From the NCBI GenBank assembly GCA_026392465.1, contig JAPLCA010000005.1, positions 62,001-126,000 on the forward strand: a stretch of DNA of 64,000 nt, in the 5' to 3' direction. The stretch comes from Propionibacteriales bacterium (GTDB taxonomy: Bacteria; Actinomycetota; Actinomycetes; Propionibacteriales; Nocardioidaceae). Under the pieces are notes generated by a model that saw only the letters and a list, made by a program, of their open reading frames with translations, was not told where the DNA came from and searched no databases. Shown here in pieces: positions 1 through 64,000 of the stretch. The stretch's first letter is position 1; each line of letters begins with the position of its first letter. The translations under genes and the position numbers were made by a program.

Positions 1-975
1 GCCCCCTACGTGACGATGCGCCCCGGTCCGGCGTTCGACACGTTCGGCGAGATCGGCGGCCGGCAGATGTTCACGTTCGGCAAGGGCGTCAAGACCTACC
101 CGGTCGACGGTGCGCTGGACTTCACCACGGTGTCCGTCACCCGGGCCGACACCCACGTGAGCCTCGGGTCGGTCGTCGAGGCGTTCCTCACCTCCGACGT
201 GGCCGTCGTGCCCCGCGACATCGTCTACCCCGACGACGAGTCCGCCGCGGCGTCGAAGGCCGAGGGCCAGGCGCAGCTGACCAGCTCCAAGGACAGCTCG
301 CTCGTCGTCGCGTTGAGGGCCGCCGGCTACCGCGTGGGCGAGCGGTCGTCCGTCGCCGCCGTCGCGCAGGACGGTGGCGCCGCGGGCCGGTTGAAGCCGA
401 AGGACGAGATCACCGCCGTCGACGGTCGACGCACGCCGTCCTCCGCGTCGGTCGTCGAGGCCGTGGGTCGGGTCAAGCCGGGTGCGACCGTCACCCTCGA
501 CGTGGTCCGTGACGGCAAGCAGCGCACCGTCGACGTGACCACCCGCCCCGACCCGCGCGACGCATCCGTCCCGCGGGTGGGCGTCTCGCTCGGCACCGTC
601 TACGACTTCCCGATCGATGTCGAGAACAACGTCGGCGACGAGGTCGGCGGGCCCAGCGCCGGCACCATGTTCGCGCTCGCGATCTACGACCGGCTCACGC
701 CCGGCTCGCTCACGGGTGGGCGCAAGATCGCCGGCACCGGCACCATGAGCCCCGACGGCACCGTGGGTCCCATCGGCGGGGTGCGCCAGAAGATCGCCGG
801 TGCCGCCGCGGCGGGCGCCACGGTGTTCCTCGTCCCCGACGCGAACTGCGCGGAGGCCGCGCAGGGCTCGGACCACGGCATGACCCTCGTGCGCGTCGCC
901 ACCTTCGACGAGGCCGTCAAGGAGCTCGAGGCGCTCGCGAAGGACCCCGACGCCCGGGTCAGGACGTGCTCGTGA
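1..975 (+). CDS. PDZ-domain Lon-like serine protease (YlbL family), 5' truncated
   Basis: The frame is open from base 1, so the N-terminal membrane anchor lies outside the window. A PDZ domain occupies the middle, with a typical GGAAGRLKPKDEI binding-loop segment and the run ITAVDGRRTPS. The C-terminal half is an S16 (Lon) protease domain: the catalytic Ser is in GGPSAGTMFAL and the Lys is in the GGVRQKI segment about 45 residues later. Family members are membrane-anchored proteases with the PDZ and protease domains outside the cytoplasm. The following PPA1309-family gene overlaps its stop codon by 4 bp (GTGA at 972-975), and the UPF0182 gene comes next, a neighbourhood conserved in actinobacteria. 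The substrate is unknown. Confidence 0.93.
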   Translation, partial: APYVTMRPGPAFDTFGEIGGRQMFTFGKGVKTYPVDGALDFTTVSVTRADTHVSLGSVVEAFLTSDVAVVPRDIVYPDDESAAASKAEGQAQLTSSKDSSLVVALRAAGYRVGERSSVAAVAQDGGAAGRLKPKDEITAVDGRRTPSSASVVEAVGRVKPGATVTLDVVRDGKQRTVDVTTRPDPRDASVPRVGVSLGTVYDFPIDVENNVGDEVGGPSAGTMFALAIYDRLTPGSLTGGRKIAGTGTMSPDGTVGPIGGVRQKIAGAAAAGATVFLVPDANCAEAAQGSDHGMTLVRVATFDEAVKELEALAKDPDARVRTCS

Positions 976-1520
976 CCACGCCCGAGCAGGAGCCACTGCC
1001 CTCCACGCCGCTGCGGCTGGCCGCGCTCGAGGTCGAGGCGCACGTGGCTGCGGACGGGTGGGACCAGGCGCCCCGCCTCTACGCGCTCGTGCGCACCGCC
1101 GCACTCGTCGAGGCCGAGCCGTCGCTCGCCGCCCAGCTCGCCGTCCCGCTGCGTGACGCTCCGGACGGGTTCACGACGATCGAGCAGGAACTGCACCTCG
1201 AGGGACGACCGCTCGAGGACGTGCTCGACGAGATCCAGTGGCCCGACGCCGTCGACGGGTGCGCCGTCGTCGTCGAGCGGATCATGCTGCCGCCGGAGGC
1301 CGAGCAGGACCTGCCGTCGGACCCGGCCGCGGTCGCGGAGGCTGCCGCCGGCCACCCCGCCCGCCAGGACGTGCGCCTCGTGGCCGCCGTCGACCGGACG
1401 GGGGAGCGGCACAGCGCCGTCCGAGCCCGCACGCCCGCCGACGCGGCGCTCCTCGAGGGCCCCGACCTCGTGCCCGGTCTGGTGCAGGCCCTGCTCCGCA
1501 CCCTCGACCTGAACGCCTGA
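972..1520 (+). CDS. PPA1309 family protein
   Basis: This is a cytoplasmic protein of about 182 residues with no membrane segment. It matches the actinobacterial PPA1309 family: an N-terminal helix TPLRLAALEVEAHVA, then DGWDQAPRLYALVRT, and a C-terminal DLVPGLVQALLRTLD. An alternative GTG lies at 966, but GTG 972 gives the usual 4-bp GTGA overlap with the protease gene and is preferred. The family has no established function. Its conserved position between the PDZ protease and the UPF0182 membrane protein suggests a common role at the cell envelope, which is inference only. Confidence 0.88.
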   Translation: MTTPEQEPLPSTPLRLAALEVEAHVAADGWDQAPRLYALVRTAALVEAEPSLAAQLAVPLRDAPDGFTTIEQELHLEGRPLEDVLDEIQWPDAVDGCAVVVERIMLPPEAEQDLPSDPAAVAEAAAGHPARQDVRLVAAVDRTGERHSAVRARTPADAALLEGPDLVPGLVQALLRTLDLNA

Positions 1521-1584
1521 CGTAGGCTCGCCCCACCGTCAGCCCCACCGCTGGACCCGACCCCAGAACGACACCTGGAGCCCC

Positions 1585-4500
1585 GTGAGCGACATCTTCG
1601 GTACCCCCCGTCCCCGACCCGAGCCGACGCCCGGCGGGGTGGACAAGCGCCGGAAGGTGCTCGTGCCCACGCTCGTCACCCTGGCGGCGCTGCTGTTCCT
1701 CGGGTCGATCTTCACGTCGGTGTGGACCGACCGGCTCTGGTTCCGGTCCGTCGACTACTCGAACGTGTTCACCACGGTGATCGTGAACCGGGTCGGCCTG
1801 TTCGCGGTGCTCGGCCTGCTGTTCGGGCTCGTCGTCGCCGCCAACGCGTGGCTCGCGCACCGGCTCCAGCCGGACGCGCTCCCGGTGCGCCGCGACGACC
1901 CCGCGTTCCGGTACCGGCAGGCGCTCTCGCCGGTGAAGCGTCCGGCGCTCGTCGTGCTCGCGGTCGTGCTGACGGTCTTCGCCGGCTCCGTCGCGTCGTC
2001 GCGCTGGGAGACCTTCCAGCTGTGGCGCCACGGCACGTCCTTCGGCCAGCAGGACCCGCAGTTCAAGAAGGACATCGGCTTCTTCGTCTTCGACCTGCCG
2101 TGGCTCAACTTCCTGTCCTCGTTCCTGTTCGCCCTGGTCGTCGTGGCCGTCCTGGTGAGCGTCTTCGTGCACTACGTCTTCGGCGGCATCCGGTTCGCCG
2201 GTCGCGGCCCGCGCTTCACGCGCGCGGCGCAGGTGCACCTCGCGGTGCTGGTCGGGTTCGGCGTGCTGCTGCGGGCGTTCGGCTACTGGCTCGACCGCTA
2301 CAACCTGGCCGTCAACGGGTCCGGTCTGTTCACCGGCATCGGCTTCACCGACGCGAAGGCCCGGATCCCCGCGGCGAACATCCTCATCGGCGTCGCGCTC
2401 GTGTGCGCCGTGCTGTTCTTCGCGTCCGTCTTCGTGAAGTCGTGGGTGCTGCCGGGGGTGGGACTCGGCCTGCTGCTCCTCACCTCGGTGCTCATCGGCG
2501 GTGTCTGGCCCTACGTGATGCAGTCCTTCCAGGTGCGGCCGTCGGAGCCGGACAAGGAGGGTCCGTACATCGCCCGGAACATCGAGGCGACCCGCGACGC
2601 CTACGACGTCGCCGACGTCGAGACCGAGGACTACACCGCGAACACGACGCTGACGCCGCAGGAGCTCAACGCGTCGGCCGAGTCGCGCGTCAGCACCCGG
2701 CTCCTCGACCCCACGCTCATCTCGCCGGCGTTCCAGCAGCTGCAGCAGGTGCGCGGCTACTACACCGTCCCGGACACCCTCGACGTCGACCGCTACAAGC
2801 TCGGCGACGACGACATCCCGCAGGACGTCATCATCGCGGCCCGCGAGCTCGACCTGGGCGGCCTGCAGGACTCGCAGCGCAACTGGGCCAACGACCACAC
2901 CGTCTACACCCACGGCTACGGCATCATCGCCGCGCGCGGCAACCAGCGGGGCGAGCAGGGCGAGCCCGTGTGGGTCGAGAAGGACATCCCGCCGGTCGGT
3001 GAGATCGAGACCGAGGTGCCGCCGCGGATCTACTTCGGCGAGAGCTCCCCGTCGTACTCGATCGTCGGTCGTCCGGACGGCGCCGCACCGATCGAGGTCG
3101 ACATCCCGCGCGGTGGCGGGTCGGGCAACGACGGCGCCGAGAGCGCGACGCAGAACACCTACGACGGCGAGGGTGGCGTGCCCGTCGGCAGCCTCTTCCA
3201 CAAGGTGCTCTACGCGTTCAAGTTCGCCGAGCCCAACATCGTGCTCTCCAACCGCGTCAACGAGAACTCCAAGATCCTCTACGACCGGCACCCCCGCGAC
3301 CGCGTCGAGAAGGTCGCACCGTGGCTGACGGTCGACGGCGACACCTACCCGGCCGTCGTCGACGGTCGCGTGGTGTGGATCGTCGACGGCTACACGACGA
3401 GCAACAGCTACCCCTACAGCGAGCGCCGCTCGCTGCGCCAGGCCACCGACGACACGCTGACGCAGGGTACGTCGCAGGCCGCGCTGCCGACGGACAACGT
3501 CAACTACATGCGCAACTCCGTCAAGGCCGTGGTCGACGCCTACGACGGCAGCGTGAAGCTGTACCAGTGGGACACCCAGGACCCGGTCCTCAAGACGTGG
3601 ATGAAGGTCTTCCCGGGTGTCGTCGAGCCCCGCTCGGAGATCGACCAGAGCCTGCTGGAGCACCTGCGCTACCCGGTCGACCTGTTCAAGGTCCAGCGCA
3701 ACGTGCTCGAGCGCTACCACGTGACGGACGCGCAGACGTTCTACGAGGACGGTGAGCGCTGGCGTGTGCCCGAGGACCCGGCGACCCCGTCGGGCCAGAC
3801 GAAGACCCAGCAGCCGCCGTACTTCCTGACGACGGCCCGTCCCGGCCAGGAGGACCCGGCGTTCTCGCTGACCAGCGTCTACCTCCCGAACAGCCGCCAG
3901 AACCTGGCTGCGTTCATGTCGGTGAACTCGGAGGCGTCGAGCGAGGACTACGGCAAGATGCAGATCCTGCAGCTGCCGAGCGACACGCAGGTGCCGGGTC
4001 CGAGCCAGATCGCCAACCAGTTCAGCTCCGACCGCGGCGTGACCCAGGCGTTGCTGCAGTTCCGTCAGTCCGACGCGCAGGTCCTCAACGGCAACCTGCT
4101 GACCCTGCCGGTCGGCGACGCGCTGCTGTACGTGCAGCCCGTCTACATCCGACGGCAGGCGACCGAGGGCACGTACCCGGTGCTGCAGTTCGTCGCGGCG
4201 TCCTTCGGCGAGGAGGTCGGCTTCGGTCAGACCCTCGACGAGGCGCTGCGCGTCGCGCTCGGCCTGGCCGAGGGGTCGGTGCCCGACCCCGACGAGGAGT
4301 CCTCGGGCGGCGGCACCGGCGGCGGTGGCGACGGTGGCGCGAAGACGACCCAGGAGTACCTGCGCGACGCATCGGCGGCCTACTCCGCGGCCCAGAAGGC
4401 CCTCGAGGAGGGCGACCTCGCCGAGTACCAGCGTCGGATTGACCAGATGAACGCAGCGGTCGAGAACGCCCAGGACGCCCTCGGCCAGTCCGACCAGTAG
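1585..4500 (+). CDS. UPF0182 family large membrane protein
   Basis: The 971-residue product has about seven hydrophobic segments in its first 320 residues, starting with KVLVPTLVTLAALLFLGSIF. A large extracytoplasmic region of about 570 residues follows, then a low-complexity Gly/Asp linker and an acidic, coiled-coil-like tail (ALEEGDLAEYQRRIDQMNAA). This architecture and length are those of UPF0182 proteins, which are widespread in actinobacteria and cyanobacteria and have no assigned biochemical function. The start is GTG 1585, about 10 nt after an ACCTGGAG ribosome-binding sequence. It is followed by a block of palindromic repeats rather than another gene, so the three-gene run ends here. 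Confidence 0.95.
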   Translation: MSDIFGTPRPRPEPTPGGVDKRRKVLVPTLVTLAALLFLGSIFTSVWTDRLWFRSVDYSNVFTTVIVNRVGLFAVLGLLFGLVVAANAWLAHRLQPDALPVRRDDPAFRYRQALSPVKRPALVVLAVVLTVFAGSVASSRWETFQLWRHGTSFGQQDPQFKKDIGFFVFDLPWLNFLSSFLFALVVVAVLVSVFVHYVFGGIRFAGRGPRFTRAAQVHLAVLVGFGVLLRAFGYWLDRYNLAVNGSGLFTGIGFTDAKARIPAANILIGVALVCAVLFFASVFVKSWVLPGVGLGLLLLTSVLIGGVWPYVMQSFQVRPSEPDKEGPYIARNIEATRDAYDVADVETEDYTANTTLTPQELNASAESRVSTRLLDPTLISPAFQQLQQVRGYYTVPDTLDVDRYKLGDDDIPQDVIIAARELDLGGLQDSQRNWANDHTVYTHGYGIIAARGNQRGEQGEPVWVEKDIPPVGEIETEVPPRIYFGESSPSYSIVGRPDGAAPIEVDIPRGGGSGNDGAESATQNTYDGEGGVPVGSLFHKVLYAFKFAEPNIVLSNRVNENSKILYDRHPRDRVEKVAPWLTVDGDTYPAVVDGRVVWIVDGYTTSNSYPYSERRSLRQATDDTLTQGTSQAALPTDNVNYMRNSVKAVVDAYDGSVKLYQWDTQDPVLKTWMKVFPGVVEPRSEIDQSLLEHLRYPVDLFKVQRNVLERYHVTDAQTFYEDGERWRVPEDPATPSGQTKTQQPPYFLTTARPGQEDPAFSLTSVYLPNSRQNLAAFMSVNSEASSEDYGKMQILQLPSDTQVPGPSQIANQFSSDRGVTQALLQFRQSDAQVLNGNLLTLPVGDALLYVQPVYIRRQATEGTYPVLQFVAASFGEEVGFGQTLDEALRVALGLAEGSVPDPDEESSGGGTGGGGDGGAKTTQEYLRDASAAYSAAQKALEEGDLAEYQRRIDQMNAAVENAQDALGQSDQ

Positions 4501-4510
4501 CCCCGCCCGG

Positions 4511-4985
4511 GGTTCCGCTGGTCGAGTAGTCCGACCGGCGACGAAGGAGCCCGGTCGGGCGTATCGAGACCACTCTGGGCTGTCGCTGGGGGTTGGTCCG
4601 CGCTGATCCATTGCCGGGTGGTCTCGATACGCGGCACGGAGCTCCTTCGTCGCTCGTGCCGCTACTCGACCAGCGGAGGGTTTCGCTGGTCGAGTAGCGC
4701 GGAGCGCTGGGGGCACCTCCCGCTTGCGGGGGCGGAACGAGCGTGCTTCGGGCGTATCGAGGCCACTCTGGGGGTTCGCTGGGGGCCGGTCCACGCTGAT
4801 CCGTTGCCGGGTGGTCTCGCTCCGTCGCGGCTACGCCCCCTGTGCGACGGCTCCATCGCAGCGACGAGCTCGCTGGCGCTCGCCGTCGCTGCTGCTCGAC
4901 CAGCGGACGGTTTCGCTGGTCGAGCAGCGCGGAGCCGCGGGAGGTGCCCCTAGCGCGGGGCCGCTGCTCGACCAGCGGGGGCTTC
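4511..4985. repeat. Cluster of palindromic intergenic repeats (CTGGTCGAGTAG type)
   Basis: This gene-free stretch is built from repeated inverted arms. CGCTGGTCGAGTAG occurs at about 4516-4529 and 4684-4697, with the complement CTACTCGACCAGCG at 4662-4675. A variant with CTGCTCGACCAGCG appears near 4893-4906 and 4964-4977, and CGCTGGTCGAGCAG near 4914-4927. Between the arms two copies of a longer segment recur: a GGGCGTATCGAG block followed by CACTCTGGG, GGTCC.CGCTGATCC.TTGCCGGGTGGTCTC. Such REP-like elements are common between actinobacterial genes. Short open frames inside it on both strands follow the repeats and are not genes. Confidence 0.85.
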
Positions 4986-5008
4986 GGGGGCGGTGGCACG
5001 CTGGGGGG

Positions 5009-5386
5009 ATGAGACGGGTCGGGTGGGTGCTGGTGGCGGTGGTCCTCGCGGGGTGCGGGGGCGGCGGTGGGGGAGACGAGCAGGACGGCACAGCGGCGCC
5101 CGCGCCGTCGTCGTCGCTGCCGGACGACCCCACACCGACGCTGCCCGACGACCCGACGGGCAAGCCGTCGGCCGGCCTGCAGAGCGTCACGGGCGTCGTG
5201 GAGCGCTCGCCGGAGGACCGGTGCGTCACGCTCGCCGCGACCGGCCGCACGTGGGTGCTCACAGGAACGGTCGCCGGCCTGGAGGCCGGCGACCGTGTCA
5301 CCGTGCGGGGCCGGCCCGACCCCGACGCGACCACCACCTGTCAGCGAGGACCGGTGCTCGTCGTCGTCGAGGTCGAGCGCGGCTGA
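5009..5386 (+). CDS. Small secreted lipoprotein with OB-fold-like domain
   Basis: The product has 125 residues. It begins with a lipoprotein signal (MRRVGWVLVAVVLAGC) whose lipobox LAGC places the lipidated Cys at residue 16. A low-complexity linker of Gly, Ala, Pro and Asp follows to about residue 55. The C-terminal 65 residues form a compact beta-rich domain (VTGVVERSPEDRCVTLAA ... GLEAGDRVTVRGRP) that resembles a small OB-fold; the fold is inference. The start was chosen at ATG 5009 because it begins the signal peptide and follows a purine-rich CTGGGGGG. The stop codon directly abuts the stop codon of the convergent subtilase gene. Confidence 0.85.
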   Translation: MRRVGWVLVAVVLAGCGGGGGGDEQDGTAAPAPSSSLPDDPTPTLPDDPTGKPSAGLQSVTGVVERSPEDRCVTLAATGRTWVLTGTVAGLEAGDRVTVRGRPDPDATTTCQRGPVLVVVEVERG

Positions 5387-8300
5387 CTACTCCTGCTCGT
5401 CCTTCGCCGTCGCCTGCGGAGCGAGCGGCTGAGCCGTCTCCGGGGCGGTCGGCGTCGTGGTGGTCGCCGACGGCGTCGGCTCGGGAGCCGAGCCGGTCAC
5501 CCGGACCGTGCCGCTGCCGAGCACCGCACCCTCGGACGAGACCACCTGCATCTCGCCGAACAGCGAGCGACCCTCGGTCGGCTGCGCCGTGGGCTGCAGC
5601 GACCCCTGGACGACCGCCGAGCCGCCGCGTGCCAGCTGGACGGGCGTGTCGTCGACCGCGAGCGTGCCCAGCCCCGAGGAGTAGAACACGTCCAGGTAGT
5701 CGTACTCGGTGCTTCCTGCCGGGACGGAGTAGCCCTGGACCACGACCGTGTACGTGCCGGCGGCGGGTGCGTCGAGCGTGACCGACTCCTCGGAGTCACC
5801 GTCCGCCGACTGGCCGGCCAGCGACCCGTCGGCGTTGAGGACGGCGAGGTCGAGGTCGGCGCCGGCGTCGGACGTGCTGCCGATGGTCGCCGTGAGGCTC
5901 GACGCACCCTCCGGGACGTCGACGGTGTACGTCTGCTGAGCACCGTCGTCGATCGTCTTGCGCTCCGCGAGGGCACTGCCCAGGTCGCCACCACGCGGCG
6001 TGACCGTGACCGGACCGAACGCGTTCTTGAGCGTCCACTCCAGGTCGGTCGCTCCACCCTCGGCGGCCGGGGCGACCTCCTGGGAAGCCGGGTCGACGGT
6101 GACGCCCTGGACGGCGGCGGTCAGGGTGAACGGGTTGTCGAGCAGCGGCGACGTGCGACGCGACTCGACCTCGATCTCCCAGACGCCCGGCAGCGGGTCG
6201 GCGTAGCTCCGCGACGTCGGCTTGCAGGCCTTCGCGTCGCTGAAGTTGGTGTAGCACGCCGTCGACGCCGTCGACTCGACCGGGACGCCGTAGGGGTTGA
6301 TCGCGATGAACCGGGTCTGGCTGCGCGTGGCGATGCCGGACAGGTTCACCTGCAGCGCCTTGGCGCCCTCCGGCACCGACACGAAGTACGACGTGGACCG
6401 GTTGCGCTGGACCGTGCCGCGGTTCTCCTTGGCGAAGCTCGGCGAGGTCAGCCCCGTGGACTGCACGACCGTGACCATGACGCGGTGGTCGACGACCGGG
6501 GTCGCCGGGTCGTCGATCTCCACGATCGCCGAGTGCGCTCCCTGCGTCTTGGCGGTGGCGGTCACCGGCAGGCTCACCGTGCGACCCCGCGCGAGCGTGA
6601 TCGAGGTGGGCGCGCGGAAGGTGCCGTCGTTGCCGACGATGCGGACCGTGTGCTTGACCGACCGGTAGGTGCCGGACGAGCGCGTGATCTTGACGTCGTA
6701 CTTCTTGGCCTTGTTCAGCGTCTGACCGCCCTGGTCGGCGGCACAGCGGTTGTACAGGCCCGTGCCGCGACCCGGCTTCGCCAGGAAGTCCGACAGCGGG
6801 GTGCAGACCGGCGCGTCCGTGCGGTAGTCGGCCGTGACGGCCTTCTTGAGCAGCAGGCTCCACGCACCGGGCACGTTGACCTGGCCGGCACCCTGCCCCG
6901 CGACCGACTCGCCCGGGAAGAGCTTCGCCGACGAGTACAGCGCGTTGCGCAGCTGCTTGGGCGTCACCGGGACCTCACGGGCGAGGGTGCCTGAGAGCAG
7001 CACGGCTGCGGCGCCGGCGGCCTGCGGCGAGGCCATCGACGTGCCGTTGAACATGGCGTAGCCGACCGGGAGCGTGTAGCCGGCCTCCTTGAGGTCGGGC
7101 TGCTTGAGCCACTGGGGCACGGTCGAGATCGCCGAGCCGGGGGCCGCGATGTTGGGCTTGAAGTCGCCGGACTCCGTCGGGCCACGCGAGGAGAACGGGT
7201 GCAGCGCGAGCGCGGCCGAGACGACCGAGCCGTAGTTGGCCTTCCAGGTCCCCTTGGAGATGGACGACGCCACGCTCACGACCTTGCCGGCCACGGACGG
7301 GTCGCCGATGGTGTTCAGGCCCGGGCCGCTGTTGCCGGCGGAGATGAACAGCTGCACGCCGTAGTCGTCGATCAGACGGTCGTAGACCGTCGCACGCGCG
7401 TTGTTCGCGTCGTTCAGGGCGGGCAGGCCGCCGATGGACATGTTGACGACGTCGACACCGCGGTTGGTGACGAGGTCGACCATGCCGTCGAGCAGGGCCG
7501 CGGCGGTGCAGCCGCCACCCCACGTGCAGGCACGGCTCGACACGATCTTGGCGCCGGGCGCCTGGCCGTTCATGGCGCCACCGAACAGCGAGTGACCGGC
7601 CGCGATCCCGGCGACGTGGCTGCCGTGCGCGTCCTCGACGATGCCGATGTTGACGAAGTCGGCGGTGCCGGGCAGGTCGGCGGGCGCGAGACTGACGTCC
7701 TCGCGGTACTCGACGGTGAACGGCATGCGCTCGACGATGTCGGTCGACGGGTCGTCGGTGCCGAAGTGGCCGACCTGGAACTTCTCCTTGTACGGGCGCA
7801 TGAGCTCGTCGTCGGAGAAGACGTTGTCCTGGTTCGCGTCGACCCAGATGTCGTGGGTGTCCTCGTCGTAGAGGATGCCGAACCGGTCGGTGGTGTCGCC
7901 GTCGCGGTTCACGTCGCCGTCGGGCTCGCTGCCGGCGGTGATGCTCTCGCTGAAGCGGTTGACGCGGAAGGTGCCCTCGCGCGGCGCGGTCCAGGTCTGC
8001 TCGGCGTAGGTGAACGTCGGGGTCGCCTTGACGGACGTGAGCATGGCCCGCCATGTGCCGTCGTCGTCGAGGAGCGGGTCGGTGCCGGTGACCCAGTCGA
8101 CGATCTTGCGCTCGCCGGTGCTGGTCTCCTGCAGGGCCGGGTGGTCGAGGTCGACGCCGGAGTCGATGATGCCGATGGTGACGCCGCGGCCGTCGTACTT
8201 CGGGTTCTTCGCGACGAAGTCGGTCGTGCCGGTCTCGCGCGTGGGCATGTACGGGTTCGCGTTCGGGGTGCTCGCGCCGGGCGCGCTGGTGGGCGCGGAA

Positions 8301-8770
8301 CCGTCGGCCGAGACCTTGCCGGGGGCGGGGTCGTCGATCGGGATGGTCTCGTCGAGGTCGACGGCCGTGACCTTCGAGAGCGCGGCGACCTTCTCCACGC
8401 GCGACGTGGGCACGCTGGCGCGGACGTAGCCCAGCTTGTCGTCGACGCGACCGACCCAGGCGCCCGACGACTCGAGGGCGTCGACGACGGCCCCGGTGGC
8501 CTTGCGCTGGGTGGCGATCATGACGGTGACGCGCTTGTCACCGTTCTGCCGCGCCTCGGCGAGCAGCTCGCGGTCGGGCTGGCCGAGCTTGTCGCCGGCC
8601 GGCGCGTCCTTGACCTCGTCGGTCTGCGCGGCCCGCTCCGGGGCCTGCTCGACCTTGGCGCGCGGGTCGTCGTTCGCGGCGTTCGCTGCGCCCGCCGAGG
8701 TGATGGCGAGCGCGAGCGCGATGGTGGAGGCGGCTCCTGAACGGAGCAGCCGTGTGCGGCGTGTGCGCAA
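5387..8770 (-). CDS. Secreted S8 family serine peptidase (subtilase)
   Basis: The preproprotein has 1127 residues and a signal peptide (basic MRTRRTRLLRSG, hydrophobic core, AANA cleavage region). A propeptide/inhibitor-like region of about 120 residues follows. The subtilisin triad is visible: Asp near residue 203 (IGIIDSGVD), His near 382 (DAHGSHVAG) and Ser near 578 (FNGTSMASP), with the oxyanion Asn in SAGNSGPG. The protease domain is followed by beta-sandwich domains of the fibronectin/pre-peptidase type and a Thr/Pro-rich tail that may pass through the wall. The start is TTG 8770 with GAGAGGA about 10 nt upstream. It probably degrades extracellular protein. The leader upstream is long and can fold. 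Confidence 0.94.
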   Translation of the reverse strand: MRTRRTRLLRSGAASTIALALAITSAGAANAANDDPRAKVEQAPERAAQTDEVKDAPAGDKLGQPDRELLAEARQNGDKRVTVMIATQRKATGAVVDALESSGAWVGRVDDKLGYVRASVPTSRVEKVAALSKVTAVDLDETIPIDDPAPGKVSADGSAPTSAPGASTPNANPYMPTRETGTTDFVAKNPKYDGRGVTIGIIDSGVDLDHPALQETSTGERKIVDWVTGTDPLLDDDGTWRAMLTSVKATPTFTYAEQTWTAPREGTFRVNRFSESITAGSEPDGDVNRDGDTTDRFGILYDEDTHDIWVDANQDNVFSDDELMRPYKEKFQVGHFGTDDPSTDIVERMPFTVEYREDVSLAPADLPGTADFVNIGIVEDAHGSHVAGIAAGHSLFGGAMNGQAPGAKIVSSRACTWGGGCTAAALLDGMVDLVTNRGVDVVNMSIGGLPALNDANNARATVYDRLIDDYGVQLFISAGNSGPGLNTIGDPSVAGKVVSVASSISKGTWKANYGSVVSAALALHPFSSRGPTESGDFKPNIAAPGSAISTVPQWLKQPDLKEAGYTLPVGYAMFNGTSMASPQAAGAAAVLLSGTLAREVPVTPKQLRNALYSSAKLFPGESVAGQGAGQVNVPGAWSLLLKKAVTADYRTDAPVCTPLSDFLAKPGRGTGLYNRCAADQGGQTLNKAKKYDVKITRSSGTYRSVKHTVRIVGNDGTFRAPTSITLARGRTVSLPVTATAKTQGAHSAIVEIDDPATPVVDHRVMVTVVQSTGLTSPSFAKENRGTVQRNRSTSYFVSVPEGAKALQVNLSGIATRSQTRFIAINPYGVPVESTASTACYTNFSDAKACKPTSRSYADPLPGVWEIEVESRRTSPLLDNPFTLTAAVQGVTVDPASQEVAPAAEGGATDLEWTLKNAFGPVTVTPRGGDLGSALAERKTIDDGAQQTYTVDVPEGASSLTATIGSTSDAGADLDLAVLNADGSLAGQSADGDSEESVTLDAPAAGTYTVVVQGYSVPAGSTEYDYLDVFYSSGLGTLAVDDTPVQLARGGSAVVQGSLQPTAQPTEGRSLFGEMQVVSSEGAVLGSGTVRVTGSAPEPTPSATTTTPTAPETAQPLAPQATAKDEQE

Positions 8771-8940
8771 GGTGGTGCGTCCTCTCTGCTACCGGACCGT
8801 GGTCCGGCGTCCCCCCGTGGGACAAGGCGTGCCTGCCCTGGAGGGGCGAGGCATGGGAGACAGTCTCACCCCGAGCCTGCTGCTGCGCCAGGGCTGAGGA
8901 GCCTGCAATCTCGGGCTTAACCGTTTCGTCACCTTGACGA
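8771..8940 (-). promoter_or_regulatory. Structured leader/promoter region of the subtilase gene
   Basis: On the minus strand this 170-nt region contains several complementary segments: AGCCCGAG pairing with CTCGGGGT about 40 nt later, GAGAC/GTCTC, TGCCT/AGGCA, and a 16-bp palindrome CCGGACC..GGTCCGG at 8792-8807 just before the ribosome-binding site. The pattern suggests a folded 5' untranslated region or a protein-binding site. No known riboswitch consensus could be confirmed by eye. Confidence 0.4.
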
Positions 8941-8952
8941 CCAGGACGCACG

Positions 8953-8984
8953 AGGCCCCTCCCGGACGGGTCCGGGAGGGGCCT
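8953..8984 (-). terminator. Terminator hairpin downstream of the alpha/beta hydrolase
   Basis: A perfect 14-bp stem (AGGCCCCTCCCGGA / TCCGGGAGGGGCCT) with a 4-nt loop lies 33 bp beyond the hydrolase stop codon. It separates that gene from the subtilase leader. Confidence 0.75.
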
Positions 8985-9017
8985 TCGCGGCGGGTGGTCC
9001 GCCGGGGCGGGGCGGGG

Positions 9018-9839
9018 TCAGCGCTGCAGGAAGTCGAGCAGCACGCGGTTGAACTCCCCGGCGTGGCTCACGTTGAACCCGTGCGGGCCGTCGGCGACGA
9101 CGTGGACCGTGGCGTCCTTCACCGTCTCGCCCGTGCGCTTGCCGGAGACCTCGAAGGGCACGACGGCGTCAGCGTCGCCGTGGATGACGAGCGTCGGCAC
9201 GTCGATCTTCTCGAGGTCGTCGCGGAAGTCGGTGGTGCCGAAGGCCTCGACGCAGCCGAGCATGGCCGTCGTCGACGCGGGCTCGACGAGCGCGATGGCC
9301 TCCTGGCGCTGGGCCTCGGTCACCTTCAGCTCGTCGTTGGCGCTGAAGAAGTTCGTGGTGAACTCCTCGAGGAAGCCGGCACGGTCGTTGCTGACGCCGT
9401 CCTTGAAGCCCTGGACGTCCTCGGGCGTGAGGCCGCCGTCGGGGTTGTCGTCGGTCTTCAGCAGGTACGGCGGGACGGCGCCGGCGAACACGGCCGAGTG
9501 GATGCGCTCGGAGCCGCGTGAGCCGAGGTAGCGAGCCACCTCGCCGCCGCCCATCGAGAAGCCGACGATGGTGGCGTCGGTGACCTCGAGCTGCTCGAGC
9601 AGGCCCGCGAGGTCCTCGGTGAACGTGTCGTAGTCGTAGCCGGTGTCGGGCTTGTCACTGGCGCCGAAGCCACGACGGTCGTAGGTGATGACGCGGTAGC
9701 CGGCCTCGGTCAGGGCCGGGACCTGCTCCGACCAGGAGGCGCCGCTGAGGGGCCAGCCGTGGATGAGGACGACGGGGCGGCCGTCTCCGCCGCTGTCGGT
9801 GTAGCTGATCTGGATGCCGTTGGTCTCGAGCGTGCTCAT
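9018..9839 (-). CDS. Alpha/beta hydrolase (non-haem chloroperoxidase/esterase type)
   Basis: The 273-residue product has the alpha/beta hydrolase layout: oxyanion segment LIHGWPLSG, YDRRGFGASD, nucleophile elbow GFSMGGGEVARY (catalytic Ser), acid in IHGDADAVVP and His in DGPHGFNVSH. GFSMGGGEVARY is typical of the cofactor-free haloperoxidase/aryl-esterase branch; the real substrate cannot be read from sequence. The frame is open for 30 more codons upstream, but ATG 9839 has a good ribosome-binding site (GGAGG, 7 nt away) and starts the conserved domain. An inverted repeat in its upstream region suggests repressor control. Confidence 0.92.
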   Translation of the reverse strand: MSTLETNGIQISYTDSGGDGRPVVLIHGWPLSGASWSEQVPALTEAGYRVITYDRRGFGASDKPDTGYDYDTFTEDLAGLLEQLEVTDATIVGFSMGGGEVARYLGSRGSERIHSAVFAGAVPPYLLKTDDNPDGGLTPEDVQGFKDGVSNDRAGFLEEFTTNFFSANDELKVTEAQRQEAIALVEPASTTAMLGCVEAFGTTDFRDDLEKIDVPTLVIHGDADAVVPFEVSGKRTGETVKDATVHVVADGPHGFNVSHAGEFNRVLLDFLQR

Positions 9840-9929
9840 GGGTGTTCCTCCGTCTGTGTCGGGGATCGTGCGCTCTGGCACCTTCGAGTCTGGTCGCCCA
9901 CGGCTATGCCGCAACTCGAAAGTGCACAA

Positions 9930-9949
9930 TTACATTGTACGCAATGTAA
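9930..9949. promoter_or_regulatory. Operator-like palindrome upstream of the hydrolase
   Basis: Perfect 7-bp arms TTACATT and AATGTAA are separated by GTACGC, in an AT-rich island between the divergent hydrolase and ferredoxin-reductase genes. On the minus strand TACAAT inside it could serve as a -10 element. The size and symmetry suit a TetR- or MarR-type repressor. No such regulator gene is adjacent. Confidence 0.55.
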
Positions 9950-10085
9950 CGCATGGTCTCAGCCCGTGGATGGATGTGCCGCGTTGCCGAGCGCGGACTC
10001 CTGGACGGACGTACGCTCGCCGTGACGCACACCACACGGCCGACAGGGGTCGTCCTGGAGGGCGCGAGACCGGGGAGGCGGGCCG

Positions 10086-11171
10086 ATGGCTGACTCACTG
10101 ATCGAGAGGTCGACCGTGCTGCGTCGTGTGCGTGCGGTCGGCAAGGCGTTCACGACGCCGCTGCACCCCGACGACTACCTCAAGCTCATCAACCCGCTGT
10201 GGTCCGCGCGCGAGCTGCGTGGCCGCGTCGAGCGGGTCGAGCAGGTGACCGACCGCTCGGCGACGCTCGTCATCAAGCCCGGGTGGGGCTGGTCGTTCGA
10301 CTTCCAGCCCGGCCAGTACATCGGCATCGGGGTGGAGATCGACGGGCGCTTCCACTGGCGGTCCTACTCGTTGTCGTCGGCGCCCGTCCGCTCCGAGGGC
10401 ACGGTGGCCATCACCGTGAAGGCCATGCCCGAGGGCTTCCTGTCCGAGCACCTCGTCAACGGCCTCGAGCCGGGGACGATCGTGCGCCTGGAGTCGCCGC
10501 AGGGCGACTTCGTGCTCCCCGACCCGCCGCCGGAGAGGATGCTGTTCGTCGTCGGCGGCAGCGGCATCACCCCGGTCATGTCGATCCTGCGCACCCTCGA
10601 CCGACGCGACTCGATGCCCGACGTCTTCCTCGCCTACTCCGCCGTCGACGAGGACGACATGATGTTCCTCGCCGAGCTGCGCGAGCTGGCCGCGAAGCAC
10701 GAACGCTTCACCTTCTACGAGCGGTTCACCGACCGTGACGGCTTCCTGACGCCCGACCAGCTCGACGACGTCTGCCACGACTGGACCGACCGGGAGACGT
10801 GGGCGTGCGGGCCGCAGCCCATGCTCGACGCTCTGGTCGAGCACTTCGAGCGGCTCGGGCGCGACGAGGACCTGCACGTCGAGCGGTTCTCGCTCGGCGC
10901 CACGGAGACCGACGCCGAGGGCGGCACGATCACCTTCGGCGACACGGGCAAGAGCGTCGAGGTCGACGGGGCCACGACGCTGCTGGAGGCCGGCGAGCAG
11001 GCCGGCGTCAACATGCTGTTCGGCTGTCGCATGGGCATCTGCCACACGTGCGACGTGCCGCTGCTCAGCGGCCGCGTGAAGGACCTGCGCAGCGGCGACG
11101 AGCACACCGAGGGCGAGTACGTGCAGACCTGCATCAGCGTCGCCGCCACCGACTGCACGCTCAAGATCTGA
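10086..11171 (+). CDS. Ferredoxin reductase (FAD + 2Fe-2S), electron donor to the desaturase
   Basis: The 361-residue flavoprotein has an FNR-like module: FAD-binding RSYSLSSAP near residue 95 and NAD(P)-binding VGGSGITPVMSIL near 155, ending in AWACGPQPMLDAL. A plant-type 2Fe-2S domain follows, with Cys in FGCRMGICHTCDVPL and a fourth Cys in VQTC near the C-terminus. The order matches the reductase paired with mycobacterial DesA3 (Rv3230c type). The desaturase gene starts 11 bp downstream, so the two are almost surely cotranscribed, passing electrons from NADPH through FAD and the Fe-S cluster to the di-iron desaturase. Confidence 0.94.
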   Translation: MADSLIERSTVLRRVRAVGKAFTTPLHPDDYLKLINPLWSARELRGRVERVEQVTDRSATLVIKPGWGWSFDFQPGQYIGIGVEIDGRFHWRSYSLSSAPVRSEGTVAITVKAMPEGFLSEHLVNGLEPGTIVRLESPQGDFVLPDPPPERMLFVVGGSGITPVMSILRTLDRRDSMPDVFLAYSAVDEDDMMFLAELRELAAKHERFTFYERFTDRDGFLTPDQLDDVCHDWTDRETWACGPQPMLDALVEHFERLGRDEDLHVERFSLGATETDAEGGTITFGDTGKSVEVDGATTLLEAGEQAGVNMLFGCRMGICHTCDVPLLSGRVKDLRSGDEHTEGEYVQTCISVAATDCTLKI

Positions 11172-11181
11172 GGAGACACCC

Positions 11182-12369
11182 ATGGCCTACGCCGACGTGC
11201 GCGAGTACACCCACCTGACCGACGAGGAGGTCGAGGCGATCGGGCGTGAGCTCGACGAGATCCGCGCCGAGGTCGAGGCCAGTCGTGGTCAGGCCGACCG
11301 CGACTACGTGCTGCGCATCATCGCGCTGCAGCGACGGCTGGCCGCCGCCGGGCGCATCACCCTGTTCGCGAGCCTGTTCCCGCCCGCGTGGCTGCTCGGG
11401 ACGGCCCTGCTGTCGTCGGCCAAGATCCTGGAGAACATGGAGATCGGCCACAACACGATGCACGGCCAGTGGGACTGGATGAACGACCCGGAGGTGCACT
11501 CGAGCAGCTGGGAGTGGGACACGACCCAGCCGGCCGAGCAGTGGAAGCACTCGCACAACTACATCCACCACCAGTTCACGAACGTGCTCGGCCACGACAA
11601 CGACGTGGGCTACGGGATCCTGCGGATGAGCCGCGACCAGAAGTGGACGCCGTACAACCTCGGCCAGCCGATCTACAACGCCCTGCTGGCGCTGTTCTTC
11701 GAGTACGGCGTGGCGCTGCACGACCTCGACATCGAGGCCATCCGCAAGGGCGAGAAGGACCCGAAGCTGCTCAAGCGCCAGCTCAAGCAGATCGGCGACA
11801 AGATCGGCAAGCAGGCGCTCAAGGACTACGTCGTCTACCCGGCACTGACCGGTCCGGCGTTCCTGAGCACGCTGACGGCGAACGTCACGTCCAACCTCGT
11901 GCGCAACGTGTGGGCGTACATGATCATCTTCTGCGGGCACTTCCCGGACGGTGCGGTGCACTTCACGGAGGAGGAGCTGGAGGACGAGACGCGCGCGGAG
12001 TGGTACCTGCGCCAGATGCTCGGGTCGGCCAACTTCGAGGGCGGCAAGCTCCTCCACGTCATGAGCGGCCAGCTCGGCTACCAGATCGAGCACCACCTGT
12101 TCCCCGACCTGCCCAGCAACCGGTACGCGGAGATCTCGGTGAAGGTCAAGGACCTCTGCCAGCGCTACGGCATCCCCTACACGACCGGTCCGCTGTACAA
12201 GCAGTACGGCCAGACGCTGCGCACCATCATGAAGCTGTCGCTGCCGAACCGTCGGACGAAGGACAACCCGGCGCCGCCCGCGCCCCGCAGTCGTCGACTG
12301 CGCGACGACGAGCGCCCCGGACGTCGCCACGAGCTGGGCCGCTGGACGAACGCGGCCGCCACGTCGTGA
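11182..12369 (+). CDS. Membrane acyl-CoA desaturase (DesA3-like)
   Basis: The 395-residue protein has the three histidine clusters of membrane di-iron desaturases: HNTMHG near residue 89, HSHNYIHHQF near 125 and QIEHHLFPDLPS near 300. Hydrophobic segments lie between them (ITLFASLFPPAWLLGTALL, LTANVTSNLVRNVWAYMI). It should introduce a double bond into a fatty acyl chain (delta-9 stearoyl-CoA type by analogy), using electrons from the reductase encoded just upstream. The gene has AGGAGA before its ATG. Its stop overlaps the next gene's GTG start. Confidence 0.94.
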   Translation: MAYADVREYTHLTDEEVEAIGRELDEIRAEVEASRGQADRDYVLRIIALQRRLAAAGRITLFASLFPPAWLLGTALLSSAKILENMEIGHNTMHGQWDWMNDPEVHSSSWEWDTTQPAEQWKHSHNYIHHQFTNVLGHDNDVGYGILRMSRDQKWTPYNLGQPIYNALLALFFEYGVALHDLDIEAIRKGEKDPKLLKRQLKQIGDKIGKQALKDYVVYPALTGPAFLSTLTANVTSNLVRNVWAYMIIFCGHFPDGAVHFTEEELEDETRAEWYLRQMLGSANFEGGKLLHVMSGQLGYQIEHHLFPDLPSNRYAEISVKVKDLCQRYGIPYTTGPLYKQYGQTLRTIMKLSLPNRRTKDNPAPPAPRSRRLRDDERPGRRHELGRWTNAAATS

Positions 12370-12779
12370 GCGAGGGTGCGGTGACGGCGGCGTCGGGTCC
12401 GATGGTCGAGGGCTCGGCGCTGCCGTTCGCGTGCGTGGACGACGAGGGACGCGGCACGCACGAGAAGGTCGTGAAGAAGCAGGCCATCCGGTGCTCCCTG
12501 AGCCGGATCTGCGGGGTGTGCGGCCAGACGTTGACGCGTCCGGTCGCGTTCGTCGGCACCCCCGACGAGGCCCTCGACGGGGAGTTCGGGTTCCCGCCGT
12601 GCCACGTGGCGTGTGCGCGGGAGGTGGCCGGCGATCCCGCCCAGAGGCTGGGCCGTGCGCAGCGCCCGCGCCGGTGGGTGCTGGTGACGACGGCGGGCTT
12701 CGACCTGGTGCGCCCCACGCGTCGTGGTGAGCCGGTGTCGTTCCGACCGAACTCGGTGCTGGAGCGCGAGACGCTCTGA
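12366..12779 (+). CDS. Conserved hypothetical protein with Cys-rich zinc-binding-like segment
   Basis: The 137-residue product starts at GTG 12366, giving a 4-bp overlap with the desaturase stop. Its centre holds CSLSRICGVCGQTL and later FPPCHVACAREV, a CxxC...CxxxC pattern that could bind zinc. It ends with a small beta-rich region (RWVLVTTAGFDLVRP ... VSFRPNSVLERETL). I do not recognise the family. Translational coupling suggests a link to the lipid desaturation genes, but this may only reflect tight gene packing. Confidence 0.75.
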   Translation: MSEGAVTAASGPMVEGSALPFACVDDEGRGTHEKVVKKQAIRCSLSRICGVCGQTLTRPVAFVGTPDEALDGEFGFPPCHVACAREVAGDPAQRLGRAQRPRRWVLVTTAGFDLVRPTRRGEPVSFRPNSVLERETL

Positions 12780-12781
12780 GC

Positions 12782-14215
12782 TCAGGCCGCGAGCGCGCCG
12801 CGGATGAGGTAGCGGTCGCCCTCCTGCGCGAGCAGCAGTGTCAGGGCCTGGGTCCGGCGGACCCCGCCGATCTCGTAGGAGTACGTGTACGTCACCCGCA
12901 TCTGGTCGGGGTCGGAGCGCACCCCCTCGACACGCACGTCGCTGACGCGTCCCCAGAAGTCGGTGTAGCCGGCGATGCCGCCGCTGGCCTGCTGGTACGA
13001 GGCGGTGAGCAGTCGGAAGCCACGTTGCGGGTCGCTGGCGGCCGTCTGGACGTAGTCGGTGGCGAACTTCTCGAGGCGCTGCTGGACGGTGAGCGGTGGG
13101 CGTGCCGACGTGGCCGCGGCGACCGGGGCCGTGTCGTCGCCCGTCGTCGCGACCACGCCGGCACCGGCCGCACCGAAGGCGACGAGCGCGGCGGCGGCGA
13201 CCAGGATCGTGCGCCGGTCGCGACGACGTGGTCCGCGTCGTCGGCGGGCCGGTGGCGGGAGCGTTGGTGGAGTGGTCGTGGTCGCGCGGACGGCTCGTGG
13301 CTGCGCGACCGCGGGGCGCGGCCTGTCGAGGACGGGGATCGTCGCGGTCGACTCGGTCGCTCGTGCGGTCGCGGCACGCGCGACGGCCAGGTCGGCCGGC
13401 ACAGGCCGGAGGTGACCGAGGCCGCCGGGCGCGGCGAGCGTCTGCAGGAGGTCGGCGGTGTCGCGCATGGTGGCGCGGTCGGCGGGGTCATGGCGCGTCG
13501 ACGCGGCGACGACGGGAGCCAGCGGGTGGTCGGCGGGCAGTGCGGGCGCCGGCGCCTCGAGGATCTTCTGCACGGCGGTGACGACGTCGTCACCCTCCAC
13601 GTCATAAGGCGCTGTGCCGGTGACCACGCGGTAGACGGTGATGCCGAAGGCCCACACGTCGCCCGCGGCCGTGGCGGTGGACCCGCGGGCGATCTCGGGG
13701 GAGAGGTAGGCGGGCGAGCCGGTGATGAGGCCCGTGCGGGTGAGCGCCTCGTCGTCCTCGCGGCGGGCGATCCCGAAGTCGCCGAGCTTCGCGACGTCGT
13801 CGCCGGTGACGAAGACGTTCGACGGCTTGACGTCGCGGTGCACGAGCCCGTCGGCATGCGCCGCGGCGAGTGCGTCGGCGACCTGGGCCAGGAGACGGGC
13901 GGCACGTCCGAGGTCGAGGGGACCGTGCTGTGCGAGGTCGGCGAGGGTCGGCCCGTCGACGAGCTCCATGACCAGCCAGGTGAAGTCGCCGTCGTCGGCG
14001 AGGTCGTAGACGGAGACGACGTGCGGGTGGTGGACCCGTGCGGCGAGCCTCGCCTCACGCTCGGCGCGTGCGGCGTCGACCTCGTCGGAGCCGGGCGAGA
14101 AGCCCAGTCTCTTGAGTGCCACCCGACGGTCGAGAAGGGTGTCGTGGCCTGCCCACACGCTCGTGGAGCGACCTCGACCGATCTCGCGCTCGAGCCTGTA
14201 CCGACCTGCGATCAC
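12782..14215 (-). CDS. Transmembrane Ser/Thr protein kinase (PknB/Hanks type)
   Basis: The 477-residue protein carries a Hanks-type kinase domain: Gly loop IGRGRSTSVW, Lys in RRVALKRLG, catalytic HRDVKPSN, DFG, and SPE in place of APE in the activation segment. A Thr/Pro/Arg-rich juxtamembrane linker, one membrane helix (TILVAAAALVAFGAAGAGVV) and an extracytoplasmic domain of about 110 residues follow. That last domain resembles an NTF2-like fold rather than PASTA repeats (inference). GTG 14215 was chosen because AAAGGAG lies 6 nt upstream and the kinase fold begins at once; the frame stays open upstream without a ribosome-binding site. It likely senses an external or envelope signal. Confidence 0.93.
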   Translation of the reverse strand: MIAGRYRLEREIGRGRSTSVWAGHDTLLDRRVALKRLGFSPGSDEVDAARAEREARLAARVHHPHVVSVYDLADDGDFTWLVMELVDGPTLADLAQHGPLDLGRAARLLAQVADALAAAHADGLVHRDVKPSNVFVTGDDVAKLGDFGIARREDDEALTRTGLITGSPAYLSPEIARGSTATAAGDVWAFGITVYRVVTGTAPYDVEGDDVVTAVQKILEAPAPALPADHPLAPVVAASTRHDPADRATMRDTADLLQTLAAPGGLGHLRPVPADLAVARAATARATESTATIPVLDRPRPAVAQPRAVRATTTTPPTLPPPARRRRGPRRRDRRTILVAAAALVAFGAAGAGVVATTGDDTAPVAAATSARPPLTVQQRLEKFATDYVQTAASDPQRGFRLLTASYQQASGGIAGYTDFWGRVSDVRVEGVRSDPDQMRVTYTYSYEIGGVRRTQALTLLLAQEGDRYLIRGALAA

Positions 14216-14304
14216 CGACGACTCCTTTCCACACGACGGTAGGAGCGGATCGCCGGTCTCGCGAGTCGAGAGAACCCCTGTGAGCGTCGTCTCACACCCC
14301 CGAT

Positions 14305-14333
14305 TTGGATCCCCGTTCACCGTGGCGTAATGT
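14305..14333 (+). promoter_or_regulatory. Promoter of the initiator tRNA gene
   Basis: A TTGGAT -35 box (14305-14310), exactly 17 bp of spacer, and a TAATGT -10 box (14328-14333) lie 11 bp before the mature tRNA 5' end. This is a near-consensus housekeeping promoter, as expected for a stable RNA gene. Confidence 0.75.
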
Positions 14334-14344
14334 TCTATGTGCGA

Positions 14345-14421
14345 CGCGGGGTGGAGCAGTTCGGTAGCTCGCTGGGCTCATAACCCAGAGGTCACAGGTT
14401 CAAATCCTGTCCCCGCTACCA
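14345..14421 (+). tRNA. Initiator tRNA-Met (fMet, anticodon CAT)
   Basis: The 77-nt cloverleaf runs from CGCGGGG to CCCCGCT-A-CCA, with the CCA encoded. The anticodon stem ends in the three G-C pairs GGG/CCC flanking CTCATAA, and the first acceptor pair is an unpaired C1/U72. Both are hallmarks of bacterial initiator tRNA. The T arm is ACAGG-TTCAAAT-CCTGT. The gene marks the boundary where high-GC chromosome gives way to the mobile element, so its 3' region is a likely integration target. Confidence 0.96.
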
Positions 14422-14926
14422 AAAGTAAGTCGTTGGAACCACGGTCCTCTGAGGGCCGTGGTTCTTTCTTTTCCCATGAGAGGTGACCCCGAGGGCGTTC
14501 GAGGGTCAGAAACGGTCGAATCCGGTCCTCGGGCCGTGTTCGACGGGCGCGCGGCGGCAAGTCCCATGAGCCCTGCTCGCCACCCCTGTGGGCGTTTTCA
14601 TCGACCCCTGGCAGAGCGTAGAGGCCACTAGTTCTGGTCTGACGCTTTTGGTGGGTCTTCCGCTCGCTCTCCAGTTCGACGGCGAGGTCTTCGGAGATGA
14701 GTCGCCGGAATGCCTCATTCATGTCGCTCGCCACGATCTCGTCGTCATCGACGTAGAGGTGCTCGAACATGGCTTGGTTGAGTTCGCGTCGTGCGAGCTT
14801 GTCCGCCTGCTCGTAGTGCTTCTGACCACTGGTCAGGAGTTCGAGACACAGCTCAAGAGAACGAGTGATGACACCTTCGTCGAACTTGTGCTTCGAGGAC
14901 TCGGCCTCGATGGCACCGCGGCGCAC
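14378..14926 (-). pseudogene. Detached C-terminal part of the large serine recombinase
   Basis: The first 85 or so codons encode a typical serine-recombinase C-terminus (FDEGVITRSLELCLELLTSG, HYEQADKLARRELNQAMFEH, LYVDDDEIV). The natural continuation of the recombinase at 14853-16118 is therefore in this frame. From about 14660 down, the frame loses family character. It runs through the tRNA terminator and ends as an antisense reading of the tRNA (GTGFEPVTSG), so the real stop is missing or has been altered at the junction. Bases 14732-14938 are duplicated at 29218-29424. Confidence 0.7.
14436..14470 (+). terminator. Intrinsic terminator after tRNA-fMet
   Basis: A 13-bp stem, GAACCACGGTCCT paired with AGGGCCGTGGTTC (one G-T pair), with a 3-nt loop and the T-rich tail TTTCTTTTCC lies 15 bp past the tRNA CCA end. 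Confidence 0.85.
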
Positions 14927-14938
14927 CGCCAGTCGACT
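14732..14938. repeat. 207-bp direct repeat, left copy
   Basis: Identical to 29218-29424 except at 14796 (A here, C there), and in the same orientation. It lies in the recombinase C-terminal coding region. Confidence 0.95.
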
Positions 14939-16118
14939 CGCGGTTGGCTGCGCTCGACGGGAGCACGATGCCCATGTGCTCGAGAAGCAAGGCGCGGATC
15001 TGCGCGACGTGCGTGGACTTCATCGTGACGGTCTTCCAGTGCTCTTGTACGAGCCGTTCGAGCTGAGCGGCCTCGATCGCACGGAAGGTGCACCCGTTCC
15101 GGTGGCTATTGCGGCCGATGCAGATGAAGTAGTCGTAGGTGGTGCCTTGGCGGTTGCGCGACCTGGCAAAGGTCAGCGGCTCACCACACTGCCCGCAGAA
15201 GACGGATCCCTTCAGGTAGTGGTTGAAGACGCGAGGCTTCTCCTTGCTCTGTGCCCTGGCGGCGCGCATGCGTTGGACGCGCTGGAACAGTTCTTCGGAC
15301 ACCAGTGCCTCGTGCTGCCCCGGGTACTCGACGCCCTCGAAGGTGACGAACCCGAGGTAGTAGCGATTGCGAAGAATGGCGTGGACGTGAGAGGTGGCGA
15401 TTGGACGGCTCGGCCGATTTGGACGTGGACGTGTCATGACGCCTCGTCGGTTGAGTTCGTCACGAAGTGCGGCTGCGGTCCAGTCGCCGGATGCATAGTG
15501 CTCGAAGATCCACGGCACCCACTCGGCGCGCTCGGAGTCGAGCTCGACAGTGCGAACCTCGCGGCCATCGTTGTTGCGGGTACGAGTGTTGATGTAGCCG
15601 AAGGGCGCCATGCCGGCGGTGCCCCCGTTCTTCACCTTCTGGCGCATCCCCTTCTTGGACTCAGCAGCCAGGTTGCGCGAGTAGAACTCCGCGATCGAGC
15701 TCATGATGCCGTGTAGGAGCACACCGCTCGGTGTCTCATCGATGTTCTCGGAGCACGACACCAGCTGTGCGCCGGATGCTTGGAGCTGCAGGTTGATCTC
15801 GACGTCGTCGGCTCGGTTACGAGCGAGGCGGTCGACCTTGTGCACGATGACGTGGGCGACCTTGTTCTGTCTGATGAACTTCAGCATGTTCTTGAGCTCG
15901 GGCCGGTTGGCCGAGCGAGCGCTTTCCCCGGCATCGACGAACTCAGCAACGACGACGGCACCGAGGGACTCGGCTTTGCGAAGGCACGCGTCGCGCTGCG
16001 CTGGGATGGAGAAGCCTTCCGCCTCACCGCCGCGTGAGGCCTGGTCCTTGGTGCTCACCCGTAGGTAGATGACGGCCATCGGGCGAATACCGATCGGAGC
16101 CAGTGCGATGTCGTTCAT
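14853..16118 (-). CDS. Large serine recombinase/integrase, frame-disrupted near the C-terminus
   Basis: The 421-residue reading frame has an N-terminal resolvase domain (catalytic Ser 22 in YLRVSTKDQ; RLARN; SSIAEFYSRNLAAES), a central recombinase domain (FGYINTRTRNN ... ILRNRYYLGFVTFEGVEYPG) and a zinc ribbon (SVFCGQCGEPL ... YFICIGRNSHRNGC). After roughly LLLEHMGIVLPS the sequence turns into unrelated Arg/His-rich residues, while the proper C-terminal coiled region continues in another frame at 14926 and below. A one-base-equivalent frameshift near 14935-14975 explains both. ATG 16118 follows GAGGAG and overlaps the ImmA-like gene by 4 bp. It is the integrase of the element; whether it still works is doubtful. 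Confidence 0.88.
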   Translation of the reverse strand: MNDIALAPIGIRPMAVIYLRVSTKDQASRGGEAEGFSIPAQRDACLRKAESLGAVVVAEFVDAGESARSANRPELKNMLKFIRQNKVAHVIVHKVDRLARNRADDVEINLQLQASGAQLVSCSENIDETPSGVLLHGIMSSIAEFYSRNLAAESKKGMRQKVKNGGTAGMAPFGYINTRTRNNDGREVRTVELDSERAEWVPWIFEHYASGDWTAAALRDELNRRGVMTRPRPNRPSRPIATSHVHAILRNRYYLGFVTFEGVEYPGQHEALVSEELFQRVQRMRAARAQSKEKPRVFNHYLKGSVFCGQCGEPLTFARSRNRQGTTYDYFICIGRNSHRNGCTFRAIEAAQLERLVQEHWKTVTMKSTHVAQIRALLLEHMGIVLPSSAANRESTGGAPRCHRGRVLEAQVRRRCHHSFS

Positions 16119-16765
16119 GCGTATCTCCTCTGGGAGTAGCGAGGACGGGTGGCACGAAACCGCTGCGCCTTGGATCGAGGGGTGGCGACGGGACGGGCGC
16201 AGCGAGGCGCCGGGACCTTATCGACGACGACGTCGAGACCAGTCTGAGACAGACGGACGCGCATGGCGTCGGGGCTGACGCTGAACTGTGACGCGAGGTC
16301 TTCAACGCGCTGCACCCTGTTGCCCCATGCTGACTTGAGGGCGCGCTTGTCGACGAGCGCGCAGCCGGCGAAATAGTCGGCGGCGGACTCGGCCTGCTGT
16401 TCAGCCGTGTGGCGGCGATCCCCGGTGTAGAGCAGATCAGTCGAACCATGGTCGACGATGTGCTTGAACTCGTGGAGCAAGGTGAAACGTTGGCGCGTGA
16501 CACTCTCGGTCTTCGAGAGAGCAATTACCCAGTGCTTGCCGTTCCAGTAGCTCAGACCGGATACCGGCAGGACTTCGTGCACGACGCGGATGCGCGGCAT
16601 TGCAGCCACATGAAGTTCGTGGATGCCGTCGACGTCATCAATGAGGTCGACCAGTCGGCGGGCTTGCTGTTCAGCGATCTGCAGCGCCTCGGCGAAGTTC
16701 ACGACGCGGTGCGGCAGCAGGGCGCGGAGGCTCGAGAGTGGTGATGGTGATGGTGATGTGTTCAT
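16115..16765 (-). CDS. ImmA/IrrE family metallopeptidase
   Basis: The 216-residue protein has the zinc-protease motif HEFKH at residues 98-102 in LLHEFKHIVDH and a downstream ESAADYFAG helix that supplies the third ligand, as in the ImmA/IrrE (DUF955) family. Members cleave or antagonise the Xre-type repressor of the same mobile element and so trigger excision and transfer. The gene lies 44 bp after the XRE gene and overlaps the recombinase start by 4 bp, so repressor, anti-repressor and integrase form one operon. A strong AAAGGAGG precedes its ATG. Confidence 0.92.
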   Translation of the reverse strand: MNTSPSPSPLSSLRALLPHRVVNFAEALQIAEQQARRLVDLIDDVDGIHELHVAAMPRIRVVHEVLPVSGLSYWNGKHWVIALSKTESVTRQRFTLLHEFKHIVDHGSTDLLYTGDRRHTAEQQAESAADYFAGCALVDKRALKSAWGNRVQRVEDLASQFSVSPDAMRVRLSQTGLDVVVDKVPAPRCARPVATPRSKAQRFRATRPRYSQRRYA

Positions 16766-16809
16766 GTAAGCCTCCTTTCCCTAGTCGGGCTGTTTAGTTG
16801 GTTGTCTGG

Positions 16810-17196
16810 TTACTGCGCTTCGTCCTCGCCGGGGTTCGGCCCGCCGGGGTCGTAGCCATGCTTGGCAGCGATACGGGCGAAGGTCTTTTCGAGCTCTGCC
16901 TGAGCGCTGTCAGGAAGGTCGCTGTACTTGCTGCGCAGGTAGGGCGCGAAACTCGGCAGTCCGTTGGTCGGCATGACGCCAGCGGTGGCGTAGAGGTCGG
17001 AAGCATCGAGGTCGAGCACGTCAGCTAGAGATTTGAGCGTCTCGATTCCCGGGTTCGCAATCGCGCCCTGTTCCAGGCGTCTGACGCTTGAGGCGACGAG
17101 GCCGCTTCGAGTCGCTACTTCACGGGCTGAGAGCCCTTGAGTTTCGCGTGACTGCTGCAGCATTTTCCCGAGTTTCCGAGCTTGCTTTTCGTCCAT
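16810..17196 (-). CDS. XRE family HTH transcriptional regulator (element repressor)
   Basis: The 128-residue protein has a Cro/C1-type HTH in its first 65 residues (LSAREVATRSGLVASSVRRLEQG, then GIETLKSLADVLDLDASDLY). A short helical tail (LPDSAQAELEKTFARIAAKHG) is a plausible target for the neighbouring ImmA-like protease. ATG 17196 has GGAGA 8 nt upstream and is preferred over ATG 17208, which lacks a ribosome-binding site. Its promoter region carries one copy of the palindrome that also occurs twice before the transfer operon, implying autorepression and control of both operons. Confidence 0.9.
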   Translation of the reverse strand: MDEKQARKLGKMLQQSRETQGLSAREVATRSGLVASSVRRLEQGAIANPGIETLKSLADVLDLDASDLYATAGVMPTNGLPSFAPYLRSKYSDLPDSAQAELEKTFARIAAKHGYDPGGPNPGEDEAQ

Positions 17197-17230
17197 TTGA
17201 TTCTCCATGCAATTAATTGGTTCTGCTCTC

Positions 17231-17260
17231 ATTATACGCCTTGTGTTGCATAAATGCACC
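17231..17260 (-). promoter_or_regulatory. Repressor-gene promoter with operator O1
   Basis: A perfect TATAAT -10 box on the minus strand (17231-17236) lies upstream of the XRE gene. The segment 17245-17260 reads GTTGCATAAATGCACC, a copy of the 16-bp palindrome found at 23013-23028 and 23047-23062 with its last two bases changed. It overlaps the -35 region, so binding there would block the promoter. Confidence 0.7.
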
Positions 17261-17385
17261 ACCCAATTTGCGCTTTCCGGGCCTGACCGCTGGGACGAAC
17301 GTGCAGATTTGTCAGCGCGACGGGGGATGCTCAGGAGAGCGGACGTTCGAGCAGACGGCGTCCTCGACAGCCAGGGAGTCGAGCC

Positions 17386-17661
17386 TTGATCTACATCACC
17401 GGGATCAGCATGAGTCCGAAGGACTCGCAGCAGCACGAGCACATCACGCATGTCTATTGGTCTGAGTACGGCACTTCCAATGAGGCGTGGTGGACGAAGC
17501 AGCGGGCGGTCGACTGGATCAACGGTGGCGGCGAGGCCCGGGTGTCGGCTGACGGCCGGTACGACGTCAAGGTGCACGTCGTGAATGCCAGCCCGCCCTA
17601 CTTGAGGACGGCGGCGAACGGCACGTACACCGACAACCTGCTGAGCCTGCCCCGCTTCTAG
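17386..17661 (+). CDS. DUF3892 domain-containing protein
   Basis: The 91-residue protein starts at TTG 17386 with CAGGGAG upstream. It matches the short DUF3892 family: a leading beta strand IYITGISMS, the HITHVYW core, an Ala/Val-Asp-Trp helix, and the diagnostic end YLRTAANGTYTDNLLSLPRF. The function is unknown; some members sit next to mobile-element or restriction genes. It is the only plus-strand gene in this part of the element and converges with the transfer operon. Confidence 0.8.
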   Translation: MIYITGISMSPKDSQQHEHITHVYWSEYGTSNEAWWTKQRAVDWINGGGEARVSADGRYDVKVHVVNASPPYLRTAANGTYTDNLLSLPRF

Positions 17662-17749
17662 TTCTGGTTGTTCAGCGCGACAGGAACCGAGCGACGTGCC
17701 GGGTGGGCAGCGTCGACGGTTCCTGTCGCGAGAGAGGCGTGACTTCACC

Positions 17750-18025
17750 TCAGGCTCCGGCGCTCTTCGAGCGGGAGCTTGTGCGCGGCTTGGTGCCATC
17801 TCCGAAGAGTCCGGCGATGGCGGCGCGCTGCTCGGCAGCTTCACGGTCGATCTCGGCGGCCAGCGACTCAGCCTTGGCTGAGATCTCTGGGTCGTTCGAC
17901 ATCTTGGTGAGGCGCTCCTCGATGGCAGTACGGATGGTGTCCGTGACGGCCACTTCGGCGAGCTTCGACAGGATGGTCAGACGAGCGTGCTGCTCATCTT
18001 CCAGTCGTACGGCGAGTGTCTTCAT
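17750..18025 (-). CDS. Small ribbon-helix-helix-like regulator (antitoxin/ParD-like)
   Basis: The 91-residue protein begins MKTLAVRLEDEQHARLTILSKLAEV, the strand-helix-helix pattern of MetJ/Arc/CopG-type DNA-binding proteins. An acidic helical middle and a basic Ser/Arg-rich tail (TKPRTSSRSKSAGA) follow. ATG 18025 has an excellent AAGGAGGAG. It is the last gene of the minus-strand transfer operon, 127 bp after ArdA. No toxin partner is visible next to it, so a role in regulation or plasmid-style stability is possible but unproven. Confidence 0.75.
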   Translation of the reverse strand: MKTLAVRLEDEQHARLTILSKLAEVAVTDTIRTAIEERLTKMSNDPEISAKAESLAAEIDREAAEQRAAIAGLFGDGTKPRTSSRSKSAGA

Positions 18026-18152
18026 GTGCCTCTCCTCCTTCCTGAGGGACTTGTCCGAGGGTGTTGCTCGGAGCACCTCCTCGGGGTGGTGCGACCGGCG
18101 ACGGCGGATGCCGTCGCAATCAGCGGTCGCAGGCCCCCGATGAGGCCGTCGG

Positions 18153-18725
18153 TCAGAGCCGATAGATGTAGACGCCGCCGTCCGAGGCGTCTTCGTAGTG
18201 CAGGTCGACCAGCAGGTCTCGCAGCACGCCGTCGCGATCAATTGAGACGTGGGCTGCGAGCCAGTCGGGCAACGAGTCGGCGAGTGACTCACGAATGCCG
18301 AGATCGTCGAGTAGGTCGTCGACGAAGGCGCTGAGGGAGTGCCAGTAACCGACGAAGGCCTCGACGTAGCCAGTCTCGAGGTCCTCGCCACGTGCGCCGG
18401 ATAGCTGGGCGTAGGTGGCGAAGGCTTCCCCGTCCTCGGCGATCCCTCGGGCGACGGCGGCCACTTGGTGCAGGTCCTCGTACTCACCGACGCGGTACGG
18501 ACCGAAGTTGTCGAAGTCGAAGATGGCCCACTCCTCTGCCCCAGGCTCTTGACTCGTCGCGAGGATGGCCTCTGCTGCGGCGACGAGTTCCTCTCCCTCG
18601 ACGGCCGCGTCGACCCAGTCGCCATGGAGCCGGCCGGCGTTGTAGTCGGCCAAGCTGGCGATCCAGACTCGAGGCGAGTCCGGGGTTGATTCGTGCTCTG
18701 GACTTGCTGGTTGCTGTTCATTCAT
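18153..18725 (-). CDS. ardA: Antirestriction protein ArdA
   Basis: The 190-residue product is strongly acidic and has the ArdA family layout: PRVWIASLADYNAGRLHGDWVDA at the start, EEWAIFDFDNFGP in the middle, and a long acidic helical region to VYIYRL. ArdA mimics B-form DNA and blocks type I restriction enzymes, protecting a conjugative element as it enters a new host. ATG 18725 follows AAAGGAGGTG and overlaps the methyltransferase stop by 4 bp. The frame is open far upstream over the methyltransferase, but that part is a shadow. Confidence 0.93.
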   Translation of the reverse strand: MNEQQPASPEHESTPDSPRVWIASLADYNAGRLHGDWVDAAVEGEELVAAAEAILATSQEPGAEEWAIFDFDNFGPYRVGEYEDLHQVAAVARGIAEDGEAFATYAQLSGARGEDLETGYVEAFVGYWHSLSAFVDDLLDDLGIRESLADSLPDWLAAHVSIDRDGVLRDLLVDLHYEDASDGGVYIYRL

Positions 18726-19741
18726 GACACCTCCTTTCGGTTGCTTGTTGATGGGTGGCGGACCGCCTGCTCGATGCGCTCGTTGGCGAGTTCGACGAAG
18801 TCCGGGTTGAGCTCGATACCCAGCCAGTCGCGGCCGAGCTTGCTTGCGGCGATGGCAGTTGTCCCTGACCCGATGAACGGGTCGAGCACGATGCCCGGTT
18901 CGGCGGACTCGTGGTCGCAGGTCGGGCGTGGTGGTGCTCGTTCTGCTGCGTCCCCGGTGCGGATGAGTTTTCGGGTCCACGGCGCGCGGCACTGGCTGCA
19001 GCGGATACGCGGCGTCCCTGCTTCGACCATGCGGCGCGCCAGACTTTCGGGGAAAGTCGCGAAGTGGGCGCCGCGGAAGCCGCTGACGCCGAGCCGCCAG
19101 ACGTCGCCCGGGTTCTTGCCGAGCGGGTGGCCCCGGATACCCCGGGCATGCAGCTTGGCGAGTCCGCTGTCGCCGTCGCTGTTGGGGCCGAGCCAGGCCG
19201 GTCGCTCGTCGCGGATGGTGATGGCGCGCTTCTTCGGGACGCGGCTGGTGTGCGGCTCGCGGATGCTGTCGAGGTCGAAGTAGTACGTGCGGGAGCGGAC
19301 CAGCAGGTAGACGAGTTCGTAGCGAGTGCTGAGGCGGTCGGTGACGCTGGAGGGCACGGTGGTGGTTTTGGCCCAGACCACCTTGTTCCGGATCGTCCAT
19401 CCGTCCTCGATGAGCGCCAGTGCTAATCGCTCGGGACCAAAGAGCAGGCTCTTACGCGTCGCCCCTTCTCTTTTGTGCGTGCTGAAGCTGTCGCCGAGGT
19501 TGAGCCAGACGGTGCCGGTCGGAACGAGGACACGGGCGGCTTCTTGCAGCACGGCGCGGAGGTGGCTGACCCAGTCGTCGATATGTGACTCGAGGCCAAG
19601 TTGTCCGGTCGCCTGGTAGTCGCGGAGGCGGAAGTACGGCGGGCTGGTGACGAGGCTGTCAATGGAGTGGTCCGGGAGGTCGGCGAGCCGTTCGGTGGCG
19701 TCTCCGGTCAGGATCTGATTGCGGGGGAGATGTCTCGTCAT
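18722..19741 (-). CDS. Orphan DNA methyltransferase (N4-cytosine/N6-adenine type)
   Basis: The 339-residue protein has catalytic motif IV TSPPYF at residues 32-37 and the AdoMet-binding motif I DPFIGSGTT near residue 290. Motif IV before motif I is the beta-class order typical of N4-C and N6-A enzymes. A CxxC...C cluster (RIRCSQCRAPW ... PTCDHE) may bind zinc. No restriction endonuclease is adjacent, so it likely self-marks the element's DNA against host restriction, complementing ArdA. It overlaps both neighbours by 4 bp within the transfer operon. Confidence 0.92.
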   Translation of the reverse strand: MTRHLPRNQILTGDATERLADLPDHSIDSLVTSPPYFRLRDYQATGQLGLESHIDDWVSHLRAVLQEAARVLVPTGTVWLNLGDSFSTHKREGATRKSLLFGPERLALALIEDGWTIRNKVVWAKTTTVPSSVTDRLSTRYELVYLLVRSRTYYFDLDSIREPHTSRVPKKRAITIRDERPAWLGPNSDGDSGLAKLHARGIRGHPLGKNPGDVWRLGVSGFRGAHFATFPESLARRMVEAGTPRIRCSQCRAPWTRKLIRTGDAAERAPPRPTCDHESAEPGIVLDPFIGSGTTAIAASKLGRDWLGIELNPDFVELANERIEQAVRHPSTSNRKEVS

Positions 19742-20688
19742 GGCAGCGGCTCCCGGAGCACAGCCTGCACGGTGTCGGCGGTGGCGAAGCGGTAGAGCTC
19801 AGGCGTCAGGCGCGGCGAACGCAGGATGGCAGCCTTCAGCTTCTCTGCCCGGTCGCTCCGGCTGAACATCCAGAGCACCAGCGGGAAGGCGCCGTGCGTC
19901 TCCTGCTCGATGCCGCTCGCCCGATAGGCCTCGTACTGGCCGCACTTCTTGAGTAGTGTCGGCAGCGACTCAGTGCCGAGGTCGACCTCGATGAACCAGC
20001 GGTCGCTGAAGTCGGTCAGGTGGATGATCACCGCCAGGTCTGGTTGCAGCCAGCGCGGTTCACCACCAGGACCGGTGTAGCGCCGCCACGAGGTCGGCTC
20101 TGTTTCGACGTGGACCTTGGTGACGTTGCTGATCTTCTCGAGATCGAGCGCACCGAGGTGGACGTCGGCGATCGCGAGGCAATGCTTGAGGAAGCGCAGT
20201 GATGGTTCGTGGGTGCGCTTGGTGGCGCCGTCGTCCTGGATGAGGCGAGCGCCGGCTGGGGCAAGCTGCCAGACCTTCGCGGCGCTGCCAGCACGGCTGC
20301 CGCCGACGCGCTGCTGGGTTACCCGGATCAGGGCGTTACGGGCCAGGCGCTGCAGCACATGCCGGGTCGTGCGAGCAGCAGACTCAGGCGTGCCGAGGGT
20401 CGTGAAGACGAAGGACTGGATGTGGTGGGTCGTCAGGTAGCGGTGCTCAGAGATGCGGCGGAGCACTTCCCAGTCGCGCTCTGGCATGAGTTCGGCGATG
20501 CGGGCCAGCACGTCAGCGTCGACGCGGCGGCGACGCTTGCTGGGGGTGAGCTCCGGAGACAGAGTCGCCGGAGTATTCGTCCCCCGAAGGGCGCGGAACT
20601 CTGCCCTGACCAGCGAAGATGTCCGATCCGGCTCGGTGCCGAGCGGAAGGGCGAGCGGAAGCCCTCTACCGGGGATGTAACGGGTCAT
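19738..20688 (-). CDS. Replication-relaxation family protein
   Basis: The 316-residue protein matches the Replic_Relax family of actinobacterial plasmids and integrative elements. Its N-terminal winged-helix part includes DWEVLRRISEHRYLTTHHIQ and RTTRHVLQRLARNALI; a beta-rich domain with LQPDLAVIIHL and FIEVDLGTESL follows and resembles a nuclease fold (D...ExD). Family members are needed for plasmid replication and mobilisation, possibly as the relaxase or its accessory. It lies directly between the coupling ATPase and the methyltransferase, with 4-bp overlaps on both sides. Confidence 0.88.
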   Translation of the reverse strand: MTRYIPGRGLPLALPLGTEPDRTSSLVRAEFRALRGTNTPATLSPELTPSKRRRRVDADVLARIAELMPERDWEVLRRISEHRYLTTHHIQSFVFTTLGTPESAARTTRHVLQRLARNALIRVTQQRVGGSRAGSAAKVWQLAPAGARLIQDDGATKRTHEPSLRFLKHCLAIADVHLGALDLEKISNVTKVHVETEPTSWRRYTGPGGEPRWLQPDLAVIIHLTDFSDRWFIEVDLGTESLPTLLKKCGQYEAYRASGIEQETHGAFPLVLWMFSRSDRAEKLKAAILRSPRLTPELYRFATADTVQAVLREPLP

Positions 20689-22781
20689 GAGGAGCCTCCA
20701 TCTGCGGGACGACGCGGAGCGCGGCCGAAGGTTTCGCGGGACGAGCGCGGTGGCTCGATGAGGCCGAGCAGATCGGCTTCGACCTCGCTCAGCGGCTGGC
20801 CGTAGCGCTGGCGGGAGCGCTCTCTCGGCTCGTCGGCGGTCCGCAGCGCCTGGGGGAGCGGTTCGGTAGTGACGCTGACCCAGTCGCCGGGTTCGTTGCG
20901 GCTAAGGAGCGAGGCGTAGGCAGCGAAGGCCGGCAGCGACTCGAAGTCCTGAGGCACTAGGCGTCCGCGCGTCGTCGCCGCGATGTCGCGGGCATCCGCG
21001 TGTGGCAGCCCGAAGGCGACGCGGGAACGAGCGTTGGCAAGGACGGCTCTACGCAGCTGCTGCGGCAGCTGGTCGAGGTGCTGGTGAGCCAGCGTGTAGC
21101 CGACGCCGAGGCCACGGGCCTGGGCGAGCGCGTCACCGAGGTCGCCGGGCAGTCGCAGGTAGTCCTGCACCTCGTCGATGTGCACCATGACGGGATGGCG
21201 CTTCGCCGACGGCAGATCGACTCGGGCAAGCGCGGCCGTCCAGAGCTGCGACACCACGATGGAGCCGAGCAGGTCGGCGGCCTCGGGCCCGACGGCACCC
21301 TTGGCGAGGCTGACGAGGAGCACCTTCTTCTTGGTGAAGACGTCGCGCATGTCGAACTTGGGTTTGCGCTGCCCGAAGATGGCGCGGATGCCGGGGCGCA
21401 TGAGGATGGGTCGGAGGCGACGTAGGAGCGGCGCGGTGGCCTGCTGCCGCTCGGCGTCTGAGATGGCGTCGTACCACCCCCAGTACGCACCGAGCCCCAT
21501 TGGGTCGTCCGTGCTCGCCTGCCCCACGATGGAGCGACGGAAGCCGGGGCTAGAGAGCAGCAGCGGCAGCATGGCGATCGAGGCGTCACCGCGACGTGCC
21601 AGCGTCAGCAAGCTGGCCTGGAGCAGCTCGTGTGTTCGTGGCAGCCAGCCCTCGCCGTAGAGCGAGCGAAACAACGCCAGCAGCACGTCGGCAGCCAGAT
21701 CGGGGTCACTCGTGCCCGTAAGCGGGTTGAGCCCCACTGGCATCTGATCGCGGGCGTCGAGCACCACGACCCGGTCGAGGTGACGCTCGTCGATCCGGGT
21801 CAAGAGGTCGTCGATGACGTCGCCCTTCGGGTCGATGACTGCCACGCCGCGACCGGCGTTGATGTCTTGCAGCGCGAGGTGTGTGAGCAGCGTGCTCTTG
21901 CCGACGCCGGTTGGCCCGATGAGGTGCAGGTGGCGGAGTGAGTCTTCGACAGAGAGCGCGACGCGTCGAGTGGACGAGGTAGAAGAGACGCCGATTGACC
22001 GACCGCTGCGCGCCACCGCGTCGGACGGGGTGAGGAGCCGCGGATGCGGCGACCGGACACCGGGCAGCCGATCCGACGAAGCAGCGACGGGCCAGCCAGT
22101 AAGGGGGACGAGGTCCGAGACGCTGAGGGAGTTGGACCAGACGAGTGGACTCTTGGCGTACGAGAACTGACCGAGCGAGGCGCGGCTGACGCTGAGTCGG
22201 AGGCCCGGTGCTTCGAGTTGACGGAGCGCTCCGATGACTCCTTCGATGAGGCTGCGTGAGCGGGCCGGGTCCGACGTGGAGGCGCCAACGCGCACCCCGC
22301 AGGCGAAGCGGTGCTCGAGTCGTTTCGGACTCTGGCGGCGGTTCGGGGGGAGTGGCCGACTCGGACGAGAACGCGGGCCAAGGACAAGCTGGAGATGAAC
22401 GAGCTCTCCCTTTCGTGCGCTCGCCAGTACGGTGAGGACGCCGCGGGTCGTTGGCTGAATGGCGTTGTGGTTGAGCGGCGCTGCGCGGTCACCGCGGACC
22501 TTGAGTGCGGCGGCGGTGTCGGCTCGCAGTCCGTCGAAGGTGGAGGCGCGGCGCTGACTGCGTAGGTCGGGCAGCTGGCCGCCGAGCGCGCGAAGGATGC
22601 GCGGCGTATCGGTGGCGTTGGCGCCGAGCTTCCAGGTGACCGCACCCTGCCGACCAGTGGCTTCGAGAACGATGCGCGGTTGTCCGCTGAGCCCCGCCAG
22701 TGAGGACAGGGCTGCGCGAGCAGCGTCCTCGCTGACGGGGGCCGGGATGAAGAGGTCGGTCCAGATGAAGGGCCCGCTCAC
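20685..22781 (-). CDS. VirD4/TraD-like conjugative coupling ATPase
   Basis: The 698-residue ATPase has Walker A GPTGVGKST near residue 286, the following VAVIDPKGDVIDDLL typical of VirD4/TraG/HerA proteins, and Walker B VMVHIDEVQDY near residue 535. The C-terminal part (TLAHQHLDQLPQQLR, ANARSRVAFGL) is the arginine-finger region of this family. The N-terminal 250 residues are soluble rather than two membrane helices, as in many actinobacterial type IV secretory DNA-transfer proteins. It would pump element DNA to the recipient. No VirB4 or pilus genes accompany it here. Confidence 0.9.
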   Translation of the reverse strand: MSGPFIWTDLFIPAPVSEDAARAALSSLAGLSGQPRIVLEATGRQGAVTWKLGANATDTPRILRALGGQLPDLRSQRRASTFDGLRADTAAALKVRGDRAAPLNHNAIQPTTRGVLTVLASARKGELVHLQLVLGPRSRPSRPLPPNRRQSPKRLEHRFACGVRVGASTSDPARSRSLIEGVIGALRQLEAPGLRLSVSRASLGQFSYAKSPLVWSNSLSVSDLVPLTGWPVAASSDRLPGVRSPHPRLLTPSDAVARSGRSIGVSSTSSTRRVALSVEDSLRHLHLIGPTGVGKSTLLTHLALQDINAGRGVAVIDPKGDVIDDLLTRIDERHLDRVVVLDARDQMPVGLNPLTGTSDPDLAADVLLALFRSLYGEGWLPRTHELLQASLLTLARRGDASIAMLPLLLSSPGFRRSIVGQASTDDPMGLGAYWGWYDAISDAERQQATAPLLRRLRPILMRPGIRAIFGQRKPKFDMRDVFTKKKVLLVSLAKGAVGPEAADLLGSIVVSQLWTAALARVDLPSAKRHPVMVHIDEVQDYLRLPGDLGDALAQARGLGVGYTLAHQHLDQLPQQLRRAVLANARSRVAFGLPHADARDIAATTRGRLVPQDFESLPAFAAYASLLSRNEPGDWVSVTTEPLPQALRTADEPRERSRQRYGQPLSEVEADLLGLIEPPRSSRETFGRAPRRPADGGSS

Positions 22782-22963
22782 GAGGACTTCTCCTTGTGAG
22801 CGTCGGCCTCGGCTTGGGCCTCCTTCTCGGCCTGCGCGAGCGCCAACGCCTGGATGGTGAGGGCGATGCGGGCGAGGTCGGGCTGCTTGCGAACGTCCGC
22901 ACGGATGCGAGCACGACGCTCACGACGACGCCTCGTTGGTTTGGATGGCTTGTTTGTGGACAT
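22778..22963 (-). CDS. Small basic protein, first gene of the transfer operon
   Basis: The 61-residue protein has a very basic N-terminal half (KPSKPTRRRRERRARIRADVRKQ) and a helical Ala/Glu-rich second half (LAQAEKEAQAEADAHK). ATG 22963 follows AAAGGAGGT and is 50 bp downstream of the operator palindromes; its stop overlaps the ATPase start by 4 bp. It may bind DNA or the ATPase; I do not recognise a family. Confidence 0.7.
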   Translation of the reverse strand: MSTNKPSKPTRRRRERRARIRADVRKQPDLARIALTIQALALAQAEKEAQAEADAHKEKSS

Positions 22964-23012
22964 GCGAAATAGACCTCCTTTCAGGGTTGGTGCTTTGGCG
23001 TTGGCGACACAT

Positions 23013-23062
23013 GTTGCATTTATGCAACGGTCTGCCTTTACTATGCGTTGCATTTATGCAAC
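23013..23062. promoter_or_regulatory. Tandem operators O2 and O3 before the transfer operon
   Basis: Two perfect 16-bp palindromes GTTGCATTTATGCAAC occupy 23013-23028 and 23047-23062, with centres 34 bp apart. The same palindrome, with its last two bases changed, lies at the XRE repressor promoter (17245-17260). They sit between the transfer operon start (22963) and the upstream small-gene run. A looser AATGCA...TGCATT pair follows at about 23067-23083. This looks like the main repressor-controlled promoter of the element. Confidence 0.8.
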
Positions 23063-23117
23063 GGTCAATGCAGTTTGTGCATTCGACAACAGCGAGCGGA
23101 AGGCTGGCTGATCTGGA

Positions 23118-23303
23118 CTACCAGCGCCGATTTCGCCAGTAGAAGACCGTCGCCACGCTGCCGCTGAGGACGATGACGACCAGCCACGGCCAGAGCGACA
23201 GCAACAGGTCGGACGCCAGCGTTAGGCAGATGGCGCAGACGAGCGCACCGATACAGAAGTTCACGATGCGCTCGCCCACGCTCCTGCCCTGTTCACGGCT
23301 CAC
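23118..23303 (-). CDS. Small two-helix membrane protein
   Basis: The 61-residue product has two adjacent hydrophobic helices (IVNFCIGALVCAICLTLA and LLSLWPWLVVIVLSGSVATVFYW) and a basic C-terminal end (RNRRW). GTG 23303 overlaps the end of the preceding 56-residue gene by 11 bp. It is the last of six small genes read from 24352 leftwards. A mating-pore or entry-exclusion role is possible for such proteins, but nothing in the sequence proves it. Confidence 0.65.
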   Translation of the reverse strand: MSREQGRSVGERIVNFCIGALVCAICLTLASDLLLSLWPWLVVIVLSGSVATVFYWRNRRW

Positions 23304-23463
23304 GATGCGTCGCCTGTCCGGCGAAGTCGCGGCGGAAGCGAGCGGACAGCCGCCGGTACGACACCGCGTGGACCACCGCCTGCTGCGACAAGCTGCTGTC
23401 GACTTCGGCGAGGAACGCCAGCTCCTTGTCCAGGCACTCGATGTGCGAGCAGAACGTGAGCAT
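23293..23463 (-). CDS. Small hypothetical protein (56 aa)
   Basis: ATG 23463 is preceded by GAGAGGAG 9 nt upstream and opens a 56-codon frame ending THREP-stop. The N-terminal MLTFCSHIECLDKEL contains a Cys/His cluster; the rest is helical and basic (SYRRLSARFRRDFAGQ). It fits the small-gene run exactly, 13 bp after the previous stop and overlapping the next start by 11 bp. The family is not recognised. Confidence 0.6.
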   Translation of the reverse strand: MLTFCSHIECLDKELAFLAEVDSSLSQQAVVHAVSYRRLSARFRRDFAGQATHREP

Positions 23464-23476
23464 GTCCGTCTCCTCT

Positions 23477-23668
23477 CTAGTCCACGAGATTGCGCCAGGA
23501 CTGACCCGCCGCGTCGTTCATGGCCCGCTTGGCCGACTCGGCCTGGCGGTCGATGGTCAGCTCGGCGCGGCGCTGCTGCTCCTGCAGCTCCGCCTCCGTC
23601 GACTCGGCGCACCAGACGACGAAGCTGATGACGCCGAGCACCAGCAGAATGAGCAGGAAGGCGATCAC
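23477..23668 (-). CDS. Small single-pass membrane protein (63 aa)
   Basis: It opens with a membrane helix (MIAFLLILLVLGVISFVVW), then a charged helical tail (ESTEAELQEQQRRAELTIDRQAES) likely to form a coiled coil. ATG 23668 overlaps the preceding gene's stop by 4 bp. The family is not recognised. Confidence 0.7.
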   Translation of the reverse strand: MIAFLLILLVLGVISFVVWCAESTEAELQEQQRRAELTIDRQAESAKRAMNDAAGQSWRNLVD

Positions 23669-23928
23669 GGGAGGTCACCACCCTCGAACACGCGCAGCCG
23701 CTCACGCAGCAGCGGGTCGTCTCCGGCGAGCTTGTCAGCGAAGTCGCTCACCTGGCTGCGCATCGAGGCGATGTGCGCCGCGAAGTTCGCCTCGAGGTCG
23801 TCGTGCTCCTCAGGGTCGATGTGCTCGGGTCGGTGTGCGCTCCGACGGTCGCGGAGCTTCCTGGCGAGCGTCGAGGCCAGGGCCCCGATCCCCGTCCCGA
23901 TGGCGAGACCATAGACCAGGGGGATCAC
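23665..23928 (-). CDS. Small membrane-anchored protein (87 aa)
   Basis: A short hydrophobic start (MIPLVYGLAIGTGIGALAS) is followed by a basic stretch and then an acidic helical domain (PEHIDPEEHDDLEANF ... FADKLAGDDPLLRERL). It overlaps its neighbours on both sides by 4 bp, showing translational coupling in the small-gene run. The family is not recognised. Confidence 0.7.
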   Translation of the reverse strand: MIPLVYGLAIGTGIGALASTLARKLRDRRSAHRPEHIDPEEHDDLEANFAAHIASMRSQVSDFADKLAGDDPLLRERLRVFEGGDLP

Positions 23929-24230
23929 AGCGGGAACTCCGAGCCGAAGCTCTTCTGGACCCGCTGCGCCTTCTCAACGAAGCCGAGCTCGATGCGGGTG
24001 AGCACCATGTTGAGCGTCTCGTCGTTGCCGGCCAGCGCCTTGCGGTACTGGTCGATGTCGACGGCGCGCTCCATGATGCGGCCAGTGAGTGCCGCCTCGG
24101 CGTCGACCTTGAGGCCGGCGAATTTGGTCTCGCGGACGAGGTTGGCCACGGCACGCTTGTGCTGGCGCTCGTCCTTGCTGGGCACCACGGCGGACGCGCC
24201 CGCCGCCCAACGCTGCAGTTCGTTCGTCAT
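23925..24230 (-). CDS. Hypothetical helical protein (101 aa)
   Basis: The product is predicted all-helical and soluble (VVPSKDERQHKRAVANLVRE, DIDQYRKALAGNDETLNMVL). ATG 24230 lies 8 nt after AAGGAG, which itself overlaps the end of the upstream 38-codon gene. The frame is open upstream to 24314 but that part lies in the antecedent gene. No recognised family. Confidence 0.7.
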   Translation of the reverse strand: MTNELQRWAAGASAVVPSKDERQHKRAVANLVRETKFAGLKVDAEAALTGRIMERAVDIDQYRKALAGNDETLNMVLTRIELGFVEKAQRVQKSFGSEFPL

Positions 24231-24235
24231 CCCTA

Positions 24236-24352
24236 TTACTCCTTCGGTTGCGACGGCTGAGCAGTGGCCAGGGGGAAGTCCGGGTAATCCAGCAGCCACT
24301 CGCTGCTGAACCACGCCGCGTCGATCTCGACGTAGTCGTCGTTCATGGTCAT
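24236..24352 (-). CDS. Short ORF, first of the small-gene run (38 aa)
   Basis: ATG 24352 follows GGAGGAGCG directly and opens a 38-codon frame ending in TAA, 5 bp before the next ATG. The product is acidic and aromatic (NDDYVEIDAAWFSSEWLLD). Its ribosome-binding site and tight spacing to the next gene support translation, although ATG 24346 could be used instead. Function unknown. Confidence 0.55.
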   Translation of the reverse strand: MTMNDDYVEIDAAWFSSEWLLDYPDFPLATAQPSQPKE

Positions 24353-24517
24353 CGCTCCTCCGGTCTGGTGAGGTGGACCGAAAGTGGCCCTAACTCACGA
24401 AAACAGAGCCCTCGAGGGCGCTCCAGCGGCCAAACTGTTAGAAACGGTGGAGACCCGTTGAAGCCGTCAGGAAATTCGGGAACTGCCTGTCGTGACTGCT
24501 AAAATGGGGAGTGATAC

Positions 24518-25513
24518 ATGCAAGACCTTGACCCAGAGCTCGACCGACAACTACGCCTCCTTCACTCACAAGGACTGGCTCACATCGATGTGGACCAGGT
24601 TGGCCAGATCCTCGAACTTCCGGTCGTCAAGGCACACCTGCAGGAGTCGAACGATTCAGATCCGCGCGCGGGTCTAATGGATGCCCTCGTCACCGCAGCC
24701 AATCGGCTGAGCCAGAAGGACCGCGACCTAGTCGTTCTGCTCTTTGGGATCGAGCATGCGTATGGGTGGGGCGTGCAGAAGCGCCACGTCGCAGTCGCTG
24801 CTGAGTCCGGGCTCTCCTGGAACGTCTTCCGGCATTCACCCTTCGAGGGATTGAGGAAGCGACTCGTGTCGGTTCTGGCGAGCGAGAAACCGACCTTCCG
24901 GAGGGCGGTCTCGCCTGGCGGTGCCGGATACCGCTTGGAAGTGCTCGAGCACGATTACGTCGTACCGACAGAGAGCGATCCGTCCATCGTGGTGATGGAG
25001 CGGCGGCGACTGGTTGCCGAAACCGATGGCCTTGAAGAGTGGCGCATCCCCATCTGGTACCACCTGAGCTCGCTCGACGGTGATCCAACGATCCGACTGA
25101 TTGGTTCGGGGAAGCTCGCGTTCGAGCCCGTGATCCTGCGCGGTCAGGAAGGCGCGGGATTCAAAGCCGATCTGTCAGTGAGGTTCCCGCGCCCGCTGTC
25201 CCATGGAGAGTCGTTCGAGTTCAAGCTCTACCGACGAATCCCCGTCAATCTGGAGGCCTACCGGAAGGCAATGGGACCGTTCTACACCGGCTTCGACCTT
25301 CTACCGCGGGCAGAGCGGCTCGATATTCGGGTTCAGTTTGACCCCGACCACCTACCGGAGCGACTGGAGCGACAGGACGGAGTGACGCCGTCGCAGCAGT
25401 TCGAATTTGGAGCTGTCGGCACGGAAGCTGTCGAACTCGGCACGCGAACAGAAGTTCGCTGTCATTGGAAGAACACCCAACCGAGGTACTGGTACGGGCT
25501 AATCTGGGAGTAG
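24518..25513 (+). CDS. Unknown 331-aa protein, candidate accessory/defence factor
   Basis: Residues 60-125 resemble a helical module frequent in uncharacterised actinobacterial proteins: RLSQKDRDLVVLLFGIE, then QKRHVAVAAESGLSWNVFRHSPFEGLRKRLVSVLA, similar to an HTH in which an R..AA..G.S...R...E pattern recurs. The C-terminal 200 residues look beta-rich, with a conserved-looking end QPRYWYGLIWE. No signal peptide, nuclease motif or membrane helix is visible. A TAAAAT -10 box and GGGGAG precede ATG 24518. GC and codon use are lower than in the chromosome. Its position beside an OLD-type nuclease in mobile-element cargo suggests a defence or sensing role, which is inference. Confidence 0.75.
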   Translation: MQDLDPELDRQLRLLHSQGLAHIDVDQVGQILELPVVKAHLQESNDSDPRAGLMDALVTAANRLSQKDRDLVVLLFGIEHAYGWGVQKRHVAVAAESGLSWNVFRHSPFEGLRKRLVSVLASEKPTFRRAVSPGGAGYRLEVLEHDYVVPTESDPSIVVMERRRLVAETDGLEEWRIPIWYHLSSLDGDPTIRLIGSGKLAFEPVILRGQEGAGFKADLSVRFPRPLSHGESFEFKLYRRIPVNLEAYRKAMGPFYTGFDLLPRAERLDIRVQFDPDHLPERLERQDGVTPSQQFEFGAVGTEAVELGTRTEVRCHWKNTQPRYWYGLIWE

Positions 25514-25538
25514 TCGTTCGTCGTCGAAGGAGCTACTC

Positions 25539-25634
25539 ATGGTCACTGCATGGATCCGGCAGCCGAAGCCCACGCCTGAAGGCGGAGGCTCGGGTGGACA
25601 GAGGCCGGGCGGTGGAGGCCGACCGAAGCGCTGA
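25539..25634 (+). CDS. Micro-ORF encoding a basic Gly-rich 31-aa peptide
   Basis: ATG 25539 has AAGGAG 8 nt upstream and opens 31 codons. The peptide starts MVTAWIRQPKPTPE, continues with a Gly-rich run and ends RPKR. It lies 25 bp after the 331-aa gene, and a 9-bp-stem hairpin closes the unit. The good spacing supports expression; the peptide is too short for a homology judgement. Confidence 0.45.
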   Translation: MVTAWIRQPKPTPEGGGSGGQRPGGGGRPKR

Positions 25635-25646
25635 ACTAGTCCTGCG

Positions 25647-25684
25647 ATCGGGAGCCCTCGCGGGAGACCGCGGGAGCTCCCGAT
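25647..25684 (+). terminator. Hairpin terminating the 331-aa gene unit
   Basis: Perfect 9-bp arms ATCGGGAGC / GCTCCCGAT enclose a GC-rich loop that can itself pair. It lies 13 bp beyond the micro-ORF stop. The remaining 150 bp to the next gene holds a TAGAAT -10-like box at 25804-25809. Confidence 0.6.
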
Positions 25685-25835
25685 TCTTGCGTCCGATCAG
25701 TGACACCTACCCCGGGTCGAAAGCGACCAACTTCGTTGGGGTCAACCTGTCAGCGGTGCACGCCATGATGATGCTTATGCTCGCAGCCAGTGCTCGAATT
25801 TGCTAGAATTGGAGCAGTAAATAGGAGAACAACGC

Positions 25836-27806
25836 ATGCGCTTGAAGTCGATCAAGGTCCAAAGGTTTCGTAACTTCGTCGAGGCTCAGACCGTCGATAT
25901 CGAGGATGACGTCACGTGTCTCGTCGGTAAGAACGAAAGCGGCAAGACGACCGTTCTGAAAGCGCTGCATCGCCTCAATCCAGCTAACGGCTCGGAGCGA
26001 TCGTTCGATCTGACTACCGAGTACCCCCGTTGGCGGCTTGCTCGTGATCGTCGCGCCGACGCAAATATCTCGAAGACCAAGCCTGTGGAGGCAGTCTTCG
26101 GCTTGACTGACAGCGACTTTGACGAGTTTGAGTCCAACTTCGGTATCCGTCCGCCGGCTTCGCTCGAAGTGCACGCCGCCCGCAACTACGACAACGGCAA
26201 GTTGATCTGGTTGTCGTGCTCGCGCACTGCAGTGATTCAGAAGGCCGCAGAGGACGTGGAGATCAGCGGAGAGGATCTCGAAGGCCTCGTGGCTGCTGGT
26301 TCCTACGCGGACGCCCGTTCGACCGCCAAGGAGACGGCCAAGCAGCTCAAGGAAGCTGGCGAGGCGCTGCGCTCCAAGGCTATGAGCGCCTTCGGCACGT
26401 CACTCAACAAGTACGCCTTCATCTATGACGGCGAGATGGAGCAAGAGCAGCGAGACCGGATGTGGAACTCCCTGCCCGAGTTCTTCTACTTCTCGAACTA
26501 CAACATTCTGCCGGGCGAGACGGATCTCAACGAGCTTCAGACGAAGATCGATGACGGCGAGGAACTTGACGATGGGGAGCGATCCGTGCTCGCGCTGTTG
26601 GCTCACGCTGGTGAGACTCCGCAGGATTTCATGGACGCTGACTATGACAGTCGCAAGGCTGAACTCCAGGCCGCCAGCGCCGACTTGAGTTCCCACGTGT
26701 TCGAGTACTGGAAGCAGAACCAGGACCTTGACGTCATCTTCGATACGGACAATGTGGTCGTCCGCGAGGTCAGTGGCAACGAGAAAACGCATCGAATCCT
26801 CAAGATCGAGCTTCGCGATGGGCGACACGGAAACGTCGAGACGAACTTCTCGACTCGATCCACTGGCTTCCAGTGGTTCTTCTCGTTCTTCGCAGCTTTC
26901 AGCGAGTACCAGAGTTCGGGCAACTCGATCATCGTCTTGCTCGACGAGCCGGGAACGAGTCTGCACGGCGACGCGCAGCGAGACTTCGTTCGCTTCATTT
27001 TCGAAGAGCTGGGCGCCTCCAAGCAGACGATCTACACGACTCATTCGCAGCACATGGTCGATCCGACCAAGTACGAAAAGCTTCGAGCCGTTCACGACCG
27101 GGCGACCCGTCAGGATCCTGATCAAGGCGTCAAAGTGACGCCAATTCAACTGAGTGCCGACCCCTCAACGATCTTGCCGGTGGAGTCCGCCCTCGGGTAC
27201 TCGGTGAGTCAGCACCTCTTCATTGGGTCAGGACAGCATCTCTTGGTCGAAGGCAGCAGTGACTTCGTCTACATTCAGCGCCTCACGGAGCACCTGCTGG
27301 TGAACCCGGAAGGTGACTGCAGCGGCCTGGATCCGCGCCTTGCGATCTTGCCCGTCGGTGGCATCGACAACATGCCTGCGTTCGTTGCGCTCCTCGGTCG
27401 CCGCCTCGCGGTTTCAGCGCTTGTGGACGGCGACCGCACGAATGCGAAGTTGCAGCGTGTGAAGAAGGCGGCTAACCACAACGGAGTCGACGAGAGCGTG
27501 ATCGTTGTCTGCTCGGACATCGACAAGATGCCCACCAATGCCGACATCGAGGATCTCTTCGACGTGGCTGACTATCTGAAGCTCTACAACTGGGCGTTCG
27601 ATAGCAATCTGAAGGCGGCTGATTTGCTTGAAACTGATGAGCCAATCGTCAAGAAGATCACGTCGATCCGTGGCGCCTTCGACCACGCGCTGCCTGCCCA
27701 CGCACTGACGACGCATCGTGAAGAATTCTTCTCGGGGATCAAACCCAAGTCAGTGAAGCAGTTCACCGCGTTAATCGAGAAGCTGAACGCTACGGTCAAA
27801 ATTTGA
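25836..27806 (+). CDS. OLD family ATPase/TOPRIM nuclease
   Basis: The 656-residue protein starts with an SMC/RecF-like ATPase: Walker A GKNESGKTT at residues 31-39, a long helical insertion, and Walker B/D-loop IIVLLDEPGTSLHG (Asp 370, Glu 371) with THSQHMV as the H-loop. A TOPRIM nuclease domain follows: Glu 472 in LLVEGSSDFVYI and the DxD pair Asp 531/Asp 533 in ALVDGDRTN. This is the architecture of phage P2 OLD and Gabija GajA. No UvrD-like helicase (GajB) lies next to it, so it fits the stand-alone class 1 OLD group. It probably gives phage exclusion. It has its own promoter region and GGAG. Confidence 0.88.
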   Translation: MRLKSIKVQRFRNFVEAQTVDIEDDVTCLVGKNESGKTTVLKALHRLNPANGSERSFDLTTEYPRWRLARDRRADANISKTKPVEAVFGLTDSDFDEFESNFGIRPPASLEVHAARNYDNGKLIWLSCSRTAVIQKAAEDVEISGEDLEGLVAAGSYADARSTAKETAKQLKEAGEALRSKAMSAFGTSLNKYAFIYDGEMEQEQRDRMWNSLPEFFYFSNYNILPGETDLNELQTKIDDGEELDDGERSVLALLAHAGETPQDFMDADYDSRKAELQAASADLSSHVFEYWKQNQDLDVIFDTDNVVVREVSGNEKTHRILKIELRDGRHGNVETNFSTRSTGFQWFFSFFAAFSEYQSSGNSIIVLLDEPGTSLHGDAQRDFVRFIFEELGASKQTIYTTHSQHMVDPTKYEKLRAVHDRATRQDPDQGVKVTPIQLSADPSTILPVESALGYSVSQHLFIGSGQHLLVEGSSDFVYIQRLTEHLLVNPEGDCSGLDPRLAILPVGGIDNMPAFVALLGRRLAVSALVDGDRTNAKLQRVKKAANHNGVDESVIVVCSDIDKMPTNADIEDLFDVADYLKLYNWAFDSNLKAADLLETDEPIVKKITSIRGAFDHALPAHALTTHREEFFSGIKPKSVKQFTALIEKLNATVKI

Positions 27807-27852
27807 GGGATATAACGTAGTCGGTTATGAAGTGGGCCAAGGATCGCTGCGT

Positions 27853-27868
27853 ACGCCCGGACGGGCGT
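27853..27868 (+). terminator. Hairpin after the OLD nuclease gene
   Basis: Perfect 7-bp arms ACGCCCG / CGGGCGT with a 2-nt loop lie 46 bp past the stop codon. The rest of the 325-bp gap to the CDF gene holds no supportable gene; its right end contains the minus-strand terminator at 28068-28109. Confidence 0.45.
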
Positions 27869-28067
27869 GGGAATCACAGCCAGACAGATGGTGCAATCAA
27901 GCATTCTAAGACTAATTGGCTCTGATCGCTGCGCGATGCTCGGTGGATCCGCGCGTTGAGGTCGAGCTACCTCCGTCTATCGCAGTCGGATGAATCCATT
28001 CAGGCGTCCATCAGTGTGCACGTACTCGAGGTCATTCACGGGTACCTTTCTTTGCGCAATGAAATAG

Positions 28068-28109
28068 AGCCCGACCCGGGAGGAGCAAGCTCTACTCCCG
28101 GATCGGGCT
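28068..28109 (-). terminator. Intrinsic terminator of the ArsR-CDF operon
   Basis: AGCCCGA and CCGGGAG arms pair across the 12-nt loop with CTCCCGG and TCGGGCT. Read on the minus strand, the stem is followed by a T-rich CTATTTCATT tail. Confidence 0.75.
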
Positions 28110-28131
28110 GACGTGTGCGGACTGGGTCGGG

Positions 28132-28779
28132 TTAGTCGTCGTCTTCGACGAGTTCGCCTTCCCACGCTTCGCGCCCTTCGTGGATGGCAAAAGCTGCGAT
28201 GACGAACCCGGCCACTGGATCGATCCATGCTGCGCCCGTCCATGCGTAGAGCAGCAAGCCGATCAAAGTGGACACGCTCAACAGCACACAGATCCGAGTC
28301 TCTGCCGCATCGGCCAGGATCAGCGGATCATTGTTGAGCTGGATGCCGACGCGCTTCTTCGCGTAGGCGAGGACCGGCATGATTACGATGGACGCGATCA
28401 ACAGGACGATGCCGACAACTGAGTTGTCTGGCGTCTCGCCGCTGATCAAATTGCGTGTTCCCTCGAAGATGACGTATGCCGCCAGCAAGAAGAATGTGCC
28501 AGCAACCATCTTCAACGCTCGACGCTCCCGGTCTTCGTCTGCTTCGCCGGATCGCAGTCGTGCTGCCAGACGAAGGCCAACCAGCACGGCGGCGATGGAC
28601 TCGATGCCCGAGTCGAATCCGAAGCCAACTAAGGAAACGAGTCCGGCGAGGATACCTGCCGCGATCGCCACTGCTCCTTCGATGACGTTGTAGCCGACAG
28701 TAAACTGGGCGAGCCTCAGTCCTCGCTTGGTGAGGTGTTGGTCTCGGGCAGACAGCTGCCCTTTGGTGACGTCTGTCAT
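28132..28779 (-). CDS. Cation diffusion facilitator-like efflux protein
   Basis: The 215-residue membrane protein has about six helices and the CDF signature near the start: GYNVIEGAVAIAAG, then GFGFDSGIESIAAVLVGLRL. A second conserved segment lies near the end (DPVAGFVIAAFAIHEGREAW). Asp residues in FDSGIES and WIDPVAG are the expected metal ligands. There is no cytoplasmic C-terminal domain, making it a short CDF. The gene overlaps the upstream CmtR-like regulator by 4 bp, so Cd, Pb or Zn is a likely substrate. ATG 28779 follows AAGGAAG. Confidence 0.88.
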   Translation of the reverse strand: MTDVTKGQLSARDQHLTKRGLRLAQFTVGYNVIEGAVAIAAGILAGLVSLVGFGFDSGIESIAAVLVGLRLAARLRSGEADEDRERRALKMVAGTFFLLAAYVIFEGTRNLISGETPDNSVVGIVLLIASIVIMPVLAYAKKRVGIQLNNDPLILADAAETRICVLLSVSTLIGLLLYAWTGAAWIDPVAGFVIAAFAIHEGREAWEGELVEDDD

Positions 28780-29129
28780 GACTGATCTTCCTTTCCATAT
28801 CGGGGGCATAGCGCCACCTGGTGGTCGGTAGCTGCCAGAAGCTCTTCGGCCGAGCCGAGGAGCTCAATGAGCTCTGGTCGGCTGAGCGTGTAGAACATTT
28901 GGCGCCCCTCGGGACGGCCAGTGATCAGCCCGCAATCCCGCAGGCAGGCCACATGCGTGGAGACTGTTGACTGAGCCAGTTGCAGCTCAGCGGTCAGGTC
29001 CACAATGCGCGCTTCGCTACCTGTCAGACGCTGCAGGAGTCGAAGACGGATGGGATCAGAGAGTGATCGAAACAGAGCTACTGCCGGGGCAAGGTCGCTA
29101 GTTTCGGTCAGATCTGATGTCATAGCCAT
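28776..29129 (-). CDS. ArsR/SmtB family metalloregulator (CmtR-like)
   Basis: The 117-residue protein has an ArsR winged helix (LFRSLSDPIRLRLLQRL; ELQLAQSTVSTHVACLRDCGLI; GRQMFYTL). The recognition region contains CLRDC, equivalent to the Cys57/Cys61 pair of Mycobacterium tuberculosis CmtR, and a third Cys (VALCPRYG) near the C-terminus. CmtR uses exactly three such Cys to sense Cd(II)/Pb(II), so this should repress the efflux gene with which it overlaps by 4 bp. ATG 29129 lies 6 nt after a perfect TATAAT, implying a leaderless mRNA. Confidence 0.87.
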   Translation of the reverse strand: MAMTSDLTETSDLAPAVALFRSLSDPIRLRLLQRLTGSEARIVDLTAELQLAQSTVSTHVACLRDCGLITGRPEGRQMFYTLSRPELIELLGSAEELLAATDHQVALCPRYGKEDQS

Positions 29130-29142
29130 ATCCCGATTATAT
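29128..29142 (-). promoter_or_regulatory. Leaderless promoter/operator of the cmtR-like gene
   Basis: TATAAT (29136-29141, minus strand) is followed after 6 nt by the ATG, so transcription should start at the start codon. ATAT arms at 29128-29131 and 29139-29142, with 7 bp between, frame the site symmetrically and may be the regulator's own binding site. Confidence 0.55.
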
Positions 29143-29217
29143 CTAATCCTGGCGATCTTGGCCATGGAGGCGGTGAAGCCATCTACGTCAGCCGTCGGCC
29201 TTGTTGTCGGATCGCAG

Positions 29218-29424
29218 CACGATCTCGTCGTCATCGACGTAGAGGTGCTCGAACATGGCTTGGTTGAGTTCGCGTCGTGCGCGCTTGTCCGCCTGCTCGT
29301 AGTGCTTCTGACCACTGGTCAGGAGTTCGAGACACAGCTCAAGAGAACGAGTGATGACACCTTCGTCGAACTTGTGCTTCGAGGACTCGGCCTCGATGGC
29401 ACCGCGGCGCACCGCCAGTCGACT
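29218..29424 (-). pseudogene. Recombinase C-terminal fragment; 207-bp direct repeat, right copy
   Basis: This is the second copy of the recombinase 3' coding segment at 14732-14938, same orientation, with a single substitution at 29282. It still reads RLAVRRGAIEAES ... LYVDDDEIV in frame, but both ends are cut: unrelated bases follow on the C-terminal side and the copper promoter starts 12 bp beyond the other end. It is dead as a gene. Its near identity to the left copy means it arose recently, or that the copies are kept alike by recombination. Confidence 0.9.
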
Positions 29425-29435
29425 GGCTCGCGCAC

Positions 29436-29485
29436 TTGATACCCCTACGGGGTACGGGTATATTAAAAATACCCCCAGGGGGTAT
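29436..29485 (+). promoter_or_regulatory. Copper-operon promoter with two CsoR-type operators
   Basis: TTGATA (29436-29441), a 17-bp spacer and TATATT (29459-29464) form a strong promoter. The palindrome TACCCC-TAC-GGGGTA (29440-29454) fills the spacer. A 17-bp palindrome ATACCCCC-A-GGGGGTAT (29469-29485) covers the expected start site. GTACCCC/GGGGTAT-type inverted repeats are the known targets of CsoR repressors, and a CsoR gene lies in the operon. Confidence 0.85.
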
Positions 29486-29507
29486 CACGTAAGCGGAGGA
29501 TCTAGCT

Positions 29508-31622
29508 ATGCAGCATCACGACCATCACCATCACGAGACACACGACCCGAGCGCTGGGCAACATGCCCACGAAGATGACCACAGTCACCACGGACATGGT
29601 GGGCACGAGGGACACGTCGCGGTGTTCCGTCGCCTCTTCTGGTGGTCGCTGTTGCTCGCAGTTCCGACCGTCCTGTTCTCTTCGATGTTTGCGGACCTGG
29701 TCGGCTACTCGCTTCCGGATATCCCGGGTCTGGAGTGGATCTCGCCGATCCTCGGAACGGCGCTCTACGCGTGGGCAGGCCGACCGTTCTTGATTGGCGG
29801 ATGGCAAGAAGCGAAGAGCCGCCAACCCGGCATGATGTTGCTGATTGCCCTCGCGCTCACGGTTGCCTTCGTGGCTTCCTGGGGATCGACCCTGGGTCTC
29901 CTACCGCACCACCTGGACTTCTGGTGGGAGCTCGCGCTCCTGGTCTCGATCATGCTTCTCGGGCACTGGATTGAGATGCGTTCGCTGGCCCAGACGAGCT
30001 CAGCGCTCGACTCGCTGGCGGCACTTCTCCCGGATGAAGCGGAACGTGTTGAGAAGGACGGATCGGTCTCAGTTGTCGCGCCCAGTTCTCTAGCAGTAGG
30101 CGACGTTGTGATTGTCCGACCGGGCGGCCGCGTGTCGGCTGACGGCAGGATCGTCGACGGCTCCGCTTCGATGGACGAGTCGATGATCACGGGCGAGTCT
30201 CGACCCGTTCGCCGGGAGGTTGGCGAGCAGGTCGTTGCCGGCACTGTTGCAACCGACTCGGGACTGCGTCTCGAAGTGACGGCGACCGGTGACGAAACCA
30301 CGCTCGCGGGAATTCAGAAGTTGGTGGCTGACGCGCAGGCATCTGCGTCGCGGACGCAGCGACTCGCTGACCGAGCCGCTGGTTGGCTGTTCTGGTACGC
30401 CCTCGGTGCAGCCATCATCACGGCAGCGGTCTGGTCGATCTTCGGCCTGCCCGAAGACGCCGTCATACGCACCATCACGGTGTTGGTCATCGCGTGTCCG
30501 CACGCACTCGGATTGGCGATTCCGCTGGTCATCTCCATCTCGACGGAGCGAGCCGCCCGCGCGGGAGTCCTCGTGAAGGACCGCGTGGCCATGGAGCAGA
30601 TGCGACGGGTCGACACGGTGCTCTTCGACAAGACAGGCACTCTCACGAAGGGTAAGCCGACGGTGACTGCCATCGAGCCTGCACCGTCCACCGGCATCGC
30701 CATCGATGAGGTGCTTGCGCTCGCGGCGGCAGCCGAAACAGATTCTGAGCATCCGCTGGCTCGCGCCATCGTGCGTTCCGCCAAGGAGCGCGGCGTGGCG
30801 GTGCCTGCGGCCACGGACTTCTCTTCTCATCCTGCGGTTGGTGTGAGTGCGCTCATCGGCGGGCGCCGTGTGCAGGTCGGCGGGCCAGCGCTTCTCCAAC
30901 AAGCCGGTGGCAGCGAGCTCGAGGTCGCGGACGAATGGCGGCGGAATGGATCGATCATCTTGCACGTGCTCCGCGACGGTGAGGTCATTGGCGCTCTTAG
31001 CCTGGCTGACGAGATCCGTGCCGAATCGCGGATTGCCATCGATCAGCTCCACGAGCGTGGTGTTCAGGTCGTCATGATCACCGGAGATGCCGAAGCTGTA
31101 GCGCACTCTGTAGGAACCGCTCTGGGCATTGACCGTGTCTTTGCCGGTGTACGGCCGGAGGACAAGGCCAGCAAGGTCGCGGAACTGCAGGAGGAGGGTC
31201 GGCTCGTCGCCATGGTTGGCGACGGTGTCAACGACGCTCCCGCGTTGGCTCAGGCGAATGTCGGGGTTGCCATCGGCGCAGGCACCGACGTCGCGATTGC
31301 CTCTGCCGGGATCATCCTTGCCTCGGACGACCCTCGCTCGGTGCTCTCGATCATCGACCTGTCCCGTGCGACCTACCGAAAGAGCATGCAGAACCTGGCG
31401 TGGGGCGCTGGCTACAACTTGGCAGCCGTTCCCCTGGCCGCTGGTGTCCTTGCTCCGATTGGTTTCATCCTCCCGATGTCGGTGGGAGCGATCCTGATGT
31501 CGGCTTCGACCATCGTGGTGGCGCTCAACGCGCAGCTGCTGCGCCGGCTCGATCTGCGCCCAAAGGAGATTAGTCAGGAAGACCGGGCGCACACCGATGA
31601 TCGAGAAAGGAAGTCGGTATGA
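29508..31622 (+). CDS. copB: Copper-translocating P1B-type ATPase (CopB type)
   Basis: The 704-residue ATPase begins with a His-rich metal-binding leader (MQHHDHHHHETHDPSAGQHA) instead of a CxxC domain. It has about eight membrane helices, the actuator TGES, a CPH metal-transport motif near residue 330 (VIACPHALGLAIP), the phosphorylation motif DKTGTLTKG (Asp 374), and GDGVNDAPAL. CPH with a His-rich N-terminus defines the CopB group, usually exporting copper. It is the first gene behind the CsoR-type operators, with GCGGAGG before the ATG, and overlaps the CsoR gene by 4 bp. Confidence 0.94.
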   Translation: MQHHDHHHHETHDPSAGQHAHEDDHSHHGHGGHEGHVAVFRRLFWWSLLLAVPTVLFSSMFADLVGYSLPDIPGLEWISPILGTALYAWAGRPFLIGGWQEAKSRQPGMMLLIALALTVAFVASWGSTLGLLPHHLDFWWELALLVSIMLLGHWIEMRSLAQTSSALDSLAALLPDEAERVEKDGSVSVVAPSSLAVGDVVIVRPGGRVSADGRIVDGSASMDESMITGESRPVRREVGEQVVAGTVATDSGLRLEVTATGDETTLAGIQKLVADAQASASRTQRLADRAAGWLFWYALGAAIITAAVWSIFGLPEDAVIRTITVLVIACPHALGLAIPLVISISTERAARAGVLVKDRVAMEQMRRVDTVLFDKTGTLTKGKPTVTAIEPAPSTGIAIDEVLALAAAAETDSEHPLARAIVRSAKERGVAVPAATDFSSHPAVGVSALIGGRRVQVGGPALLQQAGGSELEVADEWRRNGSIILHVLRDGEVIGALSLADEIRAESRIAIDQLHERGVQVVMITGDAEAVAHSVGTALGIDRVFAGVRPEDKASKVAELQEEGRLVAMVGDGVNDAPALAQANVGVAIGAGTDVAIASAGIILASDDPRSVLSIIDLSRATYRKSMQNLAWGAGYNLAAVPLAAGVLAPIGFILPMSVGAILMSASTIVVALNAQLLRRLDLRPKEISQEDRAHTDDRERKSV

Positions 31623-31945
31623 CCGTGAACGATCACGCTCAGGATGGAGCGCCCGACTCTGCTCCGGGGTATCTCCATCGGAAAGACAGCCATCTGCGCC
31701 GACTCCGCAGGATCGAAGGCCAGGTGAAGGGCATCAGCCGGATGGTGGACGAAGACACCTACTGCGTCGACGTACTCACTCAAGTGTCTGCCGCGACCAA
31801 AGCGTTGCAAGCCGTTGCGCTGGAGCTACTCGACGAGCACATGGCGCACTGCGTCGCTGATGCAGCACGTGGTGGCGGCGCCGACATGAAGGCGAAGCTC
31901 AAGGAAGTCAACGACGCCATGGCCCGCCTCCTGCGGTCCGCTTGA
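31619..31945 (+). CDS. csoR: CsoR family copper-sensing repressor
   Basis: The 108-residue protein is a DUF156/CsoR member: HLRRLRRIEGQVKGISRMVDED, then the Cu(I) ligands Cys in TYCVDVLTQ, and His and Cys in the LLDEHMAHCVAD helix (C-H-C set). The C-terminal helix KLKEVNDAMARLLRS completes the four-helix fold. Apo-CsoR would bind the palindromes at 29440-29485; Cu(I) would release it. It is translationally coupled to the ATPase. Confidence 0.92.
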   Translation: MTVNDHAQDGAPDSAPGYLHRKDSHLRRLRRIEGQVKGISRMVDEDTYCVDVLTQVSAATKALQAVALELLDEHMAHCVADAARGGGADMKAKLKEVNDAMARLLRSA

Positions 31946-31995
31946 GCGACAGCCCCGACAACCAGACTCGAATCAATCAACGAAGGTGGAATCTG

Positions 31996-32268
31996 ATGTG
32001 CACATCATGCAACTGCGGTGACTCAAAGAGTGACGTCGTTCTCGGCGTCGAGTCTCTGACGACCCGCGCGCCGGAGGTCTTCGAGGTCGAAGGCATGACC
32101 TGCGGCCACTGCGTGGGCTCGGTGAGTGACAGCGTCGGACAGGTGGACGGGGTCCGAAAGGTCTCGGTTGATCTTGCGACCGGTCGCCTCGAGGTGCAGT
32201 CCGATCGGGGCGTTTCGAGGGAGAGCATCGATTCAGCGGTCCGGGCTGCGGGCTACACGCTGCGATAA
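31996..32268 (+). CDS. copZ: Heavy-metal-associated domain copper chaperone (CopZ-like)
   Basis: The 90-residue protein has an N-terminal CTSCNC metal-binding extension and then a ferredoxin-like HMA domain with GMTCGHCVGSV and the family's end pattern AVRAAGYTLR. It should carry Cu(I) to the ATPase or to CsoR. ATG 31996 has AAGGTGG; an upstream TTG (31942) in the same frame would add 18 residues but has no supporting ribosome-binding site. Confidence 0.88.
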   Translation: MCTSCNCGDSKSDVVLGVESLTTRAPEVFEVEGMTCGHCVGSVSDSVGQVDGVRKVSVDLATGRLEVQSDRGVSRESIDSAVRAAGYTLR

Positions 32269-32479
32269 CTGGCTGACCGCCTAGAAATTGCCAGGCTGAA
32301 GACCCGATAGATCAGCGGCAGAATGAGTTTTCAATCCGAACTCGAAATCATGAGATAATAGAAGTAGTGAATTCTCGTTTCGAAAGACCACCGATACTGG
32401 TGCCAAGGAACTCGTGTGGCGTGCCCATCGTTGTCATGAAGGCACACCAGTCTGGCCGCGAGATCGGAGGAGCGTCGTC

Positions 32480-32926
32480 ATGAGGCATGTCTCGACGTCG
32501 CTGGTGTCTCGTGCTGCTGTCGCTGCACGCCGTGGGCTCGTCGTCTTGGTGATCGCTTTCGGTCTCGTCGTCATGCACGGCGGGGTCGGGCAAGCGCAGG
32601 CCTGTGTCGGCGCGATGTCAGGGATGCCGACGCCGACGTCACCGACCCTGATGTTGGAACACAGTCATGACGACACTGCGGTGGATGTCGAGGATCCGAG
32701 TGGCAAGCCAACTAAATCTCCGACAAGCGCGCACTCCAGTGACGTGTGCTCGAGCACGCCAGCCGCCTCTGGTGGCGCGGGTCCCGACACTGCGCCTGCC
32801 CTGACCGCGGCATCATTCGTGTTGGTGCCCTGCATCGACCTGGAGCCTGGTGCAGTTAGCGATGTGACAGGTCGTCATCCGCCACCCCCAGATCTCGTCA
32901 CGGAACTCTGTGTGAATCGCCGGTGA
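32480..32926 (+). CDS. Secreted/membrane protein of the copper module (DUF6153-like)
   Basis: The 148-residue product has an N-terminal signal-anchor (RRGLVVLVIAFGLVVMHGG). A low-complexity Thr/Ser/Pro/Asp middle with Met and His (GAMSGMPTPTSPTLMLEHSH) follows, and the end is HPPPPDLVTELCVNRR. That Pro-rich end and the partnership with a DUF305 gene are typical of the actinobacterial DUF6153 family, found in copper-resistance clusters. ATG 32480 follows GGAGGAG. The 210-bp gap before it contains an AT-rich region with GATAAT and probably its own promoter. Confidence 0.72.
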   Translation: MRHVSTSLVSRAAVAARRGLVVLVIAFGLVVMHGGVGQAQACVGAMSGMPTPTSPTLMLEHSHDDTAVDVEDPSGKPTKSPTSAHSSDVCSSTPAASGGAGPDTAPALTAASFVLVPCIDLEPGAVSDVTGRHPPPPDLVTELCVNRR

Positions 32927-32983
32927 GAAGTCGTGTCTTACTCGACTTTCAATACCGGTTAATCACAAGGAGTTTTACGAACC

Positions 32984-33607
32984 ATGAAGACAATTAGTAC
33001 TAAGGGCGCCATCGTGGCGTTCGCGATCGTTGCTGTCGTCGCCGTCGGCGCCTACCTCGCCATCAACAACACGTCCGGTCACGACGGACACTCCGCGAGC
33101 TCGAACTCGTCGGACTCGTCAAGCGCGAGCAACACCTCCGCAAAGTTCAACGACACGGATGTCATGTTCGCGCAGATGATGATCCCGCATCACGAGCAGG
33201 CAGTTGAGATGGCCCAGCTTGCTGCCACGCGAGCTGGATCGTCGGAGGTGAAGGCTCTGGCCTCCAAGATCGAAGGAGCTCAGGGACCGGAGATCACCAC
33301 CATGAAGGGCTGGCTGAAGGACTGGAACGCCCCATCCGATGGATCGTCGATGGGCGGGATGGATCACAGTGCTCACGACATGGAGGGGATGATGTCCGAC
33401 TCTGAGATGTCCGACCTTGAATCGAAGTCGGGTGACGCATTCGATCAGGCCTTCCTCTCAATGATGATCGAGCACCACAGTGGTGCACTCGGCATGGCGA
33501 AGTCTGAAATCGCTGACGGAGAGAACCCTGAGGCCATCGCACTCGCAAAGACCATCGAGTCGACGCAGCAGGCCGAAATCAAGCAGATGGAAGCGCTGCT
33601 CAAGTAG
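32984..33607 (+). CDS. DUF305 copper-resistance protein, secreted
   Basis: The 207-residue protein has an N-terminal signal-anchor (GAIVAFAIVAVVAVGAYLAI), a Ser-rich linker, and two DUF305 repeats: FAQMMIPHHEQAVEMAQ and FLSMMIEHHSGALGMAKSE, with a Met/His-rich stretch between (SMGGMDHSAHDMEGMM). The HH and Met residues are suited to extracytoplasmic copper binding. DUF305 genes are recurrent parts of actinobacterial copper islands. CAAGGAG lies 10 nt before the ATG. Confidence 0.92.
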   Translation: MKTISTKGAIVAFAIVAVVAVGAYLAINNTSGHDGHSASSNSSDSSSASNTSAKFNDTDVMFAQMMIPHHEQAVEMAQLAATRAGSSEVKALASKIEGAQGPEITTMKGWLKDWNAPSDGSSMGGMDHSAHDMEGMMSDSEMSDLESKSGDAFDQAFLSMMIEHHSGALGMAKSEIADGENPEAIALAKTIESTQQAEIKQMEALLK

Positions 33608-33722
33608 TCCGCGCAGTCTGGCGCCCCCGCTTCTCGATGAGCGGGGGCGCCCGGCGCACCGCATTGATGCAGCGCGGTGCTTGTCCATCTGCCTGTCCTC
33701 CATCCCGTGGAAGAAGTCGCTC

Positions 33723-34274
33723 ATGAACCTTCGATTCTCAACGGTCGTCACGCTGGCGGCAATCGCTGGACTAACTGGTTGCGCCGCCGACCAAGAACAG
33801 GCATTGCCGGACGCACGCACTGTCGTCGTCTTGCCAACACCGGACGCCACGTCTCAGCCGCCTTGGCAAACCCCGGGTGATGTCCTGGCTCACGCGAAAG
33901 CTGCTGGCCTTGATCTAGGACCCATGGGCACGGCCGAGCACTATCACCCGAGCCTGCGCATCGTCATCGACGGGAACCAAGTCCCGGTCCCGGCAAACAT
34001 CGGCGTCGACCCGGCGACCGGCGCGATGTCAGCGGTGCACACCCACGAGGGCGACGGAACCATTCACATTGAAGCTGACTCGGTCGGCGAACAGTTCACA
34101 CTTGGTCAGCTGTTCACTCAATGGGGAGTGGCGCTGTCATCTCAGCAGATTGGTGGAGTGCAGGCGGACGCTGACAGTGAAGTCGAAGTCACTAGCAATG
34201 GTGTGAAGTTTGCCGGCGATCCTGCGGATCTCGTCCTCGAGCCCGACCAGGAGATCGTGCTCTCGGTCAACTGA
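33723..34274 (+). CDS. Metal-binding-like lipoprotein of the copper module
   Basis: The 183-residue product has a lipoprotein signal ending in LTGC (Cys 20). The mature part is beta-rich with several His motifs: EHYHPSLRIVIDG and AVHTHEGDGTIHIEAD, followed by FTLGQLFTQWGVALS. Clustered HxH motifs suit metal binding on the outer face of the membrane. I recognise this as a recurrent hypothetical of heavy-metal islands, without an assigned function. It is the last gene of the copper block. Confidence 0.82.
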   Translation: MNLRFSTVVTLAAIAGLTGCAADQEQALPDARTVVVLPTPDATSQPPWQTPGDVLAHAKAAGLDLGPMGTAEHYHPSLRIVIDGNQVPVPANIGVDPATGAMSAVHTHEGDGTIHIEADSVGEQFTLGQLFTQWGVALSSQQIGGVQADADSEVEVTSNGVKFAGDPADLVLEPDQEIVLSVN

Positions 34275-34309
34275 TGGACCAAAGGGCAGGTAGTCGGTCC
34301 GTCCACCTC

Positions 34310-34531
34310 TCAGGTCAGTCGGCGTCCTTGCGGTCGAACTTCGACACCGGCGTCACGGAGGATTCGCAACACAGTGCTCTTGCCCACGCCGAACCGTTCA
34401 GCGGTTTCGAGCGCGCTGACCGTACCCGATTGATAGTGCTCAACTATCTGCAGACGTAAGCTCGCTGTGAGGCGAGCTCGAGCACGAGTTGAGACCTGGG
34501 TCGAGTCTTCGTGTTCGGAAGGCTTCGACAT
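34310..34531 (-). CDS. Small HTH protein, recombinase-type remnant
   Basis: The 73-residue product (ATG 34531) contains a Hin/resolvase-like helix-turn-helix (LTASLRLQIVEHYQSG, SALETAERFGVGKSTVLRILRDAGV) and a basic end. Such stand-alone HTH proteins accompany or derive from serine recombinases and transposases. It lies at the right edge of the copper module, consistent with a mobile-element boundary. No catalytic domain is present nearby, so it may be a relic. Confidence 0.68.
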   Translation of the reverse strand: MSKPSEHEDSTQVSTRARARLTASLRLQIVEHYQSGTVSALETAERFGVGKSTVLRILRDAGVEVRPQGRRLT

Positions 34532-34573
34532 CTGTCTTGCGGTGTTGAAGTTGACTTTGGCGAGCACTACCAC

Positions 34574-34622
34574 GAAGAAGTCCGACAGAACCCCCGACCT
34601 CCAGAGGTCGGGGGTTCTGTCG
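34574..34622. repeat. Duplicated hairpin, copy 1 (terminator-like)
   Basis: Perfect 17-bp arms start at 34583 (CGACAGAACCCCCGACC) and end at 34622, with a 6-nt loop. The first 27 bases from 34574 match 37548-37574 with one difference. The 210 bp that follow, to 34832, hold no supportable gene. Confidence 0.75.
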
Positions 34623-34832
34623 TTCCTGGGGAAGAAGGCCATTCATACGTTCGCGTCTCGAACTCTCTGGCGACGGGGGCGTCGCCTCGCCGCCGTGCCC
34701 ACTGGTGGATCGCACCTCGTGGTCGAGCGTCTTGGCTAGCCGGTCGTCGAGGACCCGCCGGAAGGGCGAGGCGAGGTCGACTCCGGCGACATCGTCGTTG
34801 TCATGGTGTCTCCCCGAGTCTCGACATCCCCG

Positions 34833-35174
34833 TCAGTCCCCGCACCATCCCGGGCCCGCCTTGTCGGTCGAGACGTAGCCGCCGAGATCGGGGGAGTGGT
34901 AGCGACCGTTCACGATCGTGTCGCGGTAGAAGTTGGTGCACGGGGCGAGCCAGCCGTAGTACGCCTCACCGTTGGGTGTGGCGAATAGCCTCGTCGAACC
35001 AGTGGAGTTGACGTGCACCTTGTGCAGGTCAGCGGTCGCGGCCGGCGATGCCGGGCGAGACTCGTGGGCGGGCGCGGCCGTCGACGGCGTCGAGACGGCC
35101 AGAGCCAGGCTCGCGGTGATGGCTGCGGCCGACAATCCGAGTCCGAGCGTCCTGCTCGGGATGCGTTGCTTCAT
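34833..35174 (-). CDS. Small secreted protein of unknown function
   Basis: The 113-residue product has a clear signal peptide (MKQRIPSRTLGLGLSAAAIT, then a Leu/Ala core) with likely cleavage after STAA or APA. The mature part is about 75 residues with two Cys (APCTNF and GWCGD) that may form a disulphide. ATG 35174 has GAGGGGGAT upstream. No recognised family. The 483 bp between this gene and the next on the plus strand contain only their divergent promoters as far as can be seen. Confidence 0.7.
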   Translation of the reverse strand: MKQRIPSRTLGLGLSAAAITASLALAVSTPSTAAPAHESRPASPAATADLHKVHVNSTGSTRLFATPNGEAYYGWLAPCTNFYRDTIVNGRYHSPDLGGYVSTDKAGPGWCGD

Positions 35175-35657
35175 GAGATCCCCCTCGATCGATGGTGCTT
35201 CGACGCTCCGCTTGGCATGGTCGGCTGTCAACGGTCGTTCGCGTTTTCCGTATCGGATGAGGTCGAACATCCCAGAACGACGCCCGGTGCAAGAGCTGCG
35301 TCCGTGGACCGCGGTCCGGTGGCTAGGTGCAGGTCGACGCGTTCGAGGTCAGTCTCATGAATGTGCCGCGCTTTCATCACCAGGAGCGCAGGCAGCATTC
35401 GACGACATGACCAACGTCAAGAAACGGGCGGCCTTTGAAGGCTTCGCGCCCGGGCTACGCCACCGGTCCGCGAGCGGATCCTTCCTGTGGCGACCGAGCG
35501 GGCATCGTCCAGGTCTGCTTCGCAGTGCCTGTCACGCACGGTCGGTTGGCCCTGGAAGCGCAGACGCCTGGTTCGCAGCAGATTCGCAGTGGCACTCGTC
35601 AGCATCGTCGAGACGGAGCGATCCCCTCCCGAAACGACAGCAGGAAGGCACGTGTCA

Positions 35658-35816
35658 ATGGACGCAACCATGCACCTCTCGAGGCGCTCGCTCATGCAGG
35701 CCGCCGCAGTCGGCGCCGGTGCTGCGGCGCTAGGCATCACACGAGGTTCTGAGGCGGCACAGGCAGCTGATGGGCAGCCCGAGTGCCTTGCCGATATCCC
35801 GAGCGGAGATCGCTGA
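35658..35816 (+). CDS. TAT signal leader ORF immediately before the amidase
   Basis: The 52-residue frame begins MDATMHLSRRSLMQAAAVGA, a twin-arginine export signal (SRRSLMQ) with an Ala-rich core, and ends PECLADIPSGDR. AGGAAGG precedes ATG 35658. It stops within the first codon of the amidase (TGATG), in another frame. A signal peptide with almost no mature protein, next to an amidase without a signal, suggests that one exported amidase was split by a frameshift; a separate TAT peptide is the alternative. Confidence 0.55.
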   Translation: MDATMHLSRRSLMQAAAVGAGAAALGITRGSEAAQAADGQPECLADIPSGDR

Positions 35817-36412
35817 TGTCGATGCCTTGGCTCGCGCGCCAGTTGCGCAACATCGGGTTGGCGGTCACCGAGACACCGGGTTGGACGACCCGCGGGCGAT
35901 CGGGTTCCTTCGAGCCGTACGGCGTTCTCATCCACCACACCGCAGCCCGCTCCTCGCCGTCAAACCCAGCCCCATCCAAGAACGTGGCCATCAATGGCAG
36001 GACGAATCTTCCTGGGCCCGTGTGCCACGTGCTCATCGACATCCATGGCCGGTGCCACGTGATCGCCGCTGGCCGGGCGAACCACGCGGGGCAGGCGAAG
36101 AAGGTCGGGAGCATGCCGGCCGGGGACGGCAACACCATGTACGTGGGCATCGAGATCGACTACTTCGGTCCCGCGCGCACCGAGAACGGCACCTGGCAGC
36201 CCGAGCAGAAGATGTCTGACAACCAGTACGCGGCGGCGGGCGCCGCAGCGGCGGCCATCCTGCACCGTTTCGGGCGCGACGAGACCCACGTCAACGGACA
36301 TCTCGAGACCAGCACCACGGGAAAGATCGACCCCTACGGCATCTCGATGACCAACTTTCGCAGCCACGTTCGCGCTCGTCTGCGAGGCGGCCCGCCGCCC
36401 GGCGCCGTCTGA
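35816..36412 (+). CDS. N-acetylmuramoyl-L-alanine amidase (PGRP/amidase_2 fold)
   Basis: The 198-residue protein has the amidase_2 pattern: GVLIHHTAA (zinc His), VCHVLIDIHGRCHVIAAGRANHAG, YVGIEIDYFG and HVNGHLETSTTGKIDPYG near the C-terminus with the last His ligand. It would cleave the bond between muramic acid and L-Ala in peptidoglycan. It lacks an export signal of its own; the overlapping upstream ORF supplies a TAT signal in a different frame. A second ATG at 35822 is equally possible. Confidence 0.85.
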   Translation: MSMPWLARQLRNIGLAVTETPGWTTRGRSGSFEPYGVLIHHTAARSSPSNPAPSKNVAINGRTNLPGPVCHVLIDIHGRCHVIAAGRANHAGQAKKVGSMPAGDGNTMYVGIEIDYFGPARTENGTWQPEQKMSDNQYAAAGAAAAAILHRFGRDETHVNGHLETSTTGKIDPYGISMTNFRSHVRARLRGGPPPGAV

Positions 36413-36568
36413 GATGCTGGAGTCGGTACGGCGGTCGGCACGGACGCGTGTCGTTCCAGGTCAGCTGGGGGTCTCCGTAGCGCAGACAAGGTCTCCGCGG
36501 CGGTGGCGGGCCTACCCGGGACGTACGTGACGTCGTGAGCCGTGGGCCGACCGGAGGAGTTGACGCTC

Positions 36569-36985
36569 GTGACAGGTGCAAGCGCGGACGGTAGGGAGCC
36601 GCTGCGGGTTGGTGACCCCGCACCGCTCACCGGCACGACACCGCGCATGCTGCGTCGGTACGAGAATCACCATCTCACCCGCGCCCGACGCACCCCCGCG
36701 GGACAGCGCCTCTTCCACCCCGACGCGGTTGGGCTCCCCGTCGCGGCGGTCCGGGAGCTCCTCGACTGCGTCCTCGACACCGACCGCCTCGAACCCTGTG
36801 CCGTGCCCACGCTCGCCGAGCACCTCCGCGCATACCACGCACGCATCGCGGACCTCGTCAGCACCCGGGACCCCCTCCAGGAGCTGCGGGACCCCTTCCA
36901 GGAGCTGATCGACTCCTCGACCGCCCAGCGCCAGCCCCTGCCACGCCTCAGCTCCTCGCAGAGCACGGCGCCGGATCGTGGTTGA
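36569..36985 (+). CDS. MerR-like transcriptional regulator
   Basis: The 138-residue product shows a diverged MerR winged helix: LRVGDPAPLTGTTPRMLRRYENHHLT, RTPAGQRLFHPDAV, then a helical dimerisation segment (AVRELLDCVLDTDRLEPC). GTG 36569 is chosen because GGAGGAG lies 9 nt upstream; GTG 36542 lacks such a site. It overlaps the CPT-like gene by 8 bp and may regulate it. The effector is unknown. Confidence 0.75.
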   Translation: MTGASADGREPLRVGDPAPLTGTTPRMLRRYENHHLTRARRTPAGQRLFHPDAVGLPVAAVRELLDCVLDTDRLEPCAVPTLAEHLRAYHARIADLVSTRDPLQELRDPFQELIDSSTAQRQPLPRLSSSQSTAPDRG

Positions 36986-37505
36986 GGCGGACGTGGTCAG
37001 TGTCGTGGTGGTCAACGGGGCCTCGAGTGCAGGAAAGAGCACTCTCGTCGCTGCGGCGCAGCCGCTCCTGCCCCGACCCTTCCTGGCCTTCGGGCTGGAC
37101 CTGCTCCTGTTCGGCGATGCCCTCCCGCGCGACGCCGAAGGATCCCTGCGTGACTGGACCGTGCTGCGGCCAAGGGTGCTCGCCGGTCACCGCCGGGCGG
37201 TGCGCGCGTTCGCCGACACTGGCGTCAACGTCATCACCGACGTCGTTCTCGAGACGCAGCAGCAGGCGGACGACTGGGACGAAGCGCTACGGGGCCTGGA
37301 CGTCCTCTGGGTCGGCCTGCACGCGCCGGTCGCCGAGCTGCGCCGTCGTGAGCGGGAGCGAGGAGACCGCCCGTCGGGCGACGCCGAGCGCGACCACGCC
37401 GTGGTGCACACGTTCCACGCGTACGACCTGGAGCTGGACAGTACCGACGGCCTGGATTCCTGCGCGCGCAAGCTCGTGAGCGCCGTGCAGCCAACCGATC
37501 GCTGA
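36978..37505 (+). CDS. Chloramphenicol phosphotransferase-like kinase (CPT family)
   Basis: The 175-residue protein has Walker A NGASSAGKST near the start and the CPT pattern: NVITDVVLET, then DVLWVGLHAPVAELRRRERERGDR, a lid-like Arg-rich helix, and HAYDLELDST. CPT family enzymes phosphorylate chloramphenicol or unknown small molecules. Actual drug resistance cannot be claimed from sequence. It is coupled to the MerR-like gene; together they resemble a small resistance or detoxification unit. Confidence 0.8.
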   Translation: MVEADVVSVVVVNGASSAGKSTLVAAAQPLLPRPFLAFGLDLLLFGDALPRDAEGSLRDWTVLRPRVLAGHRRAVRAFADTGVNVITDVVLETQQQADDWDEALRGLDVLWVGLHAPVAELRRRERERGDRPSGDAERDHAVVHTFHAYDLELDSTDGLDSCARKLVSAVQPTDR

Positions 37506-37547
37506 GCCGCCCTCTCGCGTGGAGCGTTGCTCGACTCAGGACTACCC

Positions 37548-37596
37548 GAAGAAGTCCGGCAGAACCCCCGACCTGTGAAGATCGGGGGTTCTGTCG
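37548..37596. repeat. Duplicated hairpin, copy 2 (terminator-like)
   Basis: AGAACCCCCGA(CC) pairs with (GA)TCGGGGGTTCT around GTGAAG. The left 27 bases match the copy at 34574 apart from one base. It ends the CPT gene unit, 43 bp past its stop. Confidence 0.75.
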
Positions 37597-37683
37597 TCCC
37601 GGCCCGTCGTGGACGTCGGCCACGTGCCGGACGGCACGCCGCATTCCCCTGCGAACGTCGTCGAGCGGCATACGCTCGAGCCC

Positions 37684-39594
37684 GTGACTGAGCGGAGTGC
37701 AGGACGACCTGCCGGCGGACCGTTCATGGTGCTGGGAGCCGTGGGCGTCGTCTTCGGCGACATCGGGACGAGCACGTTGTACGCGATGAGTGCGGTGCTC
37801 CAGGCCGACACGTCGGGAGGTGGCGCCGTCGCGAGGCCGCTCGTCTACGGCATGGTCTCGACCATCGTCTGGTCGATGATGCTGGTCGTGACGGTGCTGT
37901 ACGTGCGCCTCCTGCTGCGCGCCGACAACGACGGGGAGGGTGGTCTGCTCGCGCTGGTCGGGCTGCTCCGGCAGCGGCTGGCGCCAGGTCGCGTGCTGGC
38001 CGTGGTGAGCCTGCTCGGGGTCTTCGGGGCGGCGATGTTCCTCGGCGACAGCGTGATCACGCCGGCGATCTCGGTGCTGTCCGCGGCCGAGGGCCTCGAG
38101 CTCCTCAACCCGTCCTGGTCGCACGTGGTCGTGCCGTTCGCGTTCGCCGTGCTCGTCGGGCTGTTCGTGATCCAGCGGTTCGGCACCGGCAGGATCGGCA
38201 GGCTCTTCGGGCCCGTCATGGTCGTGTGGTTCGCGTCCACCGCGCTCTGGGGCGCGCTGGCCGTCGCGAAGGAGCCGTCCGCCCTGCAGGCGCTCTCCCC
38301 GCACTGGGTCTTCCTCTACTTCCGGGACGAGCCGCTGATCGCCTTCCTGTCGCTCGGTGCCGTGGTGCTGGCGGTGACGGGCGCGGAGGCGCTGTACGCC
38401 GACCTCGGGCACTTCGGCCGCCGGGCCATCGCGCGGGCATGGGTGTTCGTCGTCCTCCCGGCCCTCGTGCTCAGCTACCTCGGACAGGCGGCAGCGGTCG
38501 CCGGCTCGACGACGGCCGTGGGCAACCCGTTCTTCGCCATCGTGCCGGGCTGGGCCCGGTTGCCGATGGTGGTCCTGGCGACGCTGGCGACGATCATCGC
38601 GTCGCAGGCGGTCATCTCGGGGGCGTTCAGCGTGGTCCACCAGGCGTCTCGTCTGGGCTTCCTGCCGCACCTGCGGACGACCCACACGTCGCGGCACCAC
38701 GCGCGGCAGATCTACCTCCCGGCCGTGAACTGGACGCTCGGCCTCGCGGTCCTCGCGGTCGTGCTGCTGTTCCGCAGCTCGGCGTCCCTGGCGTCGGCGT
38801 ACGGCGTCGCCGTCACCTCGACCATCACCGTGACGACCCTGCTCTACCTCACCTACCGGTGGCGACGGGACGGCGGAGCGTCACCAGGGTTCCTCGTGGG
38901 GGCGGCCATCCTCGTAGTCGAGCTCGTCTTCCTCGCGGCGAACCTCCCGAAGATCCGCTCCGGTGGCTGGCTCCCGCTCGGCATCGGCGCGATCCTGGTC
39001 CTGACGATGACGACGTGGCGGGCCGGCCAGCGGCGCATCGAGGCGGCGCGCGCCGACGCCGAAGGACCGGTCGAGGACCTCGTGCCGCGCATCCGCGCGA
39101 CCGAGGCAGGGCTCGCCCGCGTGCCCGGGACGGCGGTCTACCTGACCCGAGGGCCAGGCGTCGTCCCGATCGCGCTCGACGCGATGCTCGACCTCAACCA
39201 CGTCCTGCACACCACGACCGTCCTGCTCAGCTGGGAGTCCGTGGACGTGCCAGCGGTTCGGCACGACGACCGCGTCGTCGTCGACGTCCTGGACGACCCG
39301 ACCGACGGCATCGTGCACGTCCACGCGACGTTCGGGTACCGCGAGAGACCGGACCTCCTCGCGGTGCTGGAGCAGGCGATCCCGCTCGCGGAGGGCGAGC
39401 TCGACCACGTCGACCTCGACCGCGCGATCTACTTCACCTCCGTGCCGGTCGTGAAGTTCAGCCCGCGCTCGGGCATGCCGCGCTGGCGCCAGAGGATCTT
39501 CCTGACGCTCGTGCGGCTGAGCCCGGACCCGGTCGACGTCCTGCGGCTGCCGCGGGAGCGCACCATCAGCGTCGGTCGGGAGATGCCGTGGTGA
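37684..39594 (+). CDS. kup: Kup system potassium uptake protein
   Basis: The protein (636 residues from GTG 37684) has the KUP signature VVFGDIGTSTLYA and about twelve membrane helices to residue 450, including GAMFLGDSVITPAISVLSAAEGLE. A cytoplasmic C-terminal domain of about 170 residues follows. It imports K+ with H+. TACGCT at 37671-37676 lies 7 nt before GTG 37684, so a leaderless transcript is likely; the frame is open upstream to 37609 but that part has no ribosome-binding site. High GC marks the return to core chromosome. Confidence 0.93.
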   Translation: MTERSAGRPAGGPFMVLGAVGVVFGDIGTSTLYAMSAVLQADTSGGGAVARPLVYGMVSTIVWSMMLVVTVLYVRLLLRADNDGEGGLLALVGLLRQRLAPGRVLAVVSLLGVFGAAMFLGDSVITPAISVLSAAEGLELLNPSWSHVVVPFAFAVLVGLFVIQRFGTGRIGRLFGPVMVVWFASTALWGALAVAKEPSALQALSPHWVFLYFRDEPLIAFLSLGAVVLAVTGAEALYADLGHFGRRAIARAWVFVVLPALVLSYLGQAAAVAGSTTAVGNPFFAIVPGWARLPMVVLATLATIIASQAVISGAFSVVHQASRLGFLPHLRTTHTSRHHARQIYLPAVNWTLGLAVLAVVLLFRSSASLASAYGVAVTSTITVTTLLYLTYRWRRDGGASPGFLVGAAILVVELVFLAANLPKIRSGGWLPLGIGAILVLTMTTWRAGQRRIEAARADAEGPVEDLVPRIRATEAGLARVPGTAVYLTRGPGVVPIALDAMLDLNHVLHTTTVLLSWESVDVPAVRHDDRVVVDVLDDPTDGIVHVHATFGYRERPDLLAVLEQAIPLAEGELDHVDLDRAIYFTSVPVVKFSPRSGMPRWRQRIFLTLVRLSPDPVDVLRLPRERTISVGREMPW

Positions 39595-39759
39595 GGACGG
39601 GACGAGGCGAGGACGTGGCGCCGGTCCGCTGAGGGCGTGCTGCCGGGCGTAGCGGGTCCAGGCATCGTCGACGTCCTGCCTGCCTCGTCGTCGTCCTGCA
39701 CGCCCGTCGTTGCGTCGCGCGTGCAGGACGCCCGTGTGGATCCGCAGAGACCCGCGAGA

Positions 39760-40104
39760 CTACTTCTGCTGCTCGGTCGGCTCGACGTAGTCGCTGGGGA
39801 CGTGGTCCTCCGTCTCCTGCGTGATCCGGGTGACGGCGAAGGTGTTGTCGCCCGTGCTGATGACGGCGAAGCGGGAGTACGTGGTGCCGGCCGAGTCGTA
39901 GGCGTCTGCAGTGACCGGACCACTGGGGGTGACCAGCGTGGCCGTGATCCCCGTCAGGAGACAGACGCCCCGCGAGGAGGCCTCCCACGTCGTGTTGGTG
40001 GTGACGTTGTAGTCGTCGTTGCGGCAGAAGATGGAGGCGTACTCCACTGTGCCGCTGGCGTTGTACGGCGTGGAGTTGTGAATGGTGACCTTGTCGTAGC
40101 TCAT
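39760..40104 (-). CDS. Unknown small beta-rich protein (114 aa)
   Basis: The product has no signal peptide or membrane segment. It is rich in Thr, Ser, Asn and Tyr and is predicted nearly all-beta: KVTIHNSTPYNASGTVEYAS, CRNDDYNVTTNTTWEAS, SRGVCLLTGITATL, then SRFAVISTGDNTFAVTRI. Two Cys are conserved-looking. ATG 40104 follows GAAGGGG. I do not recognise the family; the pattern recalls small single-domain beta-sandwich proteins. It is divergent from the P450 gene, with 215 bp of shared upstream region. Confidence 0.72.
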   Translation of the reverse strand: MSYDKVTIHNSTPYNASGTVEYASIFCRNDDYNVTTNTTWEASSRGVCLLTGITATLVTPSGPVTADAYDSAGTTYSRFAVISTGDNTFAVTRITQETEDHVPSDYVEPTEQQK

Positions 40105-40319
40105 GGTGGCCCCTTCAGGACGACCCCGTCCGCGTCGGGCGTGGCGCGCACTGGAGGTAGTGAATGTAAGTCAGATCACACTCGGTCGCCGGTGCGCTCG
40201 TCGCGCCGCCATACGTCCGTACCGGTGCATCGGTCTCACGGGCTGCCGGAACACGAGACGGGCCGCAGGATGACGGATCCTGTTCGATACTGGGCACAAC
40301 CGAGCATCGGAGGTCCATC

Positions 40320-41651
40320 GTGCAGATCCTCGACGAGGCGGCGTCGCTGACGCGCTGGGGGCTCAACCATGCGGTGCCTCGCCTCGGCATACGAGCAGGG
40401 GCGCGTCGCGGTGACCTGCAGGCTCGGCTGATCGTGGCGACCGCGTCGGGCAGCGACGCCGAAGACGACGGCAGCCTGCCACTCGACCTCTTCGAGGAGG
40501 TGCGTGCGAGCGGACCTCTGCACAAGAGCGCCTTCGCGTACGTCACCGCCACGCATCCGGTCGTCAAGGAGGTGCTCGGCAGCCCCGACGTGCACGCCGG
40601 CGTCGATTTCGGCACGGGCGGGCTGCTCGGTCCCGTGCGCCGCTGGGCCGAGAGCAGCACCCCGATCGGGCCCCTGACGCCGCCGTCGCTGCTGTCGGTC
40701 GAGCCACCGGAGCACACGCGGTACCGCAAGCTCGTGACCCGCGTCTTCTCCGTCAAGGCGGTGCGGGGACTGCAGGACCGGACCCAGGACATCGCCGACC
40801 AGCTGCTCGACGACCTCGCCGGCAGCGACGACGGGACCGTCGACCTCGTCCAGCGCTACTGCGCGCTGCTGCCGGTCACGGTCATCGCCGAGATCCTCGG
40901 CGTCCCGCACGACCAGCGCGACAAGGTGCTTGAGTTCGGCGAGGGCGCCGCGCCCAGTCTCGACCTCGGGCTGCCGCTCGGACGGTTTCGGACCGTCGAA
41001 CGGTCGCTCCGCGCGTTCGAGCGCTGGCTCGACGACCACATCGCCGCCGTCCGCCACGACCCGGGCGACGACCTCCTCAGCCAGCTCGTGCTCGCGCAGG
41101 ACGACGACGGTGTCGAGCTGACCGACCTCGAGCTCAAGGCGACCGCCGGCCTCGTGCTGGCCGCCGGCTTCGAGACGACCGTCAACCTGCTCGGCAACGG
41201 CATCGCCCTGCTCCACCAGCACCCCGAGCAGCTCGAGCTACTCCAGGAGAAGCCGGACCTGTGGTCGCGCGCGGTCGACGAGGTGCTGCGCTACGACCCA
41301 CCCGTGCTCCTCACCGGCCGCAGCGTCGTCAACGACACGGTTCTTGGCGGACGCGAGGTCCCACGCGGCTCCGTCGTCACGACCCTCCTCGCGGGCGCCA
41401 ACCGCGACCCCGACGTGTTCGCCGACCCGCAGCGCTTCGACGTCAGCCGCGAGGACGCCGACCAGCACGTGTCGTTCTCCTCCGGCCGCCACTACTGCCT
41501 GGGCGCCGCCCTCGCGCGCATGGAGGGGGAGGTGGGGCTGCGCACCCTCCTCACCCGCTACCCGAACCTGACCCTCGAGCCCGGCGCGGAGCGACGTTCG
41601 ACCAGGATCCTGCGCGGTTACGCGGCGCTGCCCGCTCGCCTTGCAGGCTGA
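40320..41651 (+). CDS. Cytochrome P450
   Basis: The 443-residue protein has the P450 landmarks: an I-helix AGFETT (oxygen-binding region), ExxR in DEVLRY, and the haem-binding FSSGRHYCLGAAL with Cys 393. It is soluble, as usual for actinobacterial P450s, and needs a separate ferredoxin/reductase that is not encoded beside it. GTG 40320 follows GGAGG. Substrate unknown. Confidence 0.94.
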   Translation: MQILDEAASLTRWGLNHAVPRLGIRAGARRGDLQARLIVATASGSDAEDDGSLPLDLFEEVRASGPLHKSAFAYVTATHPVVKEVLGSPDVHAGVDFGTGGLLGPVRRWAESSTPIGPLTPPSLLSVEPPEHTRYRKLVTRVFSVKAVRGLQDRTQDIADQLLDDLAGSDDGTVDLVQRYCALLPVTVIAEILGVPHDQRDKVLEFGEGAAPSLDLGLPLGRFRTVERSLRAFERWLDDHIAAVRHDPGDDLLSQLVLAQDDDGVELTDLELKATAGLVLAAGFETTVNLLGNGIALLHQHPEQLELLQEKPDLWSRAVDEVLRYDPPVLLTGRSVVNDTVLGGREVPRGSVVTTLLAGANRDPDVFADPQRFDVSREDADQHVSFSSGRHYCLGAALARMEGEVGLRTLLTRYPNLTLEPGAERRSTRILRGYAALPARLAG

Positions 41652-41862
41652 TGCGGCGAGAGCACTCGCGCGCAGGCCCCGACGGGGCGCCGTGACGGCG
41701 TAGCGCGGATGCGATCGCGTACCGGAGGTGATGTTCTCCAGCCTGAGCTCGAGCAGACCGGTTCGATCGTCCCATGCGGGCATGCGTTTCTCGGGAACGA
41801 GCCGTCCATCCAGAGGGGCTGCCGACACTGAGGTTCTCACCCTCGACGATCGGACCCCCACC

Positions 41863-43101
41863 ATGCCCAAGGACACACCCCTCTTACGACCACGGCGGCT
41901 TGCGCAGCCGTCGACCTCGGACGCCCCGGTCCTCAACGTGGCGATCTATCCCTACCTCCCGCGGCCCCAGCAGTTCGAGGACGCCATCACGGCGGCGTGG
42001 CAGTCGGTGCGTCCGCAGGGCCCGGCGATCAACTTTGTCGACTACGACTGCTACACGTGCGATCCTCCGATCACGCTCGACGTCTTCACCTTCGACACCA
42101 TCTTCATCAACCACTTCGTCCAGGCGGGTTACCTCCTCCCCGTGGACGGTCAGCTCTCGTCGGACTTCTTCGACTTCGCGGTCGGTGCCGTCACCGTCGG
42201 CGGACAACCGGTCGCCTACCCGCAGCTCGGTTGCCTCAGCTCGCTCGTCGTCCGACGTGGAGACACGCCCCTGCTCCTGGCGGAAGGAAGTGACGGCGTG
42301 TACGACGTGCTCGGTCCCGCGGCCGATCCCACCGTCCCCCAGCCACCGCCGGGATCAGGCCTCCTGATCGACTACACCGGCCGCACGACCGACGCCTGCG
42401 AGTACGCGCAGGCTGTCCAGCAGCACACCGGTGTCTACGACACGGCGTTCGTCCCGCCTCCGTCCCTCGACCAGCCCTCGATCGACGCTCTGCTCAACTA
42501 CACGAAGGCGGCAGGACGTGCGCAGGCCGGCTTCCACGACTCCGGTTCACAGCGTCAGCAGTGGTTCACGGGCGGCTTGGGTCGAGCGATGGCAGGCGTC
42601 ACCGAGAGCCTGTCGACCTTCCCGGTCGACCAGATCGGCAACTACACGGTCCGACCCAAGCCGCTCGCCGTGGCCGCCGGTCGCGGCCAGAACGGCTACT
42701 TCGTCGATGGCGTGGGCGTCAGTCCCCGAAGCACCGACCTGGACGCTGCTCAAGCGATGGCGCAGGTGATGACGTCCCAGCAGGTTCTTGCCCAGGGGTG
42801 CGTGGCTCGCTCGTCGAACGAGAACCCGCAGTACCTCATCCCCGCCAGGCAGTCGACACTCGGCTACCTCGGCACGACCGACCGGCTCTACAACGACATC
42901 AATCAGATCGTGTCCGGCGGACCTCGCCACGCCTTCACGGTGGACGTGACGGTCCGTGACTGGATCGCCGCTCAGGCGGTCGCCATCCGCGACCAGCTTC
43001 TGCAGAACGACGTCGAGGCCAACGACACGATTCACGTCAACGACCTCCCGATCCATCCGGCGCTTGCAAGTCTCCCCGCCAACCTCGCCCGGAAGAGGTG
43101 A
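41863..43101 (+). CDS. Thiaminase I (thiamine pyridinylase) homologue
   Basis: The 412-residue product aligns by eye with thiaminase I: VLNVAIYPYLPRPQQFEDAI at the start, INFVDYDCYTCDPP and LDVFTFDTIFINHFVQAGYLLP. The nucleophile position is Cys 124 in AYPQLGCLSSLVVRRGD, matching the PQ..C element of the Paenibacillus enzyme. Thiaminase I has a periplasmic-binding-protein fold and splits thiamine with an added base. No signal peptide is visible from ATG 41863, and no thiamine biosynthesis gene is adjacent, so whether it destroys, salvages or merely binds a thiamine-like ligand is open. Confidence 0.82.
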   Translation: MPKDTPLLRPRRLAQPSTSDAPVLNVAIYPYLPRPQQFEDAITAAWQSVRPQGPAINFVDYDCYTCDPPITLDVFTFDTIFINHFVQAGYLLPVDGQLSSDFFDFAVGAVTVGGQPVAYPQLGCLSSLVVRRGDTPLLLAEGSDGVYDVLGPAADPTVPQPPPGSGLLIDYTGRTTDACEYAQAVQQHTGVYDTAFVPPPSLDQPSIDALLNYTKAAGRAQAGFHDSGSQRQQWFTGGLGRAMAGVTESLSTFPVDQIGNYTVRPKPLAVAAGRGQNGYFVDGVGVSPRSTDLDAAQAMAQVMTSQQVLAQGCVARSSNENPQYLIPARQSTLGYLGTTDRLYNDINQIVSGGPRHAFTVDVTVRDWIAAQAVAIRDQLLQNDVEANDTIHVNDLPIHPALASLPANLARKR

Positions 43102-43131
43102 CGCCCATCCACGGCACGCGCGACTGACCTT

Positions 43132-43170
43132 CGTGGTCGACCACGGCCGGAGCGCACCGGTCCTCCGGCC
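43132..43170 (+). terminator. Terminator hairpin after the thiaminase gene
   Basis: A 14-bp palindrome CGTGGTCGACCACG (43132-43145) is followed by GGCCGGAG / CTCCGGCC arms (43145-43152 and 43163-43170). The remaining 250 bp to 43426 hold the upstream region of the Ig-like gene and no supportable ORF. Confidence 0.65.
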
Positions 43171-43426
43171 GACCACGCCTGGGCAGGATGTCGTCACCGG
43201 GCTCGGGGCGGGCCGGGAGCGTACGCGACGCGACGCGGAGGTCCGACCGTCCTCTCGGGGTTGCGGCATGCTGCGCAGGTCGTGCGGAGGTTTCTCCCAG
43301 TTTTGAGGACACGGCGATGAAACCGCTGTTACGTTGCGGGTCGACCACGGTGCCTGGAGCTCCGCCGCGACGCGGCGGTGCACCGCGGTCCTCACCGGCC
43401 CCGCGGCCACTTTCTTGGGAGAACTC

Positions 43427-46033
43427 GTGTTTCGTCATGCCATCACGCCTGCCCGTGGGGGAGGGGGACGATCGCGCCGTACGGCCGCGACCGCGCCCCG
43501 GTCCCTCGTGAGCGTCGCGACGCTCGTCGCGCTCGTCCTGTCCGCCCTCGCGTTCGGTGCGCTGCCCGCGCAGGCCGAGCCGGAGGCCAAGCCCACCGTC
43601 GGTCTGCTCAACGCGAACGCGAGTGCGTCCTGGGACGCGGACACCCGGGACAAGCTGAAGGCGACCGATGGCTTCGCCGACGTCGTCGTCCTGCCCGAGT
43701 CCGCGTGCGGTGCCGGTACCCCGACGCTGCAGGACCTGGAGAAGTACGACGCCGTGATGGTCTGGAACGACTGCGGCTTCCAGGACCCGCGCGCTCTCGG
43801 TGACGTCCTCGCCGACTATGTCGACGGCGGCGGACACGTCGTGGTCGCGGCCTTCGCTGGAGCGAACAGCATCGCCGGTCGGTTCAGCACCGAGGGCTAC
43901 TCGGCCGTCGTGTCGTCCGGGGGCGGCGGGGGTGGCCGCGCCCACCTCGTCGTCGACGACGCCGACGACCCGTTGCTGGCCGGCGTCGGCTCGTTCGACG
44001 GAGGCGGCAGCAGCTACCGCATCCCCGTGGCCCCGGCCGAGGGATCGACCGTGGTCGCGCACTGGAGCACGGGCGAGCCGCTCGTGGTCCGCGGCGAGAA
44101 GTCGATCTACCTGAACTTCTTCCCCCCGTCGAGCGACGCCCGCTCGGACTTCTGGGACGCGTCCACCGACGGCACGCGCCTGCTCGCCAACGCGCTCAAC
44201 GCGACGCTCGCGCCCGTCGTCAAGGCCCCCAGCTTCACGAGCGACGCGACGGCGTCGTTCACCGCCGGTGTCGAGGGAAGCTTCACCGTCACGACGAAGG
44301 CGAAGCCCGCGGCGACGATCTCGGCGACGTCCGAGCTGCCCAGCGGCCTCACGCTCACCGACAACGGCGACGGCACGGCCACGCTGGCCGGCACCCCGGC
44401 CGCCGGGACCGGTGGCCTCCACGACGTCGCGCTCAAGGCGACCAACGGCACCGACCCCGACGCCACACAGACGCTCGCGCTGACCGTCGACGAGGTCCCG
44501 GGCATCACGAGCCCCACGACTGCGGGCTTCACCGTCGGTGACGCCGGGACGTTCACGGTCACCACGACCGCCGGGTTCCCCTCCGACACGGCGCTGTCCG
44601 TGGCCGGCGACCTGCCGGCCGGTCTGACGTTCGTCGACAACGGTGACGGCACCGGCACTCTCGCCGGCACGCCCGCCGATGGCTCCGCCGACTCCTACCC
44701 GGTCACGGTCGAGGCGTCGAACGCGAAGCTGTCGAGCACGCAGGACGTCACGGTCACGGTGTCGCTCGCGACGCAGACCGTCGCCATCACGTCCGAGGCC
44801 CCCGCGAACGCGGTGGTCGGCCAGACCTACGCGGTCACCACCTCCGCCGGCGACTCCGGACAGCCCGTCGTCCTCTCCGTCGACGAGGCCTCGGCCGGCG
44901 TCTGCGCCATCGACGGCTCCACGGTGACGTTCCAGCACCCGGGTGCCTGCGTCGTCGACGCCGACCAGGAGGGCGACGGCCGCTACGCCGCCGCCTCGAC
45001 GAGCCAGACGATCACCGTCGCCCAGGCCGCGACGTCAACCACGCTCACGGTCGCGCGGGACGCGCTCTCCGCTGCCGTGAAGCCCACGGCTCCCGGCGCC
45101 GGTGCGCCGACCGGCACCGTGACCTTCTCGGTCGACGGCGAGACGGTCGGCACCGCACCCGTCGTCGACGGTGTCGCGTCGCTCGCGTACCGGGTCGAGG
45201 CCGGCAAGGAGCGGGCCGTCGCGGCGGCCTACGCCGGAGACGCCGACTTCGTCGGCTCGTCGGACTCGACGGCACGTCAGGACCCGGTCGTCACGGCCAA
45301 GGTCAGCAGCGCGGTCAGGAAGTCGGCCAGTGGCTGGTACCGCACGCCCGTGACGATCTCCTTCCAGTGCACCCCGACGAGCGGCGCGCTGGTCGGCAGC
45401 TGCCCGGCGCCCGTCACGCTCGGCCGCAACGGTGCGGGCCAGTCGGTCACGCGCACGGTGCTCGCTGCCGACGGCGGCGCCACGACCGTCACGGTCGCCG
45501 GCGTCAACATCGACCGGACGGCTCCGCGGGTCGCGGTCAAGGGCGTGTCGAAGGGCCGGGTCTACGCCGGTCAGGCGCCCCGCGCCACGTGCACGAGCCG
45601 CGACGCCCTCTCGGGCATCGCGTCGTGCCGGACCAGCCGTAAGGTCTCGGGCGAGACGGTGACCGTCACCGCCCGCGCCACCGACCGGGCGGGCAACACG
45701 AGCACCGCCTCGGTGACCTACCGCGTCGCGAAGTTCTACGTCGCGGGCGCCACGTTCCGCGACGGCGCGTGGCAGGTGCGGGACGGCCAGACGTACCAGG
45801 TGGTCGCCCTGACCTCCGGCACGGCCCGGCCGCAGTACTACAACGCTGCACCGCGCGGCAGCCGTCCGACCGCGTCGGGCAGCTACCTCGTGCGGGCCGG
45901 CAAGCAGGCGGGCCTGAACCGCTTCTCGCTGCCGGTGCGGATGGACCGCGGCATGAGCCGCAAGGGTCACTGGGTGCTCGGCGTCAAGACCGGCTCGACC
46001 CTGCACACCATCCCGGTGCGTGCGCAGCGCTGA
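43427..46033 (+). CDS. Secreted multidomain surface protein with Ig-like repeats
   Basis: The 868-residue product (GTG 43427, GGGAGA upstream) has a signal peptide with a long basic start and ALPAQA cleavage region. Residues 45-260 form a Rossmann/ThuA-like domain (TVGLLNANASASWD, VMVWNDCGFQDP, DYVDGGGHVVVAAF). Then come several Ig-like domains: two putative-Ig repeats with PSGLTLTDNGDGTATLAGTP and PAGLTFVDNGDGTGTLAGTP, a Big-3-type domain, and a Cys-containing module. It ends in a basic beta domain (SLPVRMDRGMSRKGHW). No LPxTG anchor is seen. It probably acts in adhesion or binding outside the cell. Confidence 0.85.
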   Translation: MFRHAITPARGGGGRSRRTAATAPRSLVSVATLVALVLSALAFGALPAQAEPEAKPTVGLLNANASASWDADTRDKLKATDGFADVVVLPESACGAGTPTLQDLEKYDAVMVWNDCGFQDPRALGDVLADYVDGGGHVVVAAFAGANSIAGRFSTEGYSAVVSSGGGGGGRAHLVVDDADDPLLAGVGSFDGGGSSYRIPVAPAEGSTVVAHWSTGEPLVVRGEKSIYLNFFPPSSDARSDFWDASTDGTRLLANALNATLAPVVKAPSFTSDATASFTAGVEGSFTVTTKAKPAATISATSELPSGLTLTDNGDGTATLAGTPAAGTGGLHDVALKATNGTDPDATQTLALTVDEVPGITSPTTAGFTVGDAGTFTVTTTAGFPSDTALSVAGDLPAGLTFVDNGDGTGTLAGTPADGSADSYPVTVEASNAKLSSTQDVTVTVSLATQTVAITSEAPANAVVGQTYAVTTSAGDSGQPVVLSVDEASAGVCAIDGSTVTFQHPGACVVDADQEGDGRYAAASTSQTITVAQAATSTTLTVARDALSAAVKPTAPGAGAPTGTVTFSVDGETVGTAPVVDGVASLAYRVEAGKERAVAAAYAGDADFVGSSDSTARQDPVVTAKVSSAVRKSASGWYRTPVTISFQCTPTSGALVGSCPAPVTLGRNGAGQSVTRTVLAADGGATTVTVAGVNIDRTAPRVAVKGVSKGRVYAGQAPRATCTSRDALSGIASCRTSRKVSGETVTVTARATDRAGNTSTASVTYRVAKFYVAGATFRDGAWQVRDGQTYQVVALTSGTARPQYYNAAPRGSRPTASGSYLVRAGKQAGLNRFSLPVRMDRGMSRKGHWVLGVKTGSTLHTIPVRAQR

Positions 46034-46051
46034 ACCAGCCACACCCGGAGC

Positions 46052-46084
46052 CGGGCCCGTCCGTGAACCTCACGGGCGGGCCCG
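46052..46084 (+). terminator. Terminator hairpin after the Ig-like protein gene
   Basis: CGGGCCCG at 46052-46059 pairs with CGGGCCCG at 46077-46084, with CCGTGA/TCACGG extending the stem inside. Confidence 0.75.
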
Positions 46085-46267
46085 TCGCCGTGCTGGGGAC
46101 GTGCGTCCCAAGCCCGACCGGCCGATGAGGATGGTCGGCGGTGGTTCTGCCACCTGAAGCGCGCGTATGAGGTGGAGGATCCACCTCCGAGCGGGACGCC
46201 CGGGGGAGGTGCCTCGCCTACCCTCGACGCCGACGGTCCGCACCAACCCACGCTGGTGCGGACCGCT

Positions 46268-46687
46268 TCAGGCGATGCTGGCGACCACGACGAGCGACAC
46301 GGCGACCTGGGTGGCCGCCGGGACGAGCGTCGCGGGGTGGAAGGTCGTCTCCATCGCGGTGGCGGCGAGGTCGTCCGGCATGACGAGGTCGACGAGCCGG
46401 AACGCGACCGCCTGCACCACGACGCCGAACAGCCCGAAGACGATCGTGTACCCGAGGGCCTCGCCGAAGGAGGCGTCGGCGTGGTGCCAGATCGCGGTGT
46501 AGACCACGAGGCCGAGCCCGAGGATGCCCGACGCCGCGACCAGCGCCGCGTTCACCGAGCCGGCCATGATGTGCCGGCCGAGGTGGCCGGGCGTCAGCAG
46601 GTCGAGCACGCCGTAGCCGACGCCGAGCACGACGATGCCGACGACGGCGTAGGCGAGGGCATAGCCGACGGAGGTCAGCAGGTCCAT
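46268..46687 (-). CDS. DUF350 membrane protein (YjfL-like)
   Basis: The 139-residue protein consists of four membrane helices, with the DUF350 features GHLGRHIMAGSVNAALVAASGIL and a second copy-like half. It is the third gene of a minus-strand set (Gly-rich anchored protein, glutathionylspermidine-synthase-like enzyme, DUF350) that matches the yjfM/yjfC/yjfL grouping of enterobacteria. GAGGAGA precedes the ATG. The family's biochemical role is unknown; envelope stress is the usual suggestion. Confidence 0.88.
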   Translation of the reverse strand: MDLLTSVGYALAYAVVGIVVLGVGYGVLDLLTPGHLGRHIMAGSVNAALVAASGILGLGLVVYTAIWHHADASFGEALGYTIVFGLFGVVVQAVAFRLVDLVMPDDLAATAMETTFHPATLVPAATQVAVSLVVVASIA

Positions 46688-46721
46688 GGAGGTCTCCTCG
46701 GATGGTGGGATCGGGCGGCGG

Positions 46722-47939
46722 TCAGGGGTGGTCGGTGTCGGCGAGCCAGGACGCTACCTGCTCGGGCGACGAGCGGGGCGTGTCCATCAGGTGCGGGACG
46801 AAGCGGGCCCGGGTGGTGGTGATCCGCTCACGCGACTCGCGGATGCCGAGGCCCGCGGCGCGGCCGCCGATCACCCACGTCCCCAGCACGGGGTGGTTGC
46901 CGTCGAAGTCGGGCAGGTCGACGTACTGCTGGTAGACCACCTGCTGGCTCTCGGTGTGCGAGCGGGGGACGGACTCGGCGATCCCCTCGCCGTGGACCTC
47001 CACGCCGTCACCCTCCCAGCCGAACAGCGGCTTGGTCACGTAGCGCCGCATCGCGTACGGCGCGTCGAAGTAGGAGGGGAGCAGGTTCGGGTGCCCGGGG
47101 AACATGTCCCACAGCACCGGCAGCAGCGCCTTCGAGCCCAGCAGCAGCTTCCACGGCGGCTCGATCCAGCGCGTCGTGCCCCTCCCGGCGATCAGGTGCT
47201 GGCCGAAGATCGAGTCGAGCATCCACTCCGTCGGGTACATCGCGAAGCAGTAGCGCATCTCCACGTCCTCGGGGTCGAGGAAGACCTCGCGGTCGTGGTG
47301 CCACCCGATGTCCTCGATGGTCACCCCGAGGGTCTGCACGCCCGCCTCCTGCGCGGTGTCCCGCAGGTACGCCACGGTCACCCAGTCCTCCGTCGGCTCC
47401 TGCTGCCCGACCGCGAAGTGCACGAGGTCGACGCCTCGCGTCCGCAGCTCGCCCCAGCGCCTCACGAGGTGCTCGTGCAGCATGTTCCACTGGTCGCGGT
47501 CGGGGTGGGTCTCCTCCAGCCACGTCCACTGGCAGACCGCCGCCTCGACGAGCCCGGCCGGGGTGTCGGCGTTGTACTCGAGCAGCCGCGGCTCGCCCGT
47601 GCCGTCCCACGCGAGGTCGAAGCGTCCGTAGAGGGAGATCTCGTCGGGGTCGTGCAGGGACCGGGCGAGCAGCTCGCCCGACCCTGGCGGCAGGCCCAGA
47701 CGTTCGACGACGCTGGGGTCGGCGACCATCCGACCGGCCGCCTCCACCGCCATCGCGTGCAGGTCGTCGGTGACGCGCTCGAGGTGCTCGACCTCGGTCT
47801 CGCTCAGCACGTAGCAGGCCGACTCGTCCCAGTAGGGCAGCTGCTCGCCGTCCTCGGCACGGTCGACGGCGTACGTGAGGCCCTCGCCCTCGACCTTCGC
47901 GAGCCAGTCGGGGCGTGGCTCGGACGCGAGTCGACGCAC
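46722..47939 (-). CDS. Glutathionylspermidine synthase-like ATP-grasp protein (YjfC type)
   Basis: The 405-residue enzyme matches the GSP_synth C-terminal ATP-grasp family: GRFDLAWDGTGEPRLLEYNADTP, LEETHPDRDQWN, YCFAMYPTEWM, and VTKPLFGWEGDGVEV with the ATP-binding lysine, then VLGTWVIGGRAAG. Family members of this type lack the amidase half and may ligate a peptide to an amine other than spermidine; the real substrate is unknown. GTG 47939 begins one base after the upstream gene's stop, so the two are coupled. Confidence 0.9.
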   Translation of the reverse strand: MRRLASEPRPDWLAKVEGEGLTYAVDRAEDGEQLPYWDESACYVLSETEVEHLERVTDDLHAMAVEAAGRMVADPSVVERLGLPPGSGELLARSLHDPDEISLYGRFDLAWDGTGEPRLLEYNADTPAGLVEAAVCQWTWLEETHPDRDQWNMLHEHLVRRWGELRTRGVDLVHFAVGQQEPTEDWVTVAYLRDTAQEAGVQTLGVTIEDIGWHHDREVFLDPEDVEMRYCFAMYPTEWMLDSIFGQHLIAGRGTTRWIEPPWKLLLGSKALLPVLWDMFPGHPNLLPSYFDAPYAMRRYVTKPLFGWEGDGVEVHGEGIAESVPRSHTESQQVVYQQYVDLPDFDGNHPVLGTWVIGGRAAGLGIRESRERITTTRARFVPHLMDTPRSSPEQVASWLADTDHP

Positions 47940-47940
47940 G

Positions 47941-48336
47941 TCAGCCGCCGAACGAGCTCTTGCCGGAGAAGAACCCGCCACGGGTCACCTCGCCGCCGTC
48001 GTACGCGACGCCGCCGCGCTTCACCGACGACGCCGGCGGGGTGTAGGAGCCCTGGCCCGAGACCTTCTCGCCGACGCCGGGCGCCGTGCGGCCCGAGGGG
48101 ATGTAGTACCAGCCGTAGCCGCCCCCGCCCGAGGAACCGCCGCCACCGGAGGCGCCGCCCCCGCCCGAGGAGTCGTCGTCGCAGCGTTCGTCGGAGACCC
48201 GGGTGTCGGTGTACCGGTCCACGCACACGCCGCGGTTGTCGGCACCGCCGTCGTTGGAGATGGCCACGATCGCGGTGACCGCCAGGGCCACGGCCCCGAC
48301 GCCCACGATGGCGGAGCGCTTCCTGTCCTCGTCCAC
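47941..48336 (-). CDS. Gly-rich membrane-anchored protein (DUF1190/YjfM-like)
   Basis: The 131-residue product has a single N-terminal membrane helix (IVGVGAVALAVTAIVAI), two Cys (GVCVDRYT, DERCDDD), a long Gly/Ser linker, and a C-terminal RGGFFSGKSSFGG. This layout and the operon partners resemble DUF1190 proteins such as YjfM/YgiB; that assignment is inference from layout and context. It precedes and is coupled to the ATP-grasp gene. Confidence 0.75.
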   Translation of the reverse strand: MDEDRKRSAIVGVGAVALAVTAIVAISNDGGADNRGVCVDRYTDTRVSDERCDDDSSGGGGASGGGGSSGGGGYGWYYIPSGRTAPGVGEKVSGQGSYTPPASSVKRGGVAYDGGEVTRGGFFSGKSSFGG

Positions 48337-48381
48337 GCAGCACCGTAGCGAAGGCCGGTCCGGCGCGCCCGCCCAACGACG

Positions 48382-49692
48382 TCAGGCGGGCGGCAGGTCG
48401 ATGGTGAACGTCGTCGGGTCGTGCGCCGACGTCACGCTCACCGTGCCGCCCACCGTCGCCGCGACCCGTCGGGCGAGGGGGAGGCCGAGGCCGGCGCCCT
48501 CCCCGTCGTCGCTGCGCCGGAAGCCCGCGCGGAACACGTCCTCGCCGTGCGCGGGGTCGAGACCGGCCCCGTCGTCGCTCACCTCGACCACGACGCGGCC
48601 GGCGCGACGGCGCACCACGACCTCGACCCGGGTGCGGGCGTGCCGCACGGCGTTGTCGACGACGGGTCCGACGATCCGCTCCACGAGCTCGGCCGCGGCC
48701 GCGACGTGCAGGCCGGCCGCGGCGGCCACGTCGGTCCGGACGTCCGCGGCAGGCCGCGCCGCGACGAGCGCGGCGACGACCTCCCCGACGTCGGCCCGCC
48801 GAGGCGACCCTGTGGCGTGACGGGCCACCTCCAGGAGCGCCGTGATGGTGCCGTTCAGCCGGTCCACCTGCTCGAGCACCCGGACGAACCGCTCCCGGAC
48901 GTCGGGTGGGGGCGAGCCGAGCAGCGCCAGCTCGGCCTCACCGCGCAGCGCGGTCAACGGGGTGCGCAGCTCGTGCGCCAGCTCGCCGGTCAGGCGCTGC
49001 TCCGCGCGGATGGCCTGGGCCACGCGGTCGAGCAGGCGGTCCAGCGTCCGGCCCAGCCGGGCCAGCTCGTCGTCGCCGGTCAGGTCGAAGCGGGCCTCGA
49101 GGTCGTGCGCGCTCCACTCGTCGGCTGACTCGGTCATCTCCCCGACGCGGCGCAGCGTGCGTGACACGGTCCACGCCGTGGTAGCGGCGGTCCCGGCGAC
49201 CACGAGGAGCGCGGCCACGCCGAGCGCGCCGAGCAGGATGTCGCGGCTCGCCTCGTAGACGTCGAGCGACTCGGTGGCCACGACGACGGCGGTCAGGTCG
49301 TCACGTCCGGGGACGGCGACCGGTCGGGCCCGGAACAGCCGCTCGCCCCGCTTGAGCGTCGTCGCCTGCCGCACGTCGGCGAGACCGTCGACGACCGCTG
49401 TCGTCCGCGCGCCGGCGTCCGGACCCGAGACCTCCACGCCGGCGGCGTCGAACACCCAGACGCCGTCGAGGACGGTGTCAGCACCCACGTCGGGCACCTC
49501 GACGCGTCCCTGGCGGTCGGCGAGCGAGGCGGCCACCGTGTCGATGCGGTCGTCGAGGGCGGTCTGCACCTGCGCGGCCATCAGCTGGTTGGCGGCGAGC
49601 AGGACCACCACGAGCATGAGGGCCATCGCGCCCGTCGTGATGAGCGCCGTCGTGAGCACGAGGCGTCCGCGCACCCCGGGCGAGCGGCTCAT
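48382..49692 (-). CDS. Sensor histidine kinase
   Basis: The 436-residue protein has two membrane helices bracketing an extracytoplasmic sensor of about 120 residues, a HAMP domain near residue 190-240, the phospho-acceptor in TGELAHELRTPLTALRG, and a HATPase with PVVDNAVRHA, VSDDGAGLDP and GAGLGLPLARR. It overlaps the response-regulator gene by 4 bp and phosphorylates it. The signal is unknown; the divergent glycosyltransferase cluster with repeated promoter motifs suggests an envelope link. Confidence 0.94.
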   Translation of the reverse strand: MSRSPGVRGRLVLTTALITTGAMALMLVVVLLAANQLMAAQVQTALDDRIDTVAASLADRQGRVEVPDVGADTVLDGVWVFDAAGVEVSGPDAGARTTAVVDGLADVRQATTLKRGERLFRARPVAVPGRDDLTAVVVATESLDVYEASRDILLGALGVAALLVVAGTAATTAWTVSRTLRRVGEMTESADEWSAHDLEARFDLTGDDELARLGRTLDRLLDRVAQAIRAEQRLTGELAHELRTPLTALRGEAELALLGSPPPDVRERFVRVLEQVDRLNGTITALLEVARHATGSPRRADVGEVVAALVAARPAADVRTDVAAAAGLHVAAAAELVERIVGPVVDNAVRHARTRVEVVVRRRAGRVVVEVSDDGAGLDPAHGEDVFRAGFRRSDDGEGAGLGLPLARRVAATVGGTVSVTSAHDPTTFTIDLPPA

Positions 49693-50351
49693 CGGAGCAC
49701 GAACCCGACGCCGCGGACGGTCTCGAGGGTCACCGGCGCGTCGATGGCGTCAAGCTTCACGCGCAGGCGGCGCACGTAGGTGTCGATGGTGTTCTCGTGC
49801 ACGATCGCGCCGTCGGGCCAGCCGGCCGCGACCACGGCGCGTCGTCGCACGACCTCGCCCGGTCGGGCGGCGATGGCCGCCAGCATGCGGAACTCGGTCG
49901 GCGTGAGCCGCTCCTCGCCCCCGGGTGAGCGGACCGAGAAGCGCTCCGGGTCGAGGACGAGCCCGGTGGCCTCGGCCGGCGCGCTGCGCGACCGGCGCAT
50001 GAGGGCGTCGAGCCGCACCAGCACCTCGCTGATCGAGAACGGCTTCGGCACGTAGTCGTCGCCCCCTGCGTGGAACCCCGAGACGCGGTCGTGCACGGCG
50101 TCGAGCGCCGTCAGGAACAGCACCGGCGCGTGCTGGCCGCCGGCCCGCAGCGCCTGGCAGACGTCGCGACCGTCGGCGTCGGGCAGGCCGATGTCGAGGA
50201 CGAGCGCGTCGAGCTCGAGGTCGGCGCCGAACAGCTCCATGGCCTCGCGCCCGGTGCGCGCCAGCACCACGTCGTGCGACGAGAGCCGCAGCCCCTCGAC
50301 GAGGACGCGCCGCACCGAGGCGTCGTCCTCGCACACGCCGATCCTGGCCAC
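49689..50351 (-). CDS. OmpR/PhoB family response regulator
   Basis: The 220-residue protein has a receiver domain (CEDD at the start, phospho-Asp in LDALVLDIGLPDADG, Lys in VPKPFSISEVLVRL) and a winged-helix output domain (LTPTEFRMLAAIAARPGEVV, NTIDTYVRRLRVKLDA). OmpR-family proteins bind direct repeats spaced by about one helical turn. Such repeats (CAGGT, 11-bp period) lie 55-70 bp upstream of this gene, in the promoter of the divergent operon, and again before the DedA gene. Start GTG 50351 may be leaderless. Confidence 0.94.
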   Translation of the reverse strand: MARIGVCEDDASVRRVLVEGLRLSSHDVVLARTGREAMELFGADLELDALVLDIGLPDADGRDVCQALRAGGQHAPVLFLTALDAVHDRVSGFHAGGDDYVPKPFSISEVLVRLDALMRRSRSAPAEATGLVLDPERFSVRSPGGEERLTPTEFRMLAAIAARPGEVVRRRAVVAAGWPDGAIVHENTIDTYVRRLRVKLDAIDAPVTLETVRGVGFVLR

Positions 50352-50405
50352 AGGGTCATCCTGCCCGACGCCAGCGTGAGCGCGGGGTGACCGGGCGACG
50401 GCATT

Positions 50406-50436
50406 CAGGTGGCGTACAGGTGCGCGCTCCTAGCGT
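50406..50436 (+). promoter_or_regulatory. Promoter P1 with CAGGT direct repeats (response-regulator site)
   Basis: CAGGT at 50406-50410 and 50417-50421 (11-bp period, GGC after the first copy) is followed after exactly 9 bp by TAGCGT (50431-50436), a -10-like box. The ATG is 7 nt further on, so the mRNA should be leaderless. The layout is shared base for base in spacing with 53173-53203. Confidence 0.7.
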
Positions 50437-50443
50437 CGAGGCC

Positions 50444-51952
50444 ATGACCAGCATCACCGGCACGACCCGTGTGCGTGGCGTGGCGACGAGCCTGCCCGGG
50501 GTCGCGTGGGTGCCGTGCGCCGCAGGGGTGCTCGCGGCGCTGCTGCGGATGACCTGGGCCGATCGCGGTCTCGGCTCCGACGAGGCGGGGTTCCTGACGG
50601 TCGCGGGACAGTGGAGTCCCGGGACGTCGCTCTACGGGCACTACTGGGTCGACCGCCCGCCGCTGCTGATCACCCTGTACCAGCTGGCCGACGGGCTCGG
50701 GGGCGCCGTCGGGCTCCGTGTCGTCGGTGCGCTGGCCGTCCTCGTCGCCGTCGTCACGATCGGTGCCGCCGTACGCCGCGCGACCGGCTCGGCGACCGCC
50801 GCAGCCTGGACGGCCGTCGTCGCCGCGGCGTTGCTCGCCTCGCCCGCCGCCGGCGCCTACGAGGTGAACGGCGAGCTCCTGGCAGCGCCCTTCACCGCGC
50901 TCGGCGTCCTGGGCGTCGTGCTCGCGTGGCGCGGATCCAGCGGCCGCGACCACCTGCGGGGTGGGGCGCTGGCCGGCGCGGGCCTGGCGGCCGCGTTGCT
51001 CGTGAAGCAGAACATGGTCGACGTGCTCGTCGTCGCCTCGGGCGTGGTGGCGCTCGGGGCGGTCACCCGGACGCTGCGACCGCGGACTCTGCTCACGGCC
51101 CTCGCGGGGGCGGTCGCCGGCGGCCTCGCCGTGACGGGGGCCGTGCTCGGGTGGGCCGTGCTGCACGGCACGTCGCCGGGCGGCGTCTGGTACGCCATGT
51201 ACCCGTTCCGCGTGGCCGCGGGCGCGGCGCTCGCGTCGTCGCGAGGCGTCGCCGCGCACGCACGAGGACTGCACCTGCTGGAGGCCGCTGTGGTGAGCGG
51301 CGTCGTGCCCGCCCTCGGAGCCCTCGTCGTCGGGGTGCGACGGATGCGTCGTGACGTGCGCCTCGTGGCCGTGGTGGCGCTGGCCTGGATGGCGTGGGCG
51401 GCGTTCTCGATCGTGATCGGCGGGAACTTCTGGACGCACTACCTCGTGCAGCTGGCGCTGCCCCTCGCCGTGGGCGTCGGGCTGCTCGCCACCGCACGGC
51501 CCCGTCTCGCGACCGTCGCGGCAGCGTGCTGCCTCGTGACGGCGGTGCTGAGCGCGACGGTCATGTCTGCGCGCGCCGACGACCTCACCCGTGACCAGCG
51601 CGTCGGGCGGGCGATCGGCGCCGCGTCGGTCGGTGCCGACTCCCTCGTGGTCGCCTGGGGCCACCCGGGCGTGGTGCAGGGCAGCGGGCTGACGTCGCCG
51701 TACCCGTCGCTGTGGAGCCTGCCCACCAAGACGCTCGACCCCGACCTGACCGGCTTCACCGCGGTGCTCGCCGGTCACCGTGCCCCGACGTGGGTCGTCA
51801 CTGGGCGCACGCTGCACACCTGGGGCCTGCACACCGCTGCCGCCGACGCGGTGCTCCACCGCCGCTACCACCGCGTCGCCGACGTGTGCGGCTCCACCGT
51901 CTACCTGCGCGACGGGCTCACCCGTCCCGTCCCCGCCGCCGACTGCGGCTGA
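50444..51952 (+). CDS. Membrane glycosyltransferase (PMT/ArnT-like, GT-C)
   Basis: The 502-residue membrane protein has about eleven hydrophobic segments and a GT-C style N-terminus: LGSDEAGFLTVAGQWSPGTSLYGHYWVDRPP contains the conserved acidic residue and the DRPP element of Dol-P-Man-dependent mannosyltransferase relatives. It probably transfers a sugar from a polyprenyl carrier on the outer face of the membrane. The next gene encodes a polyprenol-phosphate glycosyltransferase that could make the donor, which supports this. Confidence 0.88.
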   Translation: MTSITGTTRVRGVATSLPGVAWVPCAAGVLAALLRMTWADRGLGSDEAGFLTVAGQWSPGTSLYGHYWVDRPPLLITLYQLADGLGGAVGLRVVGALAVLVAVVTIGAAVRRATGSATAAAWTAVVAAALLASPAAGAYEVNGELLAAPFTALGVLGVVLAWRGSSGRDHLRGGALAGAGLAAALLVKQNMVDVLVVASGVVALGAVTRTLRPRTLLTALAGAVAGGLAVTGAVLGWAVLHGTSPGGVWYAMYPFRVAAGAALASSRGVAAHARGLHLLEAAVVSGVVPALGALVVGVRRMRRDVRLVAVVALAWMAWAAFSIVIGGNFWTHYLVQLALPLAVGVGLLATARPRLATVAAACCLVTAVLSATVMSARADDLTRDQRVGRAIGAASVGADSLVVAWGHPGVVQGSGLTSPYPSLWSLPTKTLDPDLTGFTAVLAGHRAPTWVVTGRTLHTWGLHTAAADAVLHRRYHRVADVCGSTVYLRDGLTRPVPAADCG

Positions 51953-51966
51953 CCAGAGGAGGATCC

Positions 51967-52713
51967 ATGAGGAACATCGTCATCGTCCCGACCTACGAGG
52001 AGCGCGACAGCATCGTCACCCTGCTCGACGCCCTGGCCGCGACCGCGCCGGACGCCGACGTGTTGGTCGTCGACGACGCCAGCCCCGACGGCACGGCCGA
52101 CGTGGTGCGCGCCCACCCGCGCTTCGGACCGCACGTGCACCTGCTGGAGCGCTCGGGCAAGGACGGTCTCGGCGCCGCGTACCGCGCGGGCTTCCAGTGG
52201 GCGCTGCAGCACGGGTACGAGGGCATCGTGCAGATGGATGCGGACCTGTCGCACCCGCCGGAGCGTGTGCCGGCGCTGCTCGACGCGCTGCGCGACGTCG
52301 ACGTGGCCGTCGGGTCCCGCTACGTGCAGGGCGGCGGGTCGCGCGGGTGGCCCTGGCGGCGGCGTCTGCTGTCGCGGGCGGGCAACGTCTACGTGCGTGC
52401 CGTGCTCGGCCTGCACGTCCGCGACTGCACGGCCGGCTTCAAGGCCTTCCGGGCCGAGGCGCTCGTCGCGGTCGGGGCGCTGACGTCACGGTCGGAGGGC
52501 TACAGCTTCCAGGTCGAGAACACGTGGCGTGCGGAGCGCCTCGGCCTGCGGGTCCGTGAGCTGCCCATCGTCTTCACAGAGCGCACGGCCGGGGCGTCGA
52601 AGATGTCGACGCGGATCGCGCTCGAGGCGCTGCGGCTCCCGCTCGTCTGGCGTCGCGAGGAGCTGCGCGCCGCCCTGGCACCCCGACGTCGGGTCGAGGT
52701 CGGCGCCGCATGA
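51967..52713 (+). CDS. Polyprenol-phosphate mannosyltransferase-like GT2 enzyme (Ppm/DPM1 type)
   Basis: The 248-residue GT-A enzyme starts NIVIVPTYEERDSI, contains DVLVVDDASPDGTAD and the DxD metal site in VQMDADLSHPPE, then VAVGSRYVQGGG and the DPM1-type end RVRELPIVFTERTAGASKMS. It should load mannose (or glucose) on polyprenyl phosphate for the upstream GT-C enzyme. GGAGG lies 5-8 nt before ATG 51967. It overlaps the GtrA gene by 4 bp. Confidence 0.93.
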   Translation: MRNIVIVPTYEERDSIVTLLDALAATAPDADVLVVDDASPDGTADVVRAHPRFGPHVHLLERSGKDGLGAAYRAGFQWALQHGYEGIVQMDADLSHPPERVPALLDALRDVDVAVGSRYVQGGGSRGWPWRRRLLSRAGNVYVRAVLGLHVRDCTAGFKAFRAEALVAVGALTSRSEGYSFQVENTWRAERLGLRVRELPIVFTERTAGASKMSTRIALEALRLPLVWRREELRAALAPRRRVEVGAA

Positions 52714-53213
52714 CCCTGCTGCGACGGCTGCTGACGCGTGAGGTGCTGACCTTCCTCGTGGTGGGCGGGTCCGGGTACGTCGTCGACGTCGTCGCGTTCA
52801 ACGAGCTGCTCGTGCTGCCGCCGTTCCGGTCGTGGGACCCGAGCGTCGCCCGGGTGCTCGCCGTCGGCATCGCGATGATCGTCACCTTCGCCGGCAACGC
52901 GGCCCTGACGTGGTCGGGGCGGCGATGGGGACGCCGTGAGGTGGCCTGGTTCGTGCTGCTGAACGTCGTCGGCCTGGGGTTCTCGGTCGTCTGCCTCCTG
53001 GTCTCGCACGACCTCCTGCACCTCACGTCGCGGCTGGCCGACAACGTGAGCGCCAACGGCGTCGGCCTGCTGCTCGGGACCGTCTTCAGGTTCTGGACCT
53101 ACCGGCTGCTGGTGTTCCGCGAGGACGCCCGGCCCGGGGTGGGCGTCGGTGGTCCTGACCGCTGCGAGCAGTCAGGTGGCAGTCAGGTGGAGCCGGGGAC
53201 GATCGCCTCATGA
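52710..53213 (+). CDS. GtrA family membrane protein
   Basis: The 167-residue protein has four membrane helices in GtrA order: LTFLVVGGSGYVVDVVAFNELL, ARVLAVGIAMIVTFAGNAALTW (with the NxxxTW-like element), and VAWFVLLNVVGLGFSVVCLL, ending FRFWTYRLLVF. GtrA proteins flip polyprenyl-linked sugars across the membrane, which completes the pathway of the two upstream genes. Its C-terminal tail carries the promoter of the next gene. Confidence 0.92.
   Translation: MTLLRRLLTREVLTFLVVGGSGYVVDVVAFNELLVLPPFRSWDPSVARVLAVGIAMIVTFAGNAALTWSGRRWGRREVAWFVLLNVVGLGFSVVCLLVSHDLLHLTSRLADNVSANGVGLLLGTVFRFWTYRLLVFREDARPGVGVGGPDRCEQSGGSQVEPGTIAS
53173..53203 (+). promoter_or_regulatory. Promoter P2 with CAGGT direct repeats, inside gtrA
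   Basis: CAGGT at 53173-53177 and 53184-53188 (11-bp period; both in the context AGTCAGGTGG) precedes GACGAT (53198-53203) by 9 bp, as in P1. ATG 53210 follows 6 nt later. It would give the DedA gene its own regulated, leaderless transcript. Confidence 0.65.
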
Positions 53214-53881
53214 CCGCCGTCTTCACGCCCCTCCTGCTGACCCTCGGGCCGGCCGCGGTGCTTGTCGTCATGCTCGTCGTCTTCGCCGAGACGGGGCTGC
53301 TGCTCGGGTTCGTGCTGCCGGGGGACTCGCTGCTGTTCCTGTCCGGCGCGCTCGTGACCTCGCACGTCATCGGTGTGCCGATCTGGCTGGTCATGACCGG
53401 CGTCGTGCTCGCCGCGGCGGCCGGCGACCAGCTCGGGTACCTGATCGGTCGCCGGTACGGGCCCGCCGTCTTCCGCCGGGAGACCTCCCGGTTCCTGCGA
53501 CCCGAGTACGTCGACCGCGCGCACGACTTCTTCGAGCGCCGCGGCAACGCGGCGGTCATCATCGGACGCTTCATCCCCATCATCCGCACCTTCACGCCGA
53601 CGGTGGCCGGCGTGGCGCGGATGCCCCGCGGTCGCTTCACGGTCTACAACGTCGTGGGCGCGGTGCTGTGGGGGAGCGGCATGGTCGCGCTCGGTGCGCT
53701 GTTCGGCGGCATCCCGCTGGTCGCGCACCACGTGGAGGTCATCACGATCGGCTTCGCCGGGCTCTCGGTGGTCCCGCTCGGCATCGAGCTGCTGCGCATG
53801 CGACGGTCACGGGCGCGCGCCGCGCAGGCCCCCGAGCCCTCGGAGCCCGCTGAGCCCGCCGAGACTGCCGAGGCCGCGTAG
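53210..53881 (+). CDS. DedA family membrane protein
   Basis: The 223-residue protein has the DedA/SNARE-associated features FAETGLLLGFVLPGDSLLF, AAAGDQLGYLIGRRYGP, then FFERRGNAAVIIGRFIPIIRTFTPTVAG, and a Pro/Glu-rich tail. DedA proteins recycle lipid carriers such as undecaprenyl phosphate, which fits the polyprenyl-sugar genes before it. Its start overlaps the GtrA stop, yet a separate promoter-like site lies just upstream. Confidence 0.92.
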   Translation: MTAVFTPLLLTLGPAAVLVVMLVVFAETGLLLGFVLPGDSLLFLSGALVTSHVIGVPIWLVMTGVVLAAAAGDQLGYLIGRRYGPAVFRRETSRFLRPEYVDRAHDFFERRGNAAVIIGRFIPIIRTFTPTVAGVARMPRGRFTVYNVVGAVLWGSGMVALGALFGGIPLVAHHVEVITIGFAGLSVVPLGIELLRMRRSRARAAQAPEPSEPAEPAETAEAA

Positions 53882-53935
53882 CCGGAGGTGCCGGGACCGC
53901 CCTCATGGTGTGACCACGACGACATCGACAGAAGA

Positions 53936-53948
53936 TGCACTCAGTGCA
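53936..53948. promoter_or_regulatory. Operator-like palindrome before the TetR gene
   Basis: TGCACT-C-AGTGCA, a perfect 13-bp palindrome, lies 22 bp before the TetR start. TAGTCT (53959-53964) precedes GTG 53971 by 6 nt, giving another leaderless-type promoter. The palindrome is probably the binding site of the TetR protein itself. Confidence 0.65.
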
Positions 53949-53970
53949 ACGACCTGCCTAGTCTGGAAGA

Positions 53971-54609
53971 GTGACCCAGAACGCCGACCGCCGCCAGCAG
54001 CGCGGCGAGCAGCACCGCGAGGCGATCCTCGCCGCTGCCGCCGACCTGGTGGCCGAGACGCGCTCGGTGCAACTCAGCACCGAGGAGCTGGCGCAGCGAG
54101 CCGGCGTGTCGCGCCGGACCGTCTTCAACCACTTCGCGACGCTCGACGAGGTCGTCACGGAGGTGCTGGCGCGCAGCATCGGAGAGGCCGTCGACGCCCT
54201 GGAGTCGGCGGCGCGACGGGTCGAGGGTGACGACACCCTGGACGGCACCTTCGCCCGCATGTCCGCGGTCTTCGAGCAGACCGACCTGACGCCGCAGATG
54301 TCGTTCCTGTGGACGGTGCTCAGCGTCGACGACACGCTGCCGCGCCGCTACGGCCACGTCATCGACGACGCCTTCCACCGGCTGCGCGACCTGCTCCTCG
54401 CCACCGCGCGCGAGCCGGAGGACACGACGGACACCTTCGGCCGCGCGCTGCTCGTCACCTCGCTGATGAACGGGACGGCCTTCGTCGCCCAGCGCTGGTG
54501 CGAGGAGACCCGGGGTGTCGTCGACGACGCCTCCCGTGCGCTGTGGACGACGCTCGTCGCCCGCATGACCGACCAGCTCGGCCGTGGCTACCGCCACGCC
54601 GGGACCTGA
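53971..54609 (+). CDS. TetR family transcriptional regulator
   Basis: The 212-residue protein has an N-terminal TetR HTH (REAILAAAADLVAETRSVQL, STEELAQRAGVSRRTVFNHFATLDEV) and an all-helical ligand domain. It lies 34 bp before the MMPL transporter gene in the same direction and presumably represses both through the 13-bp palindrome upstream. The ligand is unknown; a lipid or drug is usual for such pairs. Confidence 0.92.
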   Translation: MTQNADRRQQRGEQHREAILAAAADLVAETRSVQLSTEELAQRAGVSRRTVFNHFATLDEVVTEVLARSIGEAVDALESAARRVEGDDTLDGTFARMSAVFEQTDLTPQMSFLWTVLSVDDTLPRRYGHVIDDAFHRLRDLLLATAREPEDTTDTFGRALLVTSLMNGTAFVAQRWCEETRGVVDDASRALWTTLVARMTDQLGRGYRHAGT

Positions 54610-54643
54610 CCACCCGTCCGCTCGAGACCCGAGAGAGACCACC

Positions 54644-57097
54644 ATGGCATCGTTGCTCTACCGACTCGGTCGCTTCGCGGCCCGCCGCGCCTGGACCGTG
54701 CTGGCCGCCTGGGTGGCGGTGCTCGCCCTCGCCGGCGGCGCCTTCGCCCTCTTCGGCGGTGCGCTGACGACGACCGTCACCATCCCGGACACCCCCACGC
54801 AGCGGGTCGCCGACCAGCTCGCGGACCGGTTCCCCGACGCGAGCGGCGGCAGCGCCACGGTCATCTTCCGCAGCAAGGACGGCGAGCCGCTCACCGACGC
54901 CCAGCGCGCCGGGATCGCGGCGGTGCTCAAGAAGGTCGACCAGGTCGACGGCGTCACCGGCACGGTCGACCCGTTCGCCGTCGAGCAGCAGGTCGGCGCG
55001 CAGGTCCAGAAGCTGGAGGACGGCCGACGCCAGCTCGAGCAGGGACGTGACCGCCTCGAGGCGGGCGAGCAGCAGCTCGCCGCGGCACGGCAGCAGCTCG
55101 AGGCCGCCCCGTCGGTGCCGCAGGCGCAGCGCCAGCAGCTCGCCGCCCAGGAGAAGGAGCTCGCCCAGGGTCGCGAGCAGCTCGAGGCCCAGGAGCGCAC
55201 GCTCGATGACGGCGCCGCGCTGCTGAAGCTCAGCGAGGGGCTGCGGCAGGTCTCCGAGGACGGGACCACCGCCCTCGCGCAGGTGCAGTTCAAGGACGAG
55301 CTCGTCGAGGTGACGCCGGAGGTCCGCGAGGACGTGCTGGACGCGCTCACCGACGACCCCGTCGACGGCGTCGAGGTGCTGCCGTCCGCCGAGATCTCCC
55401 AGGAGATCCCGAACGTGTTCGGGCCGGGCGAGGCCGTCGGTCTCGTCGTGGCCGCGATCGTCCTCGTCGTGATGCTCGGGACGTTCGTGACGGCGGGGCT
55501 GCCGCTGCTGAACGCGCTGCTCGGCGTCGGTGTCGGCGTCCTGGCCAGCCTGTCGCTGTCCGGGGTCGTCGAGATGCTGTCGGTCAGCCCGGCCCTGGGC
55601 GTGATGCTCGGCCTGGCGGTCGGCATCGACTACTCGCTCTTCATCATCAACCGCCACCGCAAGCAGCTCGCGCGCGGCATGGACGTGCACGAGTCGATCG
55701 GCCTCGCCAACGGGACGTCGGGCAACGCGGTCGTGTTCGCCGGCAGCACCGTGCTGATCGCCCTGCTCGCGCTCAACGTCGTCGGGATCGGGTTCCTCGG
55801 TGTCATGGGCACGGTCGGCGCGATCTGCGTGTTCGTCGCCATCCTCGTCGCCATCACCCTGACGCCCGCGATGCTCGGTCTGCTCGGACGCCGTGCCCTG
55901 ACCCGCAAGGAGCGCGGCCAGGCACCACAGCCCGAGGGTGCGCACCTGCCGGCCGACCGCCCGATGAGCACCGTCCGGGCGTGGCTCACCGTGGTCGGGA
56001 CCGTCGTGGTGCTGCTCGTCGTGGCCATCCCCGCGCTCTCGATGCGGCTCGGCCTCAACTCGGCCACGTCCGAGCCCGAGGACTCCGTCGTCTACCAGTC
56101 CTACAGCACCGTCGAGCGGGCGTTCGGCCCCGGTGCGAACGGCCCGCTGCTGGTCGTCGCGACGCTCGAGGACCCGGTCACCGACGCCACGCTGACGTCG
56201 GAGCAGCTGCGCCTCGGGGAGCTGCTGCGCGACCAGGGCGACGTCACCGCCGTGGCACCCGTCGGTGCGTCCGAGGACAAGATGCTGCTCGCGTTCCAGG
56301 TGGTGCCGAAGACCGGACCGTCCGACGAGGCGACCGAGCAGCTCGTGCGCGACGTGCGCGACCTGCGCGCCGACGGCGTGGCGTCGTTCGGTGTCGCCGG
56401 CGCGACGTCGGGGAACATCGACGTGAGTGCGCAGCTCGCCGACGCGCTGCCGGTCTACCTCGCGGTCGTCGTGGGGCTGTCGCTGCTGATCCTCGTGCTG
56501 GTGTTCCGGTCGATCCTGGTGCCGCTCACCGCGACGCTGGGCTTCGTGCTGTCGCTGCTCGCGACGTTCGGCGGACTCACCGCGATCTTCCAGTGGGGCT
56601 GGATCGGCTCGGTGTTCGGCGTGCACGACCCCGGTCCGGTGCTGAGCTTCCTGCCGGTCATCCTCATCGGCGTGCTGTTCGGGCTCGCGATGGACTACCA
56701 GCTGTTCCTCGTGTCCGGGATGCGCGAGGCGCACGCGCACGGGGCACCGGCACGGGTGGCGGTCCAGCGAGGGTTCCACGCGGGCCGGTCGGTCGTGATC
56801 GCGGCGGCGCTCATCATGGTGTCCGTCTTCGCCGGCTTCATCTTCGCCGACTCCGGGATGATCAAGTCCGTCGGCTTCGGGCTGGCGTTCGGGGTGCTGG
56901 TCGACGCGTTCGTCGTGCGGATCCTGCTCGTCCCGGCGGTCATGCACCTGCTGGGGGAGTCGGCGTGGTGGATGCCGCGCTGGCTCGACCGCATCCTGCC
57001 CGACATGGACGTCGAGGGTGCCGCGCTCGAGCGCACCCACCCGGTGCCCGGAGGCCACCTCGACGAGGCCCCCACCGGCGACCCCCACCCCCGCTGA
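54644..57097 (+). CDS. MMPL family transporter
   Basis: The 817-residue RND-type protein has two sets of membrane helices (near residues 12-35, 270-430 and 460-800) and the MMPL elements MLGLAVGIDYSLFIINRHR and LFGLAMDYQLFLVSGMREAHA. The first extracytoplasmic loop carries a long Gln/Glu/Leu coiled coil (residues about 120-205, RRQLEQGRDRLEAGEQQLAA), as in YdfJ-like transporters. It exports lipids or drugs using the proton gradient. ATG 54644 is preceded by GAGAGAG. Confidence 0.93.
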   Translation: MASLLYRLGRFAARRAWTVLAAWVAVLALAGGAFALFGGALTTTVTIPDTPTQRVADQLADRFPDASGGSATVIFRSKDGEPLTDAQRAGIAAVLKKVDQVDGVTGTVDPFAVEQQVGAQVQKLEDGRRQLEQGRDRLEAGEQQLAAARQQLEAAPSVPQAQRQQLAAQEKELAQGREQLEAQERTLDDGAALLKLSEGLRQVSEDGTTALAQVQFKDELVEVTPEVREDVLDALTDDPVDGVEVLPSAEISQEIPNVFGPGEAVGLVVAAIVLVVMLGTFVTAGLPLLNALLGVGVGVLASLSLSGVVEMLSVSPALGVMLGLAVGIDYSLFIINRHRKQLARGMDVHESIGLANGTSGNAVVFAGSTVLIALLALNVVGIGFLGVMGTVGAICVFVAILVAITLTPAMLGLLGRRALTRKERGQAPQPEGAHLPADRPMSTVRAWLTVVGTVVVLLVVAIPALSMRLGLNSATSEPEDSVVYQSYSTVERAFGPGANGPLLVVATLEDPVTDATLTSEQLRLGELLRDQGDVTAVAPVGASEDKMLLAFQVVPKTGPSDEATEQLVRDVRDLRADGVASFGVAGATSGNIDVSAQLADALPVYLAVVVGLSLLILVLVFRSILVPLTATLGFVLSLLATFGGLTAIFQWGWIGSVFGVHDPGPVLSFLPVILIGVLFGLAMDYQLFLVSGMREAHAHGAPARVAVQRGFHAGRSVVIAAALIMVSVFAGFIFADSGMIKSVGFGLAFGVLVDAFVVRILLVPAVMHLLGESAWWMPRWLDRILPDMDVEGAALERTHPVPGGHLDEAPTGDPHPR

Positions 57098-57099
57098 GC

Positions 57100-57146
57100 G
57101 TGACGTTCGCGGGGTGGACTGAGCGTCCTGGCCCCGCGAACGTCAC
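57100..57146 (+). terminator. Strong hairpin after the MMPL gene
   Basis: Perfect 15-bp arms (57100-57114, GTGACGTTCGCGGGG; and 57132-57146) enclose a 17-nt loop. It starts 3 bp after the stop codon and separates the transporter from the molybdenum-enzyme genes. Confidence 0.7.
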
Positions 57147-57173
57147 ACTCAGAGGGGAGGGGAGGAGGCGCGC

Positions 57174-57743
57174 GTGGGTGAGCTGCACGGACTGGTGCTC
57201 GCGGCCGGGGCCGGACGACGCCTCGGACGACCGAAGGCCACCGTAGTCGGCGCGGACGGCGAGCCGTGGGTCGCGCGCGCCGTGCGGGTGCTGCGCGAGG
57301 GCGGGTGCGACCCCGTCCACGTGGTGCTGGGCGCGGACGCCGACACGGCACGCGCCCTCGTCCCGCCCGAGGCGCGGGTGGTGGTCGCTGACGACTGGGC
57401 CGAGGGCATGTCGGCGTCGCTGCGTGCGGGGCTGCGGGCCGTCGCCGCGACGTCGGCCGACGCCGTGATGATCCACCTCGTCGACCTGCCCGACATCGGA
57501 GTCGACGTCGTCGCGCGGGTCGCGGGACGCGGCTCGGGACCCGATGCGCTCGCCCGCGCAGAATTTTCTTCCCGTCCCGGTCACCCCGTGCTGATGGGGC
57601 GTGACCACTGGTCCGCATGTGCGGAGACGCTGACGGGCGACCGAGGCGCACATGCGTACCTGACCGCGGCGTCCGCCACCGCAGTCGCGTGCGACGACCT
57701 CGCGTCCGGAGAGGACCGCGACGCGCCGCTCGACGGCGCCTGA
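57174..57743 (+). CDS. MobA-like NTP transferase (molybdenum cofactor cytidylyltransferase, MocA-like)
   Basis: The 189-residue protein begins LHGLVLAAGAGRRLGRPKA, the nucleotide-binding loop of MobA/MocA enzymes, and has VMIHLVDLPDIG with the metal-binding Asp and FSSRPGHPVLMGRDHW. With a xanthine-dehydrogenase-type enzyme next door it most likely makes the cytosine dinucleotide form of the cofactor, as MocA does. GTG 57174 follows GGGAGGAGG. Confidence 0.88.
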   Translation: MGELHGLVLAAGAGRRLGRPKATVVGADGEPWVARAVRVLREGGCDPVHVVLGADADTARALVPPEARVVVADDWAEGMSASLRAGLRAVAATSADAVMIHLVDLPDIGVDVVARVAGRGSGPDALARAEFSSRPGHPVLMGRDHWSACAETLTGDRGAHAYLTAASATAVACDDLASGEDRDAPLDGA

Positions 57744-57850
57744 GGATGGTCCGACCGGACTAGTTCGTCTGCACTACGGCGTGACCCGTGACACAGTGCT
57801 GCGCATCCCCCACTTCGTCCATCCCCTCAGCCCGACGAAAGTGTGCTGCA

Positions 57851-60181
57851 GTGCCCATCCCACTCGACCCCGCCCTGCCCGCCCCTGCTCCCACCCGCCG
57901 GACGTTCCTCGGCTACGTGATCGGCGGTGCGGGTCTGCTCGTCGCAGCCGACCTCGGCCTCGGCGGCTCGCCCGCGTCGGCCGCCGTCGTGCTGCCGTCC
58001 GTCCCGCAGATCCCGGAGGCCTACGACCTCAACGACTTCCTGACGCAGTGCGCGCTCCCGACGTCGAACCTCGTCGCCGTCCGCATCGACCGTGAGGGCG
58101 ACGCCCACTTCGCGCTCCCGCGCATGGAGGTGGGGCAGGGCATCACGACGTCGACGGCCATGATCCTCGCCGAGGAGCTCGACCTCCCGCTGGACCGCGT
58201 GCACGTGACGCTCGCCCCGGCGCGACCTGAGCTGCTTTTCAACCAGCTCACCGGCGGCTCGAACACCACCATCTCCACCTACACGCCGATCCGCGTGGCT
58301 GCCGCCGTCGCCCGGCAGTCGCTGCTCGAGGCCGCGGCGATCCTGCTGGGTGCCCAGGTGACCGGCCTGACGACGAAGGGCGGCACGATCCTCGACTCGC
58401 TGGGCTCGTCCGTCACGTACGGGCAGGCTGCGCAGAAGGTCGACACGTCGCGCACGCGCGAGGTGAAGGTGACCCTCGACGAGTCCCGCGAGCGCACGGT
58501 CGTGGGGACGCCGCAGCGTCGGATCGACGCGCTCGACGCGGTGACTGGTCGCAAGACCTTCGCGATGGACCTCAAGGTCAGGAACGCGCTCCCGACCATG
58601 GTGTGCCGCGCGCCCGCCCTGAACGGCAAGCCCGTGAAGGTCCGCAACGCCGCGAAGGTCAGGAAGATGCCGGGCGTGACGCACGTGGGCGTCGTGCCCA
58701 CCGGCGTCGCCGTCCGCGCCCGGACGTTCGGCCAGTGCATCGACGCGGTCCGCGCGCTCGACGTCCAATGGTCCGAGGGCACGGTCCCCGGCAAGAAGGC
58801 CGACGACGTCGCCCGCGAGCTGAAGGCTGCCGAGCTGCCGCTGGCCGTGCCCGCGCTGGGCGCGACCACCGTCGAGGGATCGTTCACCTTCCACTTCCGC
58901 AGTGGCTCGGCTCTCGAGCCCAACTGCGCGGTCGCCGACGTGCGCCAGGGTTCCGCGCGGATCTGGAGCGGTCTGAAGTCGCCCATCGACGCACAGTCGA
59001 AGATCGCCAAGCTGCTCGGCCTGCCGCAGTCGAAGGTCGAGGTGAACGTCGTCACCGGTGGCGGCTCCTTCGGTCGCAAGCTCTTCAGCGACGGCGCCAT
59101 CGAGGCGGCGCAGATCTCGAAGGCCTTCGGCGTCCCCGTCAAGCTCATGTGGCACCGGGCGGACGAGCCGCGCCAGGGCCGCGTGCACCCGATGGCGACG
59201 TCGCGCATCCGCGCCACGGTCGTCGGTGACACGGTCGCGACCTTCGAGCAGCGGCACACGTCGGTCTCGTGCGACTTCACCCACGGCCTGGGCGAGCGCA
59301 TCACCGCCGAGGTCGCGTCGCTGCCGTCGGGGCTGGGGAACCTCGGCTTCTCCGAGACCGTGTTCCTGCTGACGCAGGAGCTGCCCTACAACTTCGGCGT
59401 CGTGACCCAGCTGCTCAACGAGTCGAACTACGACCAGAGCAGGTTCAACACCAGCTCGGTGCGCAACATCTACTCACCTGACGTCCGGGTCGCGAACGAG
59501 CTGGTCGTCGACCAGCTCGCCGCTCGCTTCAGGACCGACCCGGTCGAGTTCCGCAGGACGTTCACCAAGAGCGGCGTCGTCCGCCGGGTGCTCGACCGTG
59601 CCGCCGAGCTCGGCGAGTGGGGCCGGACGCTGCCGAAGGGCGTCGCCCAGGGCATCGCGATCCACAAGGAGTACAAGGGTGCGACGGCGGTGGTGGTCGA
59701 GCTCGACTGCCGTCCGGCCACCGTGAACCGCAAGGTCCGCGACGCCGTCACCGGGCCACGCGTGCTCCGGGCGACCGTGGTCGTCGACTGCGGTCTCGCC
59801 ATCAACCCGCTCGGCATCGAGGCGCAGATGATGGGGGGCTTCAGCGACGGGATGTCGCAGGTGCTCACCTACAGCAACCACCTCGTCGACGGTCACTTCC
59901 TCGAGGCGAGCTGGGACAACTCGGCGTACACGCGGCAGTGGAACACGCCGCTGGAGTTCCGGTGCGAGGTGATGGAGTCCGAGAGCACCGAGCCGGGTGG
60001 CATCGGCGAGGCCGGCGTCGCCGCGTCCGCCGCCGCGGTGGCCTGCGCCTACGCGCGCGCCACCGGCACCATGCCGACCGAGTTCCCCGTCAACTTCCGC
60101 CAACCCCTGCACTTCACGCCCAAGTCCTTCGTCCCGCCCGTGCCCGCCTCGCCCACCAACGGCCTGACCTTCGTCTCCTGA
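57851..60181 (+). CDS. Molybdenum hydroxylase large subunit (IorB/xanthine dehydrogenase family), TAT-exported
   Basis: The 776-residue protein starts with a twin-arginine signal (TRRTFLGYVIGGAGLLVAA), placing it outside the membrane. It has the molybdopterin-binding segments MEVGQGITTSTAMILAEEL, LTGGSNTTISTY, VVTGGGSFGRKL and the active-site Glu in EPGGIGEAGVAA near the C-terminus. This single-polypeptide TAT form matches isoquinoline 1-oxidoreductase beta subunits. Start GTG 57851 was chosen because it directly precedes the signal peptide. The 2Fe-2S subunit gene follows by 10 bp. Substrate unknown; aldehydes or N-heterocycles are typical. Confidence 0.92.
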   Translation: MPIPLDPALPAPAPTRRTFLGYVIGGAGLLVAADLGLGGSPASAAVVLPSVPQIPEAYDLNDFLTQCALPTSNLVAVRIDREGDAHFALPRMEVGQGITTSTAMILAEELDLPLDRVHVTLAPARPELLFNQLTGGSNTTISTYTPIRVAAAVARQSLLEAAAILLGAQVTGLTTKGGTILDSLGSSVTYGQAAQKVDTSRTREVKVTLDESRERTVVGTPQRRIDALDAVTGRKTFAMDLKVRNALPTMVCRAPALNGKPVKVRNAAKVRKMPGVTHVGVVPTGVAVRARTFGQCIDAVRALDVQWSEGTVPGKKADDVARELKAAELPLAVPALGATTVEGSFTFHFRSGSALEPNCAVADVRQGSARIWSGLKSPIDAQSKIAKLLGLPQSKVEVNVVTGGGSFGRKLFSDGAIEAAQISKAFGVPVKLMWHRADEPRQGRVHPMATSRIRATVVGDTVATFEQRHTSVSCDFTHGLGERITAEVASLPSGLGNLGFSETVFLLTQELPYNFGVVTQLLNESNYDQSRFNTSSVRNIYSPDVRVANELVVDQLAARFRTDPVEFRRTFTKSGVVRRVLDRAAELGEWGRTLPKGVAQGIAIHKEYKGATAVVVELDCRPATVNRKVRDAVTGPRVLRATVVVDCGLAINPLGIEAQMMGGFSDGMSQVLTYSNHLVDGHFLEASWDNSAYTRQWNTPLEFRCEVMESESTEPGGIGEAGVAASAAAVACAYARATGTMPTEFPVNFRQPLHFTPKSFVPPVPASPTNGLTFVS

Positions 60182-60191
60182 GGAGCCCGAC

Positions 60192-60677
60192 ATGCCCCGA
60201 TACAGCTTCCAGCTCAACGGCGAGAAGGTCACCGTCGACGTCGAGAGGGGCGTGCGCCTGCTGTGGGTGCTGCGCGACGTCCTCGGCGTGACCGGCCCGA
60301 AGTACGGCTGCGGCATCAACGTCTGCAAGGCCTGCACGTCGCACCTGAACGGGAAGGCGTTCAACCCGTGCGCGGTGCCGGTCGAGAAGATCCGGCCCAG
60401 TGACAAGGTCACGACGATCGAGGGCCTCGCGGACACCGTGCCCGGTGACGACCTCCACCCGATGCAGGAGGCATGGCTCGAGCACGACGTCGCGCAGTGC
60501 GGCTACTGCCAGCCCGGCCAGATCATGACTGCGGTGGCGCTCGTCAAGCGGGTGCAGCGCGAGGGTCGCGCCATCACCGACGCCGACCTCGACGCGATCC
60601 GCAACGTCTGTCGCTGCGGCACCTACACGCGCATCCGCGAGGCGGTCCGGACCGGCGAGAGGCTGATGCGCCGGTGA
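60192..60677 (+). CDS. 2Fe-2S subunit of the molybdenum hydroxylase (IorA-like)
   Basis: The 161-residue protein has a plant-type 2Fe-2S domain (KYGCGINVCKACTSHLNGKAFNPC) and a second, helical 2Fe-2S domain (QCGYCQPGQIM and CRCGTYTRIREAV), as in all small subunits of this enzyme class. It moves electrons from the molybdenum centre to an external acceptor. There is no FAD-binding subunit gene in the cluster, as in two-subunit IorAB enzymes. It overlaps the XdhC-like gene by 4 bp (GTGA). Confidence 0.94.
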   Translation: MPRYSFQLNGEKVTVDVERGVRLLWVLRDVLGVTGPKYGCGINVCKACTSHLNGKAFNPCAVPVEKIRPSDKVTTIEGLADTVPGDDLHPMQEAWLEHDVAQCGYCQPGQIMTAVALVKRVQREGRAITDADLDAIRNVCRCGTYTRIREAVRTGERLMRR

Positions 60678-61861
60678 CGGTCGCCGACGACGCGCTCGCG
60701 AGCGCCGCTCGCTGGGTGCAGGACTCACCCGTGGCGCTGGCCACGGTCGTCGGCACGTCGGGCTCCGCGCCTCGGCAGGCGGGTGCGGCCATGGTGGTCG
60801 CGGCGGACGGCCGCATCGCCGGGTCGGTGTCGGGCGGGTGCGTGGAGGCGGCCGTGGTCGACCTCGCCGAGGCCACGCTCACGTCGGGCGAGCCGACCCT
60901 GCGCACGTTCGGGTTCGCGGCGGACGACCTGTTCGACGTCGGGCTGACCTGCGGTGGACGCATCGAGGTGCTCGTCCAGCGCGTCGGGCCCGACGACGGG
61001 CTGGCCGACGTGGCGGCGCGGGTCGCCCGCGGGGACGCCGTGGCGGTCGTGACCGTCCTGGAGCACCCGGACCCACGGCGCGTGGGGGAGCGGCTGGTCG
61101 TCGACGCCCCGTCCACGAGCGGCGCGACGGGGCTGCGTCGGATGCTCGAGGAACGCGCCCTCGCCATGCTGGCCAGTGGTGCCACGGGCGACGTGCACTG
61201 CGGCCCCGACGGCTCGCCGCTGGCGTCCGGAGTGCGGGCGTTCGTGCAGACGTGGACGCCGCCACCGCGCCTCGTGGTGCTCGGCGCGGTCGACTTCGCG
61301 CGGGCCCTGGCCGGGGCAGGACGCTTCCTCGGCTACGACGTCACCGTGTGCGACGCCCGGCCCGCGTTCACGACCAGCGACCGCTTCCCCGACGCCCACC
61401 GCGTGGTCGTCGACTGGCCGCACCGCTACCTCGACGCCGAGGTCGCTGCAGGTCGCTTCGACGCCAGGACCGTGGTGTGCGTGCTCACCCACGACGCCCG
61501 CTTCGACGTCCCCACGCTGACCCGTGCCCTGCGGCTCCCGATCGCGTACGTCGGGGCGATGGGCTCGCGGCGCACCCACCGGGAACGGCTCGAGCAGCTC
61601 CGCGCGGCAGGGCTCACGCCCGGGGAGCTCGACCGCCTGCACTCGCCGCTCGGCCTGGACCTGGGCGCGCGCACGCCGGAGGAGACGGCGATCAGCATCC
61701 TCGCCGAGGTCGTCGCCGTCCGTCGTGGCGGGACCGGCCGCGGGCTGGGGGACACCGAGGGGCCGATCCACCGGGCCGCACCGGCGCCCGACCGGCCCCC
61801 TGCCGGGACGTCCGGATGGCCCACCGTCGACGTCGGCCGTACGAGGTCGCCGGTGCGCTAG
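60674..61861 (+). CDS. XdhC/CoxI family maturation protein
   Basis: The 395-residue product has the XdhC N-terminal domain (PVALATVVGTSGSAPRQAGAA, GSVSGGCVEAAVV, GLTCGGRIEVLVQ) and a Rossmann-fold C-terminal domain (RLVVLGAVDFARALAGAGRF, CVLTHDARFDVP, AYVGAMGSRRTHRERLEQL, GLDLGARTPEETAISILAEV). XdhC proteins bind the cofactor, help sulphurate it, and insert it into the hydroxylase before export. GTG 60674 overlaps the previous stop codon. Confidence 0.93.
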   Translation: MTVADDALASAARWVQDSPVALATVVGTSGSAPRQAGAAMVVAADGRIAGSVSGGCVEAAVVDLAEATLTSGEPTLRTFGFAADDLFDVGLTCGGRIEVLVQRVGPDDGLADVAARVARGDAVAVVTVLEHPDPRRVGERLVVDAPSTSGATGLRRMLEERALAMLASGATGDVHCGPDGSPLASGVRAFVQTWTPPPRLVVLGAVDFARALAGAGRFLGYDVTVCDARPAFTTSDRFPDAHRVVVDWPHRYLDAEVAAGRFDARTVVCVLTHDARFDVPTLTRALRLPIAYVGAMGSRRTHRERLEQLRAAGLTPGELDRLHSPLGLDLGARTPEETAISILAEVVAVRRGGTGRGLGDTEGPIHRAAPAPDRPPAGTSGWPTVDVGRTRSPVR

Positions 61862-61870
61862 CCTTCCGGC

Positions 61871-63853
61871 ATGGCGGTGCTGGGTTGGGTGCTCTCGACC
61901 ATGGTCGTGGTCCTGCTCGCGGTCGGGCTCGCCGTGGTGATCCGCCGAGTGCTCGGGGCGCGCGTCGGTAGCCTCCGCACCGTCCTCGTGTCCCTCGTGG
62001 CGCTCGTGGTCGGGGTTCCGGTCACCTCGGCGCTCGCCGAGCGCGCCGACCTGGGGTCCGCTGGGGAGGGTCTGACCGCCCCCGTGGCCGTCGGCGTCGT
62101 CTTCTTCTGCGTCGCCGCGCTGTGGGTCTTCGCCGCCTGCCTCGCCGTGGTGCTCGTGCTGGAGGTGCTGGTGCCGACCGGGTCGGTGCCCGGTCCGCGC
62201 CGTGCCGCGCTGGCGCTGCGCGACGCCGTGCGTCGCGGGCGACGGTACGCGCAGCTCGGCACGGTCGTCGTGACGTCGGGGGCCCTCGTCACACTGCGTC
62301 GGGGTCCGGGGTCGAGCACCTTCGGCCCCACGCTGGCGACGGTGCTGCAGCGGTCCGGCGTCACCTTCGTCAAGGTGGGGCAGATCCTCGCCACCCGGGA
62401 GGACCTGCTGCCGGAGGAGACCACCCGAGCGCTGGCGACGCTGCAGTCCGATGCCGAGCCGGAGTCGGCCGAGGACCTCTGCGCGACGGTCGTCGCCGAG
62501 CTCGGAGCTCCGCCCGGGGAGGTCTTCGCCTCCTTCGAGACGACGCCTCTCGCGGCTGCGTCGCTTGCGCAGGTCCACGCAGCGACCACCGTCGACGGAC
62601 GAGACGTGGTGGTCAAGGTCCAGCGGCACGACGCGCAGCGGCAGGTGCTGGTCGATGTCGACATCCTCGGACGGCTGGCTCGCCGCGCCGAGCGGCAGTG
62701 GCCGTGGGCGCGCGAGATGTCGGTCGTGCGCCTGGCCGACGGCCTCGGGCAGTCGCTGCGAGAGGAGCTCGACTACCGCGTCGAGGCCGCGAACACGCTG
62801 GCCGGAGGTGCAGCGCTCGCGGAGTGGCCCGACCTGGTGGTCCCGGCGATCGACACGAGTCTGAGCACCCGGCGCCTGCTGGTCATGGAGCGTCTAGTCG
62901 GGCGACCGCTGTCGGGCGGCCCCGACGTCGTCGCCGGTCTGTCGGCGGAGCGACGTCAGGAGCTGGCCGACACGCTCGTGGCTGCCCTCCTTGACACGAT
63001 CTTCGTCACCGGCGTGTTCCACGCCGACCTGCACCCGGGCAACGTGCTCCTCACCGACGACGGCCGCCTCGGAGTGCTCGACTTCGGCGCGGTGGGTCTG
63101 CTGGACAGCGAGACGAGGCACCTCCTGGCCCTGCTCCTGCTCGGCGTCCTCGGTGACGACGCGGTGACGGCCGTCGATGCGCTCGTGCTGGCCTTCGACG
63201 TCCCGACCGACACCGACGTGCTGGCGCTGCGGCGCGAGCTCGGCCGGGAGATCGCGGCACTGCAGCTTCGGTCGGTGCTCGACGCCGACACGTTCACCCG
63301 ACTGTTCGGCGTCATGCGTCGTCACGGCATCGGCGTGCCGGGCGACGTGGCCGGCGCGTTCCGCACCCTGACGTCCGCCGAGCGCGTCGTCACGCTGCTC
63401 GACCCGCGACGCAGCCTGCTCGCGTCCGCCCGCGAGCAGCTGCCGTCCGTCGTGCGCAGGTTGACGTCGCCGCGCCGAGTCGGCACACAGGCTGCGGGGC
63501 AGGCGGGCGTGCTGGCGGCGGTGGCGCGCCGTCTCCCAGGCCGGGTCGAGCACGTGAGCCGGGCGCTCAGCGACGGTACGTTCACCGTCCGAACGAGGAC
63601 ACTGGGCCACACCCAGGACCGCACCTGGCTACGGGACCAGCTCAACGGGGCCTTCGTCGCGGCGTTCGGTGTCGCAGCCAGCGTGCTCGCCGTCGTGCTG
63701 GTGCTGGTCGGTGGAGGACCCGACCTCACCCCGCGTCTCTCGCTCTTCGACCTGCTCGGCGGCCTGCTCGGGTTCGCCGGCGTCACCGTCGCCCTCCGCG
63801 TCGCGGTCGGCATGTTCCATGGACAGGAGCGGCCGTCGGACCAGGGTCGATGA
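61871..63853 (+). CDS. ABC1/AarF/UbiB family atypical kinase, membrane-anchored
   Basis: The 660-residue protein has three N-terminal membrane helices, then the UbiB core: KVGQILATREDLLPEE (KxGQ motif), the Ala-rich loop AAASLAQVHAATT, VVVKVQRHD, HADLHPGNVLLTDDGRLGVLDFGAVG (catalytic and metal-binding loops), and two C-terminal helices. Family members act as ATPases supporting lipid or quinone metabolism. ATG 61871 starts 9 bp after the XdhC stop, but this may be an unrelated neighbour. Confidence 0.92.
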   Translation: MAVLGWVLSTMVVVLLAVGLAVVIRRVLGARVGSLRTVLVSLVALVVGVPVTSALAERADLGSAGEGLTAPVAVGVVFFCVAALWVFAACLAVVLVLEVLVPTGSVPGPRRAALALRDAVRRGRRYAQLGTVVVTSGALVTLRRGPGSSTFGPTLATVLQRSGVTFVKVGQILATREDLLPEETTRALATLQSDAEPESAEDLCATVVAELGAPPGEVFASFETTPLAAASLAQVHAATTVDGRDVVVKVQRHDAQRQVLVDVDILGRLARRAERQWPWAREMSVVRLADGLGQSLREELDYRVEAANTLAGGAALAEWPDLVVPAIDTSLSTRRLLVMERLVGRPLSGGPDVVAGLSAERRQELADTLVAALLDTIFVTGVFHADLHPGNVLLTDDGRLGVLDFGAVGLLDSETRHLLALLLLGVLGDDAVTAVDALVLAFDVPTDTDVLALRRELGREIAALQLRSVLDADTFTRLFGVMRRHGIGVPGDVAGAFRTLTSAERVVTLLDPRRSLLASAREQLPSVVRRLTSPRRVGTQAAGQAGVLAAVARRLPGRVEHVSRALSDGTFTVRTRTLGHTQDRTWLRDQLNGAFVAAFGVAASVLAVVLVLVGGGPDLTPRLSLFDLLGGLLGFAGVTVALRVAVGMFHGQERPSDQGR

Positions 63854-63903
63854 TCCACCCGTCTCGTCGGGCCGGACCCGCCGATCGTCGGTACGTTCGA
63901 GGC

Positions 63904-64000
63904 ATGACGACCACGACGCGCAGCACGCACGCAGCGGCCCGGGCCGGCACGCAGGGACTCGCGTGGGCGGTGCTCGTGGCCTCGGTGCTGGAGGTGGTCG
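63904..64000 (+). CDS. Start of a membrane protein, truncated by the window (SMR-like?)
   Basis: Only 32 codons are visible: MTTTTRSTHAAARAGTQGL, then AWAVLVASVLEVV, which resembles the first helix of small multidrug resistance transporters (the WxxLxxxxxLEV pattern with the conserved Glu). TACGTT at 63891-63896 lies 7 nt before the ATG, a leaderless-type promoter. The identification is tentative. Confidence 0.45.
   Translation, partial: MTTTTRSTHAAARAGTQGLAWAVLVASVLEVV

Follow-up and report, generated by a model that had tools for sequence, protein, structure and literature searches.

A 16-bp palindrome as candidate shared operator of the repressor and transfer operons in an actinobacterial integrative element

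Introduction

Does one short palindrome, found at the heads of two operons of a tRNA-associated island, serve as the operator through which a small XRE protein keeps both of them closed? The question is raised by a window of 64,000 nucleotides from a Propionibacteriales bacterium of Aeromicrobium type, for which the initial annotation had proposed a 16-bp operator linking an XRE repressor to a transfer operon and, with an ImmA-type protease in the same element, a complete switch. The sites, the genes that they precede and the corresponding regions of related elements are described here.

Results

The sequence GTTGCATTTATGCAAC is a 16-bp palindrome with exact copies at 23013–23028 and 23047–23062, 34 bp apart from start to start and ahead of the transfer operon, as the initial annotation had stated. 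The third copy, at 17245–17260, reads GGTGCATTTATGCAAC on the minus strand and ends 8 nt before the predicted -10 hexamer TATAAT of the xre promoter (17231–17236, minus strand), and thus covers the -35 region; its position over the repressor promoter is as first described, but the two end changes attributed to it prove to be a single change in one arm. A search of the window allowing up to three mismatches returns these three places only (six lines, i.e., three places on two strands), with 0.03 expected by chance and six lines reached in 0 of 100 shuffles. The host genome (3,693,493 bases) yields the same three places at up to two mismatches, the reversed-pattern control yielding none, which agrees with the earlier expectation that the palindrome should be restricted to the element. 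Matches with at most one mismatch occur in 4 of 49 genomes of the genus, the host counted among the 49: the host itself, Aeromicrobium sp. Root344 within its own element, and two others with one stray site each.

The repressor candidate, xre (16810–17196, minus strand), encodes a 128-aa protein with HTH_31 and HTH_3 matches above cut-off, and the HTH part of its structure model resembles the C.BclI, SinR and DdrO folds, with helix 3, the recognition helix, at residues 35–42. Beside it lies an immA-like gene (16115–16765, minus strand) for an M78 metalloprotease with an HEFKH motif, matching PF06114 at 66.8 bits against a cut-off of 22, whose model finds its best fold matches in IrrE/PprI at query TM-scores of 0.42–0.48; HExxH is present in 37 of the 38 proteases neighboring xre relatives. 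The pairing of an XRE protein with an ImmA-type protease noted previously is supported by these matches. An overlapping serine recombinase (integrase) frame follows (14853–16118, minus strand), and the integrase gene is predicted to belong to the repressor's own operon, so that the two operons in question are xre-immA-int and the T4CP/Replic_Relax operon. In the window this integrase frame is apparently damaged: its 3′ end seems to be out of frame, and it spans 454 stop-to-stop residues compared with 522–1040 in 33 of 34 relatives, the sole shorter one (L019) having 201. For this copy of the element a complete switch is therefore no more than a proposal.

At the transfer promoter, operator 1 (23047–23062) fills the 17-nt spacer between a predicted -35 hexamer TTGACC (23063–23068) and a predicted -10 hexamer CATAGT (23040–23045), both on the minus strand, and operator 2 (23013–23028) lies 34 bp downstream along transcription, at about +5 to +21 of the transcript if the start site is placed correctly. 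The arrangement TTGACC-17-CATAGT was returned by a consensus scan that is overall at chance level (3 promoter-like sites, compared with 2.0 in shuffles); the register carries weight because relatives keep both hexamers at the same position, and the scan alone is not above chance. Twelve nucleotides before the -35 hexamer lies GTTGTCGAAT (23081–23090, minus strand), a copy of a second conserved box, GTTGTGGAAT; a DnaA box was one idea considered for it.

The predicted transfer operon, entirely on the minus strand, begins with a small basic protein without family match (22778–22963) and continues with a T4CP-like ATPase related to TrwB/TraD/HerA (20685–22781), a Replic_Relax protein (19738–20688; PF13814; phage family annotated as replication initiation by nicking), an N6/N4 DNA methyltransferase (18722–19741), an ArdA antirestriction protein (18153–18725) and, as last gene, a small putative protein presumably of ribbon-helix-helix (RHH) type (17750–18025), with a weak PF07704 match below cut-off. 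A role in transfer is inferred from the T4CP-like ATPase and the Replic_Relax protein. The T4CP-like protein gives weak TrbE matches far below cut-off, and neither VirB4 nor a classical relaxase was found among the island proteins scanned, which represent part of the reading frames.

A tRNA-Met gene (14345–14421, plus strand) stands at the left end of the island. Homology to a congener, G005, ends just beyond it at 14425, and no right end was found: later matches to the G005 stretch begin at 34326, with 69% identity and in a different location, and at 35220, with 90% identity, and G005 carries other DNA in between. The serine recombinase and the left border at tRNA-Met, which point to insertion at a tRNA gene by an integrase, are features of an integrative and conjugative element (ICE). 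None of 72,556 plasmid records matches the XRE protein at E 1e-5, nor does a single-sequence search of viral contigs give a match; an alignment search gives two weak ones, and none of the other module genes was found at the one inspected (L022). The T4CP matches 39 plasmid records, none over 80% of the protein and at most 58% among the 15 matches listed, and two phage records, both phage G.

Relatives of the 128-aa XRE protein were collected from 41 further loci. In the Root344 element, whose repressor is 73% identical, one plus two sites are present and the 34-bp spacing is retained. A 7-2-7 palindrome in which 6 or all 7 pairs match occurs 48–72 bp before xre in 19 of 41 loci, compared with 1.6 expected and with 3 loci in a control window; the 41 loci of this count are those with upstream sequence, the window included. 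At 5 of 7 pairs the figures are 33 of 41 observed, 11.4 expected and 18 loci in the control window, and a -10-like hexamer follows the xre-side site by 7–9 nt in 23 of 33.

Ahead of the T4CP gene, a search supplied with the palindrome form and a spacing of 32–39 bp, and with no letters, finds palindrome pairs 34–37 bp apart in 12 of 31 elements, each reached in 0 of 100 shuffles, and no pair in the remaining 19 of 31; two of the 31 have almost no upstream sequence. By eye, pairs do exist in L015, L019 and L067, single sites in L075, L077 and L080, and one repeated site in each of L059 and L060. No site was found ahead of T4CP in several remote relatives (e.g., L071, L072, L083 and L085). A palindrome occupies the -35/-10 spacer in 16 of 31 elements against 0.05 expected, by a pattern defined after some of these promoters had been inspected. 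The palindromes thus reappear at both positions in relatives of the element, a comparison that the initial annotation had suggested. Many related elements retain the layout, with letters that differ between elements and agree within each. The operators of L012, L018 and L061, for instance, have GTTGCAT, GTTGAGT and TTTGAAT, respectively.

The agreement within elements is close. The xre-side and transfer-side sites of the same element differ by 1.67 mismatches of 14, compared with 4.42 to the sites of other elements (12 elements with pairs); in 11 of the 12 no other element is strictly closer, and random pairings are as good as the own pairing in 0 of 20,000 trials. That the palindromes arose by chance in AT-richer intergenic DNA is a notion that draws on the abundance of 5/7-pair palindromes given above, but it is very improbable in view of the exact repeats, the fixed spacing, the fixed promoter register and this co-divergence.

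Operator distance was also compared with repressor sequence. The best 10-residue windows are residues 30–39 (partial r 0.51, 15 elements), 31–40 (0.41, 20 elements) and 33–42 (partial r 0.47, 25 elements). For a fixed residue window the correlation value is attained in 0 of 2000 permutations; corrected for the choice of best window, it is attained in 72 of 2000 (20 elements) and 65 of 2000 (17 elements). Operator letters thus tend to vary with the recognition helix of the repressor, the correlation being modest after best-window correction. An own-versus-swapped 16-mer test with no palindrome requirement gave a mixed outcome: in 15 of 29 the own match ranked third or better. The 16-mer match of L019 and of L067 is the second box, of GTTGTGGAAT type, and not the operator. 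The palindrome-based test was made because the second box blunts the 16-mer test.

These data also bear on which protein binds the palindrome. RHH proteins often autoregulate their own operons, as in plasmid self-regulation, and an RHH-type gene ends the transfer operon, so that the palindrome might be bound by this or another element protein, with the XRE protein acting elsewhere. Such an assignment is quite improbable: one palindrome sits in xre's own promoter, the operator letters vary with the recognition helix of the XRE protein, modestly after correction, and a sequence search finds no RHH relative beside L017, L018, L058 or L065, all of which have clear operator pairs.

Discussion

The reading preferred here, with a probability of about 0.82, is that the palindrome is the operator of the XRE repressor, which would close both operons, and that the ImmA/IrrE-type protease would destroy the repressor and free both. 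A shared operator is favored by uniqueness in the genome, recurrence in relatives and co-diverging letters. The small XRE/HTH repressor, the adjacent M78 protease with HExxH and the predicted repressor sites in both promoters, that of the transfer genes and the repressor's own, are among the features by which an ImmR/ImmA system is recognized, and the sequence supports a switch of this type. One repressor dimer would bind per palindrome and occupy RNA polymerase sites, shutting xre-immA-int and the transfer operon together. With one operator between TTGACC and CATAGT and the second 34 bp downstream, the transfer operon would probably be shut more tightly than the autoregulated repressor operon. 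Cleavage of the repressor by ImmA would be expected from family membership, perhaps triggered by DNA damage by analogy with ICEBs1. Since int lies behind xre and immA, loss of the repressor would raise the level of integrase together with that of the DNA-transfer proteins.

A site over the -35 region or in the -35/-10 spacer is expected to block polymerase, and the xre and transfer sites, respectively, lie in these positions. This argues against a mainly activating or dual role for the bound XRE protein, in which it would activate the repressor promoter and repress the transfer promoter. That role, which we consider unlikely, would accommodate the unlike position of the operator in the two promoters and has a precedent in RcoLS20, another Gram-positive conjugation repressor, whose effect on its own promoter is negative or positive depending on its abundance (PMC6540685).

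The kind of switch to which the repressive reading leads is already known; no publication describing this operator layout was found, the literature being judged by titles and abstract openings. In ICEBs1 of Bacillus subtilis (ImmR/ImmA) and TnSmu1 of Streptococcus mutans (immRA), loss of the repressor activates the element, and there, as here, an XRE-type repressor has a neighboring metalloprotease in an element located at a tRNA gene (PMC6540685, PMC10233336). Unlike in those elements, the predicted repressor operon here continues with int, the set of transfer genes is T4CP/Replic_Relax/MTase/ArdA, and a palindrome stands at each operon head in a fixed promoter register; the operators of ICEBs1 lie outside this comparison, and the text on TnSmu1 contains no mention of an operator or binding site (PMC10233336). 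DdrO of Deinococcus is likewise an XRE repressor with palindromic promoter sites, including its own, and is inactivated by the zinc metalloprotease IrrE (PMC5552922); DdrO and IrrE are among the closest folds of the two proteins described here, but they govern a chromosomal radiation-response regulon through one 17-bp motif, whereas the present system belongs to a type of mobile element whose operators show many specificities. The cluster A mycobacteriophages, too, have families of related repressors whose specificities for their sites, the stoperators, have diverged, which leads to homo- and heteroimmunity, but their repressors bind as monomers to 20–30 asymmetric sites, compared with three symmetric sites here (PMC6550527). 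Actinomycete integrative and conjugative elements (AICEs) such as pSAM2 resemble the present element in being integrated in actinobacteria, some with small XRE proteins; the text of the AICE paper has no mention of ImmA, operator, replication-relaxation or ArdA (PMC3218068).

On a wider reading, for and against which the odds are about even, the window would represent a broad, unnamed family of actinobacterial integrative elements sharing one promoter grammar, in which operator letters and recognition helix have changed together to give many immunity groups and the GTTGTGGAAT box marks a common second regulator. The predicted grammar is a GTTGTGGAAT box, 12 nt, TTGAC, an operator as spacer and CATAGT, plus a second operator. 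A search for it in 396 genomes of the phylum, with up to two mismatches, gives 18 places, one of them in the window, compared with 11 when the pattern is reversed; no new element was recognized.

If the layout holds, its conserved register supplies exact sites for testing, the regulon of each element becomes readable from sequence, and the family offers natural repressor-operator pairs of different specificities for study of the HTH recognition code. It would also allow one to ask whether integrated elements form immunity groups as temperate phages do; if they do, co-resident elements would not silence one another.

Predicted operators at the repressor and transfer promoters

Sequence search of the window finds two exact copies of the 16-bp palindrome and one variant at the positions reported in the initial annotation; the third copy, described there as having two end changes, instead differs in one arm base when read on the minus strand. 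The palindrome is confined to the element, as had been expected, since the genome of 3,693,493 bases contains only these three places with up to two mismatches. A genus scan allowing one mismatch gives a match in 4 of 49 genomes: the own genome, that of Aeromicrobium sp. Root344 (inside its related element), and two others with one stray site each.

At the predicted transfer promoter, one operator (23047–23062) lies between a predicted −35 hexamer TTGACC (23063–23068) and a predicted −10 hexamer CATAGT (23040–23045), which follows the operator by one base, and a second operator is found 34 bp further on. At the xre promoter, the operator (17245–17260) covers the −35 region, and TATAAT (17231–17236) follows 8 nt after its end. 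On general principles of bacterial promoter function, a protein bound at either place would presumably exclude RNA polymerase; a repressor occupying the predicted operators would keep the polymerase off both predicted promoters. The arrangement of TTG-N3, 16-base palindrome, one base and −10-like hexamer recurs at 16 of 31 promoters of the T4CP-like ATPase (0.05 expected), a descriptive figure because the pattern was drawn up after some of those promoters had been viewed.

Element architecture and relatives

The repressor candidate gene xre (16810–17196, minus strand) is followed directly by an M78 protease gene (16115–16765, minus) and then by a serine recombinase gene (14853–16118, minus), the latter two frames overlapping. 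Upstream of xre and in the same direction, the predicted transfer operon (22963–17750) encodes, in order, a small protein, the T4CP-like ATPase, a Replic_Relax protein, a DNA methyltransferase, ArdA, and a small RHH-type protein. Between the operon end and the xre promoter, a small plus-strand reading frame (17386–17661) is directed away from xre; the corresponding gap in the Root344 element looks too short for a counterpart. The island's left end lies at a tRNA-Met, which the Root344 element also adjoins; homology to the congener genome G005 stops at 14425, and a search of that genome finds no xre relative.

The recombinase frame in the window looks broken or mis-sequenced, because 33 of 34 relatives have a longer one and the 3′ part of this one seems to run on in another frame (14378–14926). 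A direct repeat of 210 nt (99%; 14732–14941 and 29218–29427, 14.5 kb apart), which copies the 3′ end of this region, may be left over from another element, either a second or a nested one. An AAA-15/OLD-like TOPRIM ATPase (25836–27806), with an AriA model as best defence match, and the neighbouring 331-aa protein (24518–25513), for which a family search gives no matches, are possible defence cargo. The genes at 28132–33607 (cation efflux protein, ArsR-type regulator, P-type ATPase, DUF305 protein) are, by family names, putative metal-handling cargo.

XRE profile A1 (45 sequences) matches 8 of 341 family, 15 of 391 order and 15 of 393 class genomes, these sets overlapping and each including the own genome, and identifies 10 loci in genome_contigs. 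The comparison covers 42 loci, the window included; several are shortened by contig ends, and two, L022 and L086, match the profile weakly (scores of 44 and 49). Same-strand genes encode the protease in 38, the recombinase in 35, Replic_Relax in 35, the T4CP in 31, the methyltransferase in 23, the RHH-type protein in 20, and ArdA in 19.

Predicted operators and repressors appear to diverge together

In the 41 loci with sequence upstream of xre, palindromes with at least 6 of 7 pairs occur between −72 and −48 in 19, compared with 1.62 expected from shuffles and 3 in a control window of the same width. Relaxing the threshold to 5 of 7 pairs gives 33 observed, 11.4 expected and 18 in the control window, so by itself the lower threshold proves little. 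On the T4CP side, a search for similar palindromes 32–39 bp apart, specifying form and spacing but not letters, finds pairs in 12 of 31 elements (the window's own, L012, L014, L017, L018, L058, L061, L064, L065, L066, L068 and L069), each without equal among 100 shuffled versions; the sequence available upstream was just 9 and 59 nt long in two of the 31 loci. A pair in L085 was equalled by 1 of 100 shuffles, has no promoter of the expected form, and was left out of the count.

For these 12 elements the xre-side site was picked by palindromy and position only. Over the 14 arm bases it shows 1.67 differences from the transfer-side sites of its own element, versus 4.42 from those of other elements; none of 20,000 random pairings is as good as the true one, and for 11 of the 12 no site of another element comes strictly closer than the own. 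In a cruder earlier test of own versus swapped matches using any 16-mers, the own match is among the three best in 15 of 29. On the sequence evidence, the initial proposal of a shared operator linking repressor and transfer operon is right in substance.

Operator distance was also compared with 10-residue repressor windows after correction for distance in the remainder of the protein. The best-tracking window is 30–39 (15 elements), 33–42 (25) or 31–40 (20), and helix 3 spans 35–42 in the predicted structure (mean pLDDT 82.9). For a fixed window the correlation is reached in 0 of 2000 permutations; because 72 of 2000 (65 of 2000 without three near-duplicates) reach it after correction for window choice, the apparent recognition-helix signal is supportive, not decisive, for pairing of the XRE protein with the operator.

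A second box, GTTGTGGAAT, lies at a fixed distance upstream of operators at both promoters in many elements (e.g., L014, L061, L064). Allowing up to two mismatches, 8 of the 15 transfer promoters compared carry it 18 nt ahead of operator 1, with the −35 in the gap, and L067 becomes a ninth if the distance is taken from the first of its operators; 18 of 33 xre promoters carry it 9–12 nt ahead of their site, in inverted orientation in three. Within the window, the one clear copy (23081–23090) belongs to the transfer promoter. The order box, TTGAC, palindrome is present in six elements without a hit in the pair search (L015, L019, L067, L075, L077, L080).

A predicted switch and its specificity groups

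Of the 38 protease loci, 37 encode an HExxH motif, and an alignment of 45 sequences has 55 invariant columns, including the H, E, K and H of the motif. The protease model (mean pLDDT 84.6) best matches IrrE and PprI structures (3dte, 8sln, 3dti, 8slm; query TM-scores 0.42–0.48). The XRE-type repressor DdrO is described as cut by IrrE (PMC5552922) and ImmR as cut by ImmA (PMC6540685); because of its resemblance to this family, the element's protease would be expected to cleave the repressor. The predicted switch is of the ImmR/ImmA kind, differing in that the integrase lies within the predicted repressor operon and that a fixed promoter register is combined with diversified predicted operators. 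No description of this operator layout was found among the titles and abstract openings covered, which include few subscription papers. A T4CP-like gene, Replic_Relax and ArdA are mentioned together for a predicted Rhodococcus prophage (PMC12915292), and the text of a Mycolicibacterium mobile-element survey has no hits for ImmA, XRE or ArdA (PMC8190616).

The sites fall into groups: GTTGCAT (the window's element and L012, altered in L064–L066), GCTGCAT (L014), GTTGAGT (L017, L018), GATGCG (L058, L067), TTTGAAT or GTTGAAT (L061, L068, L069), GTCC.. (L015, L019), GTTCAAT (L075, L077), GTTTACT (L080) and GTACACA (L059). In L072–L074 such a site, ATTGCAA, is seen at the xre promoter alone. By eye, the recognition helices fall into like groups. 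Such specificity groups might let elements coexist without mutual silencing, an idea modelled on phage heteroimmunity (PMC6550527).
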